IMG/VR virus record: IMGVR_UViG_3300020720_000005 | Span: 1 to 64,000 of that record | Direction: 5' to 3' (one strand) | Length of the DNA: 64,000 nt | Origin: a virus | Shown: positions 1-64,000 of the stretch, in pieces | Numbering within the stretch: the first letter of the stretch is position 1 | Layout of the letters: every line of letters begins with the position of its first letter | Translations under genes and position numbers: made by a program | The notes under the pieces: generated by a model | Told to the model about the DNA's origin: nothing | Seen by the model: only the letters and a program-made list of their open reading frames with translations | Database searches by the model: none

Positions 1-34
1 TATATACGTAACCCAAAACACAGAAAGGCTGATC

Positions 35-280
35 ATGGACTTGGAGTATGAACTATACCGAGCAGGTTTAACACGAACAATTAAAATCAAGAGCCATGCT
101 TATGATTTGATTGAGTTTACTATTAAACAAAAATTGGTAAACGAAGAGGGGAAAGAAATTGCCAATAATGGTCATACCTCTTTCTTTGAAACAAAAGAAT
201 TCGTTGAGTTCTTTTCACCTATTATTAATGAAATGAAAGTGAGATTAGATAATGGTATTCCAAACAGTATTCAAGAATGA
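35..280 (+). CDS. Hypothetical small protein
   Basis: An 81-residue soluble, charged protein of no family I recognise. An AAAGG ribosome binding site lies about 9 nt before the ATG. The gene overlaps the next one by 29 bp, the tight packing typical of a phage early operon. No signal peptide, membrane segment or known motif is visible. The reading frame is supported by context and coupling rather than by homology. Confidence 0.6.
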   Translation: MDLEYELYRAGLTRTIKIKSHAYDLIEFTIKQKLVNEEGKEIANNGHTSFFETKEFVEFFSPIINEMKVRLDNGIPNSIQE

Positions 281-554
281 TAAAGAATTTGAAGAATTTA
301 AAACATGGACACTCGGAGTTCTCCACGATGAACACATCAAAGATCTGTGCGTTACTTTTACCAAAAAAGATGGTACCGAAAGAGCAATGCAATGTACGCT
401 CGTTGAGGGAAGAATACCTACAGACAAGATCCCAAAGACCACAGGTTCGCCTACCACGTCTGATGGATCCGCAGTTCGTGTCTTTGACACCGAAAAATCC
501 GAGTGGAGATCTTTCCGCTGGGAATCCGTAACTAAAGTGGAGTTTACACTATGA
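252..554 (+). CDS. WYL_2/DUF2693-like SH3-fold phage protein
   Basis: A 100-residue protein whose centre and end match the small Sm/SH3-like beta-barrel proteins (WYL_2, formerly DUF2693) common in T4-like phages. It has a stretch reading VTFTKKDGTERAMQCTL, then a variable loop, then a WRSFRWESV strand. The molecular function of that family is not established; a nucleic-acid-binding or regulatory role is a guess from the fold. It overlaps both neighbours (29 bp upstream, 4 bp downstream), so it is translationally coupled. Confidence 0.7.
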   Translation: MVFQTVFKNDKEFEEFKTWTLGVLHDEHIKDLCVTFTKKDGTERAMQCTLVEGRIPTDKIPKTTGSPTTSDGSAVRVFDTEKSEWRSFRWESVTKVEFTL

Positions 555-739
555 TTAAATTGATTTTGCTTTTGTCTTTTGCCGTGTTCATGGTTATCAT
601 TGGACCATGCGCCACCATTTGGGCTTTGAACACACTATTCCCATCACTTAATATTGTATTAAGTTTTGATACTTGGGCTGCAGCGTTGATTCTCGGTGCA
701 GTAGTTAGTGGTCAAGGTCTTTCATTCTCTTCAAAATAA
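551..739 (+). CDS. Small two-helix membrane protein
   Basis: A 62-residue protein with a hydrophobic segment at about residues 3-29 and a second one at about 42-58, so it is probably an inner-membrane protein of two helices. The ATG overlaps the preceding stop (ATGA). Short proteins with this layout are frequent in T4-like phage small-gene clusters, but no function is known to me. Confidence 0.6.
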   Translation: MIKLILLLSFAVFMVIIGPCATIWALNTLFPSLNIVLSFDTWAAALILGAVVSGQGLSFSSK

Positions 740-748
740 GGATATAAC

Positions 749-1885
749 ATGGCAGTGAATACAGCAAAACGTAGGGCAGCAACTGCGAAAGCAGAAGCGT
801 TCATGAAAGGTGATGAGCGAGTACTCTCACAAGATAATTATATGCGTGACTTGCTGCATTCACTGAACTATTATAATTCTAACACAGATGATAAAGATAA
901 AAAGAAGTGGTTCATCAGCCATTATGCTAAGATTGATAAGAAAGTAGCGGTAGAACTTCTTAAAGTTGATGAATACCATTTCCGTACTCCAGGTATCCTT
1001 GCTCGACTAATTGATCTTGGATCTGAACTACAACAAGCTGAGATAAATCATTATAACGCAGGTGTTGAGAAGTTACTCAGCCAAATTAAAGTGCGTCAAA
1101 AATCTCAAGACAAACAAGATAAGAAAGATGCTGCAGCAGCAAAAGAAGCGAGCCCATCTAATGTAATATCAATTCAACAAAGAATGGAAGAAAAGGCTCA
1201 TGACTTGGCTGGCGAGATTGAAGGTGCAATTGATGACTTTGTTCTCGGTGGTTGCAAATCAGAATTTTCAACAAAGAATTATTTGTTGGCGAATCAAGTG
1301 GCTGGACCGATTGCTAAACGCATTGGAGAGTTGTTTGTCGATACTGCCAAAGAAATTAGAGAAGCGATTGAAGGCGAAGATGAACAACTGGTAGAAGGTT
1401 ATTCGCATTTTAATAAACGTGAACTCAAGAAGTTCGCTGAGTTTGTTGAAGGTATTATTTCTGACTGTCAACAAATGGTTCAGACTGCAAAAGCCAATCG
1501 TGCTCCACGTAAACGCAAGGAAGTTTCTCCAACTAAGCAAGTTGCAAAGATGAAGTACCTCAAAGAGTTCGCTGAATTAAATTTGAAATCTGTTAATCCA
1601 ACAGGTATAATTGGTTCTAGTGAGGTATGGTTCTATAATACTAAGTATCGTCGTGTTGGTGTTTATCGAGCAGAGAATGGTACTGTCTCAGTTAAAGGAA
1701 CTACTATCATTGGCTTTGATATTAAAGAATCTAAAGCGTTTACGCTACGTAAACCAGAGGAATTTTTTAAGGGACTTGCTATGGGTAAACGTGCTTTGAC
1801 TAATGCTTTAAAAACTCTTAAGACTAAACCTTCTCAACCAAATGGACGTATTAATGAGGAAACTATTATCCTCGGAGCATTTTAA
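749..1885 (+). CDS. Conserved phage protein of unknown function
   Basis: A 378-residue, lysine-rich soluble protein preceded by AAGGATAT. The N-terminal half (about 1-150) is helical and charged. A basic linker (about 245-265, APRKRKEV) leads to a C-terminal domain (about 270-378) with a predicted beta hairpin around SSEVWFYNTKYRRVGVY. I do not recognise a named family. It is followed directly by an oxygenase gene with overlapping stop and start, so the two are co-translated. Confidence 0.6.
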   Translation: MAVNTAKRRAATAKAEAFMKGDERVLSQDNYMRDLLHSLNYYNSNTDDKDKKKWFISHYAKIDKKVAVELLKVDEYHFRTPGILARLIDLGSELQQAEINHYNAGVEKLLSQIKVRQKSQDKQDKKDAAAAKEASPSNVISIQQRMEEKAHDLAGEIEGAIDDFVLGGCKSEFSTKNYLLANQVAGPIAKRIGELFVDTAKEIREAIEGEDEQLVEGYSHFNKRELKKFAEFVEGIISDCQQMVQTAKANRAPRKRKEVSPTKQVAKMKYLKEFAELNLKSVNPTGIIGSSEVWFYNTKYRRVGVYRAENGTVSVKGTTIIGFDIKESKAFTLRKPEEFFKGLAMGKRALTNALKTLKTKPSQPNGRINEETIILGAF

Positions 1886-2541
1886 TGGAATTTAATTATA
1901 TAGAAGACGGTATTGATGCAGTTGTTATCGATAACTTCTATACTGAAGAACAACTCAAAGAAATTATGCTTGAGTTAAAGTGGTTGACTAAACCAGCAAT
2001 TTTGCATGGTCCAGATAAACTTGCTTCTGCGAGGGATACGTCAACTAATGAAATTGCTACATCTAAGAAAGGTATATTTCTAGAAGAAGTATATAAAGAT
2101 TGGAGACATTCTGCGTTAATTAGCCATCCAATGGCTAATTTTTCAAAACCTGAAGTAAGAAATAAATTGCTTGAGTTTAATTCTTTATTTAAAATTTTAT
2201 ATCATTGTGATAGCAGAACGCATTTGTTATCATATTATGAGAATTCAGATTACTATAAACCCCATGTTGATGTAACTGTTTTCACAATACTAAATTATTT
2301 CTTTAATGAACCACGTAAATTTTCTGGTGGAAATATAAAACTTTTTTCTGAAACTTCAAATAAGCAAGCAGAAATTGAACTTAAAAATAATAGAGTTATT
2401 TTGCTTGCTGGATGTACTGCTCATGAGGTAACAGAAATTAAATCAGAACTCAATAATAGTTTGAGTGGTGATGGTAGATATTGTAATGCAATTTTTCAAA
2501 CATTACGTGGGGATCCTCCTCAACAACCGAAAGATAGATAA
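1885..2541 (+). CDS. 2OG-Fe(II) oxygenase-like protein
   Basis: A 218-residue protein with the signature of prolyl-hydroxylase-type 2-oxoglutarate/Fe(II) dioxygenases: an HxD iron motif at H127-D129 (KPHVDV), a distal iron-ligand histidine at H180 (CTAHEV) and a 2-oxoglutarate-binding arginine near R198. Such enzymes hydroxylate proteins, nucleic acids or small molecules; the substrate here is unknown. It overlaps its neighbours by one base at each end. It is one of eleven oxygenase-like genes in the window, but lies apart from the main cluster. Confidence 0.72.
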   Translation: MEFNYIEDGIDAVVIDNFYTEEQLKEIMLELKWLTKPAILHGPDKLASARDTSTNEIATSKKGIFLEEVYKDWRHSALISHPMANFSKPEVRNKLLEFNSLFKILYHCDSRTHLLSYYENSDYYKPHVDVTVFTILNYFFNEPRKFSGGNIKLFSETSNKQAEIELKNNRVILLAGCTAHEVTEIKSELNNSLSGDGRYCNAIFQTLRGDPPQQPKDR

Positions 2542-3434
2542 TGATTCTAATTGATTATTCACAGGTTGCTCTTGCAGCCATTTTGACATTCCAACGTGAG
2601 TTGAAGGGTACTGAGTCTGAGATTAAGAATCTCATTCGTCACGTAACTTTATCTACAATTAAATCATATAAGAAAAAGTATGGCAAAGAATATGGTGATG
2701 TAGTTATCTGTTGTGATGGGCGTAAATACTGGCGCAAAGAATTCTTTGAATATTACAAAGGTATGCGCAAGAGCAATCGTGAGAAATCTGATCTAGACTG
2801 GGGATTGATCTTTGATACATTATCAGAGATGCGAACTGACCTTGCTACATATTTCCCATATAAAGTTATTCACGTTGATCGCGCAGAAGCTGATGATATT
2901 GTTGCTGTTCTCACAAAGTACGCACAAGAAAATGAATTGGTTCAAGAGGGTTTGATTGAAGAGTCTCAAAAGATTCTTATTCTTTCTTCTGACAAAGACT
3001 TTAAACAATTACAACTATATCCAAATGTCAAGCAATGGTCTCCGATGCAGAAAAAATATATCACTGCAACTAAACAAGAAATCATTGAACATAAGATTGA
3101 ACATATCGTAAAGGGTGATGCTGGCGATGGAGTGCCAAACATTCTAAGCAAAGACGATGTTTTTATGGTTGGTGAACGTCAAAAACCTATGAGCGCAAAA
3201 CGTCTTCAAGAATTCTTTGATAATGGTTTTATTGCTTGTAAGAGTGATGAGGAACGTCGCAACTGGCAACGTAACGCAACTCTAGTTGACTTTGATTTTA
3301 TTCCAGAAGATGTTTCAAAAACTATTATTGACACATACCTAAATACTAAACCGACAGGTGATAAGATGGCGATTATGAATTATCTAATCGAAAACAAATG
3401 TCGTTTATTGTTAGATGAACTAGAGGACTTTTAA
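2541..3434 (+). CDS. rnh: T4-type RNase H (5'-3' flap exonuclease)
   Basis: A 297-residue FEN/PIN-type nuclease matching T4 RNase H in size (T4: 305 aa). Acidic metal ligands are present in order: D5 (LIDYS), D59 (CDGRKYW), E116/D118/D119 (EADD), D151/D153 (SSDKDF) and D193/D196 (GDAGDGVPN, the helix-hairpin-helix region). It removes RNA primers and flaps during lagging-strand synthesis, working with gp32. It overlaps the upstream stop by one base. Confidence 0.93.
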   Translation: MILIDYSQVALAAILTFQRELKGTESEIKNLIRHVTLSTIKSYKKKYGKEYGDVVICCDGRKYWRKEFFEYYKGMRKSNREKSDLDWGLIFDTLSEMRTDLATYFPYKVIHVDRAEADDIVAVLTKYAQENELVQEGLIEESQKILILSSDKDFKQLQLYPNVKQWSPMQKKYITATKQEIIEHKIEHIVKGDAGDGVPNILSKDDVFMVGERQKPMSAKRLQEFFDNGFIACKSDEERRNWQRNATLVDFDFIPEDVSKTIIDTYLNTKPTGDKMAIMNYLIENKCRLLLDELEDF

Positions 3435-3435
3435 T

Positions 3436-3867
3436 ATGCGTAAATATGTAACTCAAATGCTTGAGGAGATCCAAAAAGATCCAAAGTGTATTGATGGGTA
3501 TAAGGGTGATGCTGTTCTTAAATTAATTTTTGAATATGCATTTATTGAAGAAAAGAAAATGATTCTTCCTGAAGGTACACCACCTTTTAAACCTGCAGCC
3601 GAACCATTGGGTATGACACCAACTAATCTATTCAGCGAAATGCGTAGATTATATGTTTTCTGTCGAGAAGATTTGACAAAACTAAAGCGTGAGGGATTGT
3701 TTATCTCTATGCTTGAAGGTTGTCATCCTACTGAAGCAGAAGTCTTGATTGCAGTTAAAGACCAGACACTACATAAAAAATATCCAAAGATCACACGAAA
3801 ATTGGTAACTGATGCTGGGTTTATTCCACCAGTTGAGAAGAAAGCCAAAGAAAGTGCGACATCTTGA
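3436..3867 (+). CDS. DUF6433-like conserved T4-like phage protein
   Basis: A 143-residue protein resembling the DUF6433 group of T4-like phage proteins: MRKYVTQMLEEI at the start, a central PPFKPAAEPLGMTPTNLF stretch and a C-terminal EAEVLIAVKDQTLHKKYP segment. Function is not established. It starts one base after rnh stops, so it is probably co-translated with it. Confidence 0.65.
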   Translation: MRKYVTQMLEEIQKDPKCIDGYKGDAVLKLIFEYAFIEEKKMILPEGTPPFKPAAEPLGMTPTNLFSEMRRLYVFCREDLTKLKREGLFISMLEGCHPTEAEVLIAVKDQTLHKKYPKITRKLVTDAGFIPPVEKKAKESATS

Positions 3868-4072
3868 AGACGAAGACAGAGACTTTATTTTATTCCTTTT
3901 AAGTTTAGAAGAGGATGAGTTCAAAATGATACTCAACTCTATGACTGAACCTGAAGCCATGATAGTATTAAACAATATCCAACTAGCAAGAGAAGAATTG
4001 TTTGATGATATGATGGAGAAAGAAGGAATGAAAGCAGCAGCGGAAGTTATCAACAAAATCAAAAACCTTTAA
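3854..4072 (+). CDS. Small acidic protein, probable GTG start
   Basis: An acidic 72-residue helical protein. An ATG start at 3812 would overlap the upstream gene by 56 bp. A GTG at 3854, preceded by an AAAG purine run, reduces the overlap to 14 bp and starts just before the acidic stretch HLEDEDRDF, so I prefer it. No family recognised. The exact start is uncertain. Confidence 0.55.
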   Translation: MRHLEDEDRDFILFLLSLEEDEFKMILNSMTEPEAMIVLNNIQLAREELFDDMMEKEGMKAAAEVINKIKNL

Positions 4073-4088
4073 TTATGGAGTTTATATT

Positions 4089-4841
4089 ATGCCTAATTGG
4101 TGTGACAATACATTAACAATTACCCATCCAGATAAATCTAAGATTGATGCTATAGAAGCAAATCTTAAAAGCGATAACATTCAAATATTCAACACCATTT
4201 ATCCTAATCCAAGTGGAGAGTGGGATTATGAATGGTCAGTTAATAATTGGGGTACCAAATGGGATGCTATGATTCATGACTGGGAACGACAAGATGATAA
4301 TACTATTTGGGTATCTTTTGATTCTGCTTGGTCACCACCATTAGCACTCTATGAGTTTATGGAAGAAAACGGATATACTGTTGAAGCAATATATTGGGAG
4401 CCTGGGATGGGTTTCTGTGGTCGTTTTGCTGATGGTTATGATGACTTCTATGAATATGACATTAGCGATCGCGATTCATTAGAAAATCTACCAGATGAAC
4501 TGTTAGACTTCACTGATCTAATTGGTCGCCATGAAGATTGGGTCGCTGAAGAAGAAGCTGATCGTGAGCGTGAAGAATATGAAGCCACTGTTACTGAGTG
4601 GTATCCTGTTGAAACTAATCCCCATTACGTAGGTTTCTATGAGACAAAAGAAGAAGGCAACTGGCCATTCTATAAATTTGCTCATTGGAATGGCAAGAAA
4701 TGGACTGTTGATGGTAAGAAACCAAAGTTCAAAATTTCAGGCTGGCGTGGTTTGAATGAAGATCCAGCAATTCTTACTAATGAAAATGTTGACGATATGC
4801 TACAGAACATGATGAAAGATATGGGATTCGAAAAGGTATAA
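4089..4841 (+). CDS. Api92-like ferredoxin-fold protein (DUF1281-type)
   Basis: A 250-residue protein beginning MPNWCDNTLTI, the hallmark of the Api92/YubB-like ferredoxin-fold family (DUF1281). It continues with the characteristic WGTKWD, FDSAWSPP and EPGMGFCGRF segments. The family is widespread on phages and plasmids and has no firm biochemical role. The strongly acidic region (about 125-175, rich in D and E) and the C-terminal WYPVETNPHYVGFY repeat-like part are typical of long members. Confidence 0.8.
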   Translation: MPNWCDNTLTITHPDKSKIDAIEANLKSDNIQIFNTIYPNPSGEWDYEWSVNNWGTKWDAMIHDWERQDDNTIWVSFDSAWSPPLALYEFMEENGYTVEAIYWEPGMGFCGRFADGYDDFYEYDISDRDSLENLPDELLDFTDLIGRHEDWVAEEEADREREEYEATVTEWYPVETNPHYVGFYETKEEGNWPFYKFAHWNGKKWTVDGKKPKFKISGWRGLNEDPAILTNENVDDMLQNMMKDMGFEKV

Positions 4842-4843
4842 TA

Positions 4844-5599
4844 ATGTTTTGGATTAAACCAAGCACAATTAATGTGGATTGTTTTACAGCAGATGAGATT
4901 GTTTATAATAATTTCAAAATTGATAGAGCACGAGAATTTTTACCAAGTTGGTGGAAAAATCTTCCAAACAATAAAAAGATAAAAGCAAACCAAGATCCAA
5001 GTTCTAATTTAACTATTAATCAGTTAAATTTAAAACATTGCAATGGTTTTAGAGATTTATTTGCAGAAGGTTTTATATTTCCTTCATGGCTTGATTGTCA
5101 GATAGAAATGCTTGATGACAATAAATTTTATATCTCAGGACATGTTGTACCAACAGTTAATGTTGAAGTTGGATACCATGGTAGAGATCAAACTGGTTAT
5201 GAAATATATCCTGATTGTGCTCAATTAAAATTAATTTCTCCATGGTTCTTTGAAGAAAAGAGTGGAGTAAAATTTAGTTGGAATCAATGCATGTGGAATA
5301 ACACATCATACCTTAATGATATGCATATACTTCCAGCAGTTATAGATTATAAAACTCAAAAAACAACTAACATAAGCGTCTTTATTAAAAAGAAATGTAT
5401 CGTTAAATTAAATGCGGGAGATCCATTAATCCACATCATACCACTATCTGACAAAAAAGTAAAAATTACAAATCATCTTTTAAGTAGAGAAGACTTCGTT
5501 AAAAGATACAGTGTTGAGATGAATGCAGGAAATTACAGGAATGTTAAAAAAGTGAAAGCACCAGTTGAAAAGAAATGTCCTTTTGGGTTTGGCCGATGA
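4844..5599 (+). CDS. Hypothetical protein, unassigned
   Basis: A 251-residue protein without a family I can name. Visible features are an aromatic N-terminal half (SWWKNLP near 35, FIFPSWLDCQIEM near 80) and conserved-looking HVVPTVNVEVGYHGRD, suggesting a beta-rich globular fold. The C-terminus is lysine-rich (RNVKKVKAPVEKKC). It sits two bases after the Api92-like gene and overlaps the dCMP deaminase start (ATGA), so it is expressed with both. Confidence 0.6.
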   Translation: MFWIKPSTINVDCFTADEIVYNNFKIDRAREFLPSWWKNLPNNKKIKANQDPSSNLTINQLNLKHCNGFRDLFAEGFIFPSWLDCQIEMLDDNKFYISGHVVPTVNVEVGYHGRDQTGYEIYPDCAQLKLISPWFFEEKSGVKFSWNQCMWNNTSYLNDMHILPAVIDYKTQKTTNISVFIKKKCIVKLNAGDPLIHIIPLSDKKVKITNHLLSREDFVKRYSVEMNAGNYRNVKKVKAPVEKKCPFGFGR

Positions 5600-6066
5600 A
5601 ACAAAAATGGATTGATGCATTTATGGACACAGCTGAACGATTTGCTCAGCTTTCTAGTGCACAGCGATTGCATGTTGGTGCAGTTGTGGTTAAAGATAAT
5701 CGTATTATCTCTATTGGTTATAATGGAATGCCATCTGGTTGGACTAATGAATGTGAAACTAAGATCTATTGTGATGATGGAGATTGGAGAGAACAAACCG
5801 ACAAACTCCATGATGAGTGGATAACATATAAATTGGTAACGAAAGATGAGGTTATTCATGCTGAAGCAAATGCTATACTCAAGTTGGCTCGTGATGGGGA
5901 GAGCGGAAATGGCAGTAGTCTATTTTGCACTCATGCTCCTTGTATACACTGCGCTAAATTAATTCATGGAGCAGGTATAACTAAAGTTTACTATCGAGAA
6001 TCATACCGAGATACTCTCGGTTTGGATTTCTTACAGAAATGCAATATTGAAGTCAAAAAGACTTGA
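5596..6066 (+). CDS. cd: Deoxycytidylate deaminase
   Basis: A 156-residue zinc-dependent dCMP deaminase that supplies dUMP for dTMP synthesis. The catalytic HAE motif is at H88-E90 and the zinc-binding pair C116/C119 is in APCIHC. The N-terminal substrate region (GYNGMPSG, about 41-48) is intact. I chose the ATG at 5596 because it overlaps the upstream stop as ATGA and gives the usual N-terminus. An in-frame upstream ATG at 5575 would add seven residues inside the preceding gene. Confidence 0.9.
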   Translation: MKQKWIDAFMDTAERFAQLSSAQRLHVGAVVVKDNRIISIGYNGMPSGWTNECETKIYCDDGDWREQTDKLHDEWITYKLVTKDEVIHAEANAILKLARDGESGNGSSLFCTHAPCIHCAKLIHGAGITKVYYRESYRDTLGLDFLQKCNIEVKKT

Positions 6067-6091
6067 CTTTAATTAATAAATAGAGTATAAT
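6063..6091 (+). promoter_or_regulatory. Sigma70-like promoter
   Basis: TTGACT (6063-6068), 17-bp spacer, TATAAT (6086-6091). The -35 box overlaps the end of the dCMP deaminase gene. It drives the secreted-protein gene with a normal leader of about 20 nt. Confidence 0.8.
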
Positions 6092-6116
6092 AGGTCTAAC
6101 AATAGGAATTAATGCT

Positions 6117-6416
6117 ATGAAAAAGATCGCTCTAAGTTTAATGTTTCTTGCAGTTGCAGGAAGTGCAACTGCACATGGCTACTATCGAGGTGGTGGATAT
6201 TGGGTTGCTCCAGCAATAGTTGGTGGGATCGTAGGTTATGAACTTGGTCGCCCACGTTACGTGTATGAAGCACCACCAGTAGTAATTCAACAACCAGTTA
6301 TTGTTCAACAACCACAAGTGATTTATCAACAACAACCAGTGCAAGTTTGTGAACAAAAAACATTTCAACAACAAAATGGTCAAATAGTTTCTGGTAACTT
6401 CTGTTATCTGAAATAA
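6117..6416 (+). CDS. Secreted Gln/Pro-rich protein with signal peptide
   Basis: A 99-residue protein with a clear Sec signal peptide (MKKIALSLMFLAVAGSATA, cleavage probably before HGYY). The mature part has a glycine-rich hydrophobic segment (GGIVGYELGRP) and then repeats of VIQQP/VIVQQPQ. Two cysteines near the C-terminus could form a disulfide in the periplasm. Phage-encoded exported proteins of this kind may act on the cell envelope; the role is unknown. It has its own promoter immediately upstream. Confidence 0.72.
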   Translation: MKKIALSLMFLAVAGSATAHGYYRGGGYWVAPAIVGGIVGYELGRPRYVYEAPPVVIQQPVIVQQPQVIYQQQPVQVCEQKTFQQQNGQIVSGNFCYLK

Positions 6417-6468
6417 TTTTCCTATATATTATATAACCCTACGAAATGTAAGGTTATTAAAATTTCGC

Positions 6469-6497
6469 TTTACTTTAATCAAAAACTGTAGTATAAT
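6469..6497 (+). promoter_or_regulatory. Sigma70-like promoter before tRNA bank
   Basis: TTTACT (6469-6474), 17-bp spacer, TATAAT (6492-6497). The next ATG is 6 nt after the -10 box. It probably drives the leader ORF and, if the terminator at 6655 is read through, the first tRNA block. Confidence 0.78.
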
Positions 6498-6503
6498 CAA
6501 TCT

Positions 6504-6626
6504 ATGAAATCGTTAAACATATCCAGACAGCTTAATAAGCATCTACCACTCTTAAGTGGCTGGACATGCACACGCCCAGAGATTAATGTATCATATGCGT
6601 TTGATCGAGGGGGTTTTGGAAAGTAA
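6504..6626 (+). CDS. Small 40-residue ORF, possible leader peptide
   Basis: An ORF of 40 codons beginning MKSLNISRQLNKHLPLL and ending GGFGK, with the ATG 6 nt after a TATAAT box and no Shine-Dalgarno sequence. Its stop codon falls inside a GGGTTTTGG segment that can pair with CCAAAACCC at 6652-6659, which in turn overlaps the terminator stem. It could be a regulatory leader peptide, a small real protein, or merely part of a structured RNA. Coding status is uncertain. Confidence 0.4.
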   Translation: MKSLNISRQLNKHLPLLSGWTCTRPEINVSYAFDRGGFGK

Positions 6627-6654
6627 AGTGTAAACTAAAAGTTTATTTCCCAAA

Positions 6655-6688
6655 ACCCTCTACCTGAAAAGTTAGAGGGTTTTTTGTT
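6655..6688 (+). terminator. Rho-independent terminator
   Basis: A perfect 9-bp stem (AACCCTCTA at 6655-6663 with TAGAGGGTT at 6674-6682) followed by a T run. It lies between the leader ORF and the first tRNA. The 5' arm can alternatively pair with upstream GGGTTTTGG. Confidence 0.8.
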
Positions 6689-6734
6689 TTGGCCATCGTG
6701 CCCATTGTTCTTTAAAAATTTGCGTACCAAATGT

Positions 6735-6808
6735 TCCCGAGTGGTGTAGTGGTAGCACAACAGACTTTGACTCTGTTAGTATAAGTTCGATTCTTATTTC
6801 GGGTGCCA
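6735..6808 (+). tRNA. tRNA-Gln(TTG)
   Basis: Cloverleaf with anticodon loop CTTTGAC, T loop TTCGATT and encoded CCA. The first acceptor pair is U-U, compatible with the weak 1-72 pair usual in tRNA-Gln. Confidence 0.9.
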
Positions 6809-6810
6809 TA

Positions 6811-6880
6811 AGTGAACACATTAAGTAAATCGCAATCCGCTGGTAATGATCTGCCATGATTGTGGGTTAGTGTGTTCTCT
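6811..6880 (+). ncRNA. Structured RNA hairpin between tRNA genes
   Basis: The 14-nt arms at 6811-6824 and 6867-6880 pair over almost their whole length (one mismatch, one G-U). An inner helix pairs CGCAATC (6831-6837) with GATTGTG (6858-6864) and encloses a TGG/CCA mini-stem. There is no T arm or CCA end, so it is not a tRNA. Function unknown. Confidence 0.55.
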
Positions 6881-6883
6881 TAT

Positions 6884-6957
6884 GGGAGTATAACTTAATG
6901 GTAAAGTAGCTGGCTTTTAACCAGCAAATCAGAGTTCAATTCTCTGTACTCCTACCA
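6884..6957 (+). tRNA. tRNA-Lys(TTT)
   Basis: Acceptor GGGAGTA/TACTCCT, anticodon stem GCTGG/CCAGC with loop CTTTTAA, encoded CCA. Confidence 0.93.
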
Positions 6958-6962
6958 ATTAT

Positions 6963-7037
6963 GGTGTCTATGGTGTAGTGGTAGCACCCAACTCTGTGAA
7001 AGTTGTAGTACGAGATCGATACTCGTTAGACACCCCA
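6963..7037 (+). tRNA. tRNA-His(GTG)
   Basis: Anticodon loop CTGTGAA in the stem CAACT/AGTTG. An extra 5' G (6963) faces C73, the G-1 identity element of tRNA-His. The T loop is atypical (ATCGATA). CCA is encoded. Confidence 0.88.
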
Positions 7038-7044
7038 AGAATTT

Positions 7045-7120
7045 GCTGGTTTAGCTGATGTGGTCATAGCGGTGGTCTGAAGAGCCATTGAAAGTAGTTC
7101 GATTCTACTAGCCAGCACCA
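7045..7120 (+). tRNA. tRNA-Phe(GAA)
   Basis: Acceptor GCTGGTT/AGCCAGC, anticodon loop CTGAAGA in a stem with two G-U pairs, T loop TTCGATT, encoded CCA. Confidence 0.88.
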
Positions 7121-7124
7121 AATT

Positions 7125-7198
7125 CCTCGGATAGTTAAATGGTATAACGTATGCTTGATAAGCGTTTATTACAAGTTCGATTCTTGTTCTGAGGACCA
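7125..7198 (+). tRNA. tRNA-Ile(GAT)
   Basis: Acceptor CCTCGGA/TCTGAGG, anticodon loop TTGATAA, T loop TTCGATT, encoded CCA. The anticodon stem is weak (four pairs, one of them G-U). Confidence 0.85.
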
Positions 7199-7199
7199 T

Positions 7200-7273
7200 G
7201 CCCTATTAGTATAATGGTATTACACCTGTTTTGTAATCAGGTTACGGCAGTTCGATTCTGTCATGGGGCACCA
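7200..7273 (+). tRNA. tRNA-Thr(TGT)
   Basis: Acceptor GCCCTAT/ATGGGGC, anticodon loop TTTGTAA with a U-U mismatch at the top of the stem, encoded CCA. Only one base separates it from tRNA-Ile. Confidence 0.88.
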
Positions 7274-7282
7274 AGTTTTTAT

Positions 7283-7359
<77 letters not shown>

Positions 7360-7365
7360 ATATAT

Positions 7366-7439
7366 GCCTCGTTAGTTTAATGGTAGAACTCTGCTTTTAC
7401 ACAGCAGTCACGGCAGTTCGATTCTGTCACGAGGTACCA
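7366..7439 (+). tRNA. tRNA-Val(TAC)
   Basis: Acceptor GCCTCGT/ACGAGGT, anticodon CTGCT/AGCAG with loop TTTACAC, encoded CCA. Confidence 0.92.
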
Positions 7440-7441
7440 AT

Positions 7442-7516
7442 GCCCCATTAGTACAATGAATAGTATACGGTGCTACGAACGCTGAGAAGGTGGTTTGATT
7501 CCATCATGGGGTACCA
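7442..7516 (+). tRNA. tRNA-Arg(ACG)
   Basis: Acceptor GCCCCAT/ATGGGGT, anticodon loop CTACGAA in stem CGGTG/CGCTG, encoded CCA. A34 would need deamination to inosine, presumably by host TadA, to read CGU/CGC/CGA. Confidence 0.87.
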
Positions 7517-7524
7517 AAGTTTAT

Positions 7525-7619
7525 GGAGAGTAATGCAGGGGAGTTGGTTCCCCGACCAGCCTTGAAAACTGGGTTCTGCTGACGAAGTGGATGGGGTTCG
7601 ACTCCTCTGCTCTCCGCCA
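7525..7619 (+). tRNA. tRNA-Ser(TGA)
   Basis: A class II tRNA with a long variable arm; acceptor GGAGAGT/GCTCTCC, anticodon loop CTTGAAA, encoded CCA. Confidence 0.9.
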
Positions 7620-7655
7620 ATAACCCTATAAAGTAAAAGGGATTAAAAATATCGC

Positions 7656-7684
7656 TTTACTTTTATAGTTAAATGATGTATAAT
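7656..7684 (+). promoter_or_regulatory. Sigma70-like promoter
   Basis: TTTACT (7656-7661), 17-bp spacer, TATAAT (7679-7684). It lies within a 28-bp block (7639-7666) repeated exactly at 8820-8847. It drives the phosphoesterase gene, which has a normal leader and an AAAGGAAG ribosome binding site. Confidence 0.82.
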
Positions 7685-7709
7685 AGTGTCTTGATAAGAA
7701 AGGAAGTAT

Positions 7710-8291
7710 ATGCCAAGTGTATTCTTAGTAAGCGATACGCACTTCGGTCACGCTGGTGTATGCCGATTCACTGAAGTTGACGGAGTCACAAAGATTCGCC
7801 CATGGACTGATCCAGATGAAATGGATGAGGCAATGGTAAAGATGTGGAACGAAACTGTAAAGCCAACCGATAAAGTTTATCATCTTGGTGACGTAGTTAT
7901 CAATCGTAAAGCATTGGGAATTATGCGTAGATTGAATGGTGATAAAGTTTTGATTCGTGGTAACCATGACATCTTTCGAGATGATGAGTACCGTGAACAC
8001 TTTCGTGAGTTGCGTGCATATCACGTAATGAATGGAATGATCTTAAGCCATATACCTATTCATGAGGAATCGTTGGGTAGGTTCGGTGTTAACATTCATG
8101 GTCACTTACACACAAATCGTGTAATGCTTCGTGGATTTAACAACAAGCCAACTGAGATTGATACTCGTTACCACTGCGTCTGCGTCGAACAAACAGACTT
8201 CAGACCCATCTTGTTTGAAGACGTGATTAAAAGAATCAAAGACGAGGGTGGTACCGTAGGATTCAAAAACGGTAACGGACCAACGATGTAA
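7710..8291 (+). CDS. Calcineurin-like metallophosphoesterase
   Basis: A 193-residue phosphoesterase with the full set of dimetal motifs: DTHFGH (about 9-14), GD in HLGDVV, GNHD (RGNHDIF) and the C-terminal HGHLH. Members act on phosphodiesters such as nucleotides or RNA ends; the substrate is not evident. It is embedded inside the tRNA bank with its own promoter. An RNA-processing or RNA-repair role is possible on position alone, and that is only inference. Confidence 0.88.
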   Translation: MPSVFLVSDTHFGHAGVCRFTEVDGVTKIRPWTDPDEMDEAMVKMWNETVKPTDKVYHLGDVVINRKALGIMRRLNGDKVLIRGNHDIFRDDEYREHFRELRAYHVMNGMILSHIPIHEESLGRFGVNIHGHLHTNRVMLRGFNNKPTEIDTRYHCVCVEQTDFRPILFEDVIKRIKDEGGTVGFKNGNGPTM

Positions 8292-8294
8292 CTT

Positions 8295-8381
8295 GGAAGA
8301 TGTGTTGCAAGGTGCGACAGGGGTTTGCTAAACCCTCGTTCAGAAATGGGCTGATAGGTTCGATTCCTATATCTTCCGCCA
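8295..8381 (+). tRNA. tRNA-Ser(GCT)
   Basis: A class II tRNA: acceptor GGAAGAT/ATCTTCC, anticodon GGGGT/ACCCT with loop TTGCTAA, long variable arm, encoded CCA. It begins 3 nt after the phosphoesterase stop. Confidence 0.92.
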
Positions 8382-8384
8382 AAT

Positions 8385-8467
8385 GCGAGTATGATGAAAT
8401 TGGTAAACATAGAAGACTTAAAATCTTCCGCTTCGGCTTCCCAGTTCGAGTCTGGGTACTCGCACCA
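8385..8467 (+). tRNA. tRNA-Leu(TAA)
   Basis: A class II tRNA: acceptor GCGAGTA/TACTCGC, anticodon GAAGA/TCTTC with loop CTTAAAA, variable arm closed by a TTCG tetraloop, encoded CCA. Confidence 0.93.
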
Positions 8468-8474
8468 AGTTTTT

Positions 8475-8549
8475 ACGGCATTAGTATAATGGAGAATACA
8501 GTAGGCTTCTACCCTACGAATGTGGGTTCGATTCCTGCATGCCGTGCCA
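8475..8549 (+). tRNA. tRNA-Arg(TCT)
   Basis: Acceptor ACGGCAT/ATGCCGT, anticodon GTAGG/CCTAC with loop CTTCTAC, encoded CCA. Reads AGA/AGG. Confidence 0.9.
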
Positions 8550-8554
8550 GTAAT

Positions 8555-8629
8555 GGGCTGGTAGCTTAATGGTAAAGCAGTCGACTCATAATCGATTGAG
8601 TGTGAGTTCAATTCTCACCCAGCCCACCA
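8555..8629 (+). tRNA. tRNA(CAT), probably tRNA-Ile2
   Basis: Anticodon loop CTCATAA. The arm GCAGTCGACTCATAATCGA closely resembles bacterial tRNA-Ile2, whose C34 is converted to lysidine to read AUA. It therefore more likely serves Ile AUA than Met. The assignment needs a tRNA classifier. Confidence 0.85.
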
Positions 8630-8630
8630 T

Positions 8631-8711
8631 ACCTCGGTAGACAAATTGGTAAAGTCGTCTCTCTCAAAAGGAGAAATTTAAATGTGAGTTCGAATCTCAC
8701 TCGAGGTACCA
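8631..8711 (+). tRNA. tRNA-Leu(CAA)
   Basis: Class II: acceptor ACCTCGG/TCGAGGT, anticodon loop CTCAAAA, short variable arm, encoded CCA. Confidence 0.88.
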
Positions 8712-8716
8712 GATAT

Positions 8717-8791
8717 GCACGTATGACTGAATGGTAAGGTAGCAGTCTGCAAAACTGATGTTCGTAGGTTCGATTCCTACTACGTGCTCCA
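8717..8791 (+). tRNA. tRNA-Cys(GCA)
   Basis: Acceptor GCACGTA/TACGTGC, anticodon GCAGT/ACTGA with loop CTGCAAA, U73 discriminator as expected for Cys, encoded CCA. Confidence 0.93.
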
Positions 8792-8836
8792 ATCTTGCAA
8801 ATAACCCTACTTGCAATAGGGGATTAAAAATATCGC

Positions 8837-8865
8837 TTTACTTTTATTAAAAAGTGGCGTATAAT
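8837..8865 (+). promoter_or_regulatory. Sigma70-like promoter
   Basis: TTTACT (8837-8842), 17-bp spacer, TATAAT (8860-8865), partly inside the 28-bp block shared with 7639-7666. It probably drives the structured RNA at 8872-9036 and the following tRNA genes. Confidence 0.8.
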
Positions 8866-8871
8866 AAAGGT

Positions 8872-9036
8872 TCTTAGTTGATAATGTTATCTAAAAGTCC
8901 TCTCTAAGTCGTTACGTCAAGTCGGACGCATGGGGCAATGGTCTTAGTGGAGGGATATCCGTGGCAGACCTTAAACAGCCAAAACAGCAGCAGTCTATTT
9001 TTGGTGGCTACAGACTATAAAGAAAAACCACCATGT
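8872..9036 (+). ncRNA. Putative structured RNA upstream of tRNA-Glu
   Basis: No convincing coding frame. CCTC-T-CTAAG (8899-8908) pairs with CTTAG-TG-GAGG (8943-8953), and TGGTGG (9002-9007) pairs with CCACCA (9028-9033) just before tRNA-Glu. It lies directly downstream of a strong promoter. It may be a stable RNA or a tRNA precursor leader; no known RNA family recognised. Confidence 0.45.
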
Positions 9037-9112
9037 GCTCGGTTCGTCTATCGGTTAGGACACTGCCCTTTCACGGCAGTAAGGAGGGGTTCGATTCCCC
9101 CACCGAGTACCA
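9037..9112 (+). tRNA. tRNA-Glu(TTC)
   Basis: Acceptor GCTCGGT/ACCGAGT, anticodon CTGCC/GGCAG with loop CTTTCAC, T stem GGGGG-like with loop TTCGATT, encoded CCA. Confidence 0.95.
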
Positions 9113-9266
9113 GATTTAATTACATTGGGTTACCAAAACCAGTAGGTGGTTTGGGAGTTCAGGATACTCGACGGAGTGTCGCTCGCCAAACTACACGAAA
9201 GATGGAAACGAAACCGAAAGGTGGATACGGTGGTCACGCTGGAGAAAGTTGGATCATAATGTGAGA
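9113..9266 (+). other. Non-coding stretch with short hairpins
   Basis: The first part of a 430-nt gene-free gap between tRNA-Glu and tRNA-Tyr. Short helices are visible, such as CGAC/GTCG and CCAAAACCA/TGGTTTGG around 9129-9175, but no long closing stem and no credible ORF. It is probably part of the same transcript as the structured elements that follow. Confidence 0.4.
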
Positions 9267-9320
9267 AGCAACCAATCGTATGACGAATACGTGGTTAACC
9301 ATCGGGTGATGGTTGTTGCT
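9267..9320 (+). ncRNA. Three-way-junction RNA element
   Basis: The outer stem AGCAAC (9267-9272)/GTTGCT (9315-9320) encloses two perfect hairpins: CGTAT-gacga-ATACG (9277-9291) and AACCATC-gggt-GATGGTT (9297-9314). This compact fold is unlikely to be chance in a gap without genes. No known family recognised. Confidence 0.5.
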
Positions 9321-9344
9321 AATCATCCCAGTGTAATTAAATGT

Positions 9345-9540
9345 GGTATTAGTTGTATTGTTTTGGAAAAACTCTGTGCTACCAGGATAATGCACTCTCA
9401 ACGAACTGGATGTCGACTATCAAGGTTCGCGAGTTGGTGATAATGAAATCGTATCGACGGATACACTAATAAGTTATCAACGATAAAAGCAAACGATATC
9501 GGGTGAACGATATCCATAACAAAACAATACAACTAATATC
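9345..9540 (+). ncRNA. About 196-nt RNA closed by a 20-bp helix
   Basis: The segment 9345-9364 pairs with 9521-9540 over 20 consecutive positions (one G-U). Inside are two perfect hairpins, GTATC-gacg-GATAC (9451-9464) and GATATCG-ggtgaa-CGATATC (9495-9514). It ends 2 nt before tRNA-Tyr. The closed-ended rod with internal arms looks like a stable non-coding RNA of unknown family. Confidence 0.6.
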
Positions 9541-9542
9541 AT

Positions 9543-9635
9543 GGAGCAATTGATGCTATGGCGTGTGCATCGGCGGACTGTAAATCCGTCCCCTCGTGGT
9601 AAACATTCTTGGTTCGACTCCAAGTTGCTCCACCA
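9543..9635 (+). tRNA. tRNA-Tyr(GTA)
   Basis: A class II tRNA of 93 nt: acceptor GGAGCAA/TTGCTCC, anticodon loop CTGTAAA, long variable arm, encoded CCA. Confidence 0.93.
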
Positions 9636-9641
9636 TTTTTT

Positions 9642-9716
9642 GGCTCGTTCGTATAATGGTTATTACACCACTCTGTCTAAGTGGATACAGGAGTTCGATT
9701 CTCCTACGAGTCGCCA
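9642..9716 (+). tRNA. tRNA-Asp(GTC)
   Basis: Acceptor GGCTCGT/ACGAGTC, anticodon CCACT/AGTGG with loop CTGTCTA, G73 discriminator, encoded CCA. Confidence 0.93.
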
Positions 9717-9720
9717 AGTT

Positions 9721-9794
9721 TTGTGGTAAGGAAAGTAAAAGGAACATGGGCAAGTCATTGGCTAGACAATGACCAGATACCGTACCTGCCACAA
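9721..9794 (+). ncRNA. Structured RNA element between tRNA-Asp and tRNA-Asn
   Basis: TTGTGG (9721-9726) pairs with CCACAA (9789-9794), and a perfect inner hairpin GTCATTG-gctaga-CAATGAC spans 9754-9773. The size is tRNA-like, but no T arm, anticodon arm or CCA is present. It is the same design (closing helix plus an inner hairpin) as the element at 6811-6880. Confidence 0.5.
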
Positions 9795-9804
9795 TTTTAA
9801 TTAT

Positions 9805-9883
9805 TCCGCAAAACCCGAGCAAGGTGCATGGGCGTGACTGTTAATCACTGGTTAGTAGAGTTCGATTCTCTAATGCGGAGCCA
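9805..9883 (+). tRNA. tRNA-Asn(GTT)
   Basis: Anticodon loop CTGTTAA in stem GTGA/TCAC, T loop TTCGATT, G73 discriminator, encoded CCA. The D arm region is longer than usual. Confidence 0.88.
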
Positions 9884-9901
9884 TATAAGTAGATAAGTTA
9901 T

Positions 9902-9979
9902 AGCGGAGTATGGAAGTGGTCTATCCGTCTGGTCTCATAAGCCATGAAATCGTTGGTTCGAATCCAACCTCCGCAACCA
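9902..9979 (+). tRNA. tRNA(CAT), initiator-like tRNA-fMet
   Basis: Aligned with bacterial initiator tRNA, A1 (9902) faces A72. This leaves the first pair open, the hallmark needed for formylation. The end CTCCGCAACCA and the CTCATAA loop also match fMet tRNAs. The three G-C pairs of the anticodon stem are only partly kept (GG/CC plus U-G). Confidence 0.82.
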
Positions 9980-9986
9980 AATGAAT

Positions 9987-10069
9987 GCCCCGATGGTGGA
10001 ATTGGTAGACACGCTGGTCTTAGAAGCCAGTACTTCGGTGTGAGAGTTCGAGTCTCTCTTGGGGCACCA
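9987..10069 (+). tRNA. tRNA-Leu(TAG)
   Basis: Class II: acceptor GCCCCGA/TTGGGGC, anticodon CTGGT/GCCAG with loop CTTAGAA, variable arm, encoded CCA. Confidence 0.93.
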
Positions 10070-10249
10070 TTGTTGAACGTGTGAGCAAAAGATAGGGCAT
10101 CCCAACTGTTAGGGAAGATAATCGCCAGTCAAAACAGCGTCCTTTATTCGGAGAGAATTTATGGCTACCCACCATAGATTGAAATGCTTGAGGATCTGGT
10201 GGCAGGAATTTAAAGCTGCCAACTAAACACATAACAGTACGTTCAACAA
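10070..10249 (+). ncRNA. 180-nt RNA closed by a perfect 11-bp helix
   Basis: TTGTTGAACGT (10070-10080) is exactly complementary to ACGTTCAACAA (10239-10249). Inside, GGCAG/CTGCC (10201-10220) and smaller stems are visible. It fills the whole space between tRNA-Leu and tRNA-Met. The rod shape and size recall 6S RNA, but I see no conserved 6S bubble sequence, so the family is open. Confidence 0.58.
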
Positions 10250-10250
10250 T

Positions 10251-10325
10251 GGTGACGTAGCACAGCGGTAGTGCATCTCCTTCATACGGAGCAGGTCAGT
10301 GGCTCGAATCCACTCGTCACCACCA
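10251..10325 (+). tRNA. tRNA-Met(CAT), elongator-like
   Basis: Acceptor GGTGACG/CGTCACC followed by TAGC, like elongator tRNA-Met; anticodon CTCC/GGAG with loop TTCATAC, encoded CCA. Confidence 0.88.
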
Positions 10326-10330
10326 GTTTT

Positions 10331-10404
10331 GGGGGATTAGTATAATGGGATTACGGCAGCTTTGCAAGCTGTTTATGGGAGTTCGATTCTCCCATCCTCC
10401 ACCA
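10331..10404 (+). tRNA. tRNA-Ala(TGC)
   Basis: Acceptor GGGGGAT/ATCCTCC with a G3-U70 pair, the major Ala identity element; anticodon GCAGC/GCTGT with loop TTTGCAA, encoded CCA. Confidence 0.94.
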
Positions 10405-10410
10405 TATTAT

Positions 10411-10485
10411 GCAGGATTAATTCAGTGGTAGAATGTTTCGTTGCCAACGAAAATGTCATCGGTTCGAACCCGATATCCTGCTCCA
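10411..10485 (+). tRNA. tRNA-Gly(GCC)
   Basis: Acceptor GCAGGAT/ATCCTGC, anticodon TTTCG/CGAAA with loop TTGCCAA, U73 discriminator, encoded CCA. Confidence 0.93.
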
Positions 10486-10492
10486 GTGTTTT

Positions 10493-10568
10493 GCCCTTGT
10501 AGCTCATTTGGTAGAGCAACTGATTAGTAATCAGTAGGTGGGCGGTTCGAATCCGTCCAAGGGCACCA
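10493..10568 (+). tRNA. tRNA-Thr(AGT)
   Basis: A canonical cloverleaf with anticodon ACTGA/TCAGT and loop TTAGTAA. The rest resembles bacterial tRNA-Thr(TGT), so the wobble base looks changed from T to A. A34 in tRNA-Thr is unusual in bacteria. CCA is encoded. Confidence 0.9.
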
Positions 10569-10599
10569 GTTTAATAAAATGTTAAAAAATCTAACTTAT

Positions 10600-10606
10600 C
10601 TAAATA
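10600..10606 (+). promoter_or_regulatory. Putative late promoter CTAAATA
   Basis: CTAAATA matches the cyanophage form of the T4 late promoter (gp55-dependent, no -35 box). It lies 22 nt before the glycosyltransferase start. Confidence 0.45.
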
Positions 10607-10627
10607 GAGATATGTTAAATGCTATGA

Positions 10628-11683
10628 ATGATAAAAATGTCAAGAGTGTTATTCGTTTTAAAACGTAAAGATGATTATAATGTTGAACGTGATAATCATA
10701 TTGGATTAAGCACAGGGTTATACAACTCTGCAAAATTTATGGATACAATGCTCAACGATATTGGTATTGAATCAAAATTAGTAGTTGTTCCTGACAATAA
10801 TTCAATTGATAGAGAAGTAAGCATATACAAACCAACCCATGTTATTATTGAAGCATTATGGGTTGTTCCACAAAAGTTTAATATTCTCCAGAAACTACAT
10901 CCAAAAGTAACATGGATCATTAGATTCCATAGTGAGCTGCCATTCATGGCTGGGGAAGGTCCAGCAATGGATTGGATTGGGGATTACGCTGAGTTAAAAA
11001 ATGTTGTTCTTGCATTTAATGCGCCACGTATGTTGCGTGAAGTAAAAACATTTTTAAAGATTAAAAATCCAGTTAGAATTTGGGATTATCGTGTTGTTTA
11101 TTTACCAAATTTCTACCCACAAAATTTTAAACGCAGAGAAATCAACAGAGATAAAGAATATATTGATATTGGTTGCTTTGGTGCAGTTAGACCATTGAAG
11201 AATCATTTAGTTCAAGCAATCGCTGCAATAGATTTTGCAAATAGTATTAATAAAAAGTTGAGATTTCACGTAAATGCAGGTAGAATTGAAATGCAAGGTG
11301 CTGCTGCGGTTTCAAATTTAAAAGGCTTGTTTCAGCATCTATATGAACATGGACATCAAATGATTAACCATCAATGGACTCCTAGAGAAAAATTTTTAGA
11401 ACTATGTTCACAGATGGACATTGGGATGCAGTGTAACTTCTCTGAAACTTTTAATATTGTTGGAGCAGATTTGATTAGTCAAGGTGTTCCATTGATTGGT
11501 AGCAAAGAAATACCATGGCAGATTATGGGTAAATGTGAACCTACTGATAGTAATGATATTAAATTTGGACTGAAGAACGCATATAACCATCCAAAGTTAA
11601 ATGTTATGTTAAATCAAATAGCATTAAAACGCTACACAGAAAATACCAAAGAAATTTGGAAAACTTATTTTAAAGGAAAATAA
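10628..11683 (+). CDS. GT4-like glycosyltransferase
   Basis: A 351-residue protein with an overall GT-B glycosyltransferase look: an N-terminal Rossmann-like half (SRVLFVLKRK, then a small-residue loop), the C-terminal domain start DIGCFGAVRPLKN (about 178-190), and a donor-site-like segment SETFNIVGADLISQGVPLIGS (about 275-295), where the usual E-x7-E motif is modified. It could glycosylate phage DNA, a virion protein or the envelope. It sits between tRNA genes and the oxygenase cassette. A start three codons downstream (10637) is also possible. Confidence 0.68.
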   Translation: MIKMSRVLFVLKRKDDYNVERDNHIGLSTGLYNSAKFMDTMLNDIGIESKLVVVPDNNSIDREVSIYKPTHVIIEALWVVPQKFNILQKLHPKVTWIIRFHSELPFMAGEGPAMDWIGDYAELKNVVLAFNAPRMLREVKTFLKIKNPVRIWDYRVVYLPNFYPQNFKRREINRDKEYIDIGCFGAVRPLKNHLVQAIAAIDFANSINKKLRFHVNAGRIEMQGAAAVSNLKGLFQHLYEHGHQMINHQWTPREKFLELCSQMDIGMQCNFSETFNIVGADLISQGVPLIGSKEIPWQIMGKCEPTDSNDIKFGLKNAYNHPKLNVMLNQIALKRYTENTKEIWKTYFKGK

Positions 11684-11881
11684 ATGAAACATAAAGTAAA
11701 AATTCATCGTTGGATTAATGGTTTTTTAAAAATTGATAACCATGAATTAGAAACTCTAGAAGAAGCATTAGATTTTGCTCGTCATGCAACTGAAAATGTT
11801 ACACATACAGCAAAAATTTATGATGACGTAGGAGAATTAGTCCATACAATCGCGGATCAAAATTTAAATACATACGCTTAA
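11684..11881 (+). CDS. Small conserved-looking phage protein
   Basis: A 65-residue protein (MKHKVKIHRWINGFLKI start, then EALDFARHATENVTHTAKIYDDVGELV). The pattern of a beta hairpin followed by a helix is common for short T4-like phage proteins that look ubiquitin- or ferredoxin-like. It starts immediately after the glycosyltransferase stop. Function unknown. Confidence 0.62.
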   Translation: MKHKVKIHRWINGFLKIDNHELETLEEALDFARHATENVTHTAKIYDDVGELVHTIADQNLNTYA

Positions 11882-11882
11882 T

Positions 11883-11956
11883 ATCTCGATAGTGTAATGG
11901 CAGCATACCAGTCTCCAAAACTGTTGGTCGGGGTTCGAGTCCCTGTCGGGATGCCA
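11883..11956 (+). tRNA. tRNA-Trp(CCA)
   Basis: Acceptor ATCTCGA/TCGGGAT, anticodon CCAGT/ACTGT with loop CTCCAAA, G73, encoded CCA. Confidence 0.93.
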
Positions 11957-11959
11957 ATT

Positions 11960-12033
11960 GCGGGGTTAGTTTAATGGTAAAACTACAGATTTCCAATCTG
12001 TTGTTGAGAGTTCGATTCTCTCACTCCGCTCCA
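11960..12033 (+). tRNA. tRNA-Gly(TCC)
   Basis: Acceptor GCGGGGT/ACTCCGC, anticodon ACAGA/TCTGT with loop TTTCCAA, U73, encoded CCA. The last tRNA of the bank. Confidence 0.93.
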
Positions 12034-12064
12034 AATTAATGAGGTAATAAGAAAAGAGGTAATC

Positions 12065-12538
12065 ATGCGTAAGGCGATCAACATTGATGAAGTTAGAGAA
12101 TTCATCATGGCACAGACACCAGAAACCAAAGTATATATCGGTGGTGACTCTGAACGATTTCTAATAGGAAAGGATTGGTACGCAGATTACATTATGGTTG
12201 TTGTTGTTCATATCAATGGAAACAATGGCTGTAAAATCTTTGGTGAAGTACAACGTGAACGTGACTGGGATCAGAAACGAGACAAGCCACGTATGCGTCT
12301 TATGAATGAAGTTTATAAGATTGCTGAATTGTATTTAAAATTACATGATGTGTTAGAAGATCGTGAAGTGGAAGTTCATCTAGATATTAATCCAAATGAA
12401 ATGCATGGATCATCTTGCGTAATCAATGAAGCAACTGGTTACATTCGTGGCATGTGTAACGTAATTCCTATGGTCAAACCAAAAGCATTCGCTGCATCTT
12501 ATGCTGCTGATAGATACAAGTCATATATGGCAGCATAA
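12065..12538 (+). CDS. RNase H-like YkuK-type (DUF458) protein
   Basis: A 157-residue protein with acidic motifs placed as in the YkuK/DUF458 RNase H-like group: GGDSERF (about 26-32), an E in the central strand (EVQRERDWD), and HLDINPNEMHGSS (about 107-119). These suggest a two-metal RNase H fold. The role in phage is not established. It is preceded by an AAGAGGTAATC ribosome binding site and followed by a strong terminator. Confidence 0.7.
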   Translation: MRKAINIDEVREFIMAQTPETKVYIGGDSERFLIGKDWYADYIMVVVVHINGNNGCKIFGEVQRERDWDQKRDKPRMRLMNEVYKIAELYLKLHDVLEDREVEVHLDINPNEMHGSSCVINEATGYIRGMCNVIPMVKPKAFAASYAADRYKSYMAA

Positions 12539-12581
12539 ATAAGATACCAGCTAGACTGGAATCATGCAGAAATGCATTTCA

Positions 12582-12608
12582 GAGCAGTAGGAAACTACTG
12601 CTCTTTTT
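12582..12608 (+). terminator. Rho-independent terminator
   Basis: Perfect 9-bp stem GAGCAGTAG/CTACTGCTC with a GAAA tetraloop, then TTTTT. It separates the YkuK-like gene from the oxygenase cassette. Confidence 0.92.
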
Positions 12609-12611
12609 CAT

Positions 12612-12650
12612 CTAAATATATTTGCTTTGCAATAAACTTTAAAGTATAAT
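12612..12650 (+). promoter_or_regulatory. Promoter region of the oxygenase cassette
   Basis: It contains CTAAATA (12612-12618), a late-promoter-like box, and a sigma70-like pair TTGCTT (12622-12627) and TATAAT (12645-12650) at 17-bp spacing. Both could start transcription of the cassette, giving early and late expression. The first gene starts at 12673 with a GAGGAAA ribosome binding site. Confidence 0.6.
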
Positions 12651-12672
12651 TGTTATTACATGAGGAAAAATA

Positions 12673-13248
12673 ATGCACAATGTGTTAGTCATAGACGATG
12701 TTATTGATGAAGAATCTCAAGATTTATTAGAGAACAGCATATTCTCTCCGCAAACTCAGTGGACATTTGGAAGAACTGTTTTCTGTGATAAACACTTAGA
12801 GGTTACTGACGCACAGAGAAAATCATTAATGTCATTCACTAAATCACTTTATAGAAACGATGATAATTTTTCAGATAAAGATTTAGGTTTGTATACTAGA
12901 CCACTTCTTGGTAGGTTTAATAATCTATTGACAGCAAGAATCCAGTTACAACTTCCAATCATAACAGAATTAAATAAAAAATATGGCGTGCCCCATGTTG
13001 ATGGTGTGCGCCCATTTCCATTTAAAGTTGCTGTTTATTATGTTAATGAAGTAGATGGACCAACTGTATTGTTCAAACAAACGACAAATACATCTACTCC
13101 AGAAGAAATCAAAGCAGGTAATGTTGATGTTGCTTGTGAAATAGAACCAAAAAAAGGAAGATTAATTATATTTGATGGAAACATATATCATGCAGTTGGA
13201 AAACCTAAAACAGATTTGAGATGTATAATTAATTACAATTTTATATGA
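12673..13248 (+). CDS. 2OG-Fe(II) oxygenase (P4H-like)
   Basis: A 191-residue double-stranded beta-helix enzyme. The iron triad is H108/D110 (PHVDGV) and H173 (YHAVGKP), with R183 placed to bind 2-oxoglutarate. The strand after the HxD (FKVAVYYVNEVDGPTVLF) follows the prolyl-4-hydroxylase pattern. It is the first gene of a tightly overlapping cassette of oxygenases and a carbamoyltransferase. Substrate unknown. Confidence 0.78.
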   Translation: MHNVLVIDDVIDEESQDLLENSIFSPQTQWTFGRTVFCDKHLEVTDAQRKSLMSFTKSLYRNDDNFSDKDLGLYTRPLLGRFNNLLTARIQLQLPIITELNKKYGVPHVDGVRPFPFKVAVYYVNEVDGPTVLFKQTTNTSTPEEIKAGNVDVACEIEPKKGRLIIFDGNIYHAVGKPKTDLRCIINYNFI

Positions 13249-13898
13249 TACATATTCTTGATAACTTTTACACAAACCCACAAGAAGTAACAAAGTTACT
13301 GAACAATGATTACCCCATTTCTGGTTGTGGCACTGGGAATAGAAGTATTCCATTACAAGATATGAATCCTTCATTGTATAATGATTTTTGTGGGGCAATA
13401 TACAACATACATAATATAAATCCAACTGGTTTAAAACTTACTACTTTCTTCATGGAGCATGAATCAAATCCAATTGAAGTATTTAATAAGAAATGGATTC
13501 ATATAGATGGCAAGAATCCAAATATCTGCATGATGAGTATGGAAGAATATAAATTAATTCTATGTGGTCAGATTTTTCTAAGCGAAGATCCAGATCCAGA
13601 ATGTGGAGTTAAGATATGCGAGTTAAAACCAGAAGTAAAATGGACTGAGAAAGAATTGATTGAGAATTGTATCGACAATTATACTCTACCAAGAAACAAG
13701 TATGATGCTGGTATTATTGACATTCAAGAATATGAAAGATTACATGCAGAATACCACAATAATTTTAATTTGACCTGTGATATTAAAAATAAGTATAATA
13801 GAATGGTAAGCTGGAAAGCAGGAACTCTTCATGGTGACCCAATAACTAATAAAATGCGTAAAAGATTAACTCAATACTTCTTTGTTGAAAGATTATGA
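13245..13898 (+). CDS. 2OG-Fe(II) oxygenase-like protein
   Basis: A 217-residue protein with H86/D88 (WIHIDG), distal H196 (GTLHGDP) and arginines R205/R207 near the C-terminus, spaced as in 2OG-Fe(II) dioxygenases. It carries an insertion of about 70 residues between strands (around 110-180, rich in charged residues) that is absent from its neighbours. Its ATG overlaps the previous stop (ATGA), so translation is coupled. Confidence 0.7.
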   Translation: MIHILDNFYTNPQEVTKLLNNDYPISGCGTGNRSIPLQDMNPSLYNDFCGAIYNIHNINPTGLKLTTFFMEHESNPIEVFNKKWIHIDGKNPNICMMSMEEYKLILCGQIFLSEDPDPECGVKICELKPEVKWTEKELIENCIDNYTLPRNKYDAGIIDIQEYERLHAEYHNNFNLTCDIKNKYNRMVSWKAGTLHGDPITNKMRKRLTQYFFVERL

Positions 13899-14623
13899 AA
13901 ACATATTCAGTTCAAACATATGATAATGTAGTCCCAGATGATTTACGTTGGAGAGTCTGGGATTATATACAAAAACAAACCTTCCACGCTACACGCAAAG
14001 ATGTCAATTATCCAGAAGTAGGTTCTGTCATATATTATAAACCCATAGAAAATAAAAAAGAATACCTAGACGAAACTTTTCCATCAGTGAATAACCAATA
14101 CATGCATCGTTGTGTTTTTGGTTTACGTGGAGAAGGACATCCAGTTATTGAAGAACTTTGGGGGTATATAAACAAAAATATTGGTGGTAATTTTATTATT
14201 GATGGTGATACTGAAGGTATGGCTGATCCAAAGTTAGGAACAAATGCCTATTCTCTTTGCTATGTTAATGCTCAACCATCAGAAACAATCAAACGATCGC
14301 ATGCTATACATAGAGATACTATCAATCTAGAAGAAGAAAATCATTATACTATACTGTATATGGCAAATCTTCAATGGTATCCAACTTGGATGGCAGAGAA
14401 TGTATTCTATTCAGATGATGAAACAACAGGCGATCATCAAGAATACCAAAAAGGTTTTGGTCAGTCAAGAGGATTTGGAGTTGGTTATCCATTTGCAATT
14501 GTACCACCAATTCCTGGACGTGTAGTTGTATATGATGGCAGAGCACTTCATACAACAAAACCAACAGCCCCATGGGCAGAAGAAATGCGATACGCAGTAG
14601 TATTCAGAGTAAGGAAAATATGA
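13895..14623 (+). CDS. 2OG-Fe(II) oxygenase-like protein
   Basis: A 242-residue protein with H139-R-D141 (AIHRDTI), distal H218 (GRALHTTKP) and R231. The strand after the HxD (HYTILYMANLQWYPTW) fits the fold. A loop of about 25 residues around 172-198 (DDETTGDHQEY...) is unusual. Start and stop overlap the neighbouring genes by 4 bp each, a pattern of strict coupling. Confidence 0.74.
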   Translation: MKTYSVQTYDNVVPDDLRWRVWDYIQKQTFHATRKDVNYPEVGSVIYYKPIENKKEYLDETFPSVNNQYMHRCVFGLRGEGHPVIEELWGYINKNIGGNFIIDGDTEGMADPKLGTNAYSLCYVNAQPSETIKRSHAIHRDTINLEEENHYTILYMANLQWYPTWMAENVFYSDDETTGDHQEYQKGFGQSRGFGVGYPFAIVPPIPGRVVVYDGRALHTTKPTAPWAEEMRYAVVFRVRKI

Positions 14624-15312
14624 ACGAAGAACAAATGTCACCAGTTAAAAAGACTGTCCTACAATGTGATGGTCCAGAAACTATACATCAGTTGTGGTCA
14701 ACGCCAATTGGTGTGTCAAGACCATTTACACAAGACTTCATTGAGAAGTTGAAAGAAGATGTATTCAAGTACGTTCTTCCACGTGCTCAAAAGAATAGCG
14801 TAAATGTTTGGGATCTACCTGATTTGCCTGATACTATTCTAGAAGTCCAGAAAAAGAAATTGGAGTTGGCTGAGAAAACTCTAACATTACATTCAGAGAT
14901 GCCACTGCCACCAATGCGTATTGCTAAAGGTTACTTCAGACATATTCATCCAAATGTTGAATATCGTATTACTCCACACCAGCATGGTTCAACTCTTGGT
15001 GTTGGTGTTTTCTATATTAAACTACAAAATGAAAATCCAGGTAATATGGTGTTCATTGATCCACGTGGTGGCGTCAATTGGTCTAATCAGTTTAGCCCAT
15101 TCAAACGATTACGATTAGAGGAAGGTATGTTGATTGTAAATCCAGGTTATCTAATCCATTATATTGAACCAACTGATTATCAGAAACCAGTTTATCAAGA
15201 AAGAGTGATGATCGTGTCCAACATACATAGAATGTATGAGGATTGGATTAAAGTGTTAGAAAATCAAGATAATGAGAAAATGATTAAGTATATGGCAGGT
15301 AATGAAGGTTAA
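14620..15312 (+). CDS. 2OG-Fe(II) oxygenase, PF13759-like
   Basis: A 230-residue protein of the putative 2OG-Fe(II) oxygenase family PF13759: HQH at H120/H122 followed by GVGVFYIKLQNENPGNMVFIDPRGG, distal H180 (LIHYIEP) and R195. In this family an HxH motif replaces the usual HxD. I chose the ATG at 14620 (ATGA overlap with the upstream stop) over an upstream ATG at 14572. Such proteins are common in marine T4-like phages and their targets are unknown. Confidence 0.74.
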   Translation: MNEEQMSPVKKTVLQCDGPETIHQLWSTPIGVSRPFTQDFIEKLKEDVFKYVLPRAQKNSVNVWDLPDLPDTILEVQKKKLELAEKTLTLHSEMPLPPMRIAKGYFRHIHPNVEYRITPHQHGSTLGVGVFYIKLQNENPGNMVFIDPRGGVNWSNQFSPFKRLRLEEGMLIVNPGYLIHYIEPTDYQKPVYQERVMIVSNIHRMYEDWIKVLENQDNEKMIKYMAGNEG

Positions 15313-15322
15313 GGAGAACAAT

Positions 15323-15523
15323 ATGACAGAAGAAATTAAACAACAATCAGCTTGGGCTGAACAATATCATGCTGAGAAATTGCTTAAGAAAGCAAAGAAA
15401 AAAGCAAGAAAAAGTTTACAATCAAAAGGTTTATCTAAATCAGAGGCAACGAAACTTGTAAAGGGAGCAGTAAATAATATTGCCAACAAACCAATGCGTC
15501 GTGCTGCTGGTCGAGGTGGATAA
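15323..15523 (+). CDS. Small basic Lys/Ala-rich protein
   Basis: A 66-residue basic helical protein (KLLKKAKKKARKSLQSKG, ending MRRAAGRGG). An AAGGAGAAC ribosome binding site sits 7 nt before this ATG, which is preferred to an upstream ATG at 15302. The charge suggests nucleic-acid binding, but no family is recognised. It is the only non-enzymatic member of the oxygenase cassette. Confidence 0.6.
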   Translation: MTEEIKQQSAWAEQYHAEKLLKKAKKKARKSLQSKGLSKSEATKLVKGAVNNIANKPMRRAAGRGG

Positions 15524-16179
15524 TGTTTATTGGTTTAGAATTTGAGAGTAAATCTCCATTTCTACCTGAATTTAGTATACCTCTTAATAAGACGGTATTT
15601 AATCGATATGCTGAGTTGGGTAATGTTGTTTTAGAAAAAGAAACTTATATTCTCGAAACAACAAAACCATATCCAGAACATGATAGTCATGATTGGCTAA
15701 CAAATCGATTATATGAATACAACTTGCTTGACTACTCTTGTGAGTATCCTGTCTTAGAAGAATTTAAAAAATTCATATATGATTCGTATGTAGAATACTG
15801 TGGTATAATTAATGCGCCAGTTGAACAAGTATATGCAAATTGCTGGGCAAATGTTATTCGAAATAATAATAGGACTATTACTCCCCATACACATTCTGAT
15901 GCTCATATAGATGCGCCTTTAAACTATTCTTACGTATCAGGCAATATATGTATTAGTGCTAATCAAACAAAAACACATTATGCAAATCCATTTTTACCAA
16001 AACAAGCATATGGTATTGCTAACATACCAGGAGAGTTAATATTATTTCCCTCATGGGTTCTCCATTGGGTTGATAAAAATGAAAACGAAGAGCCAAGAAT
16101 TAGTATAGCATTTGACATTGTTACAGAAGAAGTATTTAAACTACCATCCCAACGTAAAAATAATTTTAGAAAATTATGA
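15523..16179 (+). CDS. 2OG-Fe(II) oxygenase, PF13759-like
   Basis: A 218-residue protein with H122/H124 (PHTHSDA), a strand with SGNICIS, the segment IPGELILFPSWVLHWV containing distal H181, and R192 (EPRISIAFDI). It is clearly paralogous to the gene at 19131: both share the C-terminal FPS-(6-8)-PR-SIAFDI pattern and a KL ending. One-base overlap with the preceding gene and a 4-bp overlap with the next. Confidence 0.75.
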   Translation: MFIGLEFESKSPFLPEFSIPLNKTVFNRYAELGNVVLEKETYILETTKPYPEHDSHDWLTNRLYEYNLLDYSCEYPVLEEFKKFIYDSYVEYCGIINAPVEQVYANCWANVIRNNNRTITPHTHSDAHIDAPLNYSYVSGNICISANQTKTHYANPFLPKQAYGIANIPGELILFPSWVLHWVDKNENEEPRISIAFDIVTEEVFKLPSQRKNNFRKL

Positions 16180-16772
16180 TCGAAGTAATTGATAATTTGT
16201 TAACCCCATCGTATTGTGATTCAATTTACAATTTGGCCAAATATCATTTGTCGTATCAATATTCATTAAAAACATCATACACTAATGAACAAGATGCGCC
16301 ACCATTATTGTATGATCCATTAGTAAAAGATGCTGGTCAATTATCATGCGTTGTACAAGATAGCGATCTTAGACAAAATATAACATTTGGTTGGGCATAT
16401 GAACAATTGAAACCAATATTCTATACAGTAAAGGATAAATTTCCTGAGTTAGAACTTGGTGGTAGTAACAGAGTTAAATTTAATATTTTACTACAACAAA
16501 AAGAGTTTCAGGGATTTTATAATCAACCACATGTTGATGTTCCAAGTCCAACGTATACAATGGTTTATTATTTGAATGATTGCGATGGTGATACTGTTAT
16601 CTTTAATGAAAAATATACTGATAATCATGAGCCATTAAAACTAACAGTGGCTCAGCGTGTTTCTCCTAAGAAAAATAGAGCAGTGATATTTGAAGCAGAT
16701 AGATATCACGCTTCTTCTAATCCTGTTACATCAGAAAATAGATTTGTAATTAATTGGGTATTTTGGAAATGA
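16176..16772 (+). CDS. 2OG-Fe(II) oxygenase (P4H-like)
   Basis: A 198-residue protein with H119/D121 (PHVDVP), the strand TMVYYLNDCDGDTVIF, distal H178 (RYHASSNP) and R189. It resembles the cassette's first gene (12673) most closely, including a late ALL-beta region with PKKNRAVIFEADRYH against PKKGRLIIFDGNIYH. Its stop overlaps the carbamoyltransferase start (ATGA), so the two are translated together. Confidence 0.8.
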   Translation: MIEVIDNLLTPSYCDSIYNLAKYHLSYQYSLKTSYTNEQDAPPLLYDPLVKDAGQLSCVVQDSDLRQNITFGWAYEQLKPIFYTVKDKFPELELGGSNRVKFNILLQQKEFQGFYNQPHVDVPSPTYTMVYYLNDCDGDTVIFNEKYTDNHEPLKLTVAQRVSPKKNRAVIFEADRYHASSNPVTSENRFVINWVFWK

Positions 16773-18493
16773 ATAAAATGAATAAAGAAGATATTTGGAT
16801 TCTTTCAGTTGCAGGATATATGCACAATGGATCTTGTTGTTTAATGAAAAATGGTGAAATTGTTTTCTACATAGAAGAAGAAAGATTAAGTAGAATTAAA
16901 GCAGAGAATATGCCAATGTTGGCTATTCTTGAGGTGAAGAAGTATACTGATAGATTAGATTATCTGTTAATGGATGAACCCAATAAAAGAAATAATGAAA
17001 ATCCATATATCAGACTTTGTCAGAAACTTGGTTTAATCCCAACAGGAGATTTTAAGGGATTACCTGATCCATCAAAGACATTACACCACGATGCCCATGC
17101 GGCATCTGCTTTTTATAGTTCTGGATTTGATAAAGCAGTTTGTGTAACTGTTGATGGTGGTGGTTCTTATAAGCAGTGGTCAGATGATATAATGCACGAT
17201 CGTTTACCACAAAATTCTATGAAAACTGAAGATGATATGTCAGTTAATAGAACACTGCATGGTTTAAATGTTGGAGTAGAAACTGAATCTGTTTATTTTA
17301 TGGAATATCCATCAAAGACTGAACTTTTGTATAAACGACTATACAATCCACTTTTACATAATTCTTACAACATCAATAATCTATATTTTTTTGAACCACA
17401 CATTGGTCCAGGATTTTTATATGCAGCAGTTGCTGCTCATCTTGGTCATGGTTCATTGGAATGTGGTAAGGCAATGGGATGGAGTTCTTACGGTAAACCT
17501 AATCCAAATTTAAATTTGTACAGAGAAGATGGATACGTTGATCGAAATATGTACTTACCAAATACAAAAGACATATACATGACTACGTTGACTGGGTTTG
17601 ATCGATATCCAGAAGAGGATTGGTGTTATGCTGTTCAAAAAGGTACTGAGAAATATGTTCTAAACTTAATATTATCTGCCATCAATAATAGTGGTTGTAA
17701 GAATGTAGTTCTCAGTGGTGGTTATATGCTTAATTGTGTAGCGAACTACGAATACTTAAAGCATTTACCAGAGGGATGTAAACTATACATTGATCCACCT
17801 TCTAGTGATGCAGGTTTATCAATTGGATTGGCAAAGAAATTTTGGAATAGCAAATTTCCTTCACAACCAAAGAAACAAGAAACATTTTATCTTGGTCCAC
17901 CACCTGATTACAAATTTGATTTGCCTTGCAATGAATTTTCTAGTAAAATAGTATCGTATGCTGATGTTGTTGATCTGTTGGTTGATGGTAATATTATTGC
18001 AATGTATCAAGGTAGATCAGAAGCTGGACCAAGAGCACTAGGCAATAGATCTATCCTTTATGATCCACGTGTGAAGGATGGTAAAGATTTTGTCAATAGA
18101 ATAAAGAACAGAGAATGGTATAGACCATTTGCTGGAACTATTTTAAAAGAAGATGTTCATGAATGGTTTGATATGCGTGGGCTTGAAGATTCTCCATTCA
18201 TGATGTATGCTGTAAATGCAACAGATAAGGCGAAAGAAATTGTACCAGCAATTATCCACGTTGATGGAACATGTCGTATTCAAACAGTAACATTGGAAGA
18301 AAATTTACACTACTACAATTTGATAACAAAATTCAAAGAAGTCACTGGTGTTCCAATTTTATTCAATACTAGTTTTAACTTGGCTGGCGATCCTTTAGTT
18401 GAAACAATGACAGATGCGCTGGATACACTACGTAGATCAGAAATAAAATATTTGTACTTACCAGAAAGAAGCGAATTGATATGGAAATTATAG
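16769..18493 (+). CDS. NodU/CmcH-family carbamoyltransferase
   Basis: A 574-residue enzyme of the O-carbamoyltransferase family, which transfers a carbamoyl group from carbamoyl phosphate (via carbamoyl-AMP) to hydroxyl groups. Visible motifs are the Kae1-like N-terminal loop (SVAGYMHNGSCCL), HHDAHAASAFYSSGF (about 106-120), VTVDGGG, LSGGYMLNCVAN, PPSSDAGLSIGLA, and the C-terminal YrdC-like half with GRSEAGPRALGNRSIL (about 415-430) and REWYRPFAGTIL. The length is normal. It lies in the middle of eight oxygenase genes, so it may carbamoylate hydroxyls that they create. An ATG at 16754 is a poorer start. Confidence 0.93.
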   Translation: MNKMNKEDIWILSVAGYMHNGSCCLMKNGEIVFYIEEERLSRIKAENMPMLAILEVKKYTDRLDYLLMDEPNKRNNENPYIRLCQKLGLIPTGDFKGLPDPSKTLHHDAHAASAFYSSGFDKAVCVTVDGGGSYKQWSDDIMHDRLPQNSMKTEDDMSVNRTLHGLNVGVETESVYFMEYPSKTELLYKRLYNPLLHNSYNINNLYFFEPHIGPGFLYAAVAAHLGHGSLECGKAMGWSSYGKPNPNLNLYREDGYVDRNMYLPNTKDIYMTTLTGFDRYPEEDWCYAVQKGTEKYVLNLILSAINNSGCKNVVLSGGYMLNCVANYEYLKHLPEGCKLYIDPPSSDAGLSIGLAKKFWNSKFPSQPKKQETFYLGPPPDYKFDLPCNEFSSKIVSYADVVDLLVDGNIIAMYQGRSEAGPRALGNRSILYDPRVKDGKDFVNRIKNREWYRPFAGTILKEDVHEWFDMRGLEDSPFMMYAVNATDKAKEIVPAIIHVDGTCRIQTVTLEENLHYYNLITKFKEVTGVPILFNTSFNLAGDPLVETMTDALDTLRRSEIKYLYLPERSELIWKL

Positions 18494-19131
18494 ACCCATG
18501 GTCACCAATTATTTTTAGAGACAGTTACTTGGGGACTGATTTCAAAAAAATGATTGAGCGATATAAAACATTCGAGAAAGATATTCCAGGTAATGGAGAT
18601 GTTGAGCGTGATGGTGGACAAAGTTCTGTGTCATATTCTAGAACTACTCACGATCATCCACATCTTTGGCCAGAACTGGAAGGTTTCAGAAATCATTTAG
18701 ATTCTATTCTAGACGAAGTGCTTACTCGCTGGCAAATTAATGGCATTCCATATAGACCAACAGATAGTTGGATGAATGAACATCCAAAAGGAGCATGGAC
18801 AGATGAACACAATCATAAGGGAGCAAACTTTGTAGTAGTTTATTATATCCATGTTCCAGAAAATAGTGGCACGTTAATGGTAAGAGATCCAATGGAATAT
18901 CATTGGGGAGGTTCTCATGGAATGCAAATTAGAGGAACTGCTGGTGATAGTATTTGGTATCACATAGGTCCAGTAAAGACTGGTGATATAATTATGTTTC
19001 CTGGATGGATATACCACAAAACAGAAAAAAATCAAGTTGATGAATCAAGATATGTGATGAGTATAAATTTTTCCAGTGTTAGAATGAATACTAAACTTTT
19101 GGAAGATAATAACAATAAAGTGTATGGATAA
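18481..19131 (+). CDS. 2OG-Fe(II) oxygenase, PF13759-like
   Basis: A 216-residue protein with H110/H112 (EHNHKGANF), VVVYYIHVPENSGTLMVRDP, the segment IIMFPGWIYHKTE with distal H179, and R190 (ESRYVMSINF). It overlaps the carbamoyltransferase end by 13 bp. The N-terminal 100 residues contain the extra TTHDHPHLWPEL stretch, rich in histidine. Confidence 0.77.
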   Translation: MEIIDPWSPIIFRDSYLGTDFKKMIERYKTFEKDIPGNGDVERDGGQSSVSYSRTTHDHPHLWPELEGFRNHLDSILDEVLTRWQINGIPYRPTDSWMNEHPKGAWTDEHNHKGANFVVVYYIHVPENSGTLMVRDPMEYHWGGSHGMQIRGTAGDSIWYHIGPVKTGDIIMFPGWIYHKTEKNQVDESRYVMSINFSSVRMNTKLLEDNNNKVYG

Positions 19132-19802
19132 TGCTAATATTTTTAAATTACCCAACGAACTCTGACTTTATACCAGAATGGACTTTACCAATCTTTAAAA
19201 CAAATTACTCTGATTCAAATAAATTCATTGAGATAATTTTAAATAAAGAACAATCTATACTGGATTTGAGTAAAGATGACTACTCAAAATATGGAACTAT
19301 GAAACCAGGAGAAACTCTTAATAATTGGGTGAGTGCTAGTATACCACATTATAATTTCTTTGAAAGTGATGATGAAGAAATCATTGGTCTAAAAAATTTT
19401 ATAAAGAAATCATATGTAGATATGGTGACTGGAATGAAACTACCAGATGAAGAAGTTTATATTCATGGATGGATTAATATAGTTCGAAAAGGTAGAAAGA
19501 TAGAAGCGCACAATCATACTAATGGCCATCTTGAATCAAAAACCTATTCAAGCGCATATCTTTCTGGTAATCTTTGTATAAATGCAGAAAACACAACTAC
19601 CAATTATAGATCACCTTACCTTGAGCAGATGTGGCAAAGAATACCAAATGTTAATGGGGATATGGTTTTGTTTCCAAGTTTCGTTATGCACGATACATCT
19701 ATAAACAATTCAGAAACTCCAAGATTATCAATCGCATTTGATATTTTACCAGAACGTGTGTATATGATGTTGAATAACAAAAATATTTTTTGTAAACTTT
19801 GA
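19131..19802 (+). CDS. 2OG-Fe(II) oxygenase, PF13759-like
   Basis: A 223-residue paralogue of the gene at 15523: H127/H129 (AHNHTNG), YLSGNLCIN, DMVLFPSFVMHDT with distal H187, and R198 (TPRLSIAFDI). It is the last oxygenase of the cassette and overlaps the preceding gene by one base. Confidence 0.75.
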   Translation: MLIFLNYPTNSDFIPEWTLPIFKTNYSDSNKFIEIILNKEQSILDLSKDDYSKYGTMKPGETLNNWVSASIPHYNFFESDDEEIIGLKNFIKKSYVDMVTGMKLPDEEVYIHGWINIVRKGRKIEAHNHTNGHLESKTYSSAYLSGNLCINAENTTTNYRSPYLEQMWQRIPNVNGDMVLFPSFVMHDTSINNSETPRLSIAFDILPERVYMMLNNKNIFCKL

Positions 19803-19811
19803 AAGATACCT

Positions 19812-19946
19812 ATGCCTAGATTTTGTTGTGATAACCTATGCAATCAGGGACGTGATTGCCCCCAAAGAACGCAACATCAAATGCGTTTCTATAATTTAAT
19901 CCAATCAATTAAAGGACTATATGCTAGAATGTTTAATCGCAGGTGA
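19812..19946 (+). CDS. Small cysteine-rich ORF
   Basis: A 44-codon ORF beginning MPRFCCDNLCNQGRDCPQR, with four cysteines in the first 16 residues arranged as CC-x3-C-x5-C. Short phage proteins with a CNQGRDCP-like core occur in many phages, which supports a real gene that may bind zinc. It overlaps the next gene by 26 bp. There is no strong ribosome binding site. Confidence 0.42.
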   Translation: MPRFCCDNLCNQGRDCPQRTQHQMRFYNLIQSIKGLYARMFNRR

Positions 19947-20322
19947 TTCAATAGCAGTTGGAATTGCCAACGTAAGGAAAGAATGCGTTTCGTATTCTAA
20001 GGGTGGAATTAATTCAAAACAATGGCTTGATAAGAATATTCAGAATATGCCACTCCAAGCACGTCATGTTATTATCTCGCTTGGATCAAACGATCATAAG
20101 TATATCAAGACAGAAGAAGAACTGCGCAATATTCGTAAACTAACAAATGCTCAGGTAGTTTACTGGGTAATGCCAAGCGATAAGTTTCCAGCAGCGCAGT
20201 CAGCAGTTTGGCATATCGCAAATGAGAACAATGACATAATCCTTGGAACAAAACGATATCAAGCAGATGGTGTTCATCCAAGTTGGGCTGGTTATAAAGA
20301 AATTGCAAAGGCATCCGAATGA
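19921..20322 (+). CDS. SGNH/GDSL-hydrolase-like protein
   Basis: A compact 133-residue protein with the SGNH order of motifs: GDSIAVG (block I, nucleophile S10), the glycine of SKGGIN (block II), GSND (block III) and DGVHPSWAGY (block V, D/H). Families with this fold are esterases or acetylhydrolases acting on lipids or glycans. The small size suggests a minimal catalytic domain. It might deacylate a surface or envelope glycan; the substrate is unknown. Confidence 0.72.
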   Translation: MLECLIAGDSIAVGIANVRKECVSYSKGGINSKQWLDKNIQNMPLQARHVIISLGSNDHKYIKTEEELRNIRKLTNAQVVYWVMPSDKFPAAQSAVWHIANENNDIILGTKRYQADGVHPSWAGYKEIAKASE

Positions 20323-20386
20323 GTAATGGTGGAAAACCCGAGAAAACAGACTAGATTTCCCTCCAGTTTATCGTCGTTTAACAGAT

Positions 20387-20411
20387 AACCCTACCAAAAG
20401 TAGGGTTTTTT
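20387..20411 (+). terminator. Rho-independent terminator
   Basis: AACCCTAC/GTAGGGTT perfect 8-bp stem with a CAAAA loop, then TTTT. It ends the oxygenase/SGNH transcript. Confidence 0.88.
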
Positions 20412-20469
20412 CGCATTTTGGAGCACGTAAGTTATTGATTTAGAAGGGGATTTTAGAGTCATATTTCGC

Positions 20470-20498
20470 TTTACTTTAATCCAGAAAACAGGTATACT
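20470..20498 (+). promoter_or_regulatory. Sigma70-like promoter
   Basis: TTTACT (20470-20475), 17-bp spacer, TATACT (20493-20498). An ATG follows 6 nt later. Confidence 0.75.
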
Positions 20499-20504
20499 TA
20501 CTGT

Positions 20505-20609
20505 ATGATAATTGAAAAGGATCTGAAGTCGGTAAAACCCTCAAAAGTTGAGGGGAATGCAAAAAATACCTTTACTTTAATCCGATTCTGTAGTAAACTA
20601 TATGTATAA
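20505..20609 (+). CDS. Short ORF between two promoters
   Basis: A 34-codon ORF starting MIIEKDLKSVKPSKVEG, 6 nt after a TATACT box and without a Shine-Dalgarno sequence. It runs through a second promoter and ends inside the AAA+ gene's start region. It may be a small leaderless protein or only the leader of the downstream transcript. Weak evidence. Confidence 0.3.
   Translation: MIIEKDLKSVKPSKVEGNAKNTFTLIRFCSKLYV
20571..20599 (+). promoter_or_regulatory. Sigma70-like promoter of the AAA+ gene
   Basis: TTTACT (20571-20576), 17-bp spacer, TAAACT (20594-20599). The first ATG (20602) lies only 2 nt after the -10 box, so translation probably begins at the next ATGs (20620 or 20632). Confidence 0.6.
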
Positions 20610-20619
20610 ATTGATTGAA

Positions 20620-21528
20620 ATGGAAAATACTATGAAAACTCTGATCTCCTTTGACTCCGCTTCTGGAAAATTCGTTGGTACTGTTGATGGAAAAGTTGTT
20701 GTTCGTTCTAAGTACGAATCAGCTGTTAAAGCTCGTCTGAACGAAATGTCTGGCACTATCGCTGAAGCCCAGAAAGCATTCGAAGAGAAATCTGAGAAGT
20801 TCGATATCAACACTCGTTTCGGTTTCGTTGAGAAACTCGTGACTATGGTTGCGTCTGGTGTTCAACCCTCCGCTGTTATCACTGGTGAAGGTGGTCTCGG
20901 TAAGACTTATACCGTGACTAAGACTTTGGAAGCCCATGGCTACAAAGATATCTCTGACCTCGCTGACTTCGATGTCGGTGCTGTTATCTCTACTCGCAAA
21001 TGTTTTACTTTCGTCAAGGGTTATAGCACTGCCAAGGGTTTGTATCGTACCCTGTTCGAAAACAATAAGTCAATTATCGTTTTTGATGACTGCGATGCTG
21101 TTCTTAAAGATCCAGTTGCTCTTAACATCCTCAAAGGTGCGTTGGATTCCTACGGTAAGCGTATTATCTCTTGGAATGCTGATATGCGTGACGACGACCT
21201 ACCTAAGTCATTCAACTTTGAAGGTCGTGTGATCTTTATCTCTAACATGAGTCAAGATAAAATCGACCAAGCGATCCGTAGTCGCTCTATGATGATTGAC
21301 TTATCCATGACTACTAGCCAAAAGATTGACCGCATGGAACATATCTCTAAGTTAGAAGAATTCCTCCCTGAGTACGACCAGTTGGTTAAATCTGATGCGC
21401 TCGCCCTAATCCGTGCGATCAAGGATGATGTTAAGGAAATTTCCCTCCGTACTCTTATCGCTGTTGCCAAGGTTCGTGCTTCCAATAAAGATTGGAAAGA
21501 CCTTGCAACTTATATGTTAACTGCTTAA
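20620..21528 (+). CDS. AAA+ ATPase
   Basis: A protein of about 302 residues with Walker A GEGGLGKT, Walker B IIVFDDCDAV, a sensor-1-like asparagine in VIFISNM and an arginine pair RSRSMM. This is a single AAA+ module with an N-terminal extension of about 80 residues. Related phage ATPases remodel protein or nucleoprotein complexes; the target is unknown. The start at 20620 (or 20632) is chosen because the first ATG (20602) would lie at or upstream of the transcription start. Codon use is more GC-rich than in the neighbours, as in highly expressed early genes. Confidence 0.8.
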   Translation: MENTMKTLISFDSASGKFVGTVDGKVVVRSKYESAVKARLNEMSGTIAEAQKAFEEKSEKFDINTRFGFVEKLVTMVASGVQPSAVITGEGGLGKTYTVTKTLEAHGYKDISDLADFDVGAVISTRKCFTFVKGYSTAKGLYRTLFENNKSIIVFDDCDAVLKDPVALNILKGALDSYGKRIISWNADMRDDDLPKSFNFEGRVIFISNMSQDKIDQAIRSRSMMIDLSMTTSQKIDRMEHISKLEEFLPEYDQLVKSDALALIRAIKDDVKEISLRTLIAVAKVRASNKDWKDLATYMLTA

Positions 21529-21545
21529 TTTTGAAAGGATATATT

Positions 21546-21749
21546 ATGTTGGCTTACTGTGATTATATGGCAAAAGTTATAAATGACGCACTGAAGAAAG
21601 ACAGCCATGAGTATGGTACGTTTGTTGATTCAGTGGGTCGTGTGAACTATGATCTTGGTCCACGTGGTGAATTTCTTAGCACTAAGAAAACCATGACTGT
21701 GGTTGATCGTAATGGTAAAAATTATATTGTAACTGTTCAGGAGATTTGA
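21546..21749 (+). CDS. Hypothetical small protein
   Basis: A 67-residue protein (MLAYCDYMAKVINDALKKDS start) ending in a beta-rich segment KTMTVVDRNGKNYIVTVQ. A GAAAGGATATATT ribosome binding site supports this ATG rather than the in-frame one at 21492 inside the ATPase gene. No family recognised. Confidence 0.62.
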   Translation: MLAYCDYMAKVINDALKKDSHEYGTFVDSVGRVNYDLGPRGEFLSTKKTMTVVDRNGKNYIVTVQEI

Positions 21750-21750
21750 T

Positions 21751-21951
21751 ATGATTAATTTAGAGAACTATCAGTCCAAGGGTTTGCCACTATACAAAGG
21801 TATCCCGATCGAAAACCTAACAGAAGTTCAGGCGCATTTCCGTAAAAACATTCGTGGAATTCGCTATATATTTCGTGGTCCTCGTTTTGATAGCATGCGT
21901 TGCTCCACTCGTAAGAAACACGCACATTCGTTTGACATTTATAGGAAATAA
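21751..21951 (+). CDS. Hypothetical basic small protein
   Basis: A 66-residue basic protein (IRGIRYIFRGPRFDSMRCSTRKK). A GGAG ribosome binding site lies within the end of the preceding gene and the stop-to-start distance is one base. The arginine-rich C-terminus suggests nucleic-acid binding. No family recognised. Confidence 0.58.
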   Translation: MINLENYQSKGLPLYKGIPIENLTEVQAHFRKNIRGIRYIFRGPRFDSMRCSTRKKHAHSFDIYRK

Positions 21952-21952
21952 T

Positions 21953-22114
21953 ATGGACACTCTGCAACAAATTGAAACTCGCGCATTCCTGGAACTCATT
22001 GAAGTAATGAAGAAACTAGAGATCGATCTAGGTATCGCCAATCATCAGTTGGAAATGGCTCGTGATCGTATTGCTCAACTAGAATCTGAAGTCTATGGAG
22101 GAACTACCCAATGA
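21953..22114 (+). CDS. Small coiled-coil protein
   Basis: A 53-residue, almost entirely helical protein with a heptad pattern (LELIEVMKKLEIDLGIANHQLEMARDR split over about 15-43). It probably dimerises. It begins one base after the previous stop and overlaps the next ATG. Function unknown. Confidence 0.55.
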   Translation: MDTLQQIETRAFLELIEVMKKLEIDLGIANHQLEMARDRIAQLESEVYGGTTQ

Positions 22115-22242
22115 AGGTAAAGAAACTAATCAAGAAGATGTACAGAGCAATTCTCCGCTCCGATAAGCCAGCCGAGAAGAAATTCTATCTAAAGATCCTA
22201 AAGAAATCCCTCAAGCATAAGCATACGGAAGCAGTGCAATGA
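22111..22242 (+). CDS. Very basic 43-residue protein
   Basis: A 43-codon ORF (MKVKKLIKKMYRAILRSDK, ending KHKHTEAVQ) with overlapping ATGA junctions at both ends. These couplings support it as a real gene despite its size. More than a third of the residues are lysine, arginine or histidine, which suggests RNA or DNA binding. Confidence 0.55.
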   Translation: MKVKKLIKKMYRAILRSDKPAEKKFYLKILKKSLKHKHTEAVQ

Positions 22243-22487
22243 CCACATTCACTACCGAAGATCGCATCAAAGCCACTAGCCAACACTACGCCATTCTTAC
22301 TCTATCCGAGAAGTTTGTTGATGTAGTGGGTTATATTAAAGAACATAATCTACCCTATGAGGTTCATGCCAATCGCACTAGGTTTTGGGTTCCTGAGGAA
22401 TTGCTTTCAGAATTCGTTAGTACCTATGGTGGCTACTGTGACTTTGTTCCATTCGATCAAAACCTAATGACAGGACAACCAGAATGA
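22239..22487 (+). CDS. Hypothetical small protein
   Basis: An 82-residue acidic protein of mixed alpha/beta appearance (VVGYIKEHNLPYEVHANRTRFWVPEE). ATGA overlaps on both sides place it in a continuous chain of small genes. No family recognised. Confidence 0.6.
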   Translation: MTTFTTEDRIKATSQHYAILTLSEKFVDVVGYIKEHNLPYEVHANRTRFWVPEELLSEFVSTYGGYCDFVPFDQNLMTGQPE

Positions 22488-22714
22488 AAACCATCTCCGA
22501 TCTTATTATAGAATTACACGATCTTGCAAGAAACCAACCAGATATGCGAACTGATATCGCCATACGAAATATAGCAAATGAACTGGCTCGTATCGGAAAT
22601 GAACAGCATGAGAACTTACTTGCTGGGGATAAGATTATGTCAGACAAAGGATATTCCCTATCCACTCACGAGAAGCAAGCAGAATTCGCTCGGAAACGTA
22701 ATTATGACTACTGA
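22484..22714 (+). CDS. Hypothetical small helical protein
   Basis: A 76-residue protein with a helical N-terminal half (MKTISDLIIELHDLARNQ, then DIAIRNIANELARIGNEQ). It overlaps the previous gene by 4 bp and the next by 11 bp. Function unknown. Confidence 0.58.
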   Translation: MKTISDLIIELHDLARNQPDMRTDIAIRNIANELARIGNEQHENLLAGDKIMSDKGYSLSTHEKQAEFARKRNYDY

Positions 22715-22808
22715 TGACCTATTCTGGCTGGCATTAACTATTATAATGACACCAATATCAAGTCTACTCTGTTGCTGGTTAGGAATATTACTACAGGGGA
22801 AGAAATGA
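22704..22808 (+). CDS. 34-residue single-span membrane protein
   Basis: A short ORF (MTTDDLFWLALTIIMTP, ending LLCCWLGILLQGKK) that is almost wholly one hydrophobic helix with a basic C-terminus. It overlaps the genes on both sides. It could be a membrane toxin-like or holin-like effector; unknown. Confidence 0.5.
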   Translation: MTTDDLFWLALTIIMTPISSLLCCWLGILLQGKK

Positions 22809-22981
22809 TTCTTGAACACTCCAAAGATCCCGTATCAGCCAAGTGGAATGGTGACAAATGGGACATAGGCGAAAGAATCAAGTATCGCTGGATTGATAAA
22901 GATAGAACTGCTCGTAGCGAATGGTTCTATGATATAAATGAAGCATTAAACTGGATAAAAGAATATGATGAATCAAAGTGA
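22805..22981 (+). CDS. Hypothetical small protein
   Basis: A 58-residue protein, rich in tryptophan (AKWNGDKWDIGERIKYRW). The ATGA overlap at 22805 is preferred over an upstream in-frame ATG at 22772, which would lie inside the preceding gene. No family recognised. Confidence 0.55.
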   Translation: MILEHSKDPVSAKWNGDKWDIGERIKYRWIDKDRTARSEWFYDINEALNWIKEYDESK

Positions 22982-23126
22982 AAAATACGCAGGGATCTGC
23001 TTTATGCTATTGATATTTGGTATAGGTTTTATGGCTTGGAAAGCGCAAGATATGAGACAAAATTGTCGTATGGAAGCAATGAAAGCCAATAGAACAGCCG
23101 AGGATATAGTAAAGATATGTCCATGA
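22968..23126 (+). CDS. Small membrane-anchored protein
   Basis: A 52-residue protein with one transmembrane helix (about residues 7-24, YAGICFMLLIFGIGFMAW) and a soluble charged tail with two cysteines. It overlaps both neighbours (14 bp and 4 bp). Function unknown. Confidence 0.52.
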   Translation: MNQSEKYAGICFMLLIFGIGFMAWKAQDMRQNCRMEAMKANRTAEDIVKICP

Positions 23127-23293
23127 AAAAAATACTGTCCGATACCATCAATGGAAAGCCATATCTGGGAGTAGAGGTAGACGATAAAATGCTGAAGTTA
23201 TCGCTATTACAATATCAGCCAGACTGGAAATTTACTATGGATAAGAGAGTGATACCGCAGTTAATCGAATTTTTACAGGAATCAATAAAGTGA
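23123..23293 (+). CDS. Hypothetical small protein
   Basis: A 56-residue protein (MKKILSDTINGKPYLGVEVD start) whose ATG overlaps the preceding stop (ATGA). Alpha/beta, no recognisable motif. Last gene of the coupled chain that begins at 21546. Confidence 0.52.
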   Translation: MKKILSDTINGKPYLGVEVDDKMLKLSLLQYQPDWKFTMDKRVIPQLIEFLQESIK

Positions 23294-23360
23294 TATCGGT
23301 ATCATCGCATGGGGCTAAAAACTGATCCTATCTTGATACCCTTGTCTTTCCACAATCGCC

Positions 23361-23657
23361 ATGCCAACTAAACGCATTCGAAAATATCCCGAGAAGAAAT
23401 GCCCCACATGCTCTAAGTTATTCACTAAGCAGGGAAAGTATTGCTGTCGTGCGTGCGGTAACTCTCGTGTATTTACCCCTACCTATAAAGCAAAGGTATC
23501 AAATGCGCTGAAGCAAAAGATGATAGATGATCCTGAATTTAAACAAAAACAGATCGCCAAGATTATGCCAGATATACCTATACCCCCACAAGTAGAATCA
23601 CCACTGGGTTTGGATCAGTTTATATCCGATGGTGACCTATGGACTGAAGCTGAATAA
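23361..23657 (+). CDS. Zinc-ribbon/treble-clef small protein
   Basis: A 98-residue basic protein with a probable zinc site CPTC-x13-CC-x2-C (KKCPTCSKLFTKQGKYCCRACG). It is followed by VFTPTYKAKVSNALKQK, which resembles the DNA-recognition modules next to HNH/NUMOD domains. A C-terminal acidic tail follows a PIPPQ stretch. It may be a DNA-binding protein or a remnant of a homing-endonuclease-like gene. Confidence 0.6.
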   Translation: MPTKRIRKYPEKKCPTCSKLFTKQGKYCCRACGNSRVFTPTYKAKVSNALKQKMIDDPEFKQKQIAKIMPDIPIPPQVESPLGLDQFISDGDLWTEAE

Positions 23658-23692
23658 CATAGTAAATTTTAGGGAAATAACATAGTAAATTT
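23653..23692 (+). repeat. 17-bp direct repeat
   Basis: AATAACATAGTAAATTT occurs at 23653-23669 and again at 23676-23692, a 23-bp period (about two helical turns). It lies at the end of a gene and 24 bp upstream of a promoter, so it may be an operator. Confidence 0.6.
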
Positions 23693-23716
23693 CTGCAAGA
23701 ATTAGATCAAATATAC

Positions 23717-23745
23717 TTGACTTGCAGCGACTTATCCCGTATAAT
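23717..23745 (+). promoter_or_regulatory. Sigma70-like promoter
   Basis: TTGACT (23717-23722), 17-bp spacer, TATAAT (23740-23745), close to consensus. It is followed only by a 12-codon ORF and a hairpin, so its product is probably a short RNA. Confidence 0.75.
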
Positions 23746-23749
23746 AACC

Positions 23750-23835
23750 ATGTCGGGTTTGATATTCCCTAATAAGATCCTGTTGTAACAAGGGTTTAGA
23801 TCCGTAGTTTATTCCCTACTATTCTGTAGGGTTAT
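23750..23835 (+). ncRNA. Putative short RNA with terminator hairpin
   Basis: About 85 nt between a strong promoter and a CCCTAC/GTAGGG hairpin (23814-23831) followed by a weak T tract. It contains only a 12-codon ORF (MSGLIFPNKILL). Read-through would continue into the next gene, which also has its own promoter. Confidence 0.38.
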
Positions 23836-23847
23836 CCAAGAAATCCC

Positions 23848-23876
23848 TTTACTTTAATTCCGATTTAGCGTATACT
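23848..23876 (+). promoter_or_regulatory. Sigma70-like promoter
   Basis: TTTACT (23848-23853), 17-bp spacer, TATACT (23871-23876), then 6 nt to an ATG. The block TATACTTACTGTATGAT is the same as at 20493. Confidence 0.78.
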
Positions 23877-23882
23877 TACTGT

Positions 23883-24161
23883 ATGATGATTGAAAAAGGA
23901 CTTAAAATGATTGTAAATCGTGGTGACGTGATTCGCTCTTACGACTTTAAACCGATGGTTGGTCGTGAGGATTGTTTTGTTGAGGGTGTTGTTGAGCGTG
24001 AGTGTACCGATCAAGGATATACTGCTTACAAGATTACCGTGACTAAAGACTCATGGTCTGACGCCACTGACAAGGGTCGTGTTGGTAAGATCGTTTATGT
24101 TCCTAAGATGGTTGCATTCATGGACTATCCAGGTCGTGTTATTAACCTATCCCGTATCTAA
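23883..24161 (+). CDS. Hypothetical small beta-rich protein
   Basis: A 92-residue protein (or 84 from the ATG at 23907, which has an AAAAAGGA ribosome binding site). From MIVNRGDVIRSYDFKP onward it is beta-rich and looks like a small barrel (GKIVYVPKMVAFMDYPGRV). If the first ATG is used the mRNA is leaderless. No family recognised. Confidence 0.6.
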   Translation: MMIEKGLKMIVNRGDVIRSYDFKPMVGREDCFVEGVVERECTDQGYTAYKITVTKDSWSDATDKGRVGKIVYVPKMVAFMDYPGRVINLSRI

Positions 24162-24175
24162 GAGGGGTCACTACT

Positions 24176-24340
24176 ATGAGGGGTTCTATACGTGCTATTA
24201 CTGGTCTTATCATCACTCTCGGTGCTGCTGGTGGTTTGGATACTGCTGCTGATCGTCAGCTTTATGTGGTCATACTCATTGCTGTCCTTGGTCTTGGTCT
24301 TATGTATAGTGGGGTATCTGCTATGAAGGAGATCCGTTAA
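24176..24340 (+). CDS. Small two-span membrane protein
   Basis: A 54-residue protein with hydrophobic segments at about 7-21 and 29-47 and a basic N-terminus (MRGSIRAITGLIITLGAAGG). An AGAGGGG purine run 10 nt upstream may be the ribosome binding site. Its stop overlaps the next ATG (TAATG). Confidence 0.58.
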   Translation: MRGSIRAITGLIITLGAAGGLDTAADRQLYVVILIAVLGLGLMYSGVSAMKEIR

Positions 24341-24555
24341 TGGCCAAGATTCGTGCTATTGTTAATGGTGTCAGTTACTATACTAACACTGCTGCATTAA
24401 AGAAACAAACCAGCAGTGCCCATACTCTGCAGAATACAGCGTTGTTTTTTGCTCTAGATAAGATGGGTAAGAATATGGGTGTTGCTACGACAGTGGTATT
24501 GTATGATGGTAAGATGCAGCACCATTCATTTGATGTCCAGTTGAGTGTCGTATAA
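24340..24555 (+). CDS. Hypothetical small protein
   Basis: A 71-residue protein (MAKIRAIVNGVSYYTNTAALKK start, ending MQHHSFDVQLSVV), alpha/beta, overlapping the membrane-protein gene by one base. No family recognised. Confidence 0.58.
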   Translation: MAKIRAIVNGVSYYTNTAALKKQTSSAHTLQNTALFFALDKMGKNMGVATTVVLYDGKMQHHSFDVQLSVV

Positions 24556-24719
24556 GGGGATAGGGGTAAATTGAAATCTATATTGAGTTGGACGGGAGTC
24601 TCTGCTACAGGACGCTATGTACGACCGACCGATTTTACCTCGGAATAACCTACAGCAATTAGAACTCACAGTCAGAAAAAAATTCCCCGAGAAAATTTTT
24701 GTTGTAAAAGGTTGCTAGA
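24556..24719 (+). other. Non-coding gap of about 160 bp
   Basis: No credible ORF. GGTAAA (about 24565) can pair with TTTACC (about 24633), and CCTCGG with the CCGAG segment near 24684-24689 is a weaker option. There is no clear promoter or T-tracted terminator. It may be a leader or small RNA. Confidence 0.3.
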
Positions 24720-24935
24720 ATGAAATTATGCTACTCAAAAAAGAAGTATTATGTTCACTTGTATAAAATGATTGAAGGCAGTGATGCTAATGGTAGGTGG
24801 AGCATGAATTACATATGCACACCTCACTTAGGTCGTGCAAGATATTATGCTAAAAAATTGAAACTAAAGCATAGACAAATAGATGTGCGTGAGCGAGGCA
24901 AAAAGCCCTATGTTTTACAAGGAAGTTGGTTATGA
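24720..24935 (+). CDS. Hypothetical basic small protein
   Basis: A 71-residue lysine/tyrosine-rich protein (KLCYSKKKYYVHLYK; GRARYYAKKLKLKHRQ). An AAAAGG purine run lies upstream of the ATG. The basic character suggests nucleic-acid binding; no family recognised. Confidence 0.55.
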   Translation: MKLCYSKKKYYVHLYKMIEGSDANGRWSMNYICTPHLGRARYYAKKLKLKHRQIDVRERGKKPYVLQGSWL

Positions 24936-25183
24936 ACGAACGAATTAAAGCATTAGCAGTCGAAGCAGACTTTATGTTATGTGAGGACGGTAACTTTTAC
25001 AGCGAAGAACAGTCACAAAAAATTACCGATGGACTACAAAAGTTCGCCGAGTCGATTGTTCAGGAATGTGCTGAACACGCACTAACCTTTAACAATAATT
25101 TACAATCACTAAATGATAAAGAAATTCGTAGTCATTCTAGTAGGGTGAGTGATTATATTAAAGACCGTATGGGAGTTGAATAA
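24932..25183 (+). CDS. Small phage protein of the MNERIK type
   Basis: An 83-residue protein starting MNERIKALAVEAD, with a helix EKFAESIV-like (KFAESIVQECAEHAL) and ending DYIKDRMGVE. This layout is very common among small T4-like and other phage proteins without an assigned function. It overlaps the previous stop as ATGA, which is why I prefer it to an ATG two codons earlier. Confidence 0.65.
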   Translation: MNERIKALAVEADFMLCEDGNFYSEEQSQKITDGLQKFAESIVQECAEHALTFNNNLQSLNDKEIRSHSSRVSDYIKDRMGVE

Positions 25184-25440
25184 TGGCATCAGTTAAAGAC
25201 TATTTTGAAGAACGTGATGCGGATAAACCTTCACCTACTTGGGTTTATGGAGATCGTATCTCTGGTCGACTAGGTAAGGTTCCAGTCATGGGTATGGTTA
25301 TTCGTGAGGATTATAATGATTCTTCTTTGGTATTATGTCATCTCGATCTCCCAGTAAAAGACGGAGACGAATATAGAGTTATTGTTCGTGTACCCAGTAG
25401 AGGAATGAAACGATTAAAGGTGTATGATGAAAAAGATTGA
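25183..25440 (+). CDS. Hypothetical small beta-rich protein
   Basis: An 85-residue protein (TWVYGDRISGRLGKVPVMGMV, DYNDSSLVLCHLDLPVKDGDEYRVI) that looks like a small SH3-type beta barrel. One-base overlap with the preceding gene. Function unknown. Confidence 0.6.
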   Translation: MASVKDYFEERDADKPSPTWVYGDRISGRLGKVPVMGMVIREDYNDSSLVLCHLDLPVKDGDEYRVIVRVPSRGMKRLKVYDEKD

Positions 25441-25621
25441 TAGATTTGCATTTGATACTAATCTAGATGTTTATGGTCTAGGTAAGGATAAAGCCAAGTG
25501 GGATGCTAGGCTAGAAGCGTATACTGAGCAGATTGTTCAGTATGTTATGTGGAAATATGGTCAGACTCGTACTGAACCGAATCTTGGTAAGTTTATTATG
25601 GATGGGCTAAAGAATGAGTGA
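25427..25621 (+). CDS. Hypothetical small protein
   Basis: A 64-residue protein (MKKIDRFAFDTNLDVYGLGK), starting in the last codons of the upstream gene. Tandem ATGs at 25424 and 25427 leave the start ambiguous by one codon. No family recognised. Confidence 0.58.
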   Translation: MKKIDRFAFDTNLDVYGLGKDKAKWDARLEAYTEQIVQYVMWKYGQTRTEPNLGKFIMDGLKNE

Positions 25622-25940
25622 TTATCATCCAGATAAGTGGGTATTGCTTAAGATAGGAGATGAGAATCTCTATAAGGTCTTTGCGTGTTGGTATGGCGGA
25701 TATGCTGGATCTGACTCGTGGCAGTTAAATAGTGGTGTAGTTTCCGTAACCCAGGAAGGATATGTTTATTCCTTTGAGGGATCGTCGGGATCCGTGTATC
25801 ATTGTCATTCGGATTCGTATGGTACTAATTTTTATGGTGGTGGCGTTCTTGATAATCTAATTAAGAAATTTGCTGATAATGGTGTGATCATTGAGATTCT
25901 AGATGAGAATGTAGATCCAATGACTTTAATTTATGAATAG
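25614..25940 (+). CDS. Hypothetical aromatic-rich protein
   Basis: A 108-residue beta-rich protein with the segments YKVFACWYGGYAGSDSWQLNSGV and YSFEGSSGSVYHCHSDSYG. No signal peptide. It overlaps its upstream neighbour by 8 bp. No family recognised. Confidence 0.6.
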   Translation: MSDYHPDKWVLLKIGDENLYKVFACWYGGYAGSDSWQLNSGVVSVTQEGYVYSFEGSSGSVYHCHSDSYGTNFYGGGVLDNLIKKFADNGVIIEILDENVDPMTLIYE

Positions 25941-25948
25941 GAAATAAA

Positions 25949-26287
25949 ATGGTTGGTCTTGAACTTGATATGGAAACAGCGAATAATATTACACGATTGA
26001 CCCTTACGGACTATCGAGATTATTTGCAGAGTGAAAATGATCGCTGGGAAGCAAACCCAAAGGATGAAGACAATCCCGATGGGTATTGGTTGCACCCACA
26101 AGATTATTCACGTAACTTTAAAACAGTGCGACGCATTAATAAACTATTGGAAGACTTCGGAGGAGAATTATATGGCCAACGTCAAGCAAGGGAATTTAGC
26201 TCGCCCACCTCAATGGTGGAAGCATCTAAGGGATTGGAAGCGTACTTTTTGGAAATCCGAAAGAGCAAAACAAAACAAAAGGATTAA
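25949..26287 (+). CDS. Hypothetical protein with overlapping C-terminal extension
   Basis: A 112-residue protein with the phage-typical organisation ITRLTLTDYRDYLQSEND ... WLHPQDYSRN ... RRINKLLEDFGGE. Related proteins, as I recall them, end near the GGE. Here about 40 further residues (LYGQRQAREF onward) run through the next gene in another frame, so the C-terminal part may be a non-conserved read-on after loss of a stop. Confidence 0.6.
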   Translation: MVGLELDMETANNITRLTLTDYRDYLQSENDRWEANPKDEDNPDGYWLHPQDYSRNFKTVRRINKLLEDFGGELYGQRQAREFSSPTSMVEASKGLEAYFLEIRKSKTKQKD

Positions 26288-26300
26288 GGATGAGTTATAG
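26172..26300 (+). CDS. Small WWKHLRDWKR-type phage protein
   Basis: A 42-residue basic protein (MANVKQGNLARPPQWWKHL, ending RIKDEL) preceded by a strong GGAGGAG ribosome binding site. The core PPQWWKHLRDWKRTFWK recurs in small T4-like phage proteins. It overlaps the preceding gene by 116 bp in a different frame and the following gene by 11 bp. Confidence 0.62.
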   Translation: MANVKQGNLARPPQWWKHLRDWKRTFWKSERAKQNKRIKDEL

Positions 26301-26577
26301 TCGGTGGAGTAATAGTTCTTGGTATACATTCTGGAACAACTCCTCAGGAGATGATAGAGACAGTCAAGTATTATCTGCATGGTATTCAATGGATGCAAAT
26401 GATTGTATTGATTGGACCTATGAAGAAATTGAAGATCTAATGAAAGAATCATTTGATGAAATTACAAAACGTATTATGATTCGATATAGAAACTGTTCTC
26501 CAGACGAAGCAGGTGAACTGCAAGAAATTATGCAACTATTTGTTTCTGATGTAAAGTCAGATTTCCCTTTACTTTAA
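26290..26577 (+). CDS. Conserved T4-like small protein (MSYSRW type)
   Basis: A 95-residue protein starting MSYSRWSNSSWYTFWN, a start I associate with small cyanophage/T4-like proteins. The C-terminal half is helical and acidic (DCIDWTYEEIEDLMKESFDEI). Its last codons overlap the next promoter, so that promoter is embedded in this gene. Confidence 0.65.
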   Translation: MSYSRWSNSSWYTFWNNSSGDDRDSQVLSAWYSMDANDCIDWTYEEIEDLMKESFDEITKRIMIRYRNCSPDEAGELQEIMQLFVSDVKSDFPLL

Positions 26578-26596
26578 TTAAGAAGTAGGGTATAAT
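26568..26596 (+). promoter_or_regulatory. Sigma70-like promoter
   Basis: TTTACT (26568-26573), 17-bp spacer, TATAAT (26591-26596), then 6 nt to the lipoprotein ATG. Confidence 0.82.
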
Positions 26597-26602
26597 AGTT
26601 GT

Positions 26603-26752
26603 ATGAAATATATTATTGTATTGTTTTTATCTGGCTGCGCAAATGTTACAATGATGGATCAGTTGCATGTTAATAATAATGCACCCAATAATTTCGTTGG
26701 CAATCCTTGTAATTTTTATGTTGGTGATTACTGTATGTGGGTCAAGAAATGA
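26603..26752 (+). CDS. Small lipoprotein, leaderless gene
   Basis: A 49-residue protein with a short signal peptide and lipobox (MKYIIVLFLSGC, lipidated cysteine at residue 12), then an Asn-rich mature part with two more cysteines. It would be anchored in the periplasmic face of a membrane. The ATG lies 6 nt after the -10 box and the signal peptide must begin here, so this is good evidence for a leaderless mRNA. Confidence 0.62.
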   Translation: MKYIIVLFLSGCANVTMMDQLHVNNNAPNNFVGNPCNFYVGDYCMWVKK

Positions 26753-26919
26753 CAGATGAAGACGCATTGATAATATACAATGAAATGGAAAAGTTCTTTG
26801 GATCTTTACCAAATTTTGAACATGAGCCAATTCAATTTGCAAATTGTGTTAAATTATTTAAATATTATAAACAGAGAGAATTAAATGGAAGATCAGAAAC
26901 TAGTATCCCTCAGCAATGA
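26749..26919 (+). CDS. Hypothetical small acidic protein
   Basis: A 56-residue protein (MTDEDALIIYNEMEKFFG start) whose ATG overlaps the lipoprotein stop (ATGA). An ATG four codons upstream is less likely. No family recognised. Confidence 0.55.
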   Translation: MTDEDALIIYNEMEKFFGSLPNFEHEPIQFANCVKLFKYYKQRELNGRSETSIPQQ

Positions 26920-27103
26920 AGTTGATAAAACCCTACATGCGTTATGTGGGAAATATGATATTAATCCTTTATCTCTTACTGGTGTAATTCTGGCTCGATT
27001 GAAAATTATTGCTGAAGCTGGAGAAGCAACAGAAGATTTTAATAAACTATTGAACCATGTTATTACAACCAATTTTACCCCACGAAAATTTACTGTACAA
27101 TGA
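26885..27103 (+). CDS. Hypothetical small helical protein
   Basis: A 72-residue helical protein (MEDQKLVSLSNEVDKTLHALC start; LTGVILARLKIIAEAG). It overlaps the preceding gene by 35 bp; an AGAGAG purine run precedes the ATG. Similar small proteins occur in T4-like phages as uncharacterised ORFs. Confidence 0.58.
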   Translation: MEDQKLVSLSNEVDKTLHALCGKYDINPLSLTGVILARLKIIAEAGEATEDFNKLLNHVITTNFTPRKFTVQ

Positions 27104-27110
27104 GAAAAAA

Positions 27111-28022
27111 ATGAAAATCGCAATTTGCTCTGACGTCCATCTTGAATTTGGACAACTTGAACTGGAAAATACAGAAAATGCTGAAGTCCTTGTTTTATCT
27201 GGTGATATTTGTACTGCTGTTGATCTTCGTGTCACCGATAGTATTTTATCTAGTGCTAAAACTGATCGCTATCTTGATTTTTTTACTGCTTGTAGTAGGA
27301 ACTTTCCTCATGTGGTTTATGTTATGGGTAATCACGAGCATTACCATGGTGACTTTGCTACTTCTGCAGGTTATCTAAGAGATGCCATGAAACAATGTGG
27401 TGATAATATTCACTTTCTTGATAAAGAAGTTTGGAAATATAAAGACCATGTGTTTATCGGTGGTACTCTCTGGACTGATATGAATGGTGAAGATGAAATG
27501 ACCATGCGCCACGTTGAGCGTCGCATGAATGACTTCCAAATTTGTAAGAATAGTTTACGTCAAGTAAATTACCGAACTAATGAACCAATTCTTGATGCTG
27601 AAGGCAATCAGGTAAAAGATGAGAATGGTGTTCCAAAATACCATGCAACATTCCATGTTCGTGACGCATACCTTTCTCCATCTGATGCAGTTGAAGACCA
27701 CAAAGCAATGTTGAAGTTTATTGAAGAAACTTACGCAGATATTCCTCCATGGAAGACTGCTGTTGTTTGTACTCACCATGCCCCAAGCAAAGGTTCTGAG
27801 CATCCACGTTATAAACACGACCAACTAATGAATGGTGCGTATAATTCTAAGTTGGATACTTTTATTATGGATCGTCCAGGAATTAAACTTTGGACTCATG
27901 GTCATACTCATGAAGACTTTGACTATATGATTAAACAATGCCGTGTTGTTTGTAATCCACGTGGATATATTAACTACGAGGATCGCGCAGATCGGTTTGA
28001 ATTGAAGGTTGTGGAGGTTTAA
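27111..28022 (+). CDS. Calcineurin-like metallophosphoesterase
   Basis: A 303-residue phosphoesterase with complete dimetal motifs: SDVHLEF (about 7-13), SGDI, GNHEHYHG (about 78-85), THHAPS and HGHTHEDF near the C-terminus. An insertion of about 60 residues in the middle (YRTNEPILDAEG...) is unusual. I start it at 27111 (AAAAAA then ATGAAAATCGC), because the motif spacing fits and the in-frame ATG at 27057 lies within the upstream gene. Substrate unknown. Confidence 0.87.
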   Translation: MKIAICSDVHLEFGQLELENTENAEVLVLSGDICTAVDLRVTDSILSSAKTDRYLDFFTACSRNFPHVVYVMGNHEHYHGDFATSAGYLRDAMKQCGDNIHFLDKEVWKYKDHVFIGGTLWTDMNGEDEMTMRHVERRMNDFQICKNSLRQVNYRTNEPILDAEGNQVKDENGVPKYHATFHVRDAYLSPSDAVEDHKAMLKFIEETYADIPPWKTAVVCTHHAPSKGSEHPRYKHDQLMNGAYNSKLDTFIMDRPGIKLWTHGHTHEDFDYMIKQCRVVCNPRGYINYEDRADRFELKVVEV

Positions 28023-28216
28023 TGAGAGACCGATGGGTATTAACTGTTGAAGAAGATCCAGAAACGGGAGATTTAATGCTCCCGTTTACTGATGAGATAC
28101 TTGCCAAATGTGGATGGCAAATTGGTGACACATTAACATGGACTGTAAAAACAAACGGATCCATTATTTTATCTAAGAAGGAAATTGACGATGCCGAAAT
28201 TCACACTGATAGCTGA
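28022..28216 (+). CDS. AbrB/MazE-like small protein
   Basis: A 64-residue protein with EEDPETGDLMLPFTDEI-LAKCGWQIGDTLTW, the swapped-hairpin look of AbrB/MazE-type DNA-binding domains that is common in T4-like phages. It may act as a transcription regulator. One-base overlap with the phosphoesterase stop. Confidence 0.62.
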   Translation: MRDRWVLTVEEDPETGDLMLPFTDEILAKCGWQIGDTLTWTVKTNGSIILSKKEIDDAEIHTDS

Positions 28217-28436
28217 ACACAATGATATGTTTGGCAGAATGCTTAGTAAAACTACTCATGAATTTGATGTAGATTATATTGGTGATGTTCTTGAAAACGT
28301 AGATTTGTTTTTACGTGGAGCAGGATTTAATCCAACTGGAACGCTTGACTATGTTGAAGAACTTGTTGAGCCAACTATGGAAGACTGGGATAAAGTTCAT
28401 TCACAACATTATTTTGATACGGAGCGAAACAAATGA
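28191..28436 (+). CDS. Hypothetical small acidic protein
   Basis: An 81-residue acidic protein (MPKFTLIAEHNDMFGRMLSK start; VLENVDLFLRGAGFNPTG). The ATG at 28191 has an AAGGAAA ribosome binding site; the TTG two codons earlier is unlikely. Similar short proteins occur beside MazG-like genes in T4-like phages. Confidence 0.6.
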   Translation: MPKFTLIAEHNDMFGRMLSKTTHEFDVDYIGDVLENVDLFLRGAGFNPTGTLDYVEELVEPTMEDWDKVHSQHYFDTERNK

Positions 28437-28807
28437 GTAAAGTATTTACAGATGTAGAAGTATTTCTATCTGCTTGTGGACAAAAACATCCAAATTTCCC
28501 AAGCGAACCAAATGAACTCTCAGATCTCTATTTAAAATTGATCGATGAAGAGTATAATGAGTTTGCAGAAGCAGTTGCAGACAATGATGACGCTGAACAA
28601 CTCGATGCTTGTTTCGATATGATGTGGGTTATCATCGGTTATATGAAAGCACGTGGTTGGGATTGCGAAACTGCGTGGGATGAGGGTGCAAAAAGCAATT
28701 TATCCAAGATTAACCCTACTACTGGTATGGTTTTTCGTCGTGAAGATGGTAAAATTCTGAAACCAGAGGGGTGGAAACCACCTAATTTTGCAAAATTCGT
28801 GAAATAA
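28433..28807 (+). CDS. MazG-like nucleotide pyrophosphohydrolase
   Basis: A 124-residue all-alpha protein with the MazG/PRA-PH acidic motif: LIDEEYNEFAEAV (E-E-x2-E, about 38-48) and later DACFDMMWVI (D-x3-D-like). Such enzymes hydrolyse NTPs or dNTPs to monophosphates. In phages they may lower (p)ppGpp or clean nucleotide pools. It overlaps the previous stop by 4 bp. Confidence 0.8.
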   Translation: MSKVFTDVEVFLSACGQKHPNFPSEPNELSDLYLKLIDEEYNEFAEAVADNDDAEQLDACFDMMWVIIGYMKARGWDCETAWDEGAKSNLSKINPTTGMVFRREDGKILKPEGWKPPNFAKFVK

Positions 28808-28808
28808 C

Positions 28809-28837
28809 TTGACTTTAATTAAAAAGTCAGGTATAAT
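28809..28837 (+). promoter_or_regulatory. Sigma70-like promoter
   Basis: TTGACT (28809-28814), 17-bp spacer, TATAAT (28832-28837), followed by 6 nt and the ATG of the nucleotidase gene. Confidence 0.83.
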
Positions 28838-28843
28838 ATTAAT

Positions 28844-29350
28844 ATGATTACACTATACTTAGACATGGATGGCGTGCTTTGCAACTTTGACAAAGCATAT
28901 CGCTCTTTACGCACTCATGCAGCTGATGGAAAACGATTTCGTTCAGCTGTTATGGATTTTCACATCTTTGAAGATCTGGAATTTATGCCAGATACACAAG
29001 AATTACTCACTTATGTGAGCAAACTCGACTTAATTAATATTGAAATTCTCACTTCCATGGGAACTTTTGATGTTCAGCAAGGAAATGAAGCAAAAAGACA
29101 AAAACAAAAATGGTTAGATAAATGGAATATTCCATATAAAGCCAATTTTGTTCGTTCTAAAGAAGAAAAATCTAATTTTGCTCACGATCGAGCAATATTA
29201 GTTGATGATTCTCCAGGATGCATCGACCCATTTTCTGCAAAGAATGGATATGGAATTTTACATACACGTTCATCTGATACAATTCAGCAAATTCATGATA
29301 CTATTCGTGGTATTCGTGGGTTATATGCATTAAGGAAAGATTATGCTTGA
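28844..29350 (+). CDS. HAD-superfamily 5'(3')-deoxyribonucleotidase-like
   Basis: A 168-residue HAD phosphatase: the catalytic motif DMDGVLCNF begins at D7, motif II is LTSMG and the C-terminal motif is VDDSPGCID. It resembles the small 5' nucleotidases of T4-like phages that act on dNMPs. The catalytic aspartate is at residue 7, so no later start is possible. The ATG is 6 nt after the -10 box, which makes this the firmest leaderless gene here. Confidence 0.82.
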   Translation: MITLYLDMDGVLCNFDKAYRSLRTHAADGKRFRSAVMDFHIFEDLEFMPDTQELLTYVSKLDLINIEILTSMGTFDVQQGNEAKRQKQKWLDKWNIPYKANFVRSKEEKSNFAHDRAILVDDSPGCIDPFSAKNGYGILHTRSSDTIQQIHDTIRGIRGLYALRKDYA

Positions 29351-29654
29351 TATTTTTGGACCAACTATTGAATGGATTAAAGATGACTGGAGAAGTAACC
29401 CTACTAGATTTGTTCTTGAGCTGCTTGCTTGGGCTATCAGTGTTGGCTGCAGCATCACGATGGCAGTCACAGTCCCTAATCCTCCTCTTATTTTACTATA
29501 CCCTGTCTGGATTAGTGGCTGTGCTCTTTATGCTTATGCTGCTTATACTCGGAAATCGTTTGGGATGCTTGCTAACTATATCTTGTTAACAAGTATTGAT
29601 ACATTTGGATTAATAAGGATGTTGGTGGCGACTGGGGTTTTAAAACACTGGTAA
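29343..29654 (+). CDS. Integral membrane protein, 3 helices
   Basis: A 103-residue protein with a cytosolic start (MLDIFGPTIEWIKDDWRSNPTR) and three predicted membrane helices (about 23-43, 48-68 and 75-98). The segment DWRSNPTRFVLELLAWAISV recurs in marine T4-like phages as an uncharacterised membrane protein. A PnuC-like transporter relation is possible but unproven. Confidence 0.68.
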   Translation: MLDIFGPTIEWIKDDWRSNPTRFVLELLAWAISVGCSITMAVTVPNPPLILLYPVWISGCALYAYAAYTRKSFGMLANYILLTSIDTFGLIRMLVATGVLKHW

Positions 29655-29662
29655 AAGGAAAT

Positions 29663-30235
29663 ATGTTTAAAGATCTAATAATTGTACCAAATTTTTTTGA
29701 TAATCCAGAAGAGATTGTTAATATAGCAAAATCTAACACATTTTATGCTCACACAGAGCACCCCAAAGATAAGGGTACGCAAATTTATTATGGTGGCAAA
29801 CGATCTGAACAATTAGATGAATATACAAATAATATCTTAAGTGATACTTTTATAAAAAAAGTAGTTTTTGATAATATTCCGCCAGACTCAACTAGAAATG
29901 TTGAATATATGGGTAGTGCATATTTTCATTATTTTTCAAAAGAATATCTTGGTGGTAAATCTGAAATACATCAAGACTCTGAATTTCTTTCTGGTGTAAT
30001 TTACTTAAACGACAAACCATTAGAAAACCCAAACGACCATGGAACTATCGTCTTTAATCAAAATAATGATTCATTTATTATGCCATATATATTTAATACA
30101 TTAATTATGTATCGCTCTGATTATATTCATGCCCCACTTGCAGGATTTGGTGAAGATAAAAATAATGGTAGATTATCCCTAGTATTTACTGTACAAAAAC
30201 TTAAATTAGAAATTTCTCGAAAAACTTTATCATGA
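29663..30235 (+). CDS. 2OG-Fe(II) oxygenase-like protein
   Basis: A 190-residue protein with H103/D105 (EIHQDS), SGVIYLND, distal H156 (DYIHAPLAGFG) and R170 (GRLSLVFTV). It is outside the main oxygenase cassette but in a coupled pair with the next gene (4-bp overlap). An AAAGGAAAT ribosome binding site precedes it. Substrate unknown. Confidence 0.76.
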   Translation: MFKDLIIVPNFFDNPEEIVNIAKSNTFYAHTEHPKDKGTQIYYGGKRSEQLDEYTNNILSDTFIKKVVFDNIPPDSTRNVEYMGSAYFHYFSKEYLGGKSEIHQDSEFLSGVIYLNDKPLENPNDHGTIVFNQNNDSFIMPYIFNTLIMYRSDYIHAPLAGFGEDKNNGRLSLVFTVQKLKLEISRKTLS

Positions 30236-30774
30236 ATATTTTTTATCTTGACAACGATCCCCGTAAGTGTGCAGAAATGCACGTTGATAAACATTGCGTA
30301 AAGATGATTCTCGAATATGCACAATTACTTTCTACTGCTCACCGCTATCTTGACGGTATTCTTACTAATGGTTTATCTAAGTCTGGTCGCAAACGGAAGC
30401 AATACATTCTCTCCGATAATCGTGAGCATATATTGTATAGTGCTACTCATATTAACCATCCCTCTGCTGTTTGGGTAAGACAGTCGCTAGAAAATTATCA
30501 ATGGCTTTATAATTTGTTTGTTGACTTATGTTACGAATACAAATTTAGATATAATCGTGATCATAAAACATCATTGTTAATGTCAACATTACAATTTCCA
30601 CCTAATCATATTCCAAAAGATAAATCATTTACTGAACCAACACCAGCGATGCCTGACAAATATAAAGTAGCTGGCAATTCTGTGTTATCGTATCATAATT
30701 ACTATATTGGCGATAAAGCAGAAATGTTTACTTGGAAAAATCGTCAACCACCTAAGTGGATTGCATACGTATAA
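30232..30774 (+). CDS. Conserved T4-like phage protein, function unassigned
   Basis: A 180-residue protein starting MNIFYLDNDPRKCAEMH, with DKHCVKMILEYAQLLSTAHRYLDG and later HPSAVWVRQSLENYQWLYNLF. This is a pattern I recognise from marine T4-like phages as a conserved hypothetical. Clustered histidines (H17, H21, H37, H75) and acidic residues could form a catalytic or metal site. I cannot name the function. Confidence 0.68.
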   Translation: MNIFYLDNDPRKCAEMHVDKHCVKMILEYAQLLSTAHRYLDGILTNGLSKSGRKRKQYILSDNREHILYSATHINHPSAVWVRQSLENYQWLYNLFVDLCYEYKFRYNRDHKTSLLMSTLQFPPNHIPKDKSFTEPTPAMPDKYKVAGNSVLSYHNYYIGDKAEMFTWKNRQPPKWIAYV

Positions 30775-30775
30775 G

Positions 30776-31378
30776 ATGCAGTACATTAATTTATTTCCAA
30801 CACCACTATACGTTGATGAACAATTAGAATTAGCAAAAGAAATTCTTCCAGTGGCAGAAGATTATCTAAATGTATATGGTGACAAATATCTGAATCAACA
30901 AAATTATGATTCAACATATAATATTAATTCTGCTGGATTAAAACAAAGAACAGATGCAAGATTAATTAATCTCAATAATTATATTAAGACTGCATCTAGA
31001 AAATATTTTGAAGATAATTGTATAGATTCTACTGGATGGTCTTTGACACCATATTATTTGTTTAATAAAATAACATCTGGTGGAGCGCATCCACCCCACC
31101 CACACCCAGGATCATTATTATCTGGATGTTTTTATTTAAAAGTACCAAAAGATTCTGCGCCAATTGTATACAATGATCCAAGAGACTATTGGAAATTTAT
31201 ACAATATCCAATTAAATTTGGAGATACTATAGAAAAATATAATTTATTTCCAGAATATGTTATTAACCCAGTTGAAGGAACATTTTTAATGTGGCCAAGT
31301 TGGTTATGTCATGAAGTTCCAGCAAGTGCTAATACTGAAGACAGAATTTGTGTTGCGTTTAATCTTCAACCAAACTAA
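30776..31378 (+). CDS. 2OG-Fe(II) oxygenase, PF13759-like
   Basis: A 200-residue protein with histidines H105/H108/H110 (AHPPHPHPG), SGCFYLKVPKDSAPIVYNDPR, distal H179 (WLCHEVP) and R190. The start at 30776 follows the previous stop by one base and puts the INLFPTPLYV strand at the N-terminus as in the family; an ATG at 30707 would lie inside the upstream gene. Confidence 0.75.
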   Translation: MQYINLFPTPLYVDEQLELAKEILPVAEDYLNVYGDKYLNQQNYDSTYNINSAGLKQRTDARLINLNNYIKTASRKYFEDNCIDSTGWSLTPYYLFNKITSGGAHPPHPHPGSLLSGCFYLKVPKDSAPIVYNDPRDYWKFIQYPIKFGDTIEKYNLFPEYVINPVEGTFLMWPSWLCHEVPASANTEDRICVAFNLQPN

Positions 31379-31381
31379 ATA
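31375..31381 (+). promoter_or_regulatory. Putative late promoter CTAAATA
   Basis: CTAAATA overlaps the oxygenase stop and sits 17 nt before the FmdB-like gene, which has a strong AAGGAGATA ribosome binding site. Confidence 0.5.
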
Positions 31382-31398
31382 GAAGGTAAGGAGATATT

Positions 31399-31647
31399 AT
31401 GCCAACATATGTATTTCGTAATAAAGAAACTGGCGAACAGTTTGAACAAGTGATGAAAATGTCAGAACTCGACCCATTCAGGGAAAATAATCCCCACCTA
31501 GAAACAGTAATCCAATCAGTAGCATTTGGAGATCCTACTAAATTAAGCACAACTCGTAAATTTGATTCAGGATTTAAGGAGGTATTACAAAAAATACACG
31601 AACGATCACCAGGAAGCGAATTAAATAAAACATCGTCACAACTATAA
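31399..31647 (+). CDS. FmdB-like small protein without cysteines
   Basis: An 82-residue protein starting MPTYVFRNKETGEQFEQ like FmdB-type zinc-ribbon proteins, but lacking all zinc-binding cysteines. The C-terminus SGFKEVLQKIHERSPGSEL matches the short T4-like phage versions of this family. Role unknown. Confidence 0.68.
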   Translation: MPTYVFRNKETGEQFEQVMKMSELDPFRENNPHLETVIQSVAFGDPTKLSTTRKFDSGFKEVLQKIHERSPGSELNKTSSQL

Positions 31648-31656
31648 GGAATTCTA

Positions 31657-32427
31657 ATGGCTCGTACTTCGGCAGCAAAAAAAGTAATAGAAATACATAA
31701 TGAAGAACGTGAGTCAAAGCCAGTTGCTAGTAATCAATTAAAATTAAGATTAGATAATTTAAAAACATTTCAACCATTAACTGATAATCAAAAACTATTT
31801 TATAATGCATATAAACAGGGTGACTACTTTATAGCACTCCATGGCGTCGCAGGTACTGGTAAAACTTTCATTGCACTTTATAAAGCAATTGAAGAAGTCC
31901 TCGATAAAACAAATCCATTCAATAAAATTATCGTAGTTCGTTCTGCGGTCCAATCTCGCGAAATTGGTCACCTTCCAGGCGATGTTGGTGAAAAGATGGA
32001 TATCTATGAACAACCATATCGTCAAATCTGCCATCAGTTATTTGATCGTAAAGACGCATGGGATCGTTTAGAAGAACAGGGTTATGTAACTTTTATTTCT
32101 ACCTCGTTTATTCGTGGTATGTCTTTTGATAATGCAATTATTATCGTTGACGAGATGCAGAACTTGACTTATGAAGAGATTGATACAGTTATGACTCGTG
32201 TTGGTCATATGTCTAAAATTATCTGGTGTGGGGATTATCGACAAACCGACCTAAATAAAAGAAAGAACGACGTTACTGGTATTTTAAAGTTTTTTGATAT
32301 TGCTCAACACATGAAAGCATTTACTCGTATTGAATTTACTGTAGATGATATTGTTCGTTCATCACTAGTAAAAGATTATATTTTAGCCAAACTAAAATAT
32401 GAAGATTACGAGGACAAGAAAAAATAA
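31657..32427 (+). CDS. phoH: PhoH-like ATPase
   Basis: A 256-residue PhoH-family protein with Walker A GVAGTGKT (about 65-72), VVRSAVQSREIGHLPGD, Walker B IIIVDEMQN and the WCGDYRQTD sensor region. PhoH-like genes are frequent in phages of aquatic bacteria. The ATPase may be an RNA-associated helicase-like protein; its exact job is unsettled. Confidence 0.92.
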   Translation: MARTSAAKKVIEIHNEERESKPVASNQLKLRLDNLKTFQPLTDNQKLFYNAYKQGDYFIALHGVAGTGKTFIALYKAIEEVLDKTNPFNKIIVVRSAVQSREIGHLPGDVGEKMDIYEQPYRQICHQLFDRKDAWDRLEEQGYVTFISTSFIRGMSFDNAIIIVDEMQNLTYEEIDTVMTRVGHMSKIIWCGDYRQTDLNKRKNDVTGILKFFDIAQHMKAFTRIEFTVDDIVRSSLVKDYILAKLKYEDYEDKKK

Positions 32428-33269
32428 TGTATGATTTTGAGATAACACGTGTCGGTATACCAATTCGTAATACAGACATAACACAAAGTTTTTTAGAAGT
32501 TGTTAATAAATTAAAAACAAGCAATGATTGTATTGCGTTAATGACAGCCGACTATCTTGGAATAGATCATTCTTCTAATCCTGAATATTTAAGTGCTCCT
32601 TCAGGACATGAAATACTTTTTAAAGAGTTTGAATTTAATGTATATGATGGAAATTTAAAATATGGTGTGATGAATACGTTTGGTAGAATATGGAATATTA
32701 ATGATGGAATTCAGAGGGATGGTCCGACAATAATTTCATATTTGTTTAATTTTCTTCAGCAAGAATATAAAAAACTTAAATTTAAACATGTCTATATGTT
32801 TACTCCTGGTAGTCCATATGTGTACGATATGTTTACTGAATTTATAAAAAGAAAACGTGCTTTAAATATTATTGATGCAAGATCTTCTATTCACATATCA
32901 ACTACTTTAATGTCTGAGTATTTAAATGTAGGAAGATTTAATATCCGAGAATATATACCAGATTTTATAGAGGAAAAAGATCCATCATTAAAACCTGGAT
33001 TAAATGTTTTTGGTGGAATTTCTAATAACTATAATCATAATTCTGGTATGCCAATGATAGAACATTTTTTTAAATCTCTAAAATCTTTATTAGACATTAA
33101 TGATTTGTTTTTATATTCAAATATTGGTAAAGATGATGTATTTTTGAAAGCAGTAACATTTGAAGAGGCACTAAATAATGTTGAGTATTTTTCTAATCCA
33201 GATATGATCTTAACGTATGGAGTGTTCAAAAATGATAACAGCAGAACAGTTTGCTCAGATATTTCCTAG
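32427..33269 (+). CDS. Possible tetrapyrrole-methylase-fold protein
   Basis: A 280-residue protein without a clear family. Its order of segments suggests the SAM-dependent tetrapyrrole methylase fold: VGIPIRNTD near the start, CIALMTADYLG, the strand HVYMFTPGSPYVYD (resembling the GDPxxYG loop), then DARSSIHISTTLMSEYLNVG (resembling the PGxSS segment). This is a weak analogy by eye. It shares a one-base overlap with phoH and a 38-bp overlap with the endolysin gene. Confidence 0.5.
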   Translation: MYDFEITRVGIPIRNTDITQSFLEVVNKLKTSNDCIALMTADYLGIDHSSNPEYLSAPSGHEILFKEFEFNVYDGNLKYGVMNTFGRIWNINDGIQRDGPTIISYLFNFLQQEYKKLKFKHVYMFTPGSPYVYDMFTEFIKRKRALNIIDARSSIHISTTLMSEYLNVGRFNIREYIPDFIEEKDPSLKPGLNVFGGISNNYNHNSGMPMIEHFFKSLKSLLDINDLFLYSNIGKDDVFLKAVTFEEALNNVEYFSNPDMILTYGVFKNDNSRTVCSDIS

Positions 33270-33843
33270 AAATACAGACCCACAAGGTTGGGTTGCTTCT
33301 ATGAATAAAACTTTTCCTAATTATGGTATTGATCAACCCCATCGTATTGCAGCATTTCTTGCTCAATGTGGTCATGAGTCAGGTGGATGGGCTATCTTTG
33401 AAGAAAATTTAAATTACTCAGCGCAAGGTTTAATGGGTATTTTTGGTTCGCATTTCCATGGAGATGCTGATCAATATGCTCGTCAACCAGAAAAGATTGC
33501 CAATAGAATCTATGCTAACCGAATGGGCAATGGCGATGAAGCATCTGGTGATGGTTGGAAATATCGTGGACGTGGTCCAATTCAGTTAACTGGTAAAGCC
33601 AATTATACTAAGTTTGCGCAAGATATGTTTGATGACTGGCAAAATTTACTTGATAACCCAGACTGGGTAACGTATGATAAAGATTTCGCTTTAATGTCTG
33701 CGATTTGGTTCTGGAATGCACATAATCTTAATCACTATGCTGATATTGGTGATATTAAAACTATGACTAAGATTATCAATGGTGGTTATCTTGGTCTTGA
33801 TGAACGACAACAATTATATAATCAGATTATTCAATACGTTTAA
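33232..33843 (+). CDS. GH19 endolysin
   Basis: A 203-residue GH19 (chitinase-like) lysozyme that would cleave the glycan strands of peptidoglycan at lysis. It has CGHESGGW with the catalytic glutamate at E49, FEENLNYSAQGLMGIF, and the family signature GRGPIQLTGKANY (about 108-120). No signal peptide, so export would need the holin found at 44098. I start it at 33232 because the domain begins there (MITAEQFAQIF) and GGAGTG precedes it. Confidence 0.9.
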   Translation: MITAEQFAQIFPRNTDPQGWVASMNKTFPNYGIDQPHRIAAFLAQCGHESGGWAIFEENLNYSAQGLMGIFGSHFHGDADQYARQPEKIANRIYANRMGNGDEASGDGWKYRGRGPIQLTGKANYTKFAQDMFDDWQNLLDNPDWVTYDKDFALMSAIWFWNAHNLNHYADIGDIKTMTKIINGGYLGLDERQQLYNQIIQYV

Positions 33844-34496
33844 TGAAAACATTTATACATCATGATATCGCTAAACTTGAACGTGATACATCCCCCGATG
33901 GCACAAGAGTATATAAAACGCCATCGGGTAAATCCTATCCCTCCGTTACGACAGTTACAGGACTGCACTCAGCAAAAGGGATCGCAGAATGGAGAAAACG
34001 AGTTGGCGAAGCAGAAGCAAATAAAATCTCTGGAAGAGCCTCAGCAAGAGGAACGAGGATTCACCAGTATTGTGAAGACTATTTACGAGGAAACCTATTC
34101 GAAGCAGATATGTTCGACCTCCAAATGTTCAACTCTATCAAACCCCTCCTTGACCAAGTTGACAACATCCACTGCTTGGAAACTCCATTATGGTCTGACC
34201 ATTTACAAGTCGCTGGCACAGTTGACTGCATCGCAGAGTTCCAAGGTAAACTTAGTGTTATAGATTTTAAAACATCAAGCAAACCAAAAGATAGAGATGA
34301 CATTCATAACTACTTTATGCAAACTGCAGCATATGCAGTAGCTTTTGAAGAAAGAACAGGAATTCCTATCGGAAGACTTGTTATTATTATGGCAGTTGAT
34401 AATGATGATCCAAGATGGTTTATAGAAAAAAGAGACAATTGGATTGGTGGGTTTAGAAAGTTAAGATTAGATTACAAAAATTTAAAAAATATTTGA
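33843..34496 (+). CDS. PD-(D/E)XK exonuclease (RecB/Cas4/MGME1-like)
   Basis: A 217-residue nuclease of the PDDEXK superfamily. RGTRIHQYCEDYL (about 70-82) carries the motif-I histidine, AGTVDCIAEFQGKLSVIDFKTSSK holds the D...(D)xK catalytic core, and QTAAYAVAFEE is the QxxxY motif. It probably degrades single-stranded or linear host DNA, or helps phage recombination. It overlaps the endolysin stop by one base. Confidence 0.87.
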   Translation: MKTFIHHDIAKLERDTSPDGTRVYKTPSGKSYPSVTTVTGLHSAKGIAEWRKRVGEAEANKISGRASARGTRIHQYCEDYLRGNLFEADMFDLQMFNSIKPLLDQVDNIHCLETPLWSDHLQVAGTVDCIAEFQGKLSVIDFKTSSKPKDRDDIHNYFMQTAAYAVAFEERTGIPIGRLVIIMAVDNDDPRWFIEKRDNWIGGFRKLRLDYKNLKNI

Positions 34497-34503
34497 GGAT
34501 AAA

Positions 34504-34737
34504 ATGATTTTGTTTAAAACTAAATTTTATGAAAAAACAATGCGCTCATTGGGTAAAGTTGTTACATGGCGTATTCTTGTTACGATTACTAATTTTATTG
34601 GTGGTTACTTAGCATCAGGATCTTGGATGGTTGGTTTGGGTGTAGTTTCTTTTGCGCTCGTAGTTAACTCAATTCTATATTTCTTTCATGAACGTGCATG
34701 GAATGTAATTGATGTTGGTAAAGAAGTTAAAGAATAA
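34504..34737 (+). CDS. DUF2061-type membrane protein
   Basis: A 77-residue protein with the DUF2061 pattern: SLGKVVTWRILVTITNFIGGY, a second hydrophobic helix GLGVVSFALVVNSILYF and the ending HERAWNVI. It has two membrane helices; function unknown. Its stop overlaps the -35 box of the tmRNA promoter. Confidence 0.78.
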   Translation: MILFKTKFYEKTMRSLGKVVTWRILVTITNFIGGYLASGSWMVGLGVVSFALVVNSILYFFHERAWNVIDVGKEVKE

Positions 34738-34738
34738 T

Positions 34739-34767
34739 TTGACATTTTAAACTATATAATGTATAAT
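34739..34767 (+). promoter_or_regulatory. Consensus sigma70 promoter of the tmRNA gene
   Basis: TTGACA (34739-34744), 17-bp spacer, TATAAT (34762-34767): perfect consensus at both boxes. The strength fits a stable RNA gene. Confidence 0.9.
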
Positions 34768-35009
34768 AGTGATATGGTTGTATGAAGCAACTAGAAAAGT
34801 GTTCTGGACGGGAGTTCGATTCTCCCCACCTCCACCAAAAGTATATTGACGAACCGAGTTATCGGTAGCAAACATAGAAACTGTGGCAATATACTTCTGA
34901 TGGGGGTGACTAGGTTTCGACAGGGCAACAAGTACAGAAGTGGACAACTTGGCAATGTGAAAGCCATTAGGATTGGGGAAACTCGGTCGAAGAAGCAAAA
35001 AACGTAAAC

Positions 35010-35042
35010 GCAAACGACGAACTGTTCGCATTAGCAGCCTAA
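35010..35042 (+). other. tmRNA tag-peptide reading frame
   Basis: GCA resume codon to TAA encodes ANDELFALAA, a standard proteolysis tag with the ALAA end recognised by ClpXP-type proteases. It sits in the context AAACGCAAACGACGAA, as in bacterial tmRNAs. Confidence 0.93.
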
Positions 35043-35059
35043 ACACTGCTTAGGGTTTC

Positions 35060-35096
35060 GGTAACTTTCCTCGTAACAGAATAAGTTACCATTTTT
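35060..35096 (+). terminator. Terminator of the tmRNA gene
   Basis: GGTAACTT (35060-35067) pairs with AAGTTACC (35083-35090), followed by ATTTTT. It may double as a structural helix of the tmRNA coding piece. Confidence 0.7.
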
Positions 35097-35119
35097 AAAT
35101 TTAAAAAGGAAGTTAATTT

Positions 35120-35575
35120 ATGAAACATTTAGTTCTAGTTGCTGCTTTAATGGCAGCATTTTCTGCCCAAGCATTTGAGGTTGGTGTTACTGGGAGTTAT
35201 GATAACGCAAAACATGATCAAACAGGTTATGGCGTAACTGTTGGTGAACATTTTGGTAAATTTAGCGCAACTGCTGGATTTGATCGTTATAGCAAAGATA
35301 GTTTAAACAAATATAGTATCATTGGTGGTTATGATGTTGCTCAAATTGGCTCTGCAACTTTAACTGCTAAAATTGGTGCAGTATACCTTGATCAAGAAAA
35401 TTCAAAATATTATTCCGATCGTTCTGGCTATGCTGGCGTAGTTGGTGCTGGTGTATCAATCCCAGTAACAAAATCTGTTGCTGCTACTGTTGATTATCGT
35501 TATCAGGCTGGACAATCTCGTGTTGATAACTTAAATGGATCAACTGTATTGGTTGGCGCAAAGTACGCATTTTAA
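35120..35575 (+). CDS. Outer-membrane beta-barrel-like protein
   Basis: A 151-residue protein with a signal peptide (MKHLVLVAALMAAFSAQA), then alternating-hydrophobic beta strands (about eight) rich in Gly/Tyr/Ser, and a C-terminal aromatic residue (GAKYAF) as required for outer-membrane barrel insertion. It looks like a small OmpA/Opa-type barrel. A phage copy could mask or replace a receptor, causing superinfection exclusion; that is inference. An AAAAAGGAAG ribosome binding site precedes it. Confidence 0.75.
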   Translation: MKHLVLVAALMAAFSAQAFEVGVTGSYDNAKHDQTGYGVTVGEHFGKFSATAGFDRYSKDSLNKYSIIGGYDVAQIGSATLTAKIGAVYLDQENSKYYSDRSGYAGVVGAGVSIPVTKSVAATVDYRYQAGQSRVDNLNGSTVLVGAKYAF

Positions 35576-35576
35576 T

Positions 35577-35843
35577 ATGGAAATTAAACCACTGAGAAAA
35601 ATGGTTTTGGTCGCTGAAAATGCAGTTGACCAAACCACTGAATCTGGAATTATTTTAGATGGAACAACATCTAATCGTAATTCAAAAACAGGTACAGTAT
35701 TAGCAATAGGTTCTGAAGTTACCGCAGTTAATGTTGGTGACAAAATTTATTTGGAATGGAATAAAGGTCAAGTCGTTAAGATTGATGATGCTCAACGTGT
35801 AATGATTAAAGAAGAATTTATTGTTGCAGTGGTTGATGCATGA
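35577..35843 (+). CDS. GroES-like co-chaperonin (gp31-like role)
   Basis: An 88-residue protein with the Cpn10 pattern: IKPLRKMVLVAEN at the start, a mobile-loop-like TTESGIILDGTTSNRN, then KTGTVLAIGSEV, VNVGDKIYLEW and the final EEFIVAVV strand. It would cap host GroEL, as T4 gp31 does for folding of the capsid protein. I start it at 35577, one base after the barrel gene stop. Confidence 0.82.
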   Translation: MEIKPLRKMVLVAENAVDQTTESGIILDGTTSNRNSKTGTVLAIGSEVTAVNVGDKIYLEWNKGQVVKIDDAQRVMIKEEFIVAVVDA

Positions 35844-36358
35844 AAGCTGCAGTAGTTTGCAATGGTCCAAGTAGATTTGCTTTTCAAGAAAATTTAGGGT
35901 ATAATTATATTATCGGTTGTAATATACCTTGGACTAAAGTAAATGCAACAGTTATACTTGATGGCAACGTAATACATCGCTGGGCAGGGGATCCTAATCT
36001 GATTTCTTGTCCAGCCTTTTTTACAACCAAAGCATGGCGAACGACTGATGAAGTTAAGTTTAGAGAATATATACTAAACAATAATTTGTTTATTGATATG
36101 ATGCCAGATGCTCCTGAATTCTTTTCAGCTGGTCATGTCGCTGCGCAAATTATGTGTGAAAATGATTTCACAGAACTTGATATATTTGGGGTTGACTCAA
36201 TGTTTAAGGATACTGTTGAAAGTTTTACTAATACATTAGTTTATGATCATAATCCTGATTCAGAACTTCAGCGTATAGTAAATTGGAGGTTGAACTGGGA
36301 TAAACTCCAAAACGATTATCCCGAAGTTACTTTTAATTTTATAAAGGATATAACATGA
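35840..36358 (+). CDS. Hypothetical protein with CNGPS N-terminus
   Basis: A 172-residue Rossmann-like protein starting KAAVVCNGPSRF, with FFSAGHVAAQIMCENDFTELDIFGVDS in the middle. The GNGPS-type start and the SAGHVAAQ...IFGVD layout recall DUF115/MptE-like or sialyltransferase-like proteins found near glycan genes. I cannot assign a substrate. It overlaps the co-chaperonin gene by 4 bp. Confidence 0.6.
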   Translation: MKAAVVCNGPSRFAFQENLGYNYIIGCNIPWTKVNATVILDGNVIHRWAGDPNLISCPAFFTTKAWRTTDEVKFREYILNNNLFIDMMPDAPEFFSAGHVAAQIMCENDFTELDIFGVDSMFKDTVESFTNTLVYDHNPDSELQRIVNWRLNWDKLQNDYPEVTFNFIKDIT

Positions 36359-36534
36359 AAAAAGAATTATTGTTAGCAGCATTAATGGCTAATTTGGCCA
36401 TTAATGCAATCGCAGCAGATGCACCAAAGAAAGAAACAAAAGCAAAAACTACTATTGCTAAAAAAGCGGAAACTCCAAAGGCTCCACCCTCTGGTACAAA
36501 ACCTACTCCAAAGAAAAAAGTAGAAGCGAAGTAA
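36355..36534 (+). CDS. Secreted Lys/Pro-rich small protein
   Basis: A 59-residue protein with a signal peptide (MKKELLLAALMANLAINAIAA) and a mature part made almost only of Lys, Ala, Thr and Pro (KKETKAKTTIAKK; PKAPPSGTKPTPKKK). It is probably periplasmic and unfolded; it may bind the cell wall or lipopolysaccharide. The ATG overlaps the previous stop (ATGA). Confidence 0.62.
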   Translation: MKKELLLAALMANLAINAIAADAPKKETKAKTTIAKKAETPKAPPSGTKPTPKKKVEAK

Positions 36535-36536
36535 TC

Positions 36537-36543
36537 CTAAATA
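36537..36543 (+). promoter_or_regulatory. Putative late promoter CTAAATA
   Basis: CTAAATA, 3 nt after the preceding stop and 70 nt before the next start. It is followed by a pseudoknot-capable leader. Confidence 0.5.
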
Positions 36544-36553
36544 ATTATACACG

Positions 36554-36581
36554 TGGGTTGGTGGAACCCAATAAAACCACC
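36554..36581 (+). promoter_or_regulatory. Putative H-type mRNA pseudoknot in leader
   Basis: Stem 1 is TGGGTT (36554-36559) with AACCCA (36565-36570). The enclosed loop GGTGG (36560-36564) is complementary to CCACC (36577-36581), separated by ATAAAA. An unstructured A/C-rich stretch then leads to the AAAGGAG ribosome binding site. Confidence 0.5.
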
Positions 36582-36613
36582 ATTACACAAACACAACACA
36601 AAGGAGTATTATT

Positions 36614-36889
36614 ATGTCAAATATGACACCATTCGAAATCCGTCTTGAACTATTAAAAATGGCAAAAGACATGTTAAATGATGATTATTATGGTAAACGT
36701 GAAGTAATTAGCAATAGCTGGCATGCTAAGTTAGAAATTGCTAAAATTAATGGTGGAGAGTTACCTGAACATCCAGGATTCCCAGCTTATCCATCCGAAG
36801 CAGAAATCATTGCCAAGGCTCAGACCCTAAATGGTTTTGTTTCAAACATCCCACTAGATACTACAAAGACTAGCAAAAAGTCCACCTGA
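36614..36889 (+). CDS. Hypothetical late-type protein
   Basis: A 91-residue protein (MSNMTPFEIRLELLKMAKDML start; HPGFPAYPSEAEIIAKAQTLNGFV) typical of small T4-like phage proteins of unknown role. It has its own late promoter, a structured leader, a strong AAAGGAG ribosome binding site and a terminator, so it is a monocistronic unit that is probably well expressed. Confidence 0.65.
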   Translation: MSNMTPFEIRLELLKMAKDMLNDDYYGKREVISNSWHAKLEIAKINGGELPEHPGFPAYPSEAEIIAKAQTLNGFVSNIPLDTTKTSKKST

Positions 36890-36897
36890 TAGGGATT

Positions 36898-36928
36898 GAG
36901 AGAGAGCATTTTGCTCTCTTTCTCTTTT
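36898..36928 (+). terminator. Rho-independent terminator
   Basis: AGAGAGCA (36901-36908) and TGCTCTCT (36912-36919) pair around a 3-nt loop, extended by flanking bases, with a downstream TTTCTCTTTT tract. Confidence 0.8.
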
Positions 36929-36941
36929 ACAAGGAGATCAT

Positions 36942-37544
36942 ATGCGTATATACCGTATATACATACCAATAATATTATTATTCTTAAGCGTTATATTATT
37001 AACAAAAAATATGTTTTCTGATGCGATGTTGCTTGATGTAAGTTATAACCAATTAACTAAAGAAACTCAACAACAAATCGATTGTCTTGCTGAAAATATT
37101 TACCATGAAGCTGGCTATGAATCCAGAGAAGGTAAAGAAGCAGTTGCGCTTGTTACACTTAATAGGACACAGGATCCTAGATTCCCAAAAGATATATGTG
37201 GGGTTGTTAAACAGAAAACAACTTCAGTTTGTCAGTTTTCTTGGTTTTGTCAAAATACTTCTATAAAAAATAAAGATGTATATGAAGACGCAAAAGAAGT
37301 AGCAGTTTATGTCTATGCTAATTATGAAAATTTAAAAGACATTACAAAAGGTGCATTATACTATCATGCAGATTATGTAAATCCAAAATGGAAACTCGAA
37401 AAGACTACTGTAATAGGTAGACATATTTTTTATAAAGAAAGTGGAAAATACTATGATGACAAAAATGAATCTGCAACTCAAGGAAGAACAATCAAAACAT
37501 TCCTTTCTTCTTCTGATGGAGGAGATTACTCTAACCAGCGTTAA
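36942..37544 (+). CDS. Membrane-anchored SleB/CwlJ-type cell wall hydrolase
   Basis: A 200-residue protein with an N-terminal membrane anchor (about residues 6-22) and a Hydrolase_2/SleB domain: LAENIYHEAGYESREGKEAVALVTLNR with the catalytic glutamate in YHEA, then VCQFSW, ALYYHADY and IGRHIFYK. It would cut peptidoglycan from the periplasmic side. The C-terminal 30 residues are polar and overlap the ClpP-like gene by 92 bp. Confidence 0.85.
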   Translation: MRIYRIYIPIILLFLSVILLTKNMFSDAMLLDVSYNQLTKETQQQIDCLAENIYHEAGYESREGKEAVALVTLNRTQDPRFPKDICGVVKQKTTSVCQFSWFCQNTSIKNKDVYEDAKEVAVYVYANYENLKDITKGALYYHADYVNPKWKLEKTTVIGRHIFYKESGKYYDDKNESATQGRTIKTFLSSSDGGDYSNQR

Positions 37545-38010
37545 GACTGCGGTTGAGTGGATCTTTGAAGCCAATTTTGCAGAAGAGCGTCCAGAATTAC
37601 TTAATTTAATTATTACAAGTCCAGGTGGTGATTTGAATGCAGCATTTGCTTTGATCGACACTATGCGTGGTTCTGCTATTCCAATTCGAACAATTGGTCT
37701 TGGTCAGATTGCTTCAGCTGGACTTATGATTTTTATTGCTGGTGATAAGGGTCATCGTTTGTTGACACCAAATACTTCTATCTTGAGTCATCAATACTCA
37801 TGGGGTGCATTTGGTAAAGAACATGAATTATTTGCCACTGTTAAAGAGTTTGACTTAACAACTAAGAAAATGATTAATCATTATAAAAAATGTACTGGTT
37901 TATCTGAAACAAAAATTAGAGAGGTATTGTTGCCACCTCAAGATATTTGGTTAAGCGCAACCGAATCAAAAAAATTAGGACTATGCGACGATGTTAAAGA
38001 ACTTTCTTGA
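37453..38010 (+). CDS. clpP: ClpP-like serine protease
   Basis: A protein of about 185 residues of peptidase family S14: IITSPGGDLNAAFALIDTM, nucleophile S88 (GQIASAGLM) and catalytic histidine H113 (ILSHQYS). The start is uncertain because the frame is open back into the hydrolase gene. I prefer the ATG at 37453 with GGAA upstream; GTG 37441 and ATG 37465 are alternatives. Phage ClpP-like enzymes may process proheads or divert host Clp ATPases. Confidence 0.85.
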   Translation: MMTKMNLQLKEEQSKHSFLLLMEEITLTSVKTAVEWIFEANFAEERPELLNLIITSPGGDLNAAFALIDTMRGSAIPIRTIGLGQIASAGLMIFIAGDKGHRLLTPNTSILSHQYSWGAFGKEHELFATVKEFDLTTKKMINHYKKCTGLSETKIREVLLPPQDIWLSATESKKLGLCDDVKELS

Positions 38011-38179
38011 TTACGTAAGATTCTCTGGTATATGGGTAAGTTTTGCATTAAACCCATTCCACTGGAGATTATCTGGTTCATTTCATAAACCAACAGATAC
38101 TGATCCTTCTATGTATGCAATTTATATTACCGTTGGTCCGCTGTCTGTTAGAACAGTATTGGATAACGGAACATGGTAA
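37991..38179 (+). CDS. Conserved small T4-like protein
   Basis: A 62-residue protein (FSGIWVSFALNPFHWRLSGSF, then AIYITVGPLSVRTVLDNGTW) whose NPFHW and GPLSVR segments recur in small T4-like phage proteins. It overlaps clpP by 20 bp and the next frame by a few bases. Function unknown. Confidence 0.62.
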   Translation: MLKNFLDYVRFSGIWVSFALNPFHWRLSGSFHKPTDTDPSMYAIYITVGPLSVRTVLDNGTW

Positions 38180-38193
38180 AATTAAAGGAACTT

Positions 38194-38430
38194 ATGATTA
38201 CAAACGATAAAGTGTTTATTATATCAATTCTTCTTGCAATTCTTGCATTAATTGGTAGTTATACTTACAATAAAAATGCAGAATTAAAATCAATGGAACG
38301 AAATATTGACTCTGCAATCGCAAAGGGAATTGATCCTCTTGCAGTTCGTTGCGCCTATGGTGATTCAAGCTGGATTTGTATGCAATATGCTTCAGGACAT
38401 GGTAGAGAGTCAAATATCTCTAAAAAATAG
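38194..38430 (+). CDS. Small membrane-anchored protein
   Basis: A 78-residue protein with one N-terminal membrane helix (about 6-24, FIISILLAILALIGSY) and a soluble part containing AIAKGIDPLAVRCAYGDSS, a stretch shared by small proteins of other T4-like phages. The start at 38194 has an AAGGAAC ribosome binding site; the upstream ATG at 38173 has none. Confidence 0.62.
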   Translation: MITNDKVFIISILLAILALIGSYTYNKNAELKSMERNIDSAIAKGIDPLAVRCAYGDSSWICMQYASGHGRESNISKK

Positions 38431-38441
38431 TCAAAAATCGC

Positions 38442-38470
38442 TTTACTTTAATTAAAAAGTAGGGTATAAT
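38442..38470 (+). promoter_or_regulatory. Sigma70-like promoter
   Basis: TTTACT (38442-38447), 17-bp spacer, TATAAT (38465-38470), then 7 nt to a GTG start. Confidence 0.83.
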
Positions 38471-38477
38471 ATATACT

Positions 38478-38849
38478 GTGATTAACTATTTTGATGACTA
38501 TATTATGCAAATGATTTTTACATCCCCTGGAAAGTCTAAAAAGAAAAAACCCAATGCAAAACAACGTGAGTTACGAGATAGTTGGGAACAGTTGTTAAAG
38601 AAGTATACCACAAAGACTGTTGCTCCCAAAAAGCAACAACTCAGTGATGTATACTCACTTGGAAAACCTGCTTGTCGTGAGACACCTAAGATTCCGAGTC
38701 TTCCTTTTACTGGTGGTCCATGTGTTAAAAAAGAAGCTCCAGTTTATACAGGAAGTTTGATCAAAGGTATTGGTACTATGCATAAGTCAAATGCAGTTCC
38801 AATTTTTAGCGATCAAGAAGCAAAAGATATTGCAACAATGCGTAGGTAA
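38478..38849 (+). CDS. Hypothetical protein, leaderless GTG start
   Basis: A 123-residue basic protein (SPGKSKKKKPNAKQRELRDSW). The C-terminal part YTGSLIKGIGTMHKSNAVPIFSDQEAKDIATMRR is a pattern seen in uncharacterised proteins of many phages. It starts with GTG, 7 nt after the -10 box and with no ribosome binding site. An ATG ten codons in (38508) is an alternative. Confidence 0.65.
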   Translation: MINYFDDYIMQMIFTSPGKSKKKKPNAKQRELRDSWEQLLKKYTTKTVAPKKQQLSDVYSLGKPACRETPKIPSLPFTGGPCVKKEAPVYTGSLIKGIGTMHKSNAVPIFSDQEAKDIATMRR

Positions 38850-38851
38850 AC

Positions 38852-38880
38852 TTGACTTTTATGAAGAACTAAGGTATAAT
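38852..38880 (+). promoter_or_regulatory. Sigma70-like promoter
   Basis: TTGACT (38852-38857), 17-bp spacer, TATAAT (38875-38880), then 6 nt to an ATG. Confidence 0.84.
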
Positions 38881-38886
38881 TATATA

Positions 38887-39099
38887 ATGGATTACAAAAC
38901 TAAACGACAAGAACTTCTAATTCAGAAGATGAAATTAGATAAGTTCTTTACGATGTATTTGGATAAATTTGATCGCCAGATGGATCCAGAACGAACTGAT
39001 ACCCCTATTTGGAAATTATATAAACAGAAATCTGCTGACTATAATAAAGTTTGCCAAGAAATTCGCAACACTGAATACTGGATTAAAAAACATGTTTAA
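38887..39099 (+). CDS. Small helical protein upstream of gene 33
   Basis: A 70-residue helical, highly charged protein (MDYKTKRQELLIQKMKLDKFF start). The ATG 6 nt after the -10 box implies a leaderless mRNA. By position next to 33 and 59 it could be a transcription accessory factor comparable to T4 DsbA, but sequence alone does not show this. Confidence 0.6.
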   Translation: MDYKTKRQELLIQKMKLDKFFTMYLDKFDRQMDPERTDTPIWKLYKQKSADYNKVCQEIRNTEYWIKKHV

Positions 39100-39307
39100 A
39101 TCTTCAAACGATTTTTCGCTCCATATTGAACAGATTGTTCGTGATAAAAAGATATCTTACATGGATGCTGTTCTTCAATATTGTAAAGAAAACTTTATTG
39201 AACCAGAAGATGTCGCAAAACTTGTAAATAAATCTCTTAAGGATAAACTTGAGGTAAATTTTCAAGATGAAAACTATTTACCTAAAAGAGCAAAACTGGA
39301 CGTGTGA
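39092..39307 (+). CDS. 33: Late promoter coactivator gp33
   Basis: A 71-residue protein resembling marine T4-like gp33: FSLHIEQIVRDKKISYMDAVLQYCKEN, then EPEDVAKLVNKSLKDKLEVNFQDENYLPKR. gp33 links the sliding clamp to host RNA polymerase at late promoters. The start at 39092 overlaps the preceding gene by 8 bp. Gene order 33-59-32 is that of T4. Confidence 0.8.
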   Translation: MFKSSNDFSLHIEQIVRDKKISYMDAVLQYCKENFIEPEDVAKLVNKSLKDKLEVNFQDENYLPKRAKLDV

Positions 39308-39915
39308 TGGATGGCTTTAAAGCATATCGTTACTATCTCGCATTAAAGTTACACTTTACCTCTGAGAAATTTAACGTCTTCGAAAACCGAGGAAATGTTA
39401 AAGGTTCACGTGAAGCATTTAATGCTCGGAATGATAGATATATTTTTGAGAAATTAGCAAGGAAGTTTGGAAACGATCGCGATATTATTCAGTTCTTTGT
39501 TGCGAATTTTGCTTATGGTAATGAGTCTGCAATTTATGCAGGTCAAGAAGCAGATGATAATCTAGCTGAATGGAATAAAAGAAAACAGAGTATTACTAAG
39601 ATTTTTATTGACGACCTTGCGTCTTTATTGACATATGTTGAGATAAATAAATTACCAACTTCTAGTATTTTTGATTTTAATTTTAATGAATACCCAGCTG
39701 CATTAAAGTTATGGCTCGGTGGTAAAATTTCAATTGAAACCCTTGTGATTGTAAATGAACTAGATCATATTATTGAACATTGGCTTGATAATACTTCTGT
39801 CCAATATATATGGAGTAGTGAATTATTACGAATAAAGAAGTTGACTGGTTTTATTAAATATGATAAAGAAAAACTACGTAAAATATTTACACATTTTGTT
39901 GAAGAACTAGATTAA
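39307..39915 (+). CDS. 59: Helicase loader gp59
   Basis: A 202-residue all-helical protein matching T4 gp59 (217 aa): FKAYRYYLALKLHFTSEKFNVFENRG, then EAFNARNDRYIFEKLARKF and IQFFVANFAYGNESAIY. gp59 loads the gp41 helicase onto gp32-coated forks. I use the ATG at 39307, which overlaps the last base of gene 33, rather than the GTG one codon earlier. Confidence 0.9.
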   Translation: MDGFKAYRYYLALKLHFTSEKFNVFENRGNVKGSREAFNARNDRYIFEKLARKFGNDRDIIQFFVANFAYGNESAIYAGQEADDNLAEWNKRKQSITKIFIDDLASLLTYVEINKLPTSSIFDFNFNEYPAALKLWLGGKISIETLVIVNELDHIIEHWLDNTSVQYIWSSELLRIKKLTGFIKYDKEKLRKIFTHFVEELD

Positions 39916-39916
39916 T

Positions 39917-40138
39917 ATGGGTCGCACATATCATAAATCATCAAAGAGTTTTGATGATACAGAATTTGGTGGTCGTTCGGGAAAGCATGCCAAACATTCT
40001 AACGGTAAAAAAACTGGCGGAATGAGAACGATAAATAACTATGTTGAAGAAGATTATGACATCAACGATGAAGACTTCGATGATGATGTTGAGTTAGATG
40101 ATGAAATTTCAATACAACATAATACTAATACAAAGTAA
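39917..40138 (+). CDS. Hypothetical protein with acidic tail
   Basis: A 73-residue protein, basic first (MGRTYHKSSKSF; GKHAKHSNGKKTGG) and then very acidic (about 45-66, EEDYDINDEDFDDDVELDDE). The charge split suggests a disordered accessory protein. It lies between gp59 and gp32 genes. Function unknown. Confidence 0.6.
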   Translation: MGRTYHKSSKSFDDTEFGGRSGKHAKHSNGKKTGGMRTINNYVEEDYDINDEDFDDDVELDDEISIQHNTNTK

Positions 40139-40162
40139 TATTTTAATACAAAGGAAAATACG

Positions 40163-41080
40163 ATGGATATTCAAACACTCCGTAAAATGCGCAATCAAGA
40201 CTTCAGCAAAATTGCTGGTGAATTTGATAAAATTTCTAACCCACAAAGTGGCGAAAAGAAGTCTTATGACGACAATCGCTTCTGGCGTCTAGAAGGCGAT
40301 AAAGCTGGTAACGGAACAGCAACTCTCCGATTCCTACCACGTGTTGAAGGCGATGAACTCCCATGGGTTCGCATGTTTAATCACGGCTTCCAAGGTCCAA
40401 CTGGAAAATGGTATATCGAAAACTCCCTAACAACTCTTGGTGAAAATGATCCAGTCGGTGAATTGAACACTATGCTTTGGAACTCAGGTTCTGATGCTAA
40501 CAAAGAGATCGCTCGTAAACAAAAGCGTAAGTTGTCTTTCACTGCTAACGTACTCGTTGTGTCTGACCCAAAGCACCCAGAGAACGAAGGTAAAGTATTC
40601 TTGTTTAAGTTTGGTAAGAAAATCTTTGATAAGATTATGGACAAGGCTCGTCCAACTTTTGAAGATGAGAAGCCAGTGAATGTATTCGATTTGTGGGAAG
40701 GTGCTAACTTTAAATTGCGCATGCGCAAGAAAGATGGTTACGCCAACTACGATGAGTCAGTATTTTCTGAACCATGTCCTGCTGCTGATTCTGATGAGGA
40801 ATTGGTTCGTATCGTTAATGCTCAGTACAAGTTGTCTGAGTTTACTGATCGTAGCAACTTTAAGTCTTATGATGAATTAAAGAAGAAACTTGATGCAGTT
40901 CTTTCTGGTGATACTTTTGCAGGTAAGTCTGCTGCTCAAATGTCTGAGGAAGATCGTCCAGTTGCTGCGGCACCAACCTTTGCTTCTAAGGCAGCACCAG
41001 CACCAAAAGCTGTAGCTGTAGCTGAAGATGATGACGAAGATGTAATGTCTTACTTTAAGAAAATTGCTGCTGAAGAATAA
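40163..41080 (+). CDS. 32: Single-stranded DNA-binding protein gp32
   Basis: A 305-residue gp32: an N-terminal basic cooperativity region, an OB-fold core (NRFWRLEGDKAGNGTATLRFLP, GKWYIENSLTTLGENDPVGELN, FSANVLVV-like strand, GKVFLFKFGKKIFDKI, NVFDLWEGANFKLR) and an acidic C-terminal tail (EDDDEDVMSYF). The His/Cys zinc ligands of T4 gp32 are replaced, so this version is probably zinc-free. It has an AAAGGAAAA ribosome binding site and a strong terminator. Confidence 0.93.
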   Translation: MDIQTLRKMRNQDFSKIAGEFDKISNPQSGEKKSYDDNRFWRLEGDKAGNGTATLRFLPRVEGDELPWVRMFNHGFQGPTGKWYIENSLTTLGENDPVGELNTMLWNSGSDANKEIARKQKRKLSFTANVLVVSDPKHPENEGKVFLFKFGKKIFDKIMDKARPTFEDEKPVNVFDLWEGANFKLRMRKKDGYANYDESVFSEPCPAADSDEELVRIVNAQYKLSEFTDRSNFKSYDELKKKLDAVLSGDTFAGKSAAQMSEEDRPVAAAPTFASKAAPAPKAVAVAEDDDEDVMSYFKKIAAEE

Positions 41081-41094
41081 TTTAGTAGTTGTTG

Positions 41095-41120
41095 AAAAGG
41101 GCACTTCGGTGCCCTTTTTT
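41095..41120. terminator. Bidirectional terminator between gene 32 and tail genes
   Basis: AAAAGGGCAC-TTCG-GTGCCCTTTTTT: a stem with a UUCG tetraloop and a T run. It ends gene 32 and, with its A run on the other side, may also stop the converging minus-strand tail operon. Confidence 0.92.
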
Positions 41121-42759
41121 ATGCGTATTTTGTAGCGATATACCTACTTTGAGATGACTCTTGGTTCCTAATTGGAGATTTAATAACCTGATTAGTAGTA
41201 TTGTTCGTAGTTTGCGGAGCATTGACTACATTAGTCTTGTTACTTGCAACTGGAGCACCAGATAATGCCGCATTATCAGCAGATTTTTGTTCAACTGTAG
41301 TAGCACTTGTTGGCGTAGCTGCTTCTGGTGTACTACCTTTTGCTTTAGCAGGTTCAGCATCTTTAAATGGATAGAACGGACCAACGCTAACTTTACCTGT
41401 TAATTTTGTATCTAATAAAGTAATTTCTGGAATACCTATCTTAGATAACATACCCATGAAAGCATCCTTCATTGATGTGAAGAATTCTGTTACTGGCTTA
41501 ATGATATGGTCTTCAGTCCATGCTGCCATATCGCCAATAACTTCTTTGATTTTATCTTTATCAAATAATCCAAAAGTTAAGAAATCAATTATACCAGCAA
41601 GACCAGCGATAAGTGCTTTACCGATATCGCCTGTCTTTTGGAACTCCTCAAACCCATCCATAATACCTTCAAATAACGCACCAACAATCATACCAATTGC
41701 AAATACTTTACCTAGTGCTTTAAGGATTGCTCCTGGATTTAATAATGCTTTAAATGCTTGCATTAAACCACCAGAGAGCATACTGAATAACGAATCTAAT
41801 AAACCACCACCTTCTGGTTTCTTTTCATCTGGTTTAGCACCTTTAGATTTATCTGCGCCTCCAGTATTCTCAGCAATAATTTTTAAATAATGGAGTTCGT
41901 CATCCTCCATTTTTTTACTTTCTTCAACTGCTTCTGCGTTTTGAGTAGCTTCAGCAGCAGTTGCTGTTGGAGTTTTTTGAGGAGCACTAACCTTATCAAA
42001 ATTAATATTTCTTTCAGTTGGATCTGGAGTTACTGCTTTTGCACTTTTATCATAAGAACGGTATTGGTTAGTTAGCTGTTCTTTTTTATTAAGCATCTCT
42101 TTACCAGTTTTAGATGCTCCAAATTCTTCGTCGCTAATACCATGTTTAGCTTTAAGAGCAGAAATTTTCTGATCATGAGCTTTTATTTGTTTAGAAGTAT
42201 TATATGCACCTTCAGCATCTTCATCAGTAACATCATTACCAAGTGCTTTTTGTTTCTGTTTAAACGCATCTTTGGCCAGAGTTTTATTAAAAACACCACC
42301 AACATTTAATGCCCCAAGAACTGTTTTCTTTAAACCACCATTAGCAATACCAAACTTTTCTTTAACCCCCTCTTTCTTTTGAGTTAAAGAGTCACCAAGT
42401 TTTTGTAGAAAATTACCACTAGTATTCATCGCCTTTGCTAACTCAGCAATCTTATCAGATTCTTGATAAGCAATCCTGTCCATTTCTTCTCTAGTTTTCC
42501 AAAATGTTTTGCTACCTTTTAACTGTTGTTTTGCGGTATCTAGAATTTGTTCTTGGATTTTGGAAACATCAATACCACCATTAGCATTTTTCTGAATTTT
42601 CTCACGGTCTTTAGATAGTTCCATCAGCTTTCTAATTGAAGATAGTTCACCAAGAGAAGCCTGTTGTGCTGCCAGTAGATTATCTAATCCCTCAGCATTA
42701 GACTGTGTCTGTTGTCTGATACTAGAATTTACTGAACTGTTACCTGTGCGTTTTGCCAT
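41119..42759 (-). CDS. Putative tape-measure protein (gp29 position)
   Basis: A 546-residue protein. The N-terminal half is helical and charged (about 1-240). A hydrophobic Gly/Ala-rich region (about 320-400, GLLDSLFSMLSGGLMQAF onward) is typical of tape measures, and the C-terminal tail is Ser/Thr/Asn-rich. It follows directly after the frameshifting chaperone pair gp26/gp51, the standard position of a tail tape-measure gene. I assign it on position and composition rather than on sequence motif. Confidence 0.6.
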   Translation of the reverse strand: MAKRTGNSSVNSSIRQQTQSNAEGLDNLLAAQQASLGELSSIRKLMELSKDREKIQKNANGGIDVSKIQEQILDTAKQQLKGSKTFWKTREEMDRIAYQESDKIAELAKAMNTSGNFLQKLGDSLTQKKEGVKEKFGIANGGLKKTVLGALNVGGVFNKTLAKDAFKQKQKALGNDVTDEDAEGAYNTSKQIKAHDQKISALKAKHGISDEEFGASKTGKEMLNKKEQLTNQYRSYDKSAKAVTPDPTERNINFDKVSAPQKTPTATAAEATQNAEAVEESKKMEDDELHYLKIIAENTGGADKSKGAKPDEKKPEGGGLLDSLFSMLSGGLMQAFKALLNPGAILKALGKVFAIGMIVGALFEGIMDGFEEFQKTGDIGKALIAGLAGIIDFLTFGLFDKDKIKEVIGDMAAWTEDHIIKPVTEFFTSMKDAFMGMLSKIGIPEITLLDTKLTGKVSVGPFYPFKDAEPAKAKGSTPEAATPTSATTVEQKSADNAALSGAPVASNKTNVVNAPQTTNNTTNQVIKSPIRNQESSQSRYIATKYA

Positions 42760-42765
42760 TTTAGT

Positions 42766-42951
42766 TTATCTCTTGTTTGTTTCTATTCTTTGTTTTTCTT
42801 CTTCTAAATACTGTATTAACATAGCAACGTAAACTTCTCTTTCAAAAGGAATCATATTTTCAATCTCTGCTAGAGAGTATTTGTGGTACTGCATCAAAGC
42901 GAAATTCATTTTATAATAATTCGCTAGACTTTCATGGCAGAGATTAATTAA
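42766..42951 (-). CDS. 51: gp51-like tail chaperone part, expressed by -1 frameshift
   Basis: A 61-residue frame that begins in the T8 run at the end of gene 26 (re-reading position 42951 as TTA) and contains NYYKMNFALMQYHKYSLAEIENMIPFER split over about 11-38. This region resembles gp51/tail-assembly chaperone sequences of T4-like phages. It has no good independent start: the only early ATG (15th codon) lacks a ribosome binding site. It ends 6 bp before the tape-measure start. Confidence 0.65.
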   Translation of the reverse strand, partial: LINLCHESLANYYKMNFALMQYHKYSLAEIENMIPFEREVYVAMLIQYLEEEKQRIETNKR

Positions 42952-43670
42952 AAAAAACTTTGCATTCCCTCCAAGGTTTTAATATGATGTTTGCCACATA
43001 TTGGACAGTCGTATTCAACATCTTTTTTAATCCTTGGTATAGTTGAAAAGAATTCTTGGACTTTTATAAATTGCTCAGAATTTAGATTACCCAAGAATTC
43101 AATTAGATCTTCTTTCTTTTGTTCTTTAGCGTAGTGTAGTTTATCGCCTTCGTAAATATAATTTACACACTCAGCTATAATATTAAAAATATTATCTAGA
43201 TCATCAGTATCAGTTTTTTCTAACTTACTCATAATTTCAATTGTTGGATATTTCATTACAATACCAACATCACCAAATAAATCTATTTTTGCATTATGAT
43301 TTTCTGGAGTTTCAACAGAAATTTTAGTTAAATCAATTGAGATCTTTACCTTGGCTTTATCGTTTTGATCCCCATGGTCATTATCACACGGAAATAATAG
43401 TTCAACAGTTTCACCAACAGATTTTGCTCGAATTTGAGTAAAGATATACTCAAGATCAAATGTAGCTAAATCATTTGGATCAATTTTATCTAAAATACAA
43501 GATCTGATTACACTCTTAAGCGTATCTACCATAATAACAGTATCTTCACTTTGTTGCGCAATTAAAATTGCCTTTTCTTCTTTTACTAAAAACGGACGAT
43601 ACTTAACACTTTTTTTAGTAGAAGGTATCACCAAATTATAAATTGGTGTACTCATTACTGGCAATGCCAT
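42948..43670 (-). CDS. 26: gp26-like tail/baseplate assembly chaperone
   Basis: A 240-residue protein of the T4 baseplate gp26 group (T4_baseplate family): IPSTKKSVKYRPFLVKEEKAILIAQQSED near the start, then a central acidic domain and a C-terminal CPICGKHHIKTLEGMQSFF. The CPxC-x2-HH arrangement could bind zinc. The gene ends AGT TTT TTT TA(A) in a run of eight T, where -1 slippage would fuse it to the gp51-like frame. Confidence 0.82.
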   Translation of the reverse strand: MALPVMSTPIYNLVIPSTKKSVKYRPFLVKEEKAILIAQQSEDTVIMVDTLKSVIRSCILDKIDPNDLATFDLEYIFTQIRAKSVGETVELLFPCDNDHGDQNDKAKVKISIDLTKISVETPENHNAKIDLFGDVGIVMKYPTIEIMSKLEKTDTDDLDNIFNIIAECVNYIYEGDKLHYAKEQKKEDLIEFLGNLNSEQFIKVQEFFSTIPRIKKDVEYDCPICGKHHIKTLEGMQSFF

Positions 43671-43672
43671 AA

Positions 43673-44095
43673 TTATTCTCCTTTAGACATATTCTTAATT
43701 AACTTATTCAACTCAGCAGTGCTACCAACAAAGATAGCATTATTCGTTACTTTATCAGCACCTTTCTTTGGTGCATCTAATTTTTGTTTTTGCTGATGTA
43801 TATCTAATAGTTGTTGGTTTACATCAGCCAATTGTTTCATAAGATTACCCACAACCTCAAAAGCACGTGGATGTTCAGATTGTTTAGCTACTTCAAGAGC
43901 AGAATATAAAGCATTCTGTCCAGTAATAAGAAGCTCGCGCAGATTTGCTCTAGTAGTTTCGTAGTCGGTTTCAATTTTACTTTCTGGTGTTTGTAGAATT
44001 TCACCAGTAGTATTATCAATCACTTCGCTTACCTCACATTTAGATTTTGGAGGTGTCATATTAAACACCTCTGATAATGTATCATCAATTTTCAT
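43673..44095 (-). CDS. 16: Small terminase subunit gp16
   Basis: A 140-residue protein with the central coiled helices of T4 gp16: DYETTRANLRELLITGQNAL, then EVAKQSEHPRAFEVVGNLMK and QLADVNQQLLDIHQQKQKL. It oligomerises as a ring and stimulates DNA packaging by gp17, which is not in the window. It is separated from gene 26 by 2 bp. Confidence 0.87.
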   Translation of the reverse strand: MKIDDTLSEVFNMTPPKSKCEVSEVIDNTTGEILQTPESKIETDYETTRANLRELLITGQNALYSALEVAKQSEHPRAFEVVGNLMKQLADVNQQLLDIHQQKQKLDAPKKGADKVTNNAIFVGSTAELNKLIKNMSKGE

Positions 44096-44097
44096 AT

Positions 44098-44787
44098 TTA
44101 TAGATCGTTTCTAGTATTTCTTGTTTGTGGGTCACTGGGGTGTAAAACAGGGGTTACTGCTGCTGGCGCTGGAGTTGTTGTAGGTGCGCTTCCAAAACTA
44201 CCTGCGCCTGTTGCTGCTGGACTACCAAACCCACCTGCGCCTGCTGCTGGCGCTGGACTTGGTGAACTACCGAAACCACCCCCACCGAATCCTCCTGGCG
44301 TAGATGCGCCAAATGCTGGAGTGCTGCCCATTGATGAACCACCGAATCCGCCATTTCCTGCTCCTCCGAAACCACCTGTTGATCCACCAAATCCTCCAGC
44401 ACCACCCATTCCTGTATTTCCACCAAATCCTCCAGCACCACCCATACCACCTTGCATCCCGCTAGGAACACCTGACATATTTGTATTGTTTGTCATAGTT
44501 TGTGAAGTAGCTGTTGGATTTGCCGCAGTACCTGCTAATTTTTCTTGTGTGCGACCAAACGCACTAATACCTAAAACTGCTCCCATTGCTATATGAAATA
44601 AACCAGCACCCTGGAGAGTTAATGGATTCCATTGAATTAATGGTTGGTGATTTAATGTTTGAACAACTGCCCAAAGAATTGGAAATATGCCCATGTCTAA
44701 TAGACATATCAACATATACATCCAGCCCATAGCTGGACGCCATTTCTTTTGCATCCAATCTTCGTCTTTTTCCTTTTTCTCTGCCAT
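44098..44787 (-). CDS. Holin-like membrane protein with Gly-rich tail
   Basis: A 229-residue protein. Residues 15-85 match the three-helix phage holin type (KWRPAMGWMYMLICLLDMG, then FHIAMGAVLGISAFGRT). Residues about 110-210 are a low-complexity Gly/Phe/Ala/Pro domain with many GGFGG and GGAGG units, probably disordered. It may control lysis by letting the GH19 endolysin reach the wall. The long Gly-rich tail is unusual for a holin. Confidence 0.72.
   Translation of the reverse strand: MAEKKEKDEDWMQKKWRPAMGWMYMLICLLDMGIFPILWAVVQTLNHQPLIQWNPLTLQGAGLFHIAMGAVLGISAFGRTQEKLAGTAANPTATSQTMTNNTNMSGVPSGMQGGMGGAGGFGGNTGMGGAGGFGGSTGGFGGAGNGGFGGSSMGSTPAFGASTPGGFGGGGFGSSPSPAPAAGAGGFGSPAATGAGSFGSAPTTTPAPAAVTPVLHPSDPQTRNTRNDL
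44384..44445 (-). repeat. 26-bp tandem-type repeat in the holin-like gene
   Basis: CCACCAAATCCTCCAGCACC plus CACCAT-type continuation is present twice (44384-44409 and 44420-44445, 36-bp period), encoding MGGAGGFGG units. It points to expansion of the Gly-rich tail by slippage or recombination. Confidence 0.7.
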
Positions 44788-44796
44788 TTTAATTCC

Positions 44797-45492
44797 TTAA
44801 AACTTTATTGATGGTAAATTTTTAGTTAATGACGGTATTTTAGAAACACCATATGCACCGATAGAACCGATAGCAAAATTTTGTAATCTATTTGTTAGAA
44901 CATTTAATGGGTCATGACTGAGATCATTTACTCCTGGATATCCAATAACATCTTGTTGTTGAAGACCTTCTAATGCTCCGACGTGATAATATTTGTAGGC
45001 AAAATTAACAGATAACTTCATAACATCTTTGGCATTATAATCCATCTGAACTGCACCAATACTTTTTGGAAATGCTTCAAACATTTTCATATTATATCTT
45101 GTTTGATTTTGTAAATCCTGAACTTCAATAACAATATCTGAAGTATAATTCTCATAATAATTAAAATTACGAGAAACTGGATTTTGAATATGTTCCATCC
45201 AAAAATCAAAAAATAATTTTACAGACATATCAGTATCAACATAAAACGACATATTAATGTCTTCATATAATCTTTCATATGGTGCTTTTCTAATTTCGCC
45301 ATATGTTCTCATATCAGTTGTATTAAAATTTGTTCCAGGCAACTGGATTTGGTCACAAAATAATACTGTATTCTTTGTTAATGCTGATTCTGCCCATGGT
45401 GTATTTCCAAACATTACCGCATATCGGTTTGTTCTAGAAAGACCATTAGCTTTAATTGAAGAAATAAAATCGTTTATTGGAGAGTTTGCCAT
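44797..45492 (-). CDS. 54: Tail-tube-fold protein, gp54-like tube initiator
   Basis: A 231-residue protein with the tail tube fold shared by gp19 and gp54: NRYAVMFGNTPW, VLFCDQIQLPGTNFNT, MSFYVDTDMSVKLFFDFWMEHI, then a C-terminal KLSVNFAYKYYHV strand and tail. The proximity of the tube-cap gene 48 favours gp54, the protein that starts tube polymerisation on the baseplate; gp19 cannot be excluded. It overlaps the next upstream gene by one base. Confidence 0.72.
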   Translation of the reverse strand: MANSPINDFISSIKANGLSRTNRYAVMFGNTPWAESALTKNTVLFCDQIQLPGTNFNTTDMRTYGEIRKAPYERLYEDINMSFYVDTDMSVKLFFDFWMEHIQNPVSRNFNYYENYTSDIVIEVQDLQNQTRYNMKMFEAFPKSIGAVQMDYNAKDVMKLSVNFAYKYYHVGALEGLQQQDVIGYPGVNDLSHDPLNVLTNRLQNFAIGSIGAYGVSKIPSLTKNLPSIKF

Positions 45493-46094
45493 TATGCTCT
45501 TCTTGTAATTTTTCTGGATTCTGACCAGACTTGTTGTTTAGATGCACCAACAAATCTTTCAACTGGTAATAACATAGCAGTTGCCCAATCCTCTGAATAG
45601 ATTTGTCTAAATTGACTTCTTACATGACCATTTAAATACTGCTTCACGCAAGGTTTCGCTGGAGCAAAACGGGAAACGCCATCTATTAATGCCCAGCTAT
45701 ATTTAATCTTTGTTGTTTCATCCCAACGACTATTGCTTTTAAAAACTAGAAGTTGATCAAGCAATTTAATACGTAAATCGTATGGTAAATAATGCATATT
45801 TAATCCATAGAAACCATCTTGGGTTTTTCTAAAAGGAAATACCAAAGGGAATCTATCATAATATGGCAAATCTTCTTTGGTTTTTGGGTCATAAATATAC
45901 ATATACAAAGACCCTGGAACAATTGAAGTTCGCATATCTGATGGCTCACCCTTCAACACTTTATTGGGAGTGATGTTTTGCTGAGCCATTGCGGCAACTT
46001 GTTTTTCAAACCAACCTCTAGATCTCTTTACCGCAGTTAAGAGATCGTATTTATTTTGGTCAAAAACGTCTTGAATTGGTTTCTTAATAGCCAT
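45492..46094 (-). CDS. 2: DNA end protector-like protein (gp2-like)
   Basis: A 200-residue protein: PGSLYMYIYDPKTKEDLPYYDRFPLVFPF, GFYGLNMHYLPYDLRIKLLDQL, and a C-terminal EDWATAMLLPVERFVGASKQQVW. I recognise these from marine T4-like phages, where the protein is annotated as gp2, which guards packaged DNA ends from RecBCD. It is shorter than T4 gp2 (274 aa). It lies next to the head completion gene 4, as in T4. Confidence 0.68.
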   Translation of the reverse strand: MAIKKPIQDVFDQNKYDLLTAVKRSRGWFEKQVAAMAQQNITPNKVLKGEPSDMRTSIVPGSLYMYIYDPKTKEDLPYYDRFPLVFPFRKTQDGFYGLNMHYLPYDLRIKLLDQLLVFKSNSRWDETTKIKYSWALIDGVSRFAPAKPCVKQYLNGHVRSQFRQIYSEDWATAMLLPVERFVGASKQQVWSESRKITRRA

Positions 46095-46108
46095 ATTCTT
46101 TATTTAGG

Positions 46109-46546
46109 TTAAGTAAGCCCAAGTTCTTTTTCTGTTATAATTTTAAATTCCCATCCACGATCTTTAGCATATTCGGTTGCTGCTTTCCATTTTGCTTGAT
46201 TTTTAATATATGTAACAGATTCAGCTAGATAACGCTTAGTTTGTTTTCCAGGATACACAGGTGGAGAACATTGTTTAGCTGGTTTTACTTCAACCAAATA
46301 TCGCTTTAATTTACCATTTGTTTGTAATACTTGAATTTGAAAATCAACAAAATACCGATGTATTCTGTTATCAGTTGGGCAGCGATATGGAACGACAGTT
46401 TCTTCTGACTGCCATTTTACTATACTTGGGTTTTTATCACACCAAGAAGCGAATCGGGTCTCCCAACTAGATCGCATTATGATATTAGTCGGATCTCCAG
46501 AGTATTTTTCTGGATGCAAAGGTTTAAAGAATCTTTTATGGAACAT
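46109..46546 (-). CDS. 4: Head completion protein gp4
   Basis: A 145-residue protein matching T4 gp4 (150 aa), a TnsA-like PD-(D/E)XK nuclease fold: RSSWETRFASWCDKNP (motif-I E), HRYFVDFQI (D) and RYLVEVKPAKQ (ExK). It seals filled heads before tail joining. It is the first gene of the minus-strand operon. Confidence 0.87.
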   Translation of the reverse strand: MFHKRFFKPLHPEKYSGDPTNIIMRSSWETRFASWCDKNPSIVKWQSEETVVPYRCPTDNRIHRYFVDFQIQVLQTNGKLKRYLVEVKPAKQCSPPVYPGKQTKRYLAESVTYIKNQAKWKAATEYAKDRGWEFKIITEKELGLT

Positions 46547-46584
46547 AAATAAGAAATAGAATAGGTAATAATACTATTATTTAG
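46545..46584. promoter_or_regulatory. Divergent late promoters
   Basis: On the plus strand, ATAAATA (46545-46551) lies 43 nt before gene 48. On the minus strand, CTAAATA (complement of 46578-46584) lies about 31 nt before gene 4. Both resemble gp55-type late promoters without -35 boxes. Confidence 0.5.
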
Positions 46585-46593
46585 AGAAAATAA

Positions 46594-47760
46594 ATGCCAA
46601 CTACATACGACGAATTAGGTAATGTTATATCTAGCACACCAGATAGTGTTGAAAATGCTACATCAGGTGGACTATTAACTAACGCACCACCAGCTTCTAC
46701 CAAAACAAACCTGTATACTGCAAGAGGTGGACCATCCGAATTCAATGCTGGTATGTATGATATTCAAAATTATTCATATCCAAGCGACCTTATGTCACCA
46801 GAGGGGATTTACGGTGGAAACTACGCTATTTTCTATATTAATGTATCAATCGATTCAAAGTTGATTACCAGAGATGCTACGCCAACAGTTGAAGACAATA
46901 CACCTAGAGATCGTGGTGATTTGGTTGGTATGGGGTTATCTAGCAAACAATTAGTTGGAGCAAACGTAGGTGCTACTGCGGTTGAGGGTGCTATTGCTGG
47001 TGGATTAATGACTGGCGATCTTAAAGGTGCTGGTGTTGGTGCTGTTAAAGGTGGCGTAGTTGGTGGCGTAGTTGGTGGCGTAGTTGCATTAAATGCACCA
47101 GATGCTAAACGAAGTCAGAAACGATTAAAGACTGCTATTGCTTTACATATACCAAATAACCTAGCAATTAATTATGGTGTTGAGTGGAGTGACGAAGATA
47201 CTTCAGCATTAGCGATGGCTGGTGCAGTTGGTGGTGAAATAATGAAAGCACTTCAAAGTAAAGGTAAAGATAGTGATGTTACTGGAGTTGGTGCAGATAT
47301 TTTAACCAACCTCGCATTATCCAAAGGACCACAGGGTGCTGGCAATTCAGTCGCTACTGGTCTTGCAGCAAATCCTAAAAAGGAACAAGTATTTAAAGGT
47401 GTTCATTTTAGAACATTTAGTTTTGACTATAAGTTTTTTCCAAGAAATTCAACAGAAGCGCAAAATGTAATGAACATTATTAAACAGTTCAAATTACATA
47501 TGCATCCAGAATTTAAAGATTCTAATAATTTCGTTTATATTTATCCATCTGAGTTTGATATTTTTTATTATACTGGTGGTAAACAAAATGATAAGATTCA
47601 TCGTCACACTTCTTGTGTATTAACTGATCTTGCAATTAACTACGCCCCAAATGGCATGTTCAATACATTTGATGATGGTATGCCAACTCAAATTGATATT
47701 ACACTTTCATTCCGCGAACTTGCCCTTCTTACCAAAGATAAAGTTAAGGATGGTCTATAA
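46594..47760 (+). CDS. 48: Baseplate tail tube cap gp48
   Basis: A 388-residue protein. The C-terminal half has the tube-cap pattern VHFRTFSFDYKFFPRNSTEA, KLHMHPEF, FVYIYPSEFDIFYYTGG, RHTSCVLTDLAINY and TQIDITLSFRELALLT. The N-terminal half has a Gly/Ala/Val hydrophobic patch (about 120-160) that may cross a membrane or line the tube. It caps the baseplate hub where tube growth begins, with gp54. Confidence 0.87.
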   Translation: MPTTYDELGNVISSTPDSVENATSGGLLTNAPPASTKTNLYTARGGPSEFNAGMYDIQNYSYPSDLMSPEGIYGGNYAIFYINVSIDSKLITRDATPTVEDNTPRDRGDLVGMGLSSKQLVGANVGATAVEGAIAGGLMTGDLKGAGVGAVKGGVVGGVVGGVVALNAPDAKRSQKRLKTAIALHIPNNLAINYGVEWSDEDTSALAMAGAVGGEIMKALQSKGKDSDVTGVGADILTNLALSKGPQGAGNSVATGLAANPKKEQVFKGVHFRTFSFDYKFFPRNSTEAQNVMNIIKQFKLHMHPEFKDSNNFVYIYPSEFDIFYYTGGKQNDKIHRHTSCVLTDLAINYAPNGMFNTFDDGMPTQIDITLSFRELALLTKDKVKDGL

Positions 47761-48515
47761 TGTATTTTAAAAATTTCCCGCAGTTCCTTTATGATTTTGA
47801 TATTACAACAACAGTCGGTTCTGGAACGCAAGCAGTATTAACTGCAGATTTAGCTGGCCAAACAGTTGGTGCTGTAAATATTGTTAATGGTGGTTCAGGA
47901 TATGTTAATGCAACAATTACATTTTCTGCTCCAGAAACTGGAGATTTGGCAGCAACTGCTTTTGCTGTCATTAATTCAGGTGTTATTACTGACGTTGTTA
48001 TAACAGAACCTGGAACTGGATATGCGTCACCACCATTCGTTACAGTTTCTGCTCCATTTACTCACCAACAAACTCAGACTAAAGCATTAGCATTAACTGA
48101 TATTACTAGAAATATTCGTTTCCGTAGAGATGTATTAGCAAATGTTACTGTATATGATTACTATGATATTGTTGATGGTGAAACTCCAGAAATTGTTGCT
48201 GAAAAAGTTTATGGCAATGCACAATATCATTGGATTGTAATGTTAGCAAATGAAAGATATGATTATCTTGCAGATTGGCCACTTACTCAAGTTGCGCTTG
48301 ATCAATTTGTAAGCGACAAATATGGTGATGCTTCTGATGATGTTCACCACTATGTTGACTATAATGGATTTATTGTAAGTAGTGATGTTCCTGGAGCTAC
48401 TTCAATTTCAAATAGACAATATGAAGATACTGTAAACGAATCAAAACGATCTATTAAAATTATTTCAAGAGAATTAGTTTCTACGATTATACAGAACTTT
48501 AAAGATGAGTTATAA
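47760..48515 (+). CDS. 53: Baseplate wedge gp53 with inserted GSGY module
   Basis: A 251-residue protein. N-terminal MYFKNFPQFLYDF and C-terminal DITRNIRFRRDVLAN, EKVYGNAQYHWIVMLAN, YDYLADWPLT are those of gp53 (T4: 196 aa), which holds wedges together in the baseplate. Residues about 18-105 are an inserted beta domain with GGSGY and GTGYASPP turns, like the repeats in the gp8-like protein at 58307. Stop and start codons overlap with both neighbours. Confidence 0.85.
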   Translation: MYFKNFPQFLYDFDITTTVGSGTQAVLTADLAGQTVGAVNIVNGGSGYVNATITFSAPETGDLAATAFAVINSGVITDVVITEPGTGYASPPFVTVSAPFTHQQTQTKALALTDITRNIRFRRDVLANVTVYDYYDIVDGETPEIVAEKVYGNAQYHWIVMLANERYDYLADWPLTQVALDQFVSDKYGDASDDVHHYVDYNGFIVSSDVPGATSISNRQYEDTVNESKRSIKIISRELVSTIIQNFKDEL

Positions 48516-49807
48516 TGCAACCAGCGGATAAAGTTTTAAATTTTGCTGGTGAAGTCAGCATTGACAAATGTGATATTACTACCAGTGGTGGGGTGAAGCA
48601 AGATGTTGCTGCACAGGTTATTGCCATTTCAATTTATGAAGACTTATTCTCTCCATTTATGAGTGGTTCTTTAATTCTTAAAGAATCATTTGACTTAGTG
48701 AATCTCTTTCCTTTTGTTGGTGAAGAAATGATTGAGATTGAAATTAGTACACCAACTTTAGACGAAAAGAAAAATATTAAAGGTAAATTTTATATTTACA
48801 AATTAAGCGATAGAGAATTAATTGGTGATAAGAACATTGTATATCAATTACACTTTATTTCTATTGAAGCTGTTATTGATTTAAACAAAAAAATTAGTAA
48901 AGTATATACTGGAAGTCCAGTTGATATTGTTACTTCTTTAGTAAAAGATTCATTTAATGGTTTACAGAGTCAAAAGGAAATCTTTACTGAACCTACGACA
49001 AAAGACATAAAGTTTATTTCTAATTTCTGGTCTCCAGTAAAAGCAATTAATTTTGCTACTAGTTATGCTATTAATAAGAACCAATCTCCAAGTTATGTTT
49101 TCTTTGAGAATCGTTTTGGTTTTTATTTTATATCATTAGATAGTCTTTATGCAAATGGTGTATATCAACAATTTACATATGACAAATATACCAGAGATAA
49201 AACTGGAAGTGGCGGTGATTCTAAAAATGTGCAGGAAGATTATAGACGCATAGACAATATTACAATTCCAACTGGTTTTGATTATATGGATAGATTGCGT
49301 AGTGGTATGTTCTCGTCAAAGGTTACTACTTTTGATATTAATAAGAAACAATATAATGTTAAGAATTATGATGCTAAAGCAGACTTCGATAGTTTAAATC
49401 ATCTTAATAAAAATCCTCTTATTGGTGATAACGCAATTTTTAGATCTAATGCATTACTAATAAATTATCCAAGAGATAATGCTAACTTTAGTGGATTTGG
49501 TGATGCTACTAATTTTAAAAATCTTCAGAAACGTATTTCATTAATGAAAATGGCTGAAGCCAATAAAATTGAAATTGTAGTTCCAGGAAGAGCAGATTAT
49601 ACAGTTGGGCAAAAGGTTTCAGTTACATTAAATAAAATTGAACCAGCAAGTAATCAAGATAATGACAAAGATTTAATTGACCAAATGTTTTCTGGTTTTT
49701 ATTTAATTTCAGCAATTAACCATTATATTACTCGTGAGCGTCATGAGTGTAATATGGAATTAATTAAAGATTCTTTACAATTGAGTATTGATAGGAAAAA
49801 ATCATAA
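48515..49807 (+). CDS. 27: gp27-like baseplate hub protein
   Basis: A 430-residue protein with hub features: SIYEDLFSPFMSGSLILKES, a tube-like beta domain, GRADYTVGQKVSVTL near 355-370, and FSGFYLISAINHYITRERHECNMELIKDSL at the C-terminus. This matches gp27/gpD-type hub proteins that thread onto the gp5 spike. It precedes the spike gene by a one-base overlap. T4 gp27 has 391 residues. Confidence 0.8.
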   Translation: MQPADKVLNFAGEVSIDKCDITTSGGVKQDVAAQVIAISIYEDLFSPFMSGSLILKESFDLVNLFPFVGEEMIEIEISTPTLDEKKNIKGKFYIYKLSDRELIGDKNIVYQLHFISIEAVIDLNKKISKVYTGSPVDIVTSLVKDSFNGLQSQKEIFTEPTTKDIKFISNFWSPVKAINFATSYAINKNQSPSYVFFENRFGFYFISLDSLYANGVYQQFTYDKYTRDKTGSGGDSKNVQEDYRRIDNITIPTGFDYMDRLRSGMFSSKVTTFDINKKQYNVKNYDAKADFDSLNHLNKNPLIGDNAIFRSNALLINYPRDNANFSGFGDATNFKNLQKRISLMKMAEANKIEIVVPGRADYTVGQKVSVTLNKIEPASNQDNDKDLIDQMFSGFYLISAINHYITRERHECNMELIKDSLQLSIDRKKS

Positions 49808-52800
49808 TGTTTTATACAGGTATAGTTGAAAATCGCTCAGATCCTTTACAACTTGGTCGATGCCAAGTTCGTATTGTAGGATTGCATACTCACGATAAAA
49901 CGCAACTACCAACAAATGACTTACCATGGGCAACTCCGATTCAGCCAGTAGGTTCTGCTGCGATGAATGGTATTGGCTCAACCCCAGTTGGTCCAGTTGA
50001 AGGTACAACTGTTATTATTATGTTTGCTGATGATTCGATGCAGCAACCATTAATATTTGGTACTGTTGGTGGTATACCACAAAACCCAATTGCTATTTCT
50101 GATGATGATAGTGGAACTGCTATCCAAGAATATAGAACAAAAGATATTGTATTAAGAACTATTGTTGGACCAGTTTCTGGTAAACAATTAACTTTTTATG
50201 ATCCAGAAAATGGATCTACAAATTTAACGACGCCACTAAAAGCCAATATGAAAGTTGTTGGTTTTGGATTATCTCAAAATTGTTATATTGTTACAATTGA
50301 TTCACCAACTCAGATTACAATTAGTGAAGAAGTTAGTGGTTATACTGAAAACATTATTACATTTAAAGATCCTCCTTCTAACTTAGATGCAGTAAATTCA
50401 AGTAAAGTTCAGGGAGTTGTAACCACAAGTACTGGACAACCTATATTAGATAGTTCTGGACAACCAGTAAAATCTGCTCAACCTGATGCATCAGCAACAA
50501 CTGCTGCGCCAGTTACTCAATCTAATACTAATATATCAATTCCAACAGTTCCGCCACCAAAATCATCTTCAAACTCTAGTAAAGCATCTGATGGTATTAA
50601 AGCACTTATTGCTGCATGCGACAAAGTTGGTTTAACAACAAAAGAACAAAAATGTGCATTACTTGGTATTGCTGGTGGTGAGTCTGGTTGGATTCCTCAA
50701 TTAGAAGGTTTTAATTATAGCGAATCTAGATTAAAACAAATTTTCTCTTTTGCAACAGACGCTACTGCGGCACAATATGCCAATGCGCAAAAGAAAGGTC
50801 TTACAAGAGAACAATTTTTCTCTTGGGTTTATGGTCCATCAACTCGTGGTAAAGGTTTCTTAGGAAATCAAACAGACGAGGATGGTGGTAAATATTATGG
50901 ACGTGGTTTTATTCAGTTGACTGGTAAAGCGAACTACGCAAAATATCAGAAGATGGCAAATGCCATGGGATTAACTCTTGATTTAATTAATAATCCTGAT
51001 TCTCTTGATAGTGATATTAATGTATCAGCATTAGTTGCTGCTTTGTATATTAAAGATCGTGTTCCAAAGGGAACTTCACCAACCGACCATCCTGGATATT
51101 TCTTTGCTGCTAAAAAATCTGTTGGTGTTAATTCTCCAGATATCGCAGCACGTAAATTAGATTACTACCAATATTTTTATGGAGCACAAGCAACAGGCTC
51201 AGTAGATAAAGATGCTGGAACTCCAACACCTGAGCCACCAGCAGATGGATCTAGTCCAACTCCTGGACCATCACCAGAAAGTGTTGCTCGTGGTACTGAT
51301 AATACTGGATTTAGAGATCCAAATAATAAGTATCCACTAAAAGATTATATCAATGAACCAGATACTAATCGTTTAGCACGTGGCATTATTGATGGTACTA
51401 TTGTTGCTAAGAAAGATGCAAATAGAAGATTGGGTGTTCCATTAGCAAATGGCGAAGGCTCTTGGGATCAACCAATGCCAGCATATGGTGCAAAGTATCC
51501 ATACAATAAAGTATTAGAAACTGAATCAGGTCACGTTCAAGAGTTTGATGATACACCAGGACAAGAACGTATCCATACTTATCATAGAGCAGGAACATAT
51601 ACTGAAGTAGATCCTAATGGGTCACAGACTAATTATATTATTGGTGAAAACTTTATAATTATGGAACGTAATGGTTTTATTCACGTTGGCGGAGACTGTA
51701 ACCTTACTGTTGAAGGTAATGCTAATATTTACGCAAGAACTGACGCTAATGTTCAGGTAGAAGGTAATGCTACTTTAACTGTGGGTAATAATTTATCAAT
51801 TGGTGTTGCCAATGATTTAGATATTGCTGTTGGTGGTGATATGCAAATTAAAGCAGCTGGTAGTTTGCATATTGCAGCGGATAATATGACTGCTAAATCT
51901 GCTAATAATTTATTATTCCAAGCAGGACAAGGCACAAGCATTAAATCAAACGCACTTCAGTTAGAATCTTCTTCTGATATGAATATTAAATCAGGCGCAA
52001 CTCTTAATGCTGATTATGCAACAGGTAATTTTGGTAATGGTGCTTCTGGTGGTCAAGATGTTGCTGACTTTGATTTACCACCTCCACCTGCTGGAGATCC
52101 AGTTGATCCAGTTGTTCCTCAATTACAACCACCAGATCGTCAAACTGAAGAATTAGCTTCTGCTGAAACACCAGAAGATTATGCTACTCCAGAAGGACGT
52201 AAGTTTAATAATGATCAAGCTCAATCTACTGGTGTTCCAAATGCACCACCTCCTGTAGCTTCTGAAACTCCAGCATCCCCTTCTGGTGGTAAAGATAGTA
52301 AAATTCCTGTTGATTGTCAAGTTATTTACAATACAACAAACTTTACTAACGATTATAGAATGTCCAAAAACTTTACGCTTGGTATGTTAATATCAGGTGG
52401 CTTAACTGGACCACATAAACTTGTTGATCAAGTGCTTAAAGATACAGCAAGTAGTCCAGAACGTGTATATAAAGTTCAAGAAATTGTTTGTAACTTGGCC
52501 ACTGCTGCTCAAAATGTACTTGAACCATACCTAGATGTTCTTCCAGGTGGTATTGGTGGATACGGTAAACAGTGGACAATCAGTTCAGGATACCGTTTAA
52601 AAGGTGTTGTTAAAACTGAAAGTCCAACATCTGATCACTGTAAAGGTCATTGTTTTGATGTTGCTTTATTATTACCTGATCGTTTTAATAAAACATATCA
52701 GCTTGTTCAACAGTTAGAGAAACTTATTAATTATGATCAGATTATTTTAGAATATCGCTATAAAGATCAAGTTTGGATTCATACTGGTTATAAACCTACA

Positions 52801-52920
52801 GGAAATCGTAAAATGGCATTTACTATGGTAAACGATAAAGTCTACCAAAGAGATTCCAAAGGCATGCCTTCTGGATTTGTTCTTCTCGATAATGGTGCAC
52901 CACCACAGGAAAAGAAATAA
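49807..52920 (+). CDS. 5: Baseplate spike gp5 with GH19 lysozyme and M15 peptidase-like domains
   Basis: A 1037-residue puncturing protein, much longer than T4 gp5 (575). Order: gp5 OB domain (about 1-110, FYTGIVENRSDPLQLGR); linker; GH19-type glycan hydrolase (about 255-460, GESGW near 291 and GRGFIQLTGKANYAKY near 364); a beta-helix spike with VEGNAN-type repeats (about 580-740); a Pro-rich linker; and a C-terminal M15 D-Ala-D-Ala peptidase-like domain (about 835-1020) with SDHCKGHCFD (about 941-950) and WIHTGY (about 990). It would drill the outer membrane and cut both glycan and peptide bonds of the wall. Confidence 0.9.
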   Translation: MFYTGIVENRSDPLQLGRCQVRIVGLHTHDKTQLPTNDLPWATPIQPVGSAAMNGIGSTPVGPVEGTTVIIMFADDSMQQPLIFGTVGGIPQNPIAISDDDSGTAIQEYRTKDIVLRTIVGPVSGKQLTFYDPENGSTNLTTPLKANMKVVGFGLSQNCYIVTIDSPTQITISEEVSGYTENIITFKDPPSNLDAVNSSKVQGVVTTSTGQPILDSSGQPVKSAQPDASATTAAPVTQSNTNISIPTVPPPKSSSNSSKASDGIKALIAACDKVGLTTKEQKCALLGIAGGESGWIPQLEGFNYSESRLKQIFSFATDATAAQYANAQKKGLTREQFFSWVYGPSTRGKGFLGNQTDEDGGKYYGRGFIQLTGKANYAKYQKMANAMGLTLDLINNPDSLDSDINVSALVAALYIKDRVPKGTSPTDHPGYFFAAKKSVGVNSPDIAARKLDYYQYFYGAQATGSVDKDAGTPTPEPPADGSSPTPGPSPESVARGTDNTGFRDPNNKYPLKDYINEPDTNRLARGIIDGTIVAKKDANRRLGVPLANGEGSWDQPMPAYGAKYPYNKVLETESGHVQEFDDTPGQERIHTYHRAGTYTEVDPNGSQTNYIIGENFIIMERNGFIHVGGDCNLTVEGNANIYARTDANVQVEGNATLTVGNNLSIGVANDLDIAVGGDMQIKAAGSLHIAADNMTAKSANNLLFQAGQGTSIKSNALQLESSSDMNIKSGATLNADYATGNFGNGASGGQDVADFDLPPPPAGDPVDPVVPQLQPPDRQTEELASAETPEDYATPEGRKFNNDQAQSTGVPNAPPPVASETPASPSGGKDSKIPVDCQVIYNTTNFTNDYRMSKNFTLGMLISGGLTGPHKLVDQVLKDTASSPERVYKVQEIVCNLATAAQNVLEPYLDVLPGGIGGYGKQWTISSGYRLKGVVKTESPTSDHCKGHCFDVALLLPDRFNKTYQLVQQLEKLINYDQIILEYRYKDQVWIHTGYKPTGNRKMAFTMVNDKVYQRDSKGMPSGFVLLDNGAPPQEKK

Positions 52921-53219
52921 TGCCAGCATTGACTTATAAGGGTGCTTTATCTGCTGGAGCTGATGGTGGTCCAGCAACACCTCTTACCCATAAAAATCAA
53001 TGTACTAAAAGTTTTGTTGCAGAAGGTTTAATTGGAGTGGTTGGTGATCAATTTGAACAACATACTGCAAATAGATCTGTTCATCAGGATGCATTGAGAC
53101 AAATAACTTCTGGTGCATCTAAAACATATTTTGAGGGATTTTTGGCAGCAAGAATTAATGATCCAATTGCAGACGGGGATTATGTAAATCAAGGTTCTGC
53201 AAAGACATCAGTAGAATAA
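52920..53219 (+). CDS. 5.4: PAAR-like spike tip gp5.4
   Basis: A 99-residue PAAR-repeat protein of the size of T4 gp5.4 (97 aa), directly downstream of the spike gene with a one-base overlap. Features: GPATPLTHKNQCTKSF, a central conserved HTANRSVHQDALRQ and the ending NDPIADGDYVNQGSAKT. Histidines and a cysteine could hold the tip metal. It sharpens the gp5 spike. Confidence 0.82.
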   Translation: MPALTYKGALSAGADGGPATPLTHKNQCTKSFVAEGLIGVVGDQFEQHTANRSVHQDALRQITSGASKTYFEGFLAARINDPIADGDYVNQGSAKTSVE

Positions 53220-53220
53220 C

Positions 53221-53227
53221 CTAAATA
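53221..53227 (+). promoter_or_regulatory. Putative late promoter CTAAATA
   Basis: CTAAATA, 5 nt before the gene 25 ATG. The position so close to the start codon would give a leaderless or very short leader, so its use for gene 25 is uncertain. Confidence 0.35.
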
Positions 53228-53232
53228 AACAT

Positions 53233-53625
53233 ATGGCAAAGAATACCCGATTATTTTCAGATTTAGATTTAAATTTCACGTTAAATCCAGTGACTCACGA
53301 TGTAACACGTAGATATGATGAAGATGCGATTAAAACTGCATTAAAAAATCTAATTCTTACTGCTAATTATGAAAGACCTTTCCATAGCGAAATCGGCAGT
53401 CCAATTAAAAAATTGCTATTTGAACCAGCAACACCAATGCTTGGTGCTATGCTAAAAAGAGCAATTACAGATACTATTGATAGTTTTGAGCCAAGAGTAA
53501 GCATTATTGATATTGTTGTTGTAACAAATGAAGATGATTACTCTATTGACGTTTCGATTGAATTTACTATACTCAATACTACTGCTCCAATAACGCTAGA
53601 TTTAACTCTACAGAGAACACGATAA
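53233..53625 (+). CDS. 25: Baseplate wedge gp25
   Basis: A 130-residue protein matching gp25 (T4: 132 aa), a lysozyme-fold wedge subunit that nucleates the sheath: FSDLDLNFTLNPVTHDVTRRYDEDAIKTALKNLIL, then ERPFHSEIGSPIKKLLFEP with the EPR-type motif in SFEPRVSI. Followed by gene 6 after one base, as in T4-like phages. Confidence 0.92.
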   Translation: MAKNTRLFSDLDLNFTLNPVTHDVTRRYDEDAIKTALKNLILTANYERPFHSEIGSPIKKLLFEPATPMLGAMLKRAITDTIDSFEPRVSIIDIVVVTNEDDYSIDVSIEFTILNTTAPITLDLTLQRTR

Positions 53626-53626
53626 G

Positions 53627-55462
53627 ATGGCAACCTCTAACAAAAAAATTAATGTTACTGATCTAGACTTTGATCAGATAAAAACCAATTTAAAAACATT
53701 TTTAAGCGGACAATCAGAATTTCAAGATTATGATTTTGAAGGTTCTGCTATGTCGGTTTTATTAGACGTCTTAGCATATAACACACATTATAATGCACTG
53801 TATAATAACATGGCAATTAATGAGATGTTTTTAGATTCTGCTCGTAAACGTAATAGCGTAGTTTCTCTTTCCAAGATGCTTGGATATTCGCCACGTTCTG
53901 CCACATCATCTCAAGCAACAGTTACTGTTACAGTTAATACAAATAACCCAGCAGCAAATACATTAGTTCTACCAGCATATAGTCAATTTAATACTACAAT
54001 TGATGGTAAAAATTATACTTTCTTTAATAGAGGTTCTGTTGCTGCAACTAGCAGTACTGGTATTTTTACTTTTCAAAATATTGTAATTACAGAAGGTACT
54101 CCACTAACATATAACTATACAGTTGACAGTGGAACTCGTTTTATTATTCCTAATTCAAATATTGATTTAAATACATTAACAGTTCGTGTTCAGGAATCGC
54201 AGTCATCATCAATATTCGAAACCTTTTATCAGGCAGATAGTTTAATTAATGTTGATTCTGTAAGTAAAGTATATTGGGTAAAAGAAATTGATGATGGTTT
54301 ATATGAATTAACATTTGGTGATGGCAATCTTGGTATAGCATTATCCACTGGTAATGTGGTTCGTTTAAATTATTTTTCATCAAGTTTAGATGCTCCAAAT
54401 GGCGCAAGAGTATTTACGTATTCTGGTGGATCACTGGGTGTTGGCGCTACTATAAGTGTAGTAACAACTGGTATTGCATCAAATGGTGCTGCTCCAGAAG
54501 ATATTGATTCTATTCGTTTTAATGCACCAAGAATGTATGCTTCACAAAATCGTGCAGTTACACCTGACGATTATAAAGCACTTGTATACTCTTTATTCTC
54601 TGATGCTGCCTCAGTTTCTTGTTGGGGTGGCGAGGATAATAATCCTCCAGTATATGGTAAAGTATATCTCTGCGTTAAACCAAAAGATGCTGATAAACTA
54701 ACAACTACACAAAAATCTCAACTTACTTCAAGTATTCTACAATCAAGAAATGTGGTTTCAGTAATTCCAGTTATTGTTGATCCAGAATATATTAATATTG
54801 CTATCACATCAACTGTTTATTATAATGAACAGGCTACTACAAAAACTGCTTCTGACATCGCATCATTAGTTACAAATACAATTAATGCGTATGACGTTAA
54901 TGAACTTGATCGTTTTGATGGCGTGTTTAGATATTCTAAATTAAGTCGTTTGATTGACGCAAGCGATCCATCAATCACAAATAATATTACAACTATTCTA
55001 TTGCGTAGAGCATTAATTGTTCGCTATAATACCTCTGCACAATACCTTCTAAATATGATTAATCCTATTTGGAGCTCTGGTCAACCAGAAGAATCATTTA
55101 AGAGTACTGGTTTTTATATCGCAGGTAGCGATGAATTACATTACCTTGATGATGATGGTGTTCAATATGTTCGTTTATTTAAATATGGACAAAATGGTAT
55201 TAAAATAATTGTTAATGGTTCTATTGGAACTATTGACTACGCAAACGGTATCGTGGATATTAGAAATTTAAACATTACGGGTCTTGCTAACGTAGACTTA
55301 GAAATTTCTATTCGCCCATTATCTAATGACGTAGTTTCAGCATTAACACAAATCGCACATATTCCTCCAGAACATTTAAAAATTACAGCAATTCCTGATC
55401 CAACTGCTTCTGGTGATCTACGTGGTGGTTATAACTATACATTTACTTCTAGTCGTTCATAA
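53627..55462 (+). CDS. 6: Baseplate wedge gp6
   Basis: A 611-residue protein like gp6 (T4: 660 aa), the ring-forming wedge protein of the inner baseplate: DFDQIKTNLKTFLSGQSEFQDYDFEGSAMS, DVLAYNTHYNALYNNM, SKMLGYSPRSA, and NRAVTPDDYKALVYSLF in the middle. gp6, gp7 and gp53 build the wedge. Overlaps the next gene by one base. Confidence 0.92.
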   Translation: MATSNKKINVTDLDFDQIKTNLKTFLSGQSEFQDYDFEGSAMSVLLDVLAYNTHYNALYNNMAINEMFLDSARKRNSVVSLSKMLGYSPRSATSSQATVTVTVNTNNPAANTLVLPAYSQFNTTIDGKNYTFFNRGSVAATSSTGIFTFQNIVITEGTPLTYNYTVDSGTRFIIPNSNIDLNTLTVRVQESQSSSIFETFYQADSLINVDSVSKVYWVKEIDDGLYELTFGDGNLGIALSTGNVVRLNYFSSSLDAPNGARVFTYSGGSLGVGATISVVTTGIASNGAAPEDIDSIRFNAPRMYASQNRAVTPDDYKALVYSLFSDAASVSCWGGEDNNPPVYGKVYLCVKPKDADKLTTTQKSQLTSSILQSRNVVSVIPVIVDPEYINIAITSTVYYNEQATTKTASDIASLVTNTINAYDVNELDRFDGVFRYSKLSRLIDASDPSITNNITTILLRRALIVRYNTSAQYLLNMINPIWSSGQPEESFKSTGFYIAGSDELHYLDDDGVQYVRLFKYGQNGIKIIVNGSIGTIDYANGIVDIRNLNITGLANVDLEISIRPLSNDVVSALTQIAHIPPEHLKITAIPDPTASGDLRGGYNYTFTSSRS

Positions 55463-57825
55463 TGATTACAAGACCTAAAGTTTCATCGATAGTAGCATCA
55501 CAGCTACCTGAATTTATCAGGGATGACTATCAAACATTCGTTGATTTTTTAAAAGCATATTATGAATTTTTAGAAAGTACGCAACAGGATCCAATATCTT
55601 TACGAGATTTAGATACCACACTTGATACATTTATTACATATTTTAAGTCTGAACTTGCTACAAGTTTACCATATTCTACAGTTGACGAAAGATTTTTATT
55701 AAGTAAAATTAAAGATTTATATCTAGCAAAGGGTAGTGAAGCGTCGTTTAGATTATTGTTTAGAATTCTTTTTAATAAAACTATTGAACTTGATTATCCT
55801 GCAACTCAAATGTTGCGTGCTTCGGATGGTAAATGGAATCAAGACGTTTCCGTATTCGTTAATATCCTTGTTGGTAAACCAGAGGATATTGTTGGTAAAT
55901 TAGTTGATGTAGTAACACAAACTAAAATTATTCGTGTTCTTATTGATCGCCGTCAGTATGTTGAGGTTGAAGTTGATCGTGCAATTAGAATATCAAATAA
56001 TTTATACGAGTTAATTCTTGATAGACGTTTCTTTGGTACAATTTCAGTTGGTGATACTTTACGCTATATTGATCCAGCAACTAATCAATTGGTATTCAAT
56101 GCTCAGATATTACCAACTACTTCAAACTTAATTGTTGAGAAACCTGGATCTGGTTTTAAAGTAGGCGACCTCTATAATATCAACAACTATAATGGTTATG
56201 GAACCATTATGAAAGTTTCTGCTGTTGATGCGAATGGTGGTATTGCTCTTGGTCAGTTTATTAAATATGGTACTGGATATACAACAGATTTTACTACAAC
56301 AATTTCTGCCACTTCTGGACAAGACGTAGCTGGAACTGCTGGTACTATTATTCAACGTGTTGATACATTCCTTGCGCCAGCAAATAAAACTGTTAATCTT
56401 ACTATTACAGAATCATTAAATGGATTTGCTGAATCTGGATCTCTTAATACTGCTGATTATAACTTAGAAAGTTCAGCTGAAATTGCTGCAGATATTGCAT
56501 CATATGGCGTTCAAAAGGGTAACTTCTTTGATGGTGCATATGCTGGTATTACACTTCGTGAATTTGGTATTACTAATATCGATTCTCAAGTAACTACTAC
56601 TGATCCTGCAATTATTAAAGTAACTCTTGGACCATTGGCAAAATATCCAGGTTACTATGTTAACAACGATGGATTCTTAGATGATGCGGTATTTATTCAA
56701 GATAGTAAATACTATCAAGCATTCTCATATGTTATTAAAATTGATCAAGCATTAGATTCTTACAAAACAATTGTTAAGAATTTAATTCACCCAGCTGGTA
56801 CTCAGGTATTTGGTGAATACGATATTCGTAATGAATTTTCAATCGGTACAGCTTTAGAATCATTAATTAAAATCCTTTCTGTTACATTAAATGATAGTGT
56901 TATTACAGATTCAGGAAATGATGTTACTGATCTAACTCGTGTTAATCCTGTCTTTAATGTTCCTACTGGAACACTATTAAGTGGTTCTTCTGCTGGTATA
57001 TTGAAGCCAATTGATGATACAGTTTTAAATAATGATGGTAGTCAAGATAATCAAACAGTTACCATGGTTGAAACTGGTATTGCATTAGATTCAACAAGAA
57101 CTATGCCTTACCTAGTAACATCAAAACCAATTGATGATACAGGTAATAATAAATTAAATGATGGCAGCACAGTCGATACGTTCTACGTAACTATGACTGA
57201 TAATGGTACTAATTTTATTGCATTAAGCGGAACTTTATTAACTGGTTCTGATGCTGGTGTATTAAAAACTTTAGACCAAACTCATATAATAAATGATGGT
57301 GTCACAATTGACAACGAGTCTGTAGTATTAGGTGATGGTGGTGATATTCAAGATTTGACTAGAACTAACCTAGCATTTACCAATACTAAATTACTTGATT
57401 CCACTCACTATTTAAATGATGGAACTACATTAGATTCAGAATCTGTGACTATGTCTGAACCAACTTACACCAACTCTGATGGTGTAAGTGGACGTTATGG
57501 TATTAGTACATATTCAGTTTCTAAAACTATTGATTCAACATCTTTTGTTCACTATTTGTATGATAACTCAACTGCAGATAGCGATACAATTACACCATTA
57601 GATACAGACGCCACAAGTTCTACTGACCTAAATAGAACGACACCTGCGTTTGCGTTAACTACCACATTTGGTTTATTGCTAAATGATGGTATTACTTCTG
57701 ATACAAATACTGCCACTCCAACAGATAGTGGCGGTACTATGGACGTAAACCCATATGGAGAAGCTGGTTATTTCTTAAATGACAATGGCTTATACGTAGG
57801 AAACCCAATAACCTTTACTGGATAA
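55462..57825 (+). CDS. Baseplate wedge-type structural protein (gp7 position)
   Basis: A 787-residue structural protein. The N-terminal helical domain (about 1-140: LPEFIRDDYQTFVDFLKAYYEFLE, LAKGSEASFRLLFRILFN, LRASDGKWNQDV) is a conserved start of marine T4-like wedge proteins placed after gp6. The C-terminal part (about 470-780) consists of Asn/Asp/Thr-rich repeats with SxxLNDG and DSTR units, possibly a beta-solenoid. It probably replaces gp7; the identity is inferred from position. Confidence 0.72.
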   Translation: MITRPKVSSIVASQLPEFIRDDYQTFVDFLKAYYEFLESTQQDPISLRDLDTTLDTFITYFKSELATSLPYSTVDERFLLSKIKDLYLAKGSEASFRLLFRILFNKTIELDYPATQMLRASDGKWNQDVSVFVNILVGKPEDIVGKLVDVVTQTKIIRVLIDRRQYVEVEVDRAIRISNNLYELILDRRFFGTISVGDTLRYIDPATNQLVFNAQILPTTSNLIVEKPGSGFKVGDLYNINNYNGYGTIMKVSAVDANGGIALGQFIKYGTGYTTDFTTTISATSGQDVAGTAGTIIQRVDTFLAPANKTVNLTITESLNGFAESGSLNTADYNLESSAEIAADIASYGVQKGNFFDGAYAGITLREFGITNIDSQVTTTDPAIIKVTLGPLAKYPGYYVNNDGFLDDAVFIQDSKYYQAFSYVIKIDQALDSYKTIVKNLIHPAGTQVFGEYDIRNEFSIGTALESLIKILSVTLNDSVITDSGNDVTDLTRVNPVFNVPTGTLLSGSSAGILKPIDDTVLNNDGSQDNQTVTMVETGIALDSTRTMPYLVTSKPIDDTGNNKLNDGSTVDTFYVTMTDNGTNFIALSGTLLTGSDAGVLKTLDQTHIINDGVTIDNESVVLGDGGDIQDLTRTNLAFTNTKLLDSTHYLNDGTTLDSESVTMSEPTYTNSDGVSGRYGISTYSVSKTIDSTSFVHYLYDNSTADSDTITPLDTDATSSTDLNRTTPAFALTTTFGLLLNDGITSDTNTATPTDSGGTMDVNPYGEAGYFLNDNGLYVGNPITFTG

Positions 57826-57837
57826 ATAGGAGATTTT

Positions 57838-58290
57838 ATGAAAATCAAAAAACAAGACGAATTGTTAGCAACTGGGCAAGTACTAATTCAGTTGTTAGAT
57901 TCAAATGGTAATTTAAAAGAAGAACACAAAGTTAAAAACTTAGTTGTTACAACTGGTAAAACTTATATTGCCAACCGTATGCAAGGTTCTGGCGTTGCTA
58001 CTGTAATGGGCTGGATGGCCATTGGTACTAACACTACTACTCCTGCTGTTGCCAATACTGCGCTTGGTACTGAAGCTGGACGTGTTACATTAGCATCCTT
58101 TACTTCTTCTGGTGCTCAAGTTACTGCTACTGCTACATTCCCAGCAGGTACTGGTACTGGTGCTATTACTGAAGCTGGTATTTTTAATGCAAGCTCATCA
58201 GGCACTATGCTTTGCCGCACTACATTCCCAGTTGTTAACAAAGCAGCTGGCGACTCTATTGCTGTTACTTGGGTAGTTACAGTAAGTTAA
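57838..58290 (+). CDS. Tail-fibre/baseplate-associated structural protein
   Basis: A 150-residue beta-rich protein: VLIQLLDSNGNLKEEHKVKNLVV, TGKTYIANRM, MGWMAIGTNTTTPA, then EAGIFNASSSGTML. This pattern occurs in short phage tail proteins of unknown exact position, often next to wedge genes. A TAGGAGATTTT ribosome binding site precedes it. Confidence 0.7.
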   Translation: MKIKKQDELLATGQVLIQLLDSNGNLKEEHKVKNLVVTTGKTYIANRMQGSGVATVMGWMAIGTNTTTPAVANTALGTEAGRVTLASFTSSGAQVTATATFPAGTGTGAITEAGIFNASSSGTMLCRTTFPVVNKAAGDSIAVTWVVTVS

Positions 58291-58306
58291 TTTTTAGGTA
58301 AAATAA

Positions 58307-61177
58307 ATGTCATCATTACTAAAATCTCCGTTAGACAATTCTATTGCTAACGCAGTATATAATGAAATCCAAAATCGTAGTGCTCGTTACTACTACTTTT
58401 TAGGTAAAACTTTAACATGGCCAGTGGATACAAATCCTCCACTACCAGTTGATAGTTTTGCTTATGAATTAGCAACACGTAACGAAATTATTACTATGAA
58501 AGAAGTTAAGTCAACTGACGTGGCTTTCGTTATCCCTAGAGCAGACTGGGTTACTGGTCAAGTTTGGGATATGTATGATGACCAATATTCTACTGAAGTT
58601 CAAGGTATTAATTTAATTGCTGGTGGATATGGTTATTCATCAGTTCCAACTGTTACTATTTCAGGTGGTGGTGGTTCTGGTGCAACTGCAGTAGCAGTGT
58701 TAAACTCTGGTGTTGTTGCAGGAATTACTTTAACTAGCAAAGGTATTGGATATACTGCTGTTCCAACTGTTACTATTTCAGGTGGTGGCGGCACAGGTGC
58801 TGTTGGAACAGCAGCAGTTACTATTGCTCCTTCTGGTGCTCAGCGTTTAGAAGATACCATGTGTTATGCATTAACTGACGATTTTAACGTATACAAATGT
58901 CTTGATAATAATAACAATTCAATTTCTACATATAAACCAGTTGGTACTGTTGTAGATCCAGTTGTTATGCCTGACGGATATATGTGGAAATACTTATACA
59001 GTATTCCTATTGCTCTTCGCAATAAGTTTTTAACTGACGTATATATGCCAGTTGTTAATTCTATTCGATCTCAGTTTTATTCTGGTGGTGAGATTCTAAA
59101 TGTCCGTATTGATAATCAAGGACAGAATTATACTTTCGCAAATATTTCAGTTTCTGGTGATGGTTATATAAAATCAGATCCTGTTTTAATTGACCATATG
59201 GTTATTTCAAATCCTGGATCTGGATATACTGGTGGGGCGACAATGACTATTGATCCACCAATCAGTGGAGCCAGTGTCTGGCAAAATGGAATTCAGATTC
59301 TTGTTGGGCAATCAGTAGAATATAATAATAATCTTTATACTGCAACAGTTACTGGTACAATGGCTTCTCCTGGACCTACTCACAGATCTGGTGTTGTTGC
59401 TAATGGAACTGCAGCTTTACAATATGTTGGAACACGTGCTACTGGTGTATTAACTACGACTGGTGGTGCTATTACTGGTTATACCTTATTTGGTAGCATA
59501 TATGATGTTACAATTACCAATGGTGGTTTGGGTTATACATCTACTCCATCAGTGGCATTGGTTGATGATATCGATAGTGCACCTGACGCTGATTATGATG
59601 GAACAGGTTTCGTTGGTCAATGTATTATGAATGGAACTTCTGTTGGTAAAGTTCAAGTTGTTGATCCAGGATATGGTTATGGCTACGCTCAAAATTTAGT
59701 TATTGGTACTCCGTTTGTAGCTTCAACTGCATATAGTGTTGGTCAACAGATTTATTACTCAAATAGACTTTATACTGTAACTGTTGCTGGAACTTCAAGC
59801 GCATCTGCAACCCCAACAATTAATGGAGCAATTACCGCAATTAATCTTACTTCTGGCGGATCTGGTTATAGTTCCGTAACTCCTCCTGTTATTAATATTT
59901 CTGCTCCTGATGTTTCTACTGGTACTCAAGCTGTTGCTACACCAGTAATTACTTCTGGTGTAATTACTGGTATTACTGTTACTGCTGGTGGTTCAGGTTA
60001 TATTAATCCACCAACTGTTACTATTACTTCATCAATCGGTACTGGTGCTTTAGCTGGTGCTACTACATTACAAACTGCAACAAATGGAACTATGACACTG
60101 CGTTATTCTGGTGTTGCAGCAACTGGTACTGTTAATTTAAGATATGGTGCTGGTTATAAAGTTGCCCCAAATGTTTCAATTACTGCTATTTCAGGTGGGC
60201 TTGGAGCAACAGCATATTTCGTTGCTCCTCCATCTAAAGCAAAATTAACACCAATTATTGTTAATGGCGCAATTAGTGCAGTTCAAATTGATGATGGTGG
60301 TACTGGTTATACATACGCTAACTTAACAGTCACTGGTGACGGTAATGGTGGTGGTACTAATCCGAACACTGCTCAATTAACTGCTGATTTATCTCCAGGT
60401 GATTTAAATACTTTACAAGCAAATACTGAACTATTGACACCTGATGGGCGTATTATGGCTTATCCAGTTATTTCTGGTGGATATGGTTATGGTTCAGATT
60501 TTCCTATAACAATTACTGGTGATGGTACTGGTGCTGCAGCAACTGCTAATGTAGTTAATGGTACAGTTACAAAAATTACTGTTACAAATTATGGTTTAGG
60601 ATATCGTTGGTGTAAAGTAGCATTTGATCAAGGTTCTGGTTTCGGTGCTGCTGCTCGTGGTGTTATGGCTCCATATGGTGGTCATGGTAAAGATCCAATT
60701 ACTGGTATGTTTGCTAAAACTTTAATGTTTTATACAAACGTATCTAAAGATACAAACCAAGGATATATTGTAAATAATGACTTTAGACAATTGGGTATTA
60801 TTAAAAACCCACGTCAATTCGGAGCATATGGTAACTTGGCTACTTCATTGGCATCCGCTTGTTATTTGGTAACTGGTTTTATTGATACTACTAACTTTGT
60901 CGCTGACCAAAATTTAACACTTGGAACTTCTACTGGTCCTTTGTTTAGAATTGTTGCTGTTACTTCTACTGGTGCTTTGCTTCAATCTATTGATAATGCA
61001 GTGCCAACTGTTGGATCAGTGTTTATTAACGTAGCAGGAAATACTTTTACTGCTTCAGGTGTAACCTCTCCAACAGCAGATAAATATTCAGGTAATATAT
61101 TGTTTATTGATAACAAACAAGCGTTTACGCCAACTGCTGATCAGAACGTAACATTAAGAACTGTTATCCACTTCTAA
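58307..61177 (+). CDS. 8: gp8-like baseplate wedge protein with GSGY repeats
   Basis: A 956-residue protein. The N-terminal NRSARYYYFLGKTLTWP and the later MCYALTDDFNVYKCLDNNNNS, DGYMWKYLYSIPIALRNKFLTD belong to gp8-type wedge proteins (T4: 334 aa). Inserted and appended are about ten beta modules built on GGSGY/GYGY-(x3-6)-PTVTI units (for example about 100-175 and 480-570), so the protein is nearly three times the T4 length. These modules may form a decorated surface or a receptor-binding part. Confidence 0.8.
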   Translation: MSSLLKSPLDNSIANAVYNEIQNRSARYYYFLGKTLTWPVDTNPPLPVDSFAYELATRNEIITMKEVKSTDVAFVIPRADWVTGQVWDMYDDQYSTEVQGINLIAGGYGYSSVPTVTISGGGGSGATAVAVLNSGVVAGITLTSKGIGYTAVPTVTISGGGGTGAVGTAAVTIAPSGAQRLEDTMCYALTDDFNVYKCLDNNNNSISTYKPVGTVVDPVVMPDGYMWKYLYSIPIALRNKFLTDVYMPVVNSIRSQFYSGGEILNVRIDNQGQNYTFANISVSGDGYIKSDPVLIDHMVISNPGSGYTGGATMTIDPPISGASVWQNGIQILVGQSVEYNNNLYTATVTGTMASPGPTHRSGVVANGTAALQYVGTRATGVLTTTGGAITGYTLFGSIYDVTITNGGLGYTSTPSVALVDDIDSAPDADYDGTGFVGQCIMNGTSVGKVQVVDPGYGYGYAQNLVIGTPFVASTAYSVGQQIYYSNRLYTVTVAGTSSASATPTINGAITAINLTSGGSGYSSVTPPVINISAPDVSTGTQAVATPVITSGVITGITVTAGGSGYINPPTVTITSSIGTGALAGATTLQTATNGTMTLRYSGVAATGTVNLRYGAGYKVAPNVSITAISGGLGATAYFVAPPSKAKLTPIIVNGAISAVQIDDGGTGYTYANLTVTGDGNGGGTNPNTAQLTADLSPGDLNTLQANTELLTPDGRIMAYPVISGGYGYGSDFPITITGDGTGAAATANVVNGTVTKITVTNYGLGYRWCKVAFDQGSGFGAAARGVMAPYGGHGKDPITGMFAKTLMFYTNVSKDTNQGYIVNNDFRQLGIIKNPRQFGAYGNLATSLASACYLVTGFIDTTNFVADQNLTLGTSTGPLFRIVAVTSTGALLQSIDNAVPTVGSVFINVAGNTFTASGVTSPTADKYSGNILFIDNKQAFTPTADQNVTLRTVIHF
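58643..58788 (+). repeat. 29-bp direct repeat inside the gp8-like gene
   Basis: A 29-bp block starting GTTCCAACTGTTACTATT is identical at 58643-58671 and 58760-58788 (117-bp period, 39 codons). It encodes VPTVTISGGG and marks recent duplication of a GSGY module. Confidence 0.75.
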
Positions 61178-61209
61178 TAAATAAACGAATAACATAAAGA
61201 GTAAAAAGA

Positions 61210-64000
61210 ATGCTAGACTTTAATACCGAACCGTATAATGATGATTACGATCCTGCGAAACAATTTTATAGAATTTTGTATCGTCCTTCGTTTGCTGTTC
61301 AGGCTCGAGAACTTACTCAAATGCAGAGTATTCTGCAGAATCAAATTAAAACCCATGGCGATAATATCTTTAAAAATGGTGCCATGGTTATTCCTGGACA
61401 GGCTTCCATTCAAGCTGATGGCCAGCCAGGTGGTGGAGCAGACTACGTAAAACTTATTCCTGTTTATTCAAACGTAGCAGTTGAAACTTTCTTATCAGCA
61501 TTAAATGGTCAAACTATTATTGGCCAAACTACTGGTCTTACTGCAACTGTTACTTACTGCCAAAGCGCAGAAAATGATGATCCAACTACATTATATCTAA
61601 ATTATACTGGACCAACACCAACAGGTTCTACTACTGCTAAAACTTTTGGTATTAATGAAGTATTAAAAACTTCTGATGGAACATATACATTCCAAATTGG
61701 TTCTACTTCTGACTGTGTTGGTAAAGGTTCTTTAGCAAGTATTCAACAGGGTGTTTATTATATCAACGGATATTTTGTTCTTTGCACACAACAAACTATC
61801 GTTCTTGACAAATATACAACTACTCCAACATATCGTATTGGTTTAGTTTATACAGAATCTATTGTTACACCAGAATCAGATGAAACTCTTTTAGATAATG
61901 CTCAAAACTCATATAACTATGCTGCTCCAGGTGCACATCGTTATATGATTGATTTGACTTTAACTAAACTTACAATTGATTCAACTTCTGATACAAATTT
62001 CGTTGAAGTTATCCGTGTAACAAATGGTAAAATTAATACTATTGTTCAAGACACTGCTTATAATACAATTTACAATCAAATTGAAACTGAAATCCAAAGA
62101 AGAACATATGATACTAATGGTGATTATACTGTTAGTGGTTTTGACATTGATGTTCGTGAACACCGCAATAATAATCGCGGAACTTGGACTACAAACACAG
62201 CATATTTAATCGGCGACGTTGTTACTTACAACGGTAATATTTACACTGCATTAAATACTACTACTTCTATTACCACTCCTCCAACACATACTTCTGGTTC
62301 TGCTTATGATGGATCAAGCACAACAGGTGTAAATTGGCAATATACTACAAACCCAATTTATAATCGTGGTATTAATTTAGATGGCAATGAAAATCAATTA
62401 GCCATTGGTATTGAAGCTGGTAAAGCATATGTTCAGGGTCATGAGATTGAAAAGACTGCTGTAACATATATTCCAGTTAATAAAGCTAGAGATTTTGTTC
62501 AAACTACTAACTCAGTTATACCAGCAACAGTTGGTAACTATGTTCTTGTTACAAACGTAAATAACCTACCTCCAGTTGATACATATGCAAACGTAATTTT
62601 GTATAACTACATTACTGGTGGTACTGTTGGTACTTCTCCAAGTGGAGCAACAGCAGTTGGTACTGCTCGTGTTCGTGTAATGGAATACCATAGTGGTTTA
62701 CCATTTAGTTCTTCAACTATCTACAAGTTAAGTTTATTTGATGTTCAGATGAACTCTGGATATAAGTTTAACACAGATGTAAAATCTTTTGTATATGCAG
62801 TTGGTTCTGCCGCAACATCATTTAGCGCAGATATTAGCCCAATCACTAATCAATTGATTGGTTCAGTTACTGCTTCTGGCACAACAGTTAATGGTACAGG
62901 AACATCATTCTTAACTGATTTAGCAGTTAATGATCTAGTTCAAATTTCAGCTTCTGGTTCTAGCTACTATCGTAGAGTAGTATCAATTACTAACCAAAAC
63001 GCAATTGTTGTTGATTCTTCTGTTACTGTTACAGGAGCAACAATTATCAAATGTACTACTCAGATTGCTGAGCCAGAGAATATTTCCCTAATATTCCCAT
63101 TACCTTACTACGCAATTCGTAGCGTTAAGGGTGTTGGTTCAAGTGGTGTTAATAATACTACTTACGTTTGCTATCAAAAGTTTACACAAAACGCATCTGG
63201 TACAACTTTAAATTTAAGTACTTCTGGTACATTTGCCTCTGCAGCAGATAGCACACATTATGCTTGTTATGATAATACTACTGGTGTTGTATTCACTCCA
63301 ATAACTATCCTACCAGTTGGAAGTAACGCAACCATTACTGTTCCTTCTGCACAATCAGGACACTCTATTACTGTTATTGCAACAGTTCAACGTAATGGTT
63401 CTGGCTTCGAAAAGACTAAAACATTATATACAGTCTCTGAAACCTTTACTACTGCTGCAGCTGCACAAGCAGCTGTCGTTTATCTAGATAAAGCAGACGT
63501 ATTCCAAATCGTAAGCGTAACAATGGCCACTGGTGCTGCATTTGGCACTACTCCAGCTTCCACTGCTTATACTACTGATATTTCAGATCGTTATAGTTTT
63601 GACAATGGTCAGCGTAATACCCACTATGACTGGGGCTCATTAACATTACTTCCATCTTTTGCTGCCCCATCAAATCCAATTAAAGTAACGTATCAATATT
63701 TTGAACATACTTCTGGTGACTATTTTGATGTTAACTCATACTATAACCCATTAGTTGCTAACTCTGGTATTGACTATAAACTTATTCCTGCAAATTTAAG
63801 AGACGCTATTGACTTCCGTCCTCGTGTTGCAAATAGAAGTTTTGCTGTTGCTTCAGGTGGATCAAACTTTATGGCATATAAGAACTTTACTCAAACAGGT
63901 TCTAGTTACTCAGCTATGCCGAAACGAGGTGAATCTATTACTGCTGATTACAGTTATTATCTTGCTCGTAGAGATAAAGTTGCTGTTGACTTAAATGGTA
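61210..64000 (+). CDS. DUF4815-like virion structural protein, 3' end outside window
   Basis: An open frame of at least 930 codons, cut by the window end. The N-terminal domain (LDFNTEPYNDDYDPAKQFYRILYRPSFAVQARELTQMQSILQNQIKTHGDNIF, within about 2-55) is that of DUF4815 proteins, large structural proteins of marine T4-like phages placed near gp8/gp10. The remainder is beta-rich with Thr/Ser/Asn-rich linkers and a carbohydrate-binding-like patch NNRGTWTTNTAYLIGDVVTYNGNIY split around 317-340. It may be a fibre or outer wedge component. Confidence 0.8.
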   Translation, partial: MLDFNTEPYNDDYDPAKQFYRILYRPSFAVQARELTQMQSILQNQIKTHGDNIFKNGAMVIPGQASIQADGQPGGGADYVKLIPVYSNVAVETFLSALNGQTIIGQTTGLTATVTYCQSAENDDPTTLYLNYTGPTPTGSTTAKTFGINEVLKTSDGTYTFQIGSTSDCVGKGSLASIQQGVYYINGYFVLCTQQTIVLDKYTTTPTYRIGLVYTESIVTPESDETLLDNAQNSYNYAAPGAHRYMIDLTLTKLTIDSTSDTNFVEVIRVTNGKINTIVQDTAYNTIYNQIETEIQRRTYDTNGDYTVSGFDIDVREHRNNNRGTWTTNTAYLIGDVVTYNGNIYTALNTTTSITTPPTHTSGSAYDGSSTTGVNWQYTTNPIYNRGINLDGNENQLAIGIEAGKAYVQGHEIEKTAVTYIPVNKARDFVQTTNSVIPATVGNYVLVTNVNNLPPVDTYANVILYNYITGGTVGTSPSGATAVGTARVRVMEYHSGLPFSSSTIYKLSLFDVQMNSGYKFNTDVKSFVYAVGSAATSFSADISPITNQLIGSVTASGTTVNGTGTSFLTDLAVNDLVQISASGSSYYRRVVSITNQNAIVVDSSVTVTGATIIKCTTQIAEPENISLIFPLPYYAIRSVKGVGSSGVNNTTYVCYQKFTQNASGTTLNLSTSGTFASAADSTHYACYDNTTGVVFTPITILPVGSNATITVPSAQSGHSITVIATVQRNGSGFEKTKTLYTVSETFTTAAAAQAAVVYLDKADVFQIVSVTMATGAAFGTTPASTAYTTDISDRYSFDNGQRNTHYDWGSLTLLPSFAAPSNPIKVTYQYFEHTSGDYFDVNSYYNPLVANSGIDYKLIPANLRDAIDFRPRVANRSFAVASGGSNFMAYKNFTQTGSSYSAMPKRGESITADYSYYLARRDKVAVDLNG

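Follow-up and report, generated by a model that had tools for sequence, protein, structure and literature searches.

A freshwater T4-like phage carries, within the 64,000-nt stretch of DNA analysed here (the window), a co-directional cassette of eight 2OG-Fe(II) oxygenases and one carbamoyltransferase (CT). We put at roughly 45% the probability that this cassette forms the tailoring half, rapid in turnover, of a two-part system that hypermodifies DNA bases. What makes DNA bases a live target is an operon in the same phage that encodes a TET/JBP oxygenase, a P-loop kinase and an amino-acid:DNA transferase (ADDT). To our knowledge, DNA hypermodification is established in only a few cultured phages.

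Results

The open reading frames bear out the initial annotation, which described eight oxygenase genes and one NodU/CmcH carbamoyltransferase gene at 12673-19802, mostly overlapping by 1-13 bp, and three further oxygenases elsewhere in the window (Table 1). All nine cassette genes are intact. O4 probably begins at the in-frame ATG at 14620, giving an overlap with O3 of 4 bp instead of 52, and for the CT, whose called start is TTG, a downstream in-frame ATG is a better fit. The 210-bp gap between O4 and O5 is not empty, since it contains a small conserved basic ORF. The sequence motif preceding O1, CTAAATA, is the putative late-promoter motif of the T4-like phage Aeh1; it is also found before structural genes of the window phage, and of the window's 13 copies, 7 are followed within 100 nt by a gene on the same strand (p = 1e-6 versus permuted motifs). 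The oxygenase tally is 11 in the window and at least 17, plus TET, in the ~119 kb of the phage examined.

Table 1. Features of the cassette and its surroundings (window coordinates).
Feature	Position	Strand	Description
Stretch shared with G038	1..5052	.	contig overlap leading to TET-ADDT operon
X1	1885..2541	+	PF13640 oxygenase, outside cassette
RNase H-like gene (PF04308)	12065..12538	+	island left flank; 77-97% identity in relatives
Terminator-like hairpin	12581..12604	+	precedes O1
CTAAATA motif	12612..12618	+	precedes O1
O1	12673..13248	+	P4H-type 2OG-Fe(II) oxygenase; H108, D110, H173, R183; paralogue of O6
O2	13245..13898	+	oxygenase near DUF6445/phrog_1644; H86, D88, H196
O3	13895..14623	+	island core oxygenase; H139, D141, H219, R232; PHD2-like fold
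O4	14572..15312	+	island core HxH oxygenase; H136, H138, H196, R211
Small basic protein	15323..15523	+	66 aa, ...AAGRGG tail; conserved in several relatives
O5	15523..16179	+	PF13759 oxygenase; H122, H124, H181, R192; paralogue of O9
O6	16176..16772	+	P4H-type oxygenase; H119, D121, H178, R189
CT	16754..18493	+	O-carbamoyltransferase; PF02543+PF16861, HHxAH, GPRALGNR
O8	18481..19131	+	PF13759 oxygenase; H110, H112, H179, R190
O9	19131..19802	+	PF13759 oxygenase; H127, H129, H187, R198
AAA-type gene	20602..21528	+	island right flank in many relatives
X2	29663..30235	+	DUF6445-like oxygenase, outside cassette
X3	30707..31378	+	PF13759 oxygenase, outside cassette

Searches of Pfam and PHROGs assigned O5, O8, O9 and, weakly, O4 to PF13759-type families, O6 and, weakly, O1 to PF13640 (P4H), and placed O2 near DUF6445; O3 had no oxygenase match in Pfam, and its sequence has HRD...H...R. 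The HxD/HxH...H metal triad and distal Arg are present in the cassette proteins and retained in nearly all relatives. In the alignments the catalytic residues are fully conserved for O1, O3, O4, O5 and O9, while O6 has one gapped row at these residues, O8 one R to K change, and O2 has lost the distal H in 2 of 8 rows, its R position being poorly aligned. Loss of catalytic residues in most paralogues, named at the outset as grounds for refutation, was not seen. Estimates of dN/dS were ~0.10 for O3 and ~0.07 for O4. These intact oxygenase sites are at odds with the PHROG labels "DNA endonuclease V" (phrog_274) and "minor coat protein" (phrog_1644). Isoelectric points were mostly 5.3-5.8 (7.8 for O4) and do not suggest DNA binding by the oxygenases.

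Models were predicted for two of the eight, O3 (pLDDT 69) and O4 (pLDDT 78), and their double-stranded beta-helices match those of 2OG oxygenases, PHD2/P4H among them (best E = 3e-6 for O3 and 2e-7 for O4; TM ~0.5); as both yielded generic 2OG folds only, the structure search was set aside as a guide to substrate class. An all-against-all comparison gave O1/O6 and O5/O9 as the only clear paralogue pairs and ruled out tandem duplication of a single oxygenase. The proposed expansion to many paralogues is thus unsupported, because most members barely recognise each other by BLAST; the genes are mostly divergent lineages.

The CT contains both domains of the NodU/CmcH/TobZ family (Carbam_trans_N, E = 9e-21; Carbam_trans_C, E = 6e-59) and its two motifs, of which HHxAH is the metal motif. 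It matches TobZ, GdmN and NovN with E values of 2e-45 to 1e-39, resembling the sugar/antibiotic class of carbamoyltransferases. The marks of a 5hmC DNA-carbamoyltransferase, substituted G421/R423 (TobZ numbering) together with a thymidylate-synthase-type enzyme in the phage, were not found: the CT retains G421/R423, where the proven and very distant 5hmC enzyme has C/T, PF00303 and PF02511 are absent from the incomplete genome of the window phage (G000), and PF00303 is absent from a near-complete 174-kb relative. A route to 5hmC through such an enzyme was discarded for want of these two families. Bacterial homologues were not used as a functional guide, since most of the 10 matches on bacterial-genome contigs seem to be viral contigs that were binned into MAGs.

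Next to a tRNA array, the cassette forms a hypervariable island whose gene content turns over between conserved flanks; such turnover would be compatible with the suggested arms race. O3 is known from 22 distinct loci, including that of the window phage, and O3, O4 and the flanking genes are retained in relatives, O3 and O4 being adjacent or close in many. CT is present in few of the relatives' islands. Replacement genes there encode an amidinotransferase (by motif), radical SAM, AMP-ligase and methyltransferase proteins, and further cargo includes ATE_C-like, BKACE, SDR and MaoC genes; the cargo is mostly of amino-acid/acyl chemistry, with sugar genes almost absent. A role for the adjacent GT4 (10628) and SGNH hydrolase (19921) genes is unsupported because they are rarely kept, SGNH occurring in only two other islands and GT4 in no other distinct phage, and both were dropped as pathway members.

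The TET-ADDT operon was reached by contig walking. Window positions 1-5052 are 100% identical to the IMG/VR contig G038, which shares 7810 bp at 99.87% identity with G034, the contig carrying the operon. The operon's gene order is helicase, TET, a glutamine amidotransferase (GATase_6), amidoligase-like, P4H oxygenase, GNAT, PF13759 oxygenase, ADDT and Ploopntkinase3, with family matches to TET/JBP (PF12851, 1.5e-24) and ADDT (PF18724, 3.8e-22). A base hydroxylase, a base kinase and an ADDT, the gene set of thymine hypermodification, are accordingly found in one phage, by contig overlap and family-level identification. The operon lies ~48 kb upstream of the cassette, not inside it; the closest window match of its P4H oxygenase is O6 (32% identity, E = 2e-17) and that of its PF13759 oxygenase is X3 (32%, E = 3e-26). 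Extra oxygenases between TET and ADDT occur in 11 of 65 TET..ADDT operons of relatives.

TET was present in each of the five O3-bearing records whose sequence extends over the helicase locus and in 20/21 lineage members (helicase identity of at least 70%) versus 0/37 sisters. ADDT was detected in 6 of the 15 records with the island, the three near-complete ones among them, and in none of seven other CT phages of 110-345 kb; many Salmonella, Klebsiella and Dickeya phages have relatives of ADDT. The co-occurrence of the operon genes and the island is seen at the level of a single lineage and may therefore reflect descent rather than function. The TET-positive genomes G027 and DLP_6 lack an oxygenase island at the cassette locus. 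The DLP6 paper was considered as proof of modified DNA and rejected, as it mentions a restriction panel without a clear outcome.

The link between CTs and oxygenases recurs in unrelated loci. Across 43 dereplicated CT loci from other phages, 52/239 genes within three genes of the CT encoded oxygenases, versus 14/220 beyond six (OR 4.1, p = 2e-6). That hydroxylation must precede carbamoylation, as the initial annotation had reasoned, is unsupported because in 19 of the 43 loci no oxygenase was detected up to three genes from the CT.

Discussion

Of the earlier interpretation, then, the cassette itself, the CT-oxygenase link and DNA as a live target stand, and paralogue expansion, the hydroxylation prerequisite and the GT4/SGNH role are unsupported or superfluous. 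In the DNA base tailoring proposed here, TET would convert thymine or methylcytosine in DNA to a 5-hydroxymethyl base, as expected from the established TET/JBP families. By analogy with ViI, M6 and phiW-14, the P-loop kinase would activate this base and ADDT would attach an amino-acid-type group. The cassette oxygenases would then hydroxylate or otherwise oxidise the added side chain, and the CT would move a carbamoyl group from carbamoyl-phosphate/ATP onto one side-chain hydroxyl. The product would be a bulky base resistant to host restriction enzymes, and exchange of island genes would alter the final chemical group phage by phage. More tentatively, a fixed TET-kinase-ADDT core combined with a swap-in island of oxygenases and CT (or amidinotransferase, methyltransferase or radical SAM) may decorate bases combinatorially, yielding hydroxylated, O-carbamoylated amino-acid-type bases so far unseen in DNA.

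Support for DNA tailoring comes from the intact genes with active sites conserved in relatives, from the predicted TET-ADDT operon in the same phage with its two oxygenases resembling O6 and X3, from the extra oxygenases in 11 of 65 operons of relatives, and from the distribution of TET and ADDT among O3-bearing and island records versus other CT phages and, for TET, in the lineage versus its sisters. The amino-acid/acyl cargo and the precedent of a phage 5hmC CT (PMC8670742) are also counted in favour. Counted against it are the residues G421/R423, which by sequence set the CT apart from the proven enzyme, the ~48 kb between island and operon, the late-type promoter motif before the cassette, the TET-positive genomes with no island at the locus, and the occurrence of CT with oxygenases in tail-adhesin/heptose loci of phages in which TET and ADDT were undetected.

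Those tail loci suggest a possible but doubtful alternative, that the cassette decorates virion surface proteins (tail fibre or adhesin) or an attached glycan, the CT carbamoylating a sugar or hydroxylated residue with escape from recognition or altered binding of the particle as the result. Members of the other large CT clade directly follow genes for tail fibres and Gly/Cys-rich adhesins, accompanied by a GT9-like protein (67/79 loci), ADP-heptose genes and often 2OG oxygenases and Trp halogenases, and cyanophages S-SSM7, S-CAM3 and P-SSM2 have the same gene order. The sugar/antibiotic look of the cassette CT, and a motif shared with structural genes, are consistent with a virion target. However, the cassette CTs form a clade separate from the tail-locus CTs, no tail genes lie near the cassette, the relatives' cargo is nearly devoid of sugar genes, and neither a GT9-like protein nor ADP-heptose biosynthesis genes were found among the cassette's neighbouring genes. 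A GT9-type heptosyltransferase partner was likewise not detected in a profile search of G000 and its CT-bearing relatives, a search that matched no genome, had no positive control and used a profile without a clear PDB relative.

It is rather unlikely that a small molecule is the island's product, or that a host metabolite, translation factor or envelope glycan is what it modifies during infection. The window island has no scaffold-making enzyme (NRPS, PKS or GT set), and eight oxygenases for one compound from a lytic phage are difficult to account for, even though the relatives' amidinotransferase, AMP-ligase, SDR, BKACE, MaoC and radical SAM genes resemble a natural-product cluster, the fold matches of O4 include the natural-product/sugar-antibiotic oxygenases HygX, AviO1 and EvdO1, those of O3 include 4iw3, a bacterial P4H acting on EF-Tu, and secondary metabolite synthesis or capsule decoration has been proposed for a similar cyanophage cluster (PMC7824862). 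The presence of the operon in the window phage leads us to favour DNA-base tailoring over both a virion or glycan target and a small molecule. That the genes are independent cargo gathered at a tRNA-array hotspot, each with its own substrate and no shared pathway, we regard as improbable: the variable content between conserved flanks, the dispersal of oxygenases over the phage and the divergence of the cassette members would agree with it, but the tight packing with translational overlaps, the proximity of O3 and O4 in many relatives and the significant CT-oxygenase clustering in unrelated loci argue otherwise.

If the cassette acts on DNA, it would offer a modular, rapidly evolving route to diverse base side chains and help account for the more than 12 2OG oxygenases in some T4-like phages; if it acts on virions, the phage coat would bear hydroxylation and carbamoylation. 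With either target, a function would be gained for families now under PHROG labels that misfit their oxygenase sites.

Several known systems invite comparison. Marine cyanophages have up to five 2OG-Fe(II) oxygenases per genome, for which roles in DNA repair or in balancing 2-oxoglutarate were invoked (PMC3037559); they include PF13759 and P4H types, as in the window phage, but are far fewer per genome, and the accessible portion of that source reports no O3/O4-type island. The S-SSM6a/S-SSM7 CT-halogenase-2OGFeDO cluster (PMC7824862) likewise unites a CT with 2OG oxygenases and further modification genes in a single run, but is embedded in a tail-fibre region that also has GT9-like, heptose and halogenase genes, and its CT belongs to the separate clade. 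TobZ, GdmN and NovN share the two-domain architecture, HHxAH and GPRALGNR with the cassette CT; their acceptors are antibiotic sugars or polyketides. The uncultured-phage CT proven by MetaGPA to carbamoylate 5hmC in DNA (PMC8670742) is also phage-encoded and of the NodU/TobZ family, and differs in its diagnostic C/T residues and in co-occurring with a thymidylate-synthase-type hydroxymethyl-base maker, none being found in G000 or the 174-kb relative. Thymidine hypermodification in phages ViI, M6 and phiW-14 proceeds through 5hmdU, a 5hmdU kinase and amine transfer (PMC6449724). The window phage resembles them in its predicted ADDT and P-loop kinase operon, but uses a TET/JBP oxygenase beside a helicase and adds a separate swap-in oxygenase and CT island, undescribed for those systems.

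Organization of the oxygenase cassette

Eight putative 2OG-Fe(II) oxygenase genes (O1-O6, O8 and O9) and a NodU/TobZ-type O-carbamoyltransferase gene (CT) form a one-strand run in which neighbouring genes mostly overlap by 1-13 bp; three further oxygenases (X1-X3) are encoded elsewhere in the window. Pfam and PHROGs searches assigned O6, and weakly O1, to the P4H group (PF13640), and O5, O8 and O9, and weakly O4, to PF13759, placed O2 near DUF6445, and identified CT as Carbam_trans_N/C. No oxygenase match to O3 was found in Pfam. The families phrog_274 (labelled DNA endonuclease V) and phrog_1644 (minor coat protein) both match intact 2OG oxygenases here. The initial annotation took the cassette for an expansion to many paralogues; however, in all-against-all BLAST the only clear paralogue pairs were O1/O6 (35%) and O5/O9 (34%). 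O8 and X3 were distant kin, and what looked like an expansion is therefore a collection of old lineages.

Coordinates of the features discussed, in the window phage's record (G000)
Feature	Positions	Remarks
Segment identical to contig G038	1-5052	100% identity
X1	1885-2541	oxygenase
phrog_7084 protein	4844-5599
Cassette	12673-19802	O1, O2, O3, O4, small ORF, O5, O6, CT, O8, O9
Small Lys/Arg-rich protein	15323-15523	between O4 and O5; C-terminal AAGRGG
CT	16754-18493	O-carbamoyltransferase
X2	29663-30235	oxygenase
X3	30707-31378	PF13759 oxygenase
tmRNA call (ARAGORN, flagged)	34745-35133	tag ANDELFALAA; overlaps start of outer-membrane-like ORF at 35120
Radical SAM cluster, beyond the window	70159-73916	10160-13917 of locus L086; also DctP-type solute-binding (PF03480) and PP-loop-like proteins

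The catalytic residues of the cassette oxygenases are kept across relatives, except in O2 and in single rows of O6 and O8, and H139, D141, H219 and R232 of O3 are invariant in 21 relatives. The predicted structure of O3 (pLDDT 69) resembles PHD2/P4H folds and that of O4 (pLDDT 78) other 2OG oxygenases, including HygX, AviO1 and EvdO1; with TM-scores near 0.5, these models indicate fold class only. Estimates of dN/dS (NG86) were ∼0.10 for O3 and 0.07 for O4 with nearest relatives, and ∼0.2-0.27 for O1, O2, O5 and CT, the latter from divergent pairs with near-saturated dS. The small Lys/Arg-rich protein between O4 and O5, possibly a substrate or regulator, is also kept in four other islands (L117, L126, L131 and L233).

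Upstream of the cassette lie a terminator and a CTAAATA motif, the proposed late promoter of phage Aeh1 (PMC1524935). Of the 13 CTAAATA copies in the window, seven precede a same-strand gene by no more than 100 nt (p 1e-6), and conservation of the copy at the cassette is incomplete, as some relatives do not have it. The T4 late motif TATAAATA is depleted in the whole window (1 copy, 9.4 expected), and the phage may use CTAAATA instead.

A hypervariable island

Scans yielded 28 viral loci with O3 and 11 with O4. The cassette occupies an island at the end of a 26-gene tRNA array, bordered on the left by an RNase H-like gene (77-97% identical among relatives) and on the right, in many relatives, by an AAA gene (71-95%). 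Relatives retain O3 and often O4, while the remaining genes are swapped: for an amidinotransferase-like protein (named by eye from its sequence, with no Pfam match) that comes with an ATE_C-like protein and one more gene, for radical SAM, for a combination of AMP-ligase, SDR, BKACE and MaoC-like genes, for methyltransferases or for other oxygenases. CT occurs in five distinct islands among those examined (the window, L106, L131, L008 and L009). No cultured phage with O3 was found among 50,697 records, in which the one weak match was a single-cell record.

The TET-ADDT operon of this phage

In three near-complete island-bearing relatives, a TET/JBP-type dioxygenase (TET) and an amino-acid:DNA transferase (ADDT) adjoin a helicase gene. 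With the helicase as query, TET lay 3′ of it in 20 of 21 loci at ≥70% helicase identity and in 0 of 37 below 68%. Among 22 records, ADDT was detected in 6/15 island phages and 0/7 other CT phages of 110-345 kb, most negatives on the island side being short fragments. This region lies outside the window contig and was reached by a contig walk, from the window start to G038 and from there to contig G034 (99.87% over 7810 bp); these contigs belong to one population but to separate samples, and the link is therefore at population level rather than within a single virion. G034 encodes helicase, TET, GATase, an amidoligase-like protein (Pfam E 0.011, below cut-off), a P4H oxygenase, GNAT, a PF13759 oxygenase, ADDT and Ploopntkinase3. 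Its two oxygenases best match O6 (32%, E 2e-17) and X3 (32%, E 3e-26), the latter from outside the cassette, and an extra oxygenase stands between TET and ADDT in 11 of 65 relatives' operons. In all, ∼119 kb of this phage encodes TET and at least 17 oxygenases, a count that leaves out a DctP false match and one borderline match.

Upstream of the window start, G038 (also locus L318) carries curlin-like repeats, a CHASE2/cyclase-like protein (670 aa), IscU- and IscA-like genes and an endonuclease-like gene. In front of the radical SAM cluster beyond the window is a tail-fibre-like gene, which encodes a protein with the C-terminal sequence NCHNCNCNC.

Carbamoyltransferases in other phages and possible role of the island

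Across 43 dereplicated CT loci in IMG/VR, oxygenases are enriched close to CT relative to genes more than six away (OR 4.1, p 2e-6); in 24 of these loci an oxygenase lies no more than three genes from CT. Many of these CTs lie downstream of tail-fibre and Gly/Cys-rich adhesin genes, immediately 3′ of a GT9-like gene, and ahead of HldE-type, phosphoheptose isomerase and epimerase genes, with Trp halogenases in some; cyanophages P-SSM2, S-SSM7 and S-CAM3 show the same gene order. Four CT-matching MAG contigs (L092, L094, L097 and L100) resemble virus contigs, with tail adhesins, GT9-like, CT and heptose genes, and look like virus contigs binned into bacteria or archaea. Proteins similar to the phrog_7084 protein adjoin oxygenases and Trp halogenases in loci L056 and L061.

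A 5hmdU route with base kinase and amine transfer is known in hypermodified-thymidine phages (PMC6449724), and according to a 2025 paper (PMC12783734) glycosyl, amino and carbamoyl modifications are usually built on 5-hydroxymethyl-dU/dC. We infer that the island may supply finishing enzymes for a base side chain. The support is co-occurrence within one lineage, however, and two TET-positive genomes, G027 and DLP_6, have no oxygenase island at the locus. Two observations count most against this reading. First, CT plus oxygenases also occur in tail loci of phages where TET and ADDT were not found; those CTs form a clade (95/92) separate from that of the cassette CTs and one jumbo-phage CT (97/83). 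Second, CT does not resemble the enzyme proven on 5-hydroxymethylcytosine in DNA (MetaGPA; PMC8670742), which is very distant from the cassette CTs in the tree and has I, C and T at its diagnostic sites, where the window CT has M, G and R; the G and R are common to all other aligned CTs.

Neither the hypervariable O3/O4 island nor its link to a TET-ADDT operon of the phage that carries it appears to have been described in the literature consulted; CT, 2OG oxygenases, TET/JBP and ADDT are each already known in phages, and a phage CT-halogenase-oxygenase cluster has been described (PMC7824862).

Follow-up and report, generated by a model that had tools for sequence, protein, structure and literature searches.

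Phage-encoded two-piece tmRNAs are a known kind, of which the gene analysed here is not the first. In a 2022 report, 53 of them were counted among 133 distinct phage tmRNA structures, mostly aquatic; that of Methylophilales phage Melnitz was described in detail, and one was also reported for Pelagibacter phage Mosig (PMC9004378). The tmRNA database holds 79 phage sequences (PMC11915505), and reports of huge phages include some that encode both tmRNA and SmpB (PMC7162821).

We analysed a window of 64,000 nucleotides, positions 1 to 64,000 of IMG/VR virus record IMGVR_UViG_3300020720_000005 (a contig fragment of 76,565 bases), and found in it a complete circularly permuted tmRNA gene at 34739-35097. 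The record is T4-like: it encodes baseplate hub, wedge and tail-tube-cap proteins, gp32, gp59 and PhoH. By gp32 and a baseplate protein, its nearest isolates are Melnitz and the Pelagibacter phages HTVC008M and Mosig, at ~40-57% identity. A first-pass annotation of the same DNA had called a phage copy of such a gene striking, which overstates the case, since permuted tmRNAs of phages had been described before (PMC9004378) and abound in viral contigs. We found well over 150; two DNA patterns for the acceptor piece each matched at least 120 viral contigs, and of the first 123 loci ARAGORN reported a permuted tmRNA in 108 and gave no tmRNA call in 11. What is added here is that many related phages have long kept the tmRNA in one fixed slot.

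Melnitz and Mosig carry a two-piece tmRNA in the same slot as the window, with a PD-(D/E)XK nuclease upstream and gp59 and other T4-like replication genes downstream. Their tmRNAs, however, score with the alpha_tmRNA model (RF01849), whereas that of the window is of the beta type and has a sigma70 consensus promoter. In Melnitz a glutamine riboswitch follows the tmRNA, in contrast to the window, where Rfam gave no riboswitch call. The permuted tmRNA of betaproteobacteria (RF01850) shares with the window gene the order of the pieces, sequence motifs, a promoter-like region and the style of the tag; the window gene differs from it in being phage-encoded and in having a helix that closes the spacer, which the Rfam consensus lacks. 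Permuted tmRNAs are also found in Stenotrophomonas phages (Menderavirus) and Xanthomonas phage Rb1. Menderavirus phage Marzo has, like the window, a beta-type gene (94.6 bits), but it lies in a different slot, inside a tRNA cluster, and the tags of the Menderavirus and Rb1 tmRNAs, unlike that of the window, are longer and have unusual ends before AA.

Anatomy of the tmRNA gene and signs of selection

The gene and the proteins that flank its slot are laid out as follows.

33843-34496, plus strand: PD-(D/E)XK nuclease, upstream flank of the tmRNA slot (PF12705, synteny)
34739-34767, plus strand: sigma70 promoter TTGACA-N17-TATAAT, 12/12 match, predicted start near 34774-34776
34776-34837, plus strand: 3' (acceptor) piece, including the linker strand (Rfam RF04321 and RF01850 alignments, fold)
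34810-34826, plus strand: T arm, within the 3' acceptor piece
34827-34837, plus strand: acceptor strand CACCTCC (34827-34833), discriminator A (34834) and CCA (34835-34837), within the 3' piece
34838-34901, plus strand: intervening segment, presumably excised, with closing helix 34839-34848 / 34887-34896 (fold)
34902-35090, plus strand: 5' (coding) piece, 3' end predicted (Rfam alignments; acceptor stem covaries in relatives), with acceptor strand GGGGGTG (34902-34908), D-loop region GGTTTCGAC, mRNA-like part and 3' hairpin
35010-35042, plus strand: tag frame GCA AAC GAC GAA CTG TTC GCA TTA GCA GCC TAA, encoding ANDELFALAA and a stop (ARAGORN)
35060-35090, plus strand: 3' hairpin GGTAACTT...AAGTTACC around the conserved CCTCG...AGAAT loop (compensatory forms in 80 relatives)
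39304-39915, plus strand: gp59-like helicase loader, downstream flank of the slot (PF08993, phrog_269, synteny)

The first-pass annotation had read this stretch as a permuted, two-piece tmRNA whose tag, ANDELFALAA, resembles permuted betaproteobacterial tags; ARAGORN and Rfam confirm the gene, and Rfam its betaproteobacterial type. ARAGORN called a permuted tmRNA (tmRNA*) with that tag. Rfam matched its permuted model RF04321 (tmRNA_permuted) over the full length 1-213 with 128.9 bits (cut-off 47, E 6.9e-25) and RF01850 (beta_tmRNA) over the full length 1-331 with 116.6 bits (cut-off 84, E 8.1e-35); the latter, above its gathering score, was the best in its clan and outscored the alpha and cyano models. 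In the RF04321 and ARAGORN results alike, the 3' acceptor piece precedes the 5' piece in the gene and is separated from it by an intervening segment. The acceptor strands, CCA and spacer limits given in that annotation were all confirmed in the sequence, and folding confirmed its 10-bp helix closing the spacer. The acceptor domain resembles that of an alanine tRNA, with a 7-bp stem containing G3-U70, a T arm and CCA, and the tag frame ends in a hydrophobic degradation tail and a stop. An independent contig, L079, has a 100% identical tmRNA gene within 9.7 kb of flank at 99.99%, so the window gene is not an assembly accident.

Comparison with relatives indicates which parts of this structure are kept. 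With the 5' strand taken at a fixed offset, all 7 pairs of the acceptor stem form in 123 of 141 distinct relatives; most of the remaining 18 resemble a one-base offset in the D loop. These 123 fully paired stems fall into 10 different sequences, in which both strands change at pairs 4, 5 and 6; the variation is underestimated because part of the set was picked with the 3' strand fixed by the search pattern. When acceptor strands were re-dealt among these 123, a mean of 69 and a maximum of 80 were fully paired. The G3-U70 pair, which confers alanine identity, is present in 140/141 relatives, and in the 80 genes that have the conserved loop the 3' hairpin occurs in many compensatory forms, with 6-9 bp retained. 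Folding of the spacer (34838-34901) gives z = -4.2, none of 200 shuffles being as stable, and in the fold of the whole precursor its closing helix sits at the end of the acceptor stem. Of 107 relatives, 93 close the spacer with a helix that reaches 7 bp or more, vs 10% of shuffles.

The tag is similarly constrained. The 47 distinct ten-codon tags share the residues A, N, D, L, A, A and the stop. At D, L, A, A and the stop all differences between the tags are synonymous, with the codons for D, L and A varying freely, and in the encoded peptide A-N-D and A-L-A-A are invariant. Tags of the slot genes end in AA in 148 of 150 cases and in LAA in 140, and the ARAGORN tags of permuted tmRNAs among the first 123 loci are mostly AND-x-x-[FY]-ALAA. 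An odd ARAGORN tag at one locus (L172, DDCKSS...) was a misread, the DNA encoding ANDEKFALAA. By stem covariation, the G3-U70 pair, synonymous-only changes in the tag and the recurrent spacer helix, the window tmRNA gene is under selection.

A fixed slot and its descent

The order of genes in the slot is fixed: PD-(D/E)XK nuclease, tmRNA, gp59, gp32. For an unbiased sample, viral loci were gathered only by their flanking gp59 and PD-(D/E)XK proteins, with no use of the tmRNA, which gave 82 distinct loci with the whole interval. ARAGORN found a permuted tmRNA on the same strand within the slot in 62 of these, and Rfam found three more among 12 ARAGORN-negative slot loci, giving at least 65/82. 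About a fifth of the loci have no tmRNA in the slot, which shows that the gene is not essential to the lineage. One such locus (L282) has an Rfam abiF RNA match at 1497-1534, just over the cut-off at 38.8 bits. The Mosig locus (L222) carries a manA RNA motif at 165-372 (64 bits).

Profiles seeded from Rfam-labelled members typed 115 of 150 slot genes as beta-like and 33 as alpha-like, with 2 left unsure. In a nuclease tree made with FastTree, which has long branches and unsure deep placement, the type changes 4 times, vs ~30 with shuffled labels. Distances between tmRNAs correlate with those between nucleases (Spearman 0.33; 0/1000 permutations as high), and for 72/150 genes the locus with the closest tmRNA is also among the three with the closest nucleases. 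The few changes of type, the correlation and the shared neighbours together indicate that the slot tmRNA has descended mostly vertically, with some exchange. We favour, with moderate confidence, the reading that the permuted tmRNA of a large group of aquatic T4-like phages, kin of Melnitz and the pelagimyophages, is old and phage-owned, kept in one place and passed on mostly vertically, and that its alpha-like and beta-like versions follow the phage tree and would not be recent grabs from the present host.

The tag had been taken in the first-pass annotation as a hint at the host, but it is a weak one: in a scan without a positive control, none of 84,980 species genomes of bacteria and archaea matched its DNA pattern; alpha-like and beta-like genes share the slot in related phages; and Melnitz, with a Methylophilales host, has an alpha-like tmRNA. 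A plasmid search for the tag gave no match either. The betaproteobacteria are, in current taxonomy, the gammaproteobacterial order Burkholderiales, which includes the Methylophilaceae. From the tmRNA type and by analogy with Melnitz, a betaproteobacterium is a plausible host for the window phage.

Two further genes adjoin the tmRNA. Just upstream (34504-34737) lies a DUF2061 predicted membrane protein, which few relatives have; directly 3' (35120-35575) lies a small outer-membrane beta-barrel-like protein with a weak PF13505 match below the cut-off, which could alter the host surface.

Expression, partners and proposed function

The promoter at 34739-34767 is the only exact TTGACA-N17-TATAAT match in the window, where 0.05 would be expected per strand. 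Its presence, noted in the first-pass annotation, stands, but its being striking does not: a sigma70 promoter no more than one mismatch away from the consensus precedes 44/120 slot tmRNA genes (0.35 expected), and the RF01850 model itself opens with a TTGA...TATAAT-like stretch. In nearly all of those 44 genes the -10 box lies 51-56 bases before the T-loop anchor. The perfect promoter is a family trait and not peculiar to the window gene. That annotation also proposed a role late in infection, which we found unsupported, as a promoter of the sigma70 type points to early expression; it suggests that the window tmRNA is expressed early or constitutively rather than late. The T4 late promoter motif TATAAATA was considered as a driver of the tmRNA and is absent there. 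In the 64,000-nucleotide window it occurs once, at 44095 on the minus strand, ~4.4 per strand being expected from dinucleotide content. TATAAAT was found in 17 of 120 relatives, vs 7 expected, so only a minority of them could be late.

No SmpB gene was found in the 76,565-base record, which is a fragment and in which the first-pass annotation had likewise seen none, nor in 19 other tmRNA-positive virus records, three of them >170 kb; all but two of the records are metagenomic and possibly fragments. Because of this, the phage tmRNA probably uses the SmpB of the host. The window also has 26 tRNA genes by ARAGORN, at 6735-12033, covering every amino acid except Asn and including an unusual tRNA-Thr with anticodon AGT at 10493-10568.

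We consider it very probable that the gene is a working phage copy of permuted ssrA that is processed, charged by the host and tags proteins through host SmpB, and that it is kept with the 26 tRNA genes to sustain translation. This reading builds on the observed gene structure, covariation, selection on the tag, the fixed slot and the SmpB searches that found none. A precursor would be transcribed from its own sigma70 promoter, probably early, and in its fold the spacer helix would stack with the acceptor stem. Excision of 34838-34901 by the tRNA-processing enzymes of the host would then leave a two-piece tmRNA held together by the acceptor stem and tRNA-like helices. Host AlaRS would charge it via the G3-U70 pair, and host SmpB would bring it to stalled ribosomes. 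Addition of ANDELFALAA would release the ribosome and mark the broken protein for ClpXP. The tmRNA and the 26 tRNA genes would most likely serve together as a kit for keeping translation going during the breakdown of host RNA.

It is unlikely, in our estimate, that the main role is instead selective tagging of host or phage proteins for degradation, a turnover of the proteome that would involve a phage ClpP. Tagging of host proteins is among the proposals made for Melnitz by its authors (PMC9004378), and the tails of the tags remain ClpXP-like. The window encodes an intact ClpP homologue at 37441-38010 (PF00574, E 8e-29), 2.8 kb downstream of the tmRNA between a cell-wall hydrolase gene and gp59, the Ser/His/Asp triad being kept in 9/9 aligned copies; a Cpn10/GroES-like co-chaperonin gene at 35535-35843 (PF00166, E 5.6e-15) would also fit. 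ClpP is found in many relatives and lies at most 5 kb downstream in 35/80 loci selected by their tmRNA. In the tmRNA-independent sample, however, we saw no association, with ClpP present in 27/62 loci with tmRNA vs 9/20 without (Fisher p = 1). As ClpP is no commoner with tmRNA than without, a joint tag-and-destroy module finds no support. Moreover, neither an AAA+ unfoldase (PF07724, Clp-type AAA_2, ClpX-like) nor SspB was found in the record.

Prophages carry pieces of ssrA, which is a known integration site (PMC9004378), and the gene might thus be a passenger, a host fragment acquired through imprecise excision or an attachment site and unused by the phage. This is very improbable for a complete gene with a promoter of its own, with covariation and with a conserved tag, which dozens of phages have within their core, between nuclease and gp59/gp32. 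Still less credible is a decoy that binds host SmpB or stalled ribosomes to block host trans-translation, for which the tag-less tmRNA-like RNA reported for phage DS6A (PMC11915505) is a precedent, since the tag frame and stop kept here by selection would be needless.

A working phage ssrA copy would make phage trans-translation no oddity but a trait that is common and under selection in an abundant lineage of aquatic phages. If the tmRNA is indeed phage-owned, the alphaproteobacterial look of the Melnitz tmRNA would be weak evidence for a recent host switch. Caution is called for when a phage's host is read from its tmRNA type. The relatives that have the gene and those that lack it offer a clear set for testing.

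Follow-up and report, generated by a model that had tools for sequence, protein, structure and literature searches.

The gp26-like gene of the marine T4-like virus studied here, gene 26, very probably encodes a G/GT-type tail assembly chaperone that is made in two forms by -1 programmed frameshifting, as the earlier note on this sequence had proposed. Our study of the window (the whole stretch analysed, 64,000 nucleotides) and of its relatives identified a conserved frameshift signal, a -1 frame that is translated, homology to T4 gp51 and gp26, and a chaperone-like fold in the short form. The two forms would share their N-terminal part; their two reading frames overlap, and the ORF that follows is a candidate tape measure gene.

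Organization of the locus

Inspection of the sequence placed the gp26-like gene, the -1 frame and the next ORF on the minus strand. The earlier note, which gave no strand, had described gene 26 as ending AGT TTT TTT TAA in a run of eight T, and this can be read directly in the window (...CAA AGT TTT TTT TAA). Its 61-codon -1 frame stopping 6 bp before the next gene also agrees with our coordinates: the extension starts at TTA (42951), its 61 codons translate to LINLCHESLANYYKMNFALMQYHKYSLAEIENMIPFEREVYVAMLIQYLEEEKQRIETNKR, its stop occupies 42768..42766, and six bases (42765..42760) lie between this stop and the ATG of the next ORF. The long product, formed by the gp26-like part and the -1 extension, has 301 aa. 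The features of the locus are included in Table 1.

The T8 sequence occurs once in the 64 kb, both strands considered, where dinucleotide shuffles expect 22; T8/A8 runs are thus strongly depleted across the whole window. We also scanned the window for selected heptamers near the ends of ORFs of at least 100 codons. The only other heptamer with a long -1 opening was TTTAAAA near 29639(+), two codons before a stop, where the -1 frame is open for 196 codons and is probably the overlapping next gene.

The 546-aa ORF that follows the -1 frame is a putative tape measure gene, as suggested by its position, its hydrophobic centre and a length that differs among relatives; it gave no family match in PF12322/phrog-type profile searches or in NCBIfam, and no sequence homology of note to annotated tape measures. 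Directly upstream of gp26, also on the minus strand (43673-44095 and 44098-44787), we found two further genes: one resembles a terminase small subunit (phrog_445, 3e-40), and the other, which has a long Gly/Ala-rich tail, resembles a holin (phrog_3427, 5e-8).

Table 1. Coordinates of the features at the gp26-like locus of the window
Feature	Position	Strand	Evidence
gp26-like ORF, short product (TAC-N / gpG-like), 240 aa	42948..43670	-	PF12322, phrog_150, AF2 model
Slippery heptamer T_TTT_TTT, within T8 run 42950-42957	42951..42957	-	conserved in relatives
0-frame stop TAA, immediately 3' of heptamer	42948..42950	-	position kept in relatives
-1 frame extension (gpT-like / 'gp51'), 61 codons + stop	42766..42951	-	phrog_634, pN/pS, hhalign
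Internal ATG of -1 frame, gene-caller choice for 'gp51' start	42907..42909	-	extension codon 15
Next ORF, 546 aa, candidate tape measure protein	41119..42759	-	position, hydrophobic centre, length variability
Shine-Dalgarno-like GGAGGG, candidate frameshift stimulator	42967..42972	-	GAG codon bias
Predicted stem 5' arm UUAAUCUCUGC, 3 nt past heptamer	42937..42947	-	RNA folding
Predicted stem 3' arm GCAGAGAUUGA	42860..42870	-	RNA folding

Relationship to T4 gp26 and gp51

Profile searches assigned both products to PF12322, the family of T4 gp26 and gp51. The gp26-like ORF matches T4_baseplate (PF12322) at 3e-58 and phrog_150 at 4e-66. The -1 extension matches phrog_634, 'baseplate hub assembly catalyst', at 3e-26, and it also matches columns 239-276 of phrog_150; therefore, some phages carry both parts in one protein. 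When compared with hhalign, the long product aligns with T4 gp51 over its full length (4.6e-26), the alignment with T4 gp26 (8.8e-27) ends at the shift site, and the extension aligns with the C-terminus of T4 gp51 (1e-9). The resemblance that the earlier note had seen between the -1 frame and the gp51 of T4-like phages is borne out by these profile matches, with one refinement: judged from the alignments, T4 gp51 comprises an entire gp26-like protein together with the extension, not the extension alone, and T4 gp26 is this same protein with its end at the shift site.

In T4, gp26 (208 aa) and gp51 (249 aa) are encoded by two adjacent divergent genes, both labelled phrog_150, in line with the earlier statement that this phage makes them separately. 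Sequence comparison indicates that they are paralogues (blastp 1e-5 in T4 and 3e-10 in RB69; 4.7e-18 between profiles), and T4 gp26 reads GAG TTC TTT GAG at the shift site, where the slippery run has been lost. Duplication would therefore stand in for the frameshift in T4.

Conservation of the slippery heptamer

To follow the junction among relatives, an alignment that the earlier note had proposed as a check, we scored a set of 90 loci composed of 80 IMG/VR relatives, nine named phages and the window. The T run and the downstream frame are kept: an in-frame heptamer of the X_XXY_YYZ type, T_TTT_TT(T/C/A), lies at the shift point in 90/90 loci, as T_TTT_TTC in 54, T_TTT_TTT in 34 and T_TTT_TTA in 2. 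The 0-frame stop is found 0-2 codons past the heptamer in 88 of the 90 loci and 8 codons past it in the other 2, and the complete -1 extensions have 57-69 codons. Five genomes outside the set (AS-yj, pf16, P-TIM68, S-N03 and C48C1) agree with this pattern.

The conservation is visible at the level of single bases. Among the 81 nonredundant loci, the codon that precedes the heptamer's two Phe codons is AGT, TCT, GAT, AAT or GCT, so that the amino acid before the T run varies and the final T never does (81/81). Likewise, the first Phe of the heptamer is TTT in 81/81 loci, whereas TTC makes up 28% elsewhere. Under the codon use of the genes themselves, the chance of these patterns is about 4e-19 for the final T and about 2e-12 for TTT with loci treated as independent, values that overstate the weight of the evidence because the loci are related.

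Translation of the -1 frame

Special attention was given to the stretch of the -1 frame that lies ahead of its internal ATG. Among close relatives, pN/pS in this stretch is 0.25 in the -1 frame and 1.36 and 1.03 in the other two frames; across fifty relatives, it is 0.45 in the -1 frame and at least 1.0 in the others. Protein-level constraint on the -1 frame, therefore, starts just 3' of the heptamer, upstream of the first ATG (codons 3-14).

This result bears on the strongest competing explanation, in which gp51 is an independent gene whose translation either starts at the internal ATG (42909) or is coupled to that of gp26 and resumes past its stop. Most records annotate gp51 in this way (in 8 named phages the annotated 'gp51' sits in the -1 frame of gp26), and an ATG is indeed present; it is the sole in-frame ATG near the start of the -1 extension and has no Shine-Dalgarno sequence. 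However, it is only in the -1 frame that the codons ahead of it show conservation as protein. We also looked in 86 loci, from the upstream -1 stop to the fifth codon of the extension, for the kind of start that the earlier note had named as evidence against its proposal, an independent gp51 start with a Shine-Dalgarno sequence; none was found (0/86), and 54 of the 86 loci have no ATG, GTG or TTG at all in this region, so that the claim that the frame lacks a good start of its own extends to its relatives. In addition, a separate start would not require T_TTT_TTY in every relative, and the gp26-like domain is present in its entirety in T4 gp51. An independent start is ruled out by the constraint upstream of the ATG together with the lack of starts, and we consider this explanation as a whole, coupling included, improbable. 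The -1 extension is most likely entered from gp26, being translated from the shift point.

Candidate stimulatory elements

Two kinds of elements that could stimulate frameshifting flank the heptamer. The first is the Shine-Dalgarno-like GGAGGG, which ends about 9-10 nt upstream of the heptamer in an arrangement that is unique in the window. At this place among the relatives, the Glu residue four codons ahead of the one ending in the first T of the heptamer is encoded by GAG in 45 cases and by GAA in 16, whereas these codons number 442 and 1338 in the remainder of the genes (OR 8.5, p 5e-15); on this codon usage, the GGAGGG-like element is selected at the codon level.

The second is an RNA structure downstream. 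In the window, 42947-42937 is predicted to pair with 42870-42860 in an 11-bp stem, a register common to 13 loci in which column 11:82 changes among AU, UA and GC. Counting stems whose 5' arm begins 3-9 nt past the heptamer, a strong stem is present in 32% of loci versus 3.1% in synonymous-codon shuffles (largest 9%), with a control arm position also above the null, more weakly (6.4% versus 1.3%). The mean folding energy downstream is 2.07 +/- 0.20 SD below the synonymous null (mean MFE z -2.07). The partner of the stem is not constant, with at least 3 alternatives among relatives, and a strong stem is missing from many loci. A single conserved downstream hairpin was rejected, since three registers recur among the loci.

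These elements also help to weigh transcriptional slippage, in which RNA polymerase slips on T8 and a mixed pool of mRNAs encodes the fusion. Homopolymers near this length can cause such slippage, and T8 is the only run of its kind in the window. On the other hand, 54 of the 90 loci have T_TTT_TTC, where the run is ended by C and is short for transcriptional slippage; the conserved unit is a heptamer phased with the codons; and the Shine-Dalgarno-like element and the downstream structure act on ribosomes. We regard this explanation as very improbable. A sequencing or assembly error in the homopolymer can be practically dismissed: although such runs are error-prone and the virus record of the window is classed as possibly fragmentary, the comparative data refute it, since the frame is broken at this codon in all 90 loci, among them those of the isolate genomes S-PM2, P-SSM2, HTVC008M, phi-pp2 and Cr30, and in many of these loci the run is shorter.

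Fold of the short form and proposed mechanism

The AF2 model of gp26 (pLDDT 88) points to a tail assembly chaperone fold. Its closest solved structure (VIA) is the HK97 gp13 tail assembly chaperone, 2OB9 (Z 7.7, 84 residues, 4.2 A), followed by 3FGX (Z 7.5), YqbN 3KLU (7.1) and 5IR0 (5.0); only these four reach Z 5 or more, and the following match has 2.5. Foldseek with the same model also ranked 2OB9 first, without significance. It is important to note that a Z under 8 can reflect a common arrangement, yet a wide gap separates the chaperones from the matches that follow them. 2OB9, 3KLU and 3FGX are phage tail assembly chaperones (PMC9603447). When the same search was run with a T4-type gp51 model, chaperone structures were not returned among the PDB chains compared.

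Concerning the occurrence and efficiency of slippage, the roles of the two forms in tail assembly and their binding partners, we infer the following course. Most ribosomes would end at the TAA past the T run and release the 240-aa short form. A minority, paused by the Shine-Dalgarno-like GGAGGG upstream and probably also by the RNA stem downstream, would shift back by one base on U_UUU_UUU and continue for 61 codons, which yields the 301-aa long form. If the two forms act as lambda gpG/gpGT do, the tape measure protein would be coated by the short form, and tail tube subunits would be recruited through the extension of the long form.

Evolution of the junction

In a tree of 28 sequences of the gp26/gp51 family, the gp26 and gp51 of T4, RB69, Moonvirus, Acinetobacter and Aeromonas 25 form one clade (95/93), which divides into gp26 and gp51 subgroups. 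The frameshift is kept in the KVP40-like phi-pp2, in AS-yj and in Ci1; in Aeromonas phage AS-yj (L122 2690-2878), the -1 extension after AGT TTT TTC is present and unannotated. Vibrio phage TDDLMA (L127 1878-3220) has tandem gp26/gp51-like genes on one strand, a short one of 216 aa and a long one of 229 aa, which group apart. This tandem suggests a second duplication replacing the frameshift, which is likely and not firm because long branches meet in the tree. We give roughly even chances to the wider reading that frameshifting is ancestral in T4-like phages, with a three-part signal (the Shine-Dalgarno-like element, U_UUU_UUY and a stem whose 3' partner would have been repeatedly rebuilt), and that at least two lineages, T4 with its relatives and TDDLMA, independently swapped it for duplication.

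Other kinds of junction were observed in further phages. The gp26-like genes of Ackermannviridae (L090 3199-3402, L125, L105-L119) have a conserved -1 extension that matches phrog_9633 and, weakly, phrog_634. Their junction reads GAR ATT TTC ATT TAA, with no canonical heptamer, and ATTTTCATTTAATTTTTGAAATTGATTTA is identical in the Ackermannviridae loci compared, though the proteins are about 72% identical. In Vibrio phage K441 (L126 2570-2590), the junction AAG TAATG is a stop-start overlap leading to an ATG in the -1 frame, and its sequence suggests that this phage may use coupling in place of frameshifting.

Comparison with known systems

Tail assembly chaperones with a conserved -1 frameshift were reported by Xu, Hendrix and Duda 2004, as described in PMC5009743, where G-T frameshifting is considered widely conserved, T4 excepted. 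In T4, what gp51 does and where gp26 belongs were long uncertain; gp51 is needed for assembly yet is not part of the finished particle (PMC3004832), a behaviour that suits a chaperone. According to the statements in PMC10885494 and PMC12846349 that cite it, the identification of gp26/gp51 as tail assembly chaperones is due to Vladimirov, Gautam and Davidson 2022 (Virology 566:9-15), and the core of our reading is, therefore, already known. From the same work, PMC10885494 cites that in some T4-like phages two genes, one short and the other longer and fused, take the place of frameshifting, and PMC12846349 cites poly-T slippery sites in the TAC-N genes of T4-like phages. The stimulatory elements and the second duplication may be new details.

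The candidate described here resembles lambda gpG/gpGT in that -1 slippage at the 3' end of one gene adjoining a tape measure gene (a candidate in our case) gives short and long forms, and the proteins, of low similarity, share a fold; it differs in belonging to the PF12322 family, not to that of lambda gpG, and in its site, U_UUU_UUY. The cyanophages and pelagiphages S-PM2, P-SSM2, HTVC008M and S-RIM44 have the same gene arrangement, heptamer and extension, whereas the gp26 of the named phages, these included, is at most about 43% identical to that of the window and their gp51 is recorded as a separate gene. What is annotated as a separate 'gp51' in marine T4-like phages most likely represents no more than the end of the frameshift product, and many records would therefore be misannotated.

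In the E. coli dnaX signal, the heptamer A_AAA_AAG is preceded at about 10 nt by a Shine-Dalgarno-like element and followed by a stem. The same three parts are found here, with the difference that our predicted stem is longer-range and varies in place among relatives. Finally, T4 gp26 and gp51, described as baseplate hub and hub assembly proteins, correspond in full-length profile alignment to the short and the long product, respectively, but they are two divergent duplicated genes, and here a single gene would be frameshifted. One family that includes T4 thus offers a natural comparison between frameshifting and duplication as ways of fixing a protein ratio.
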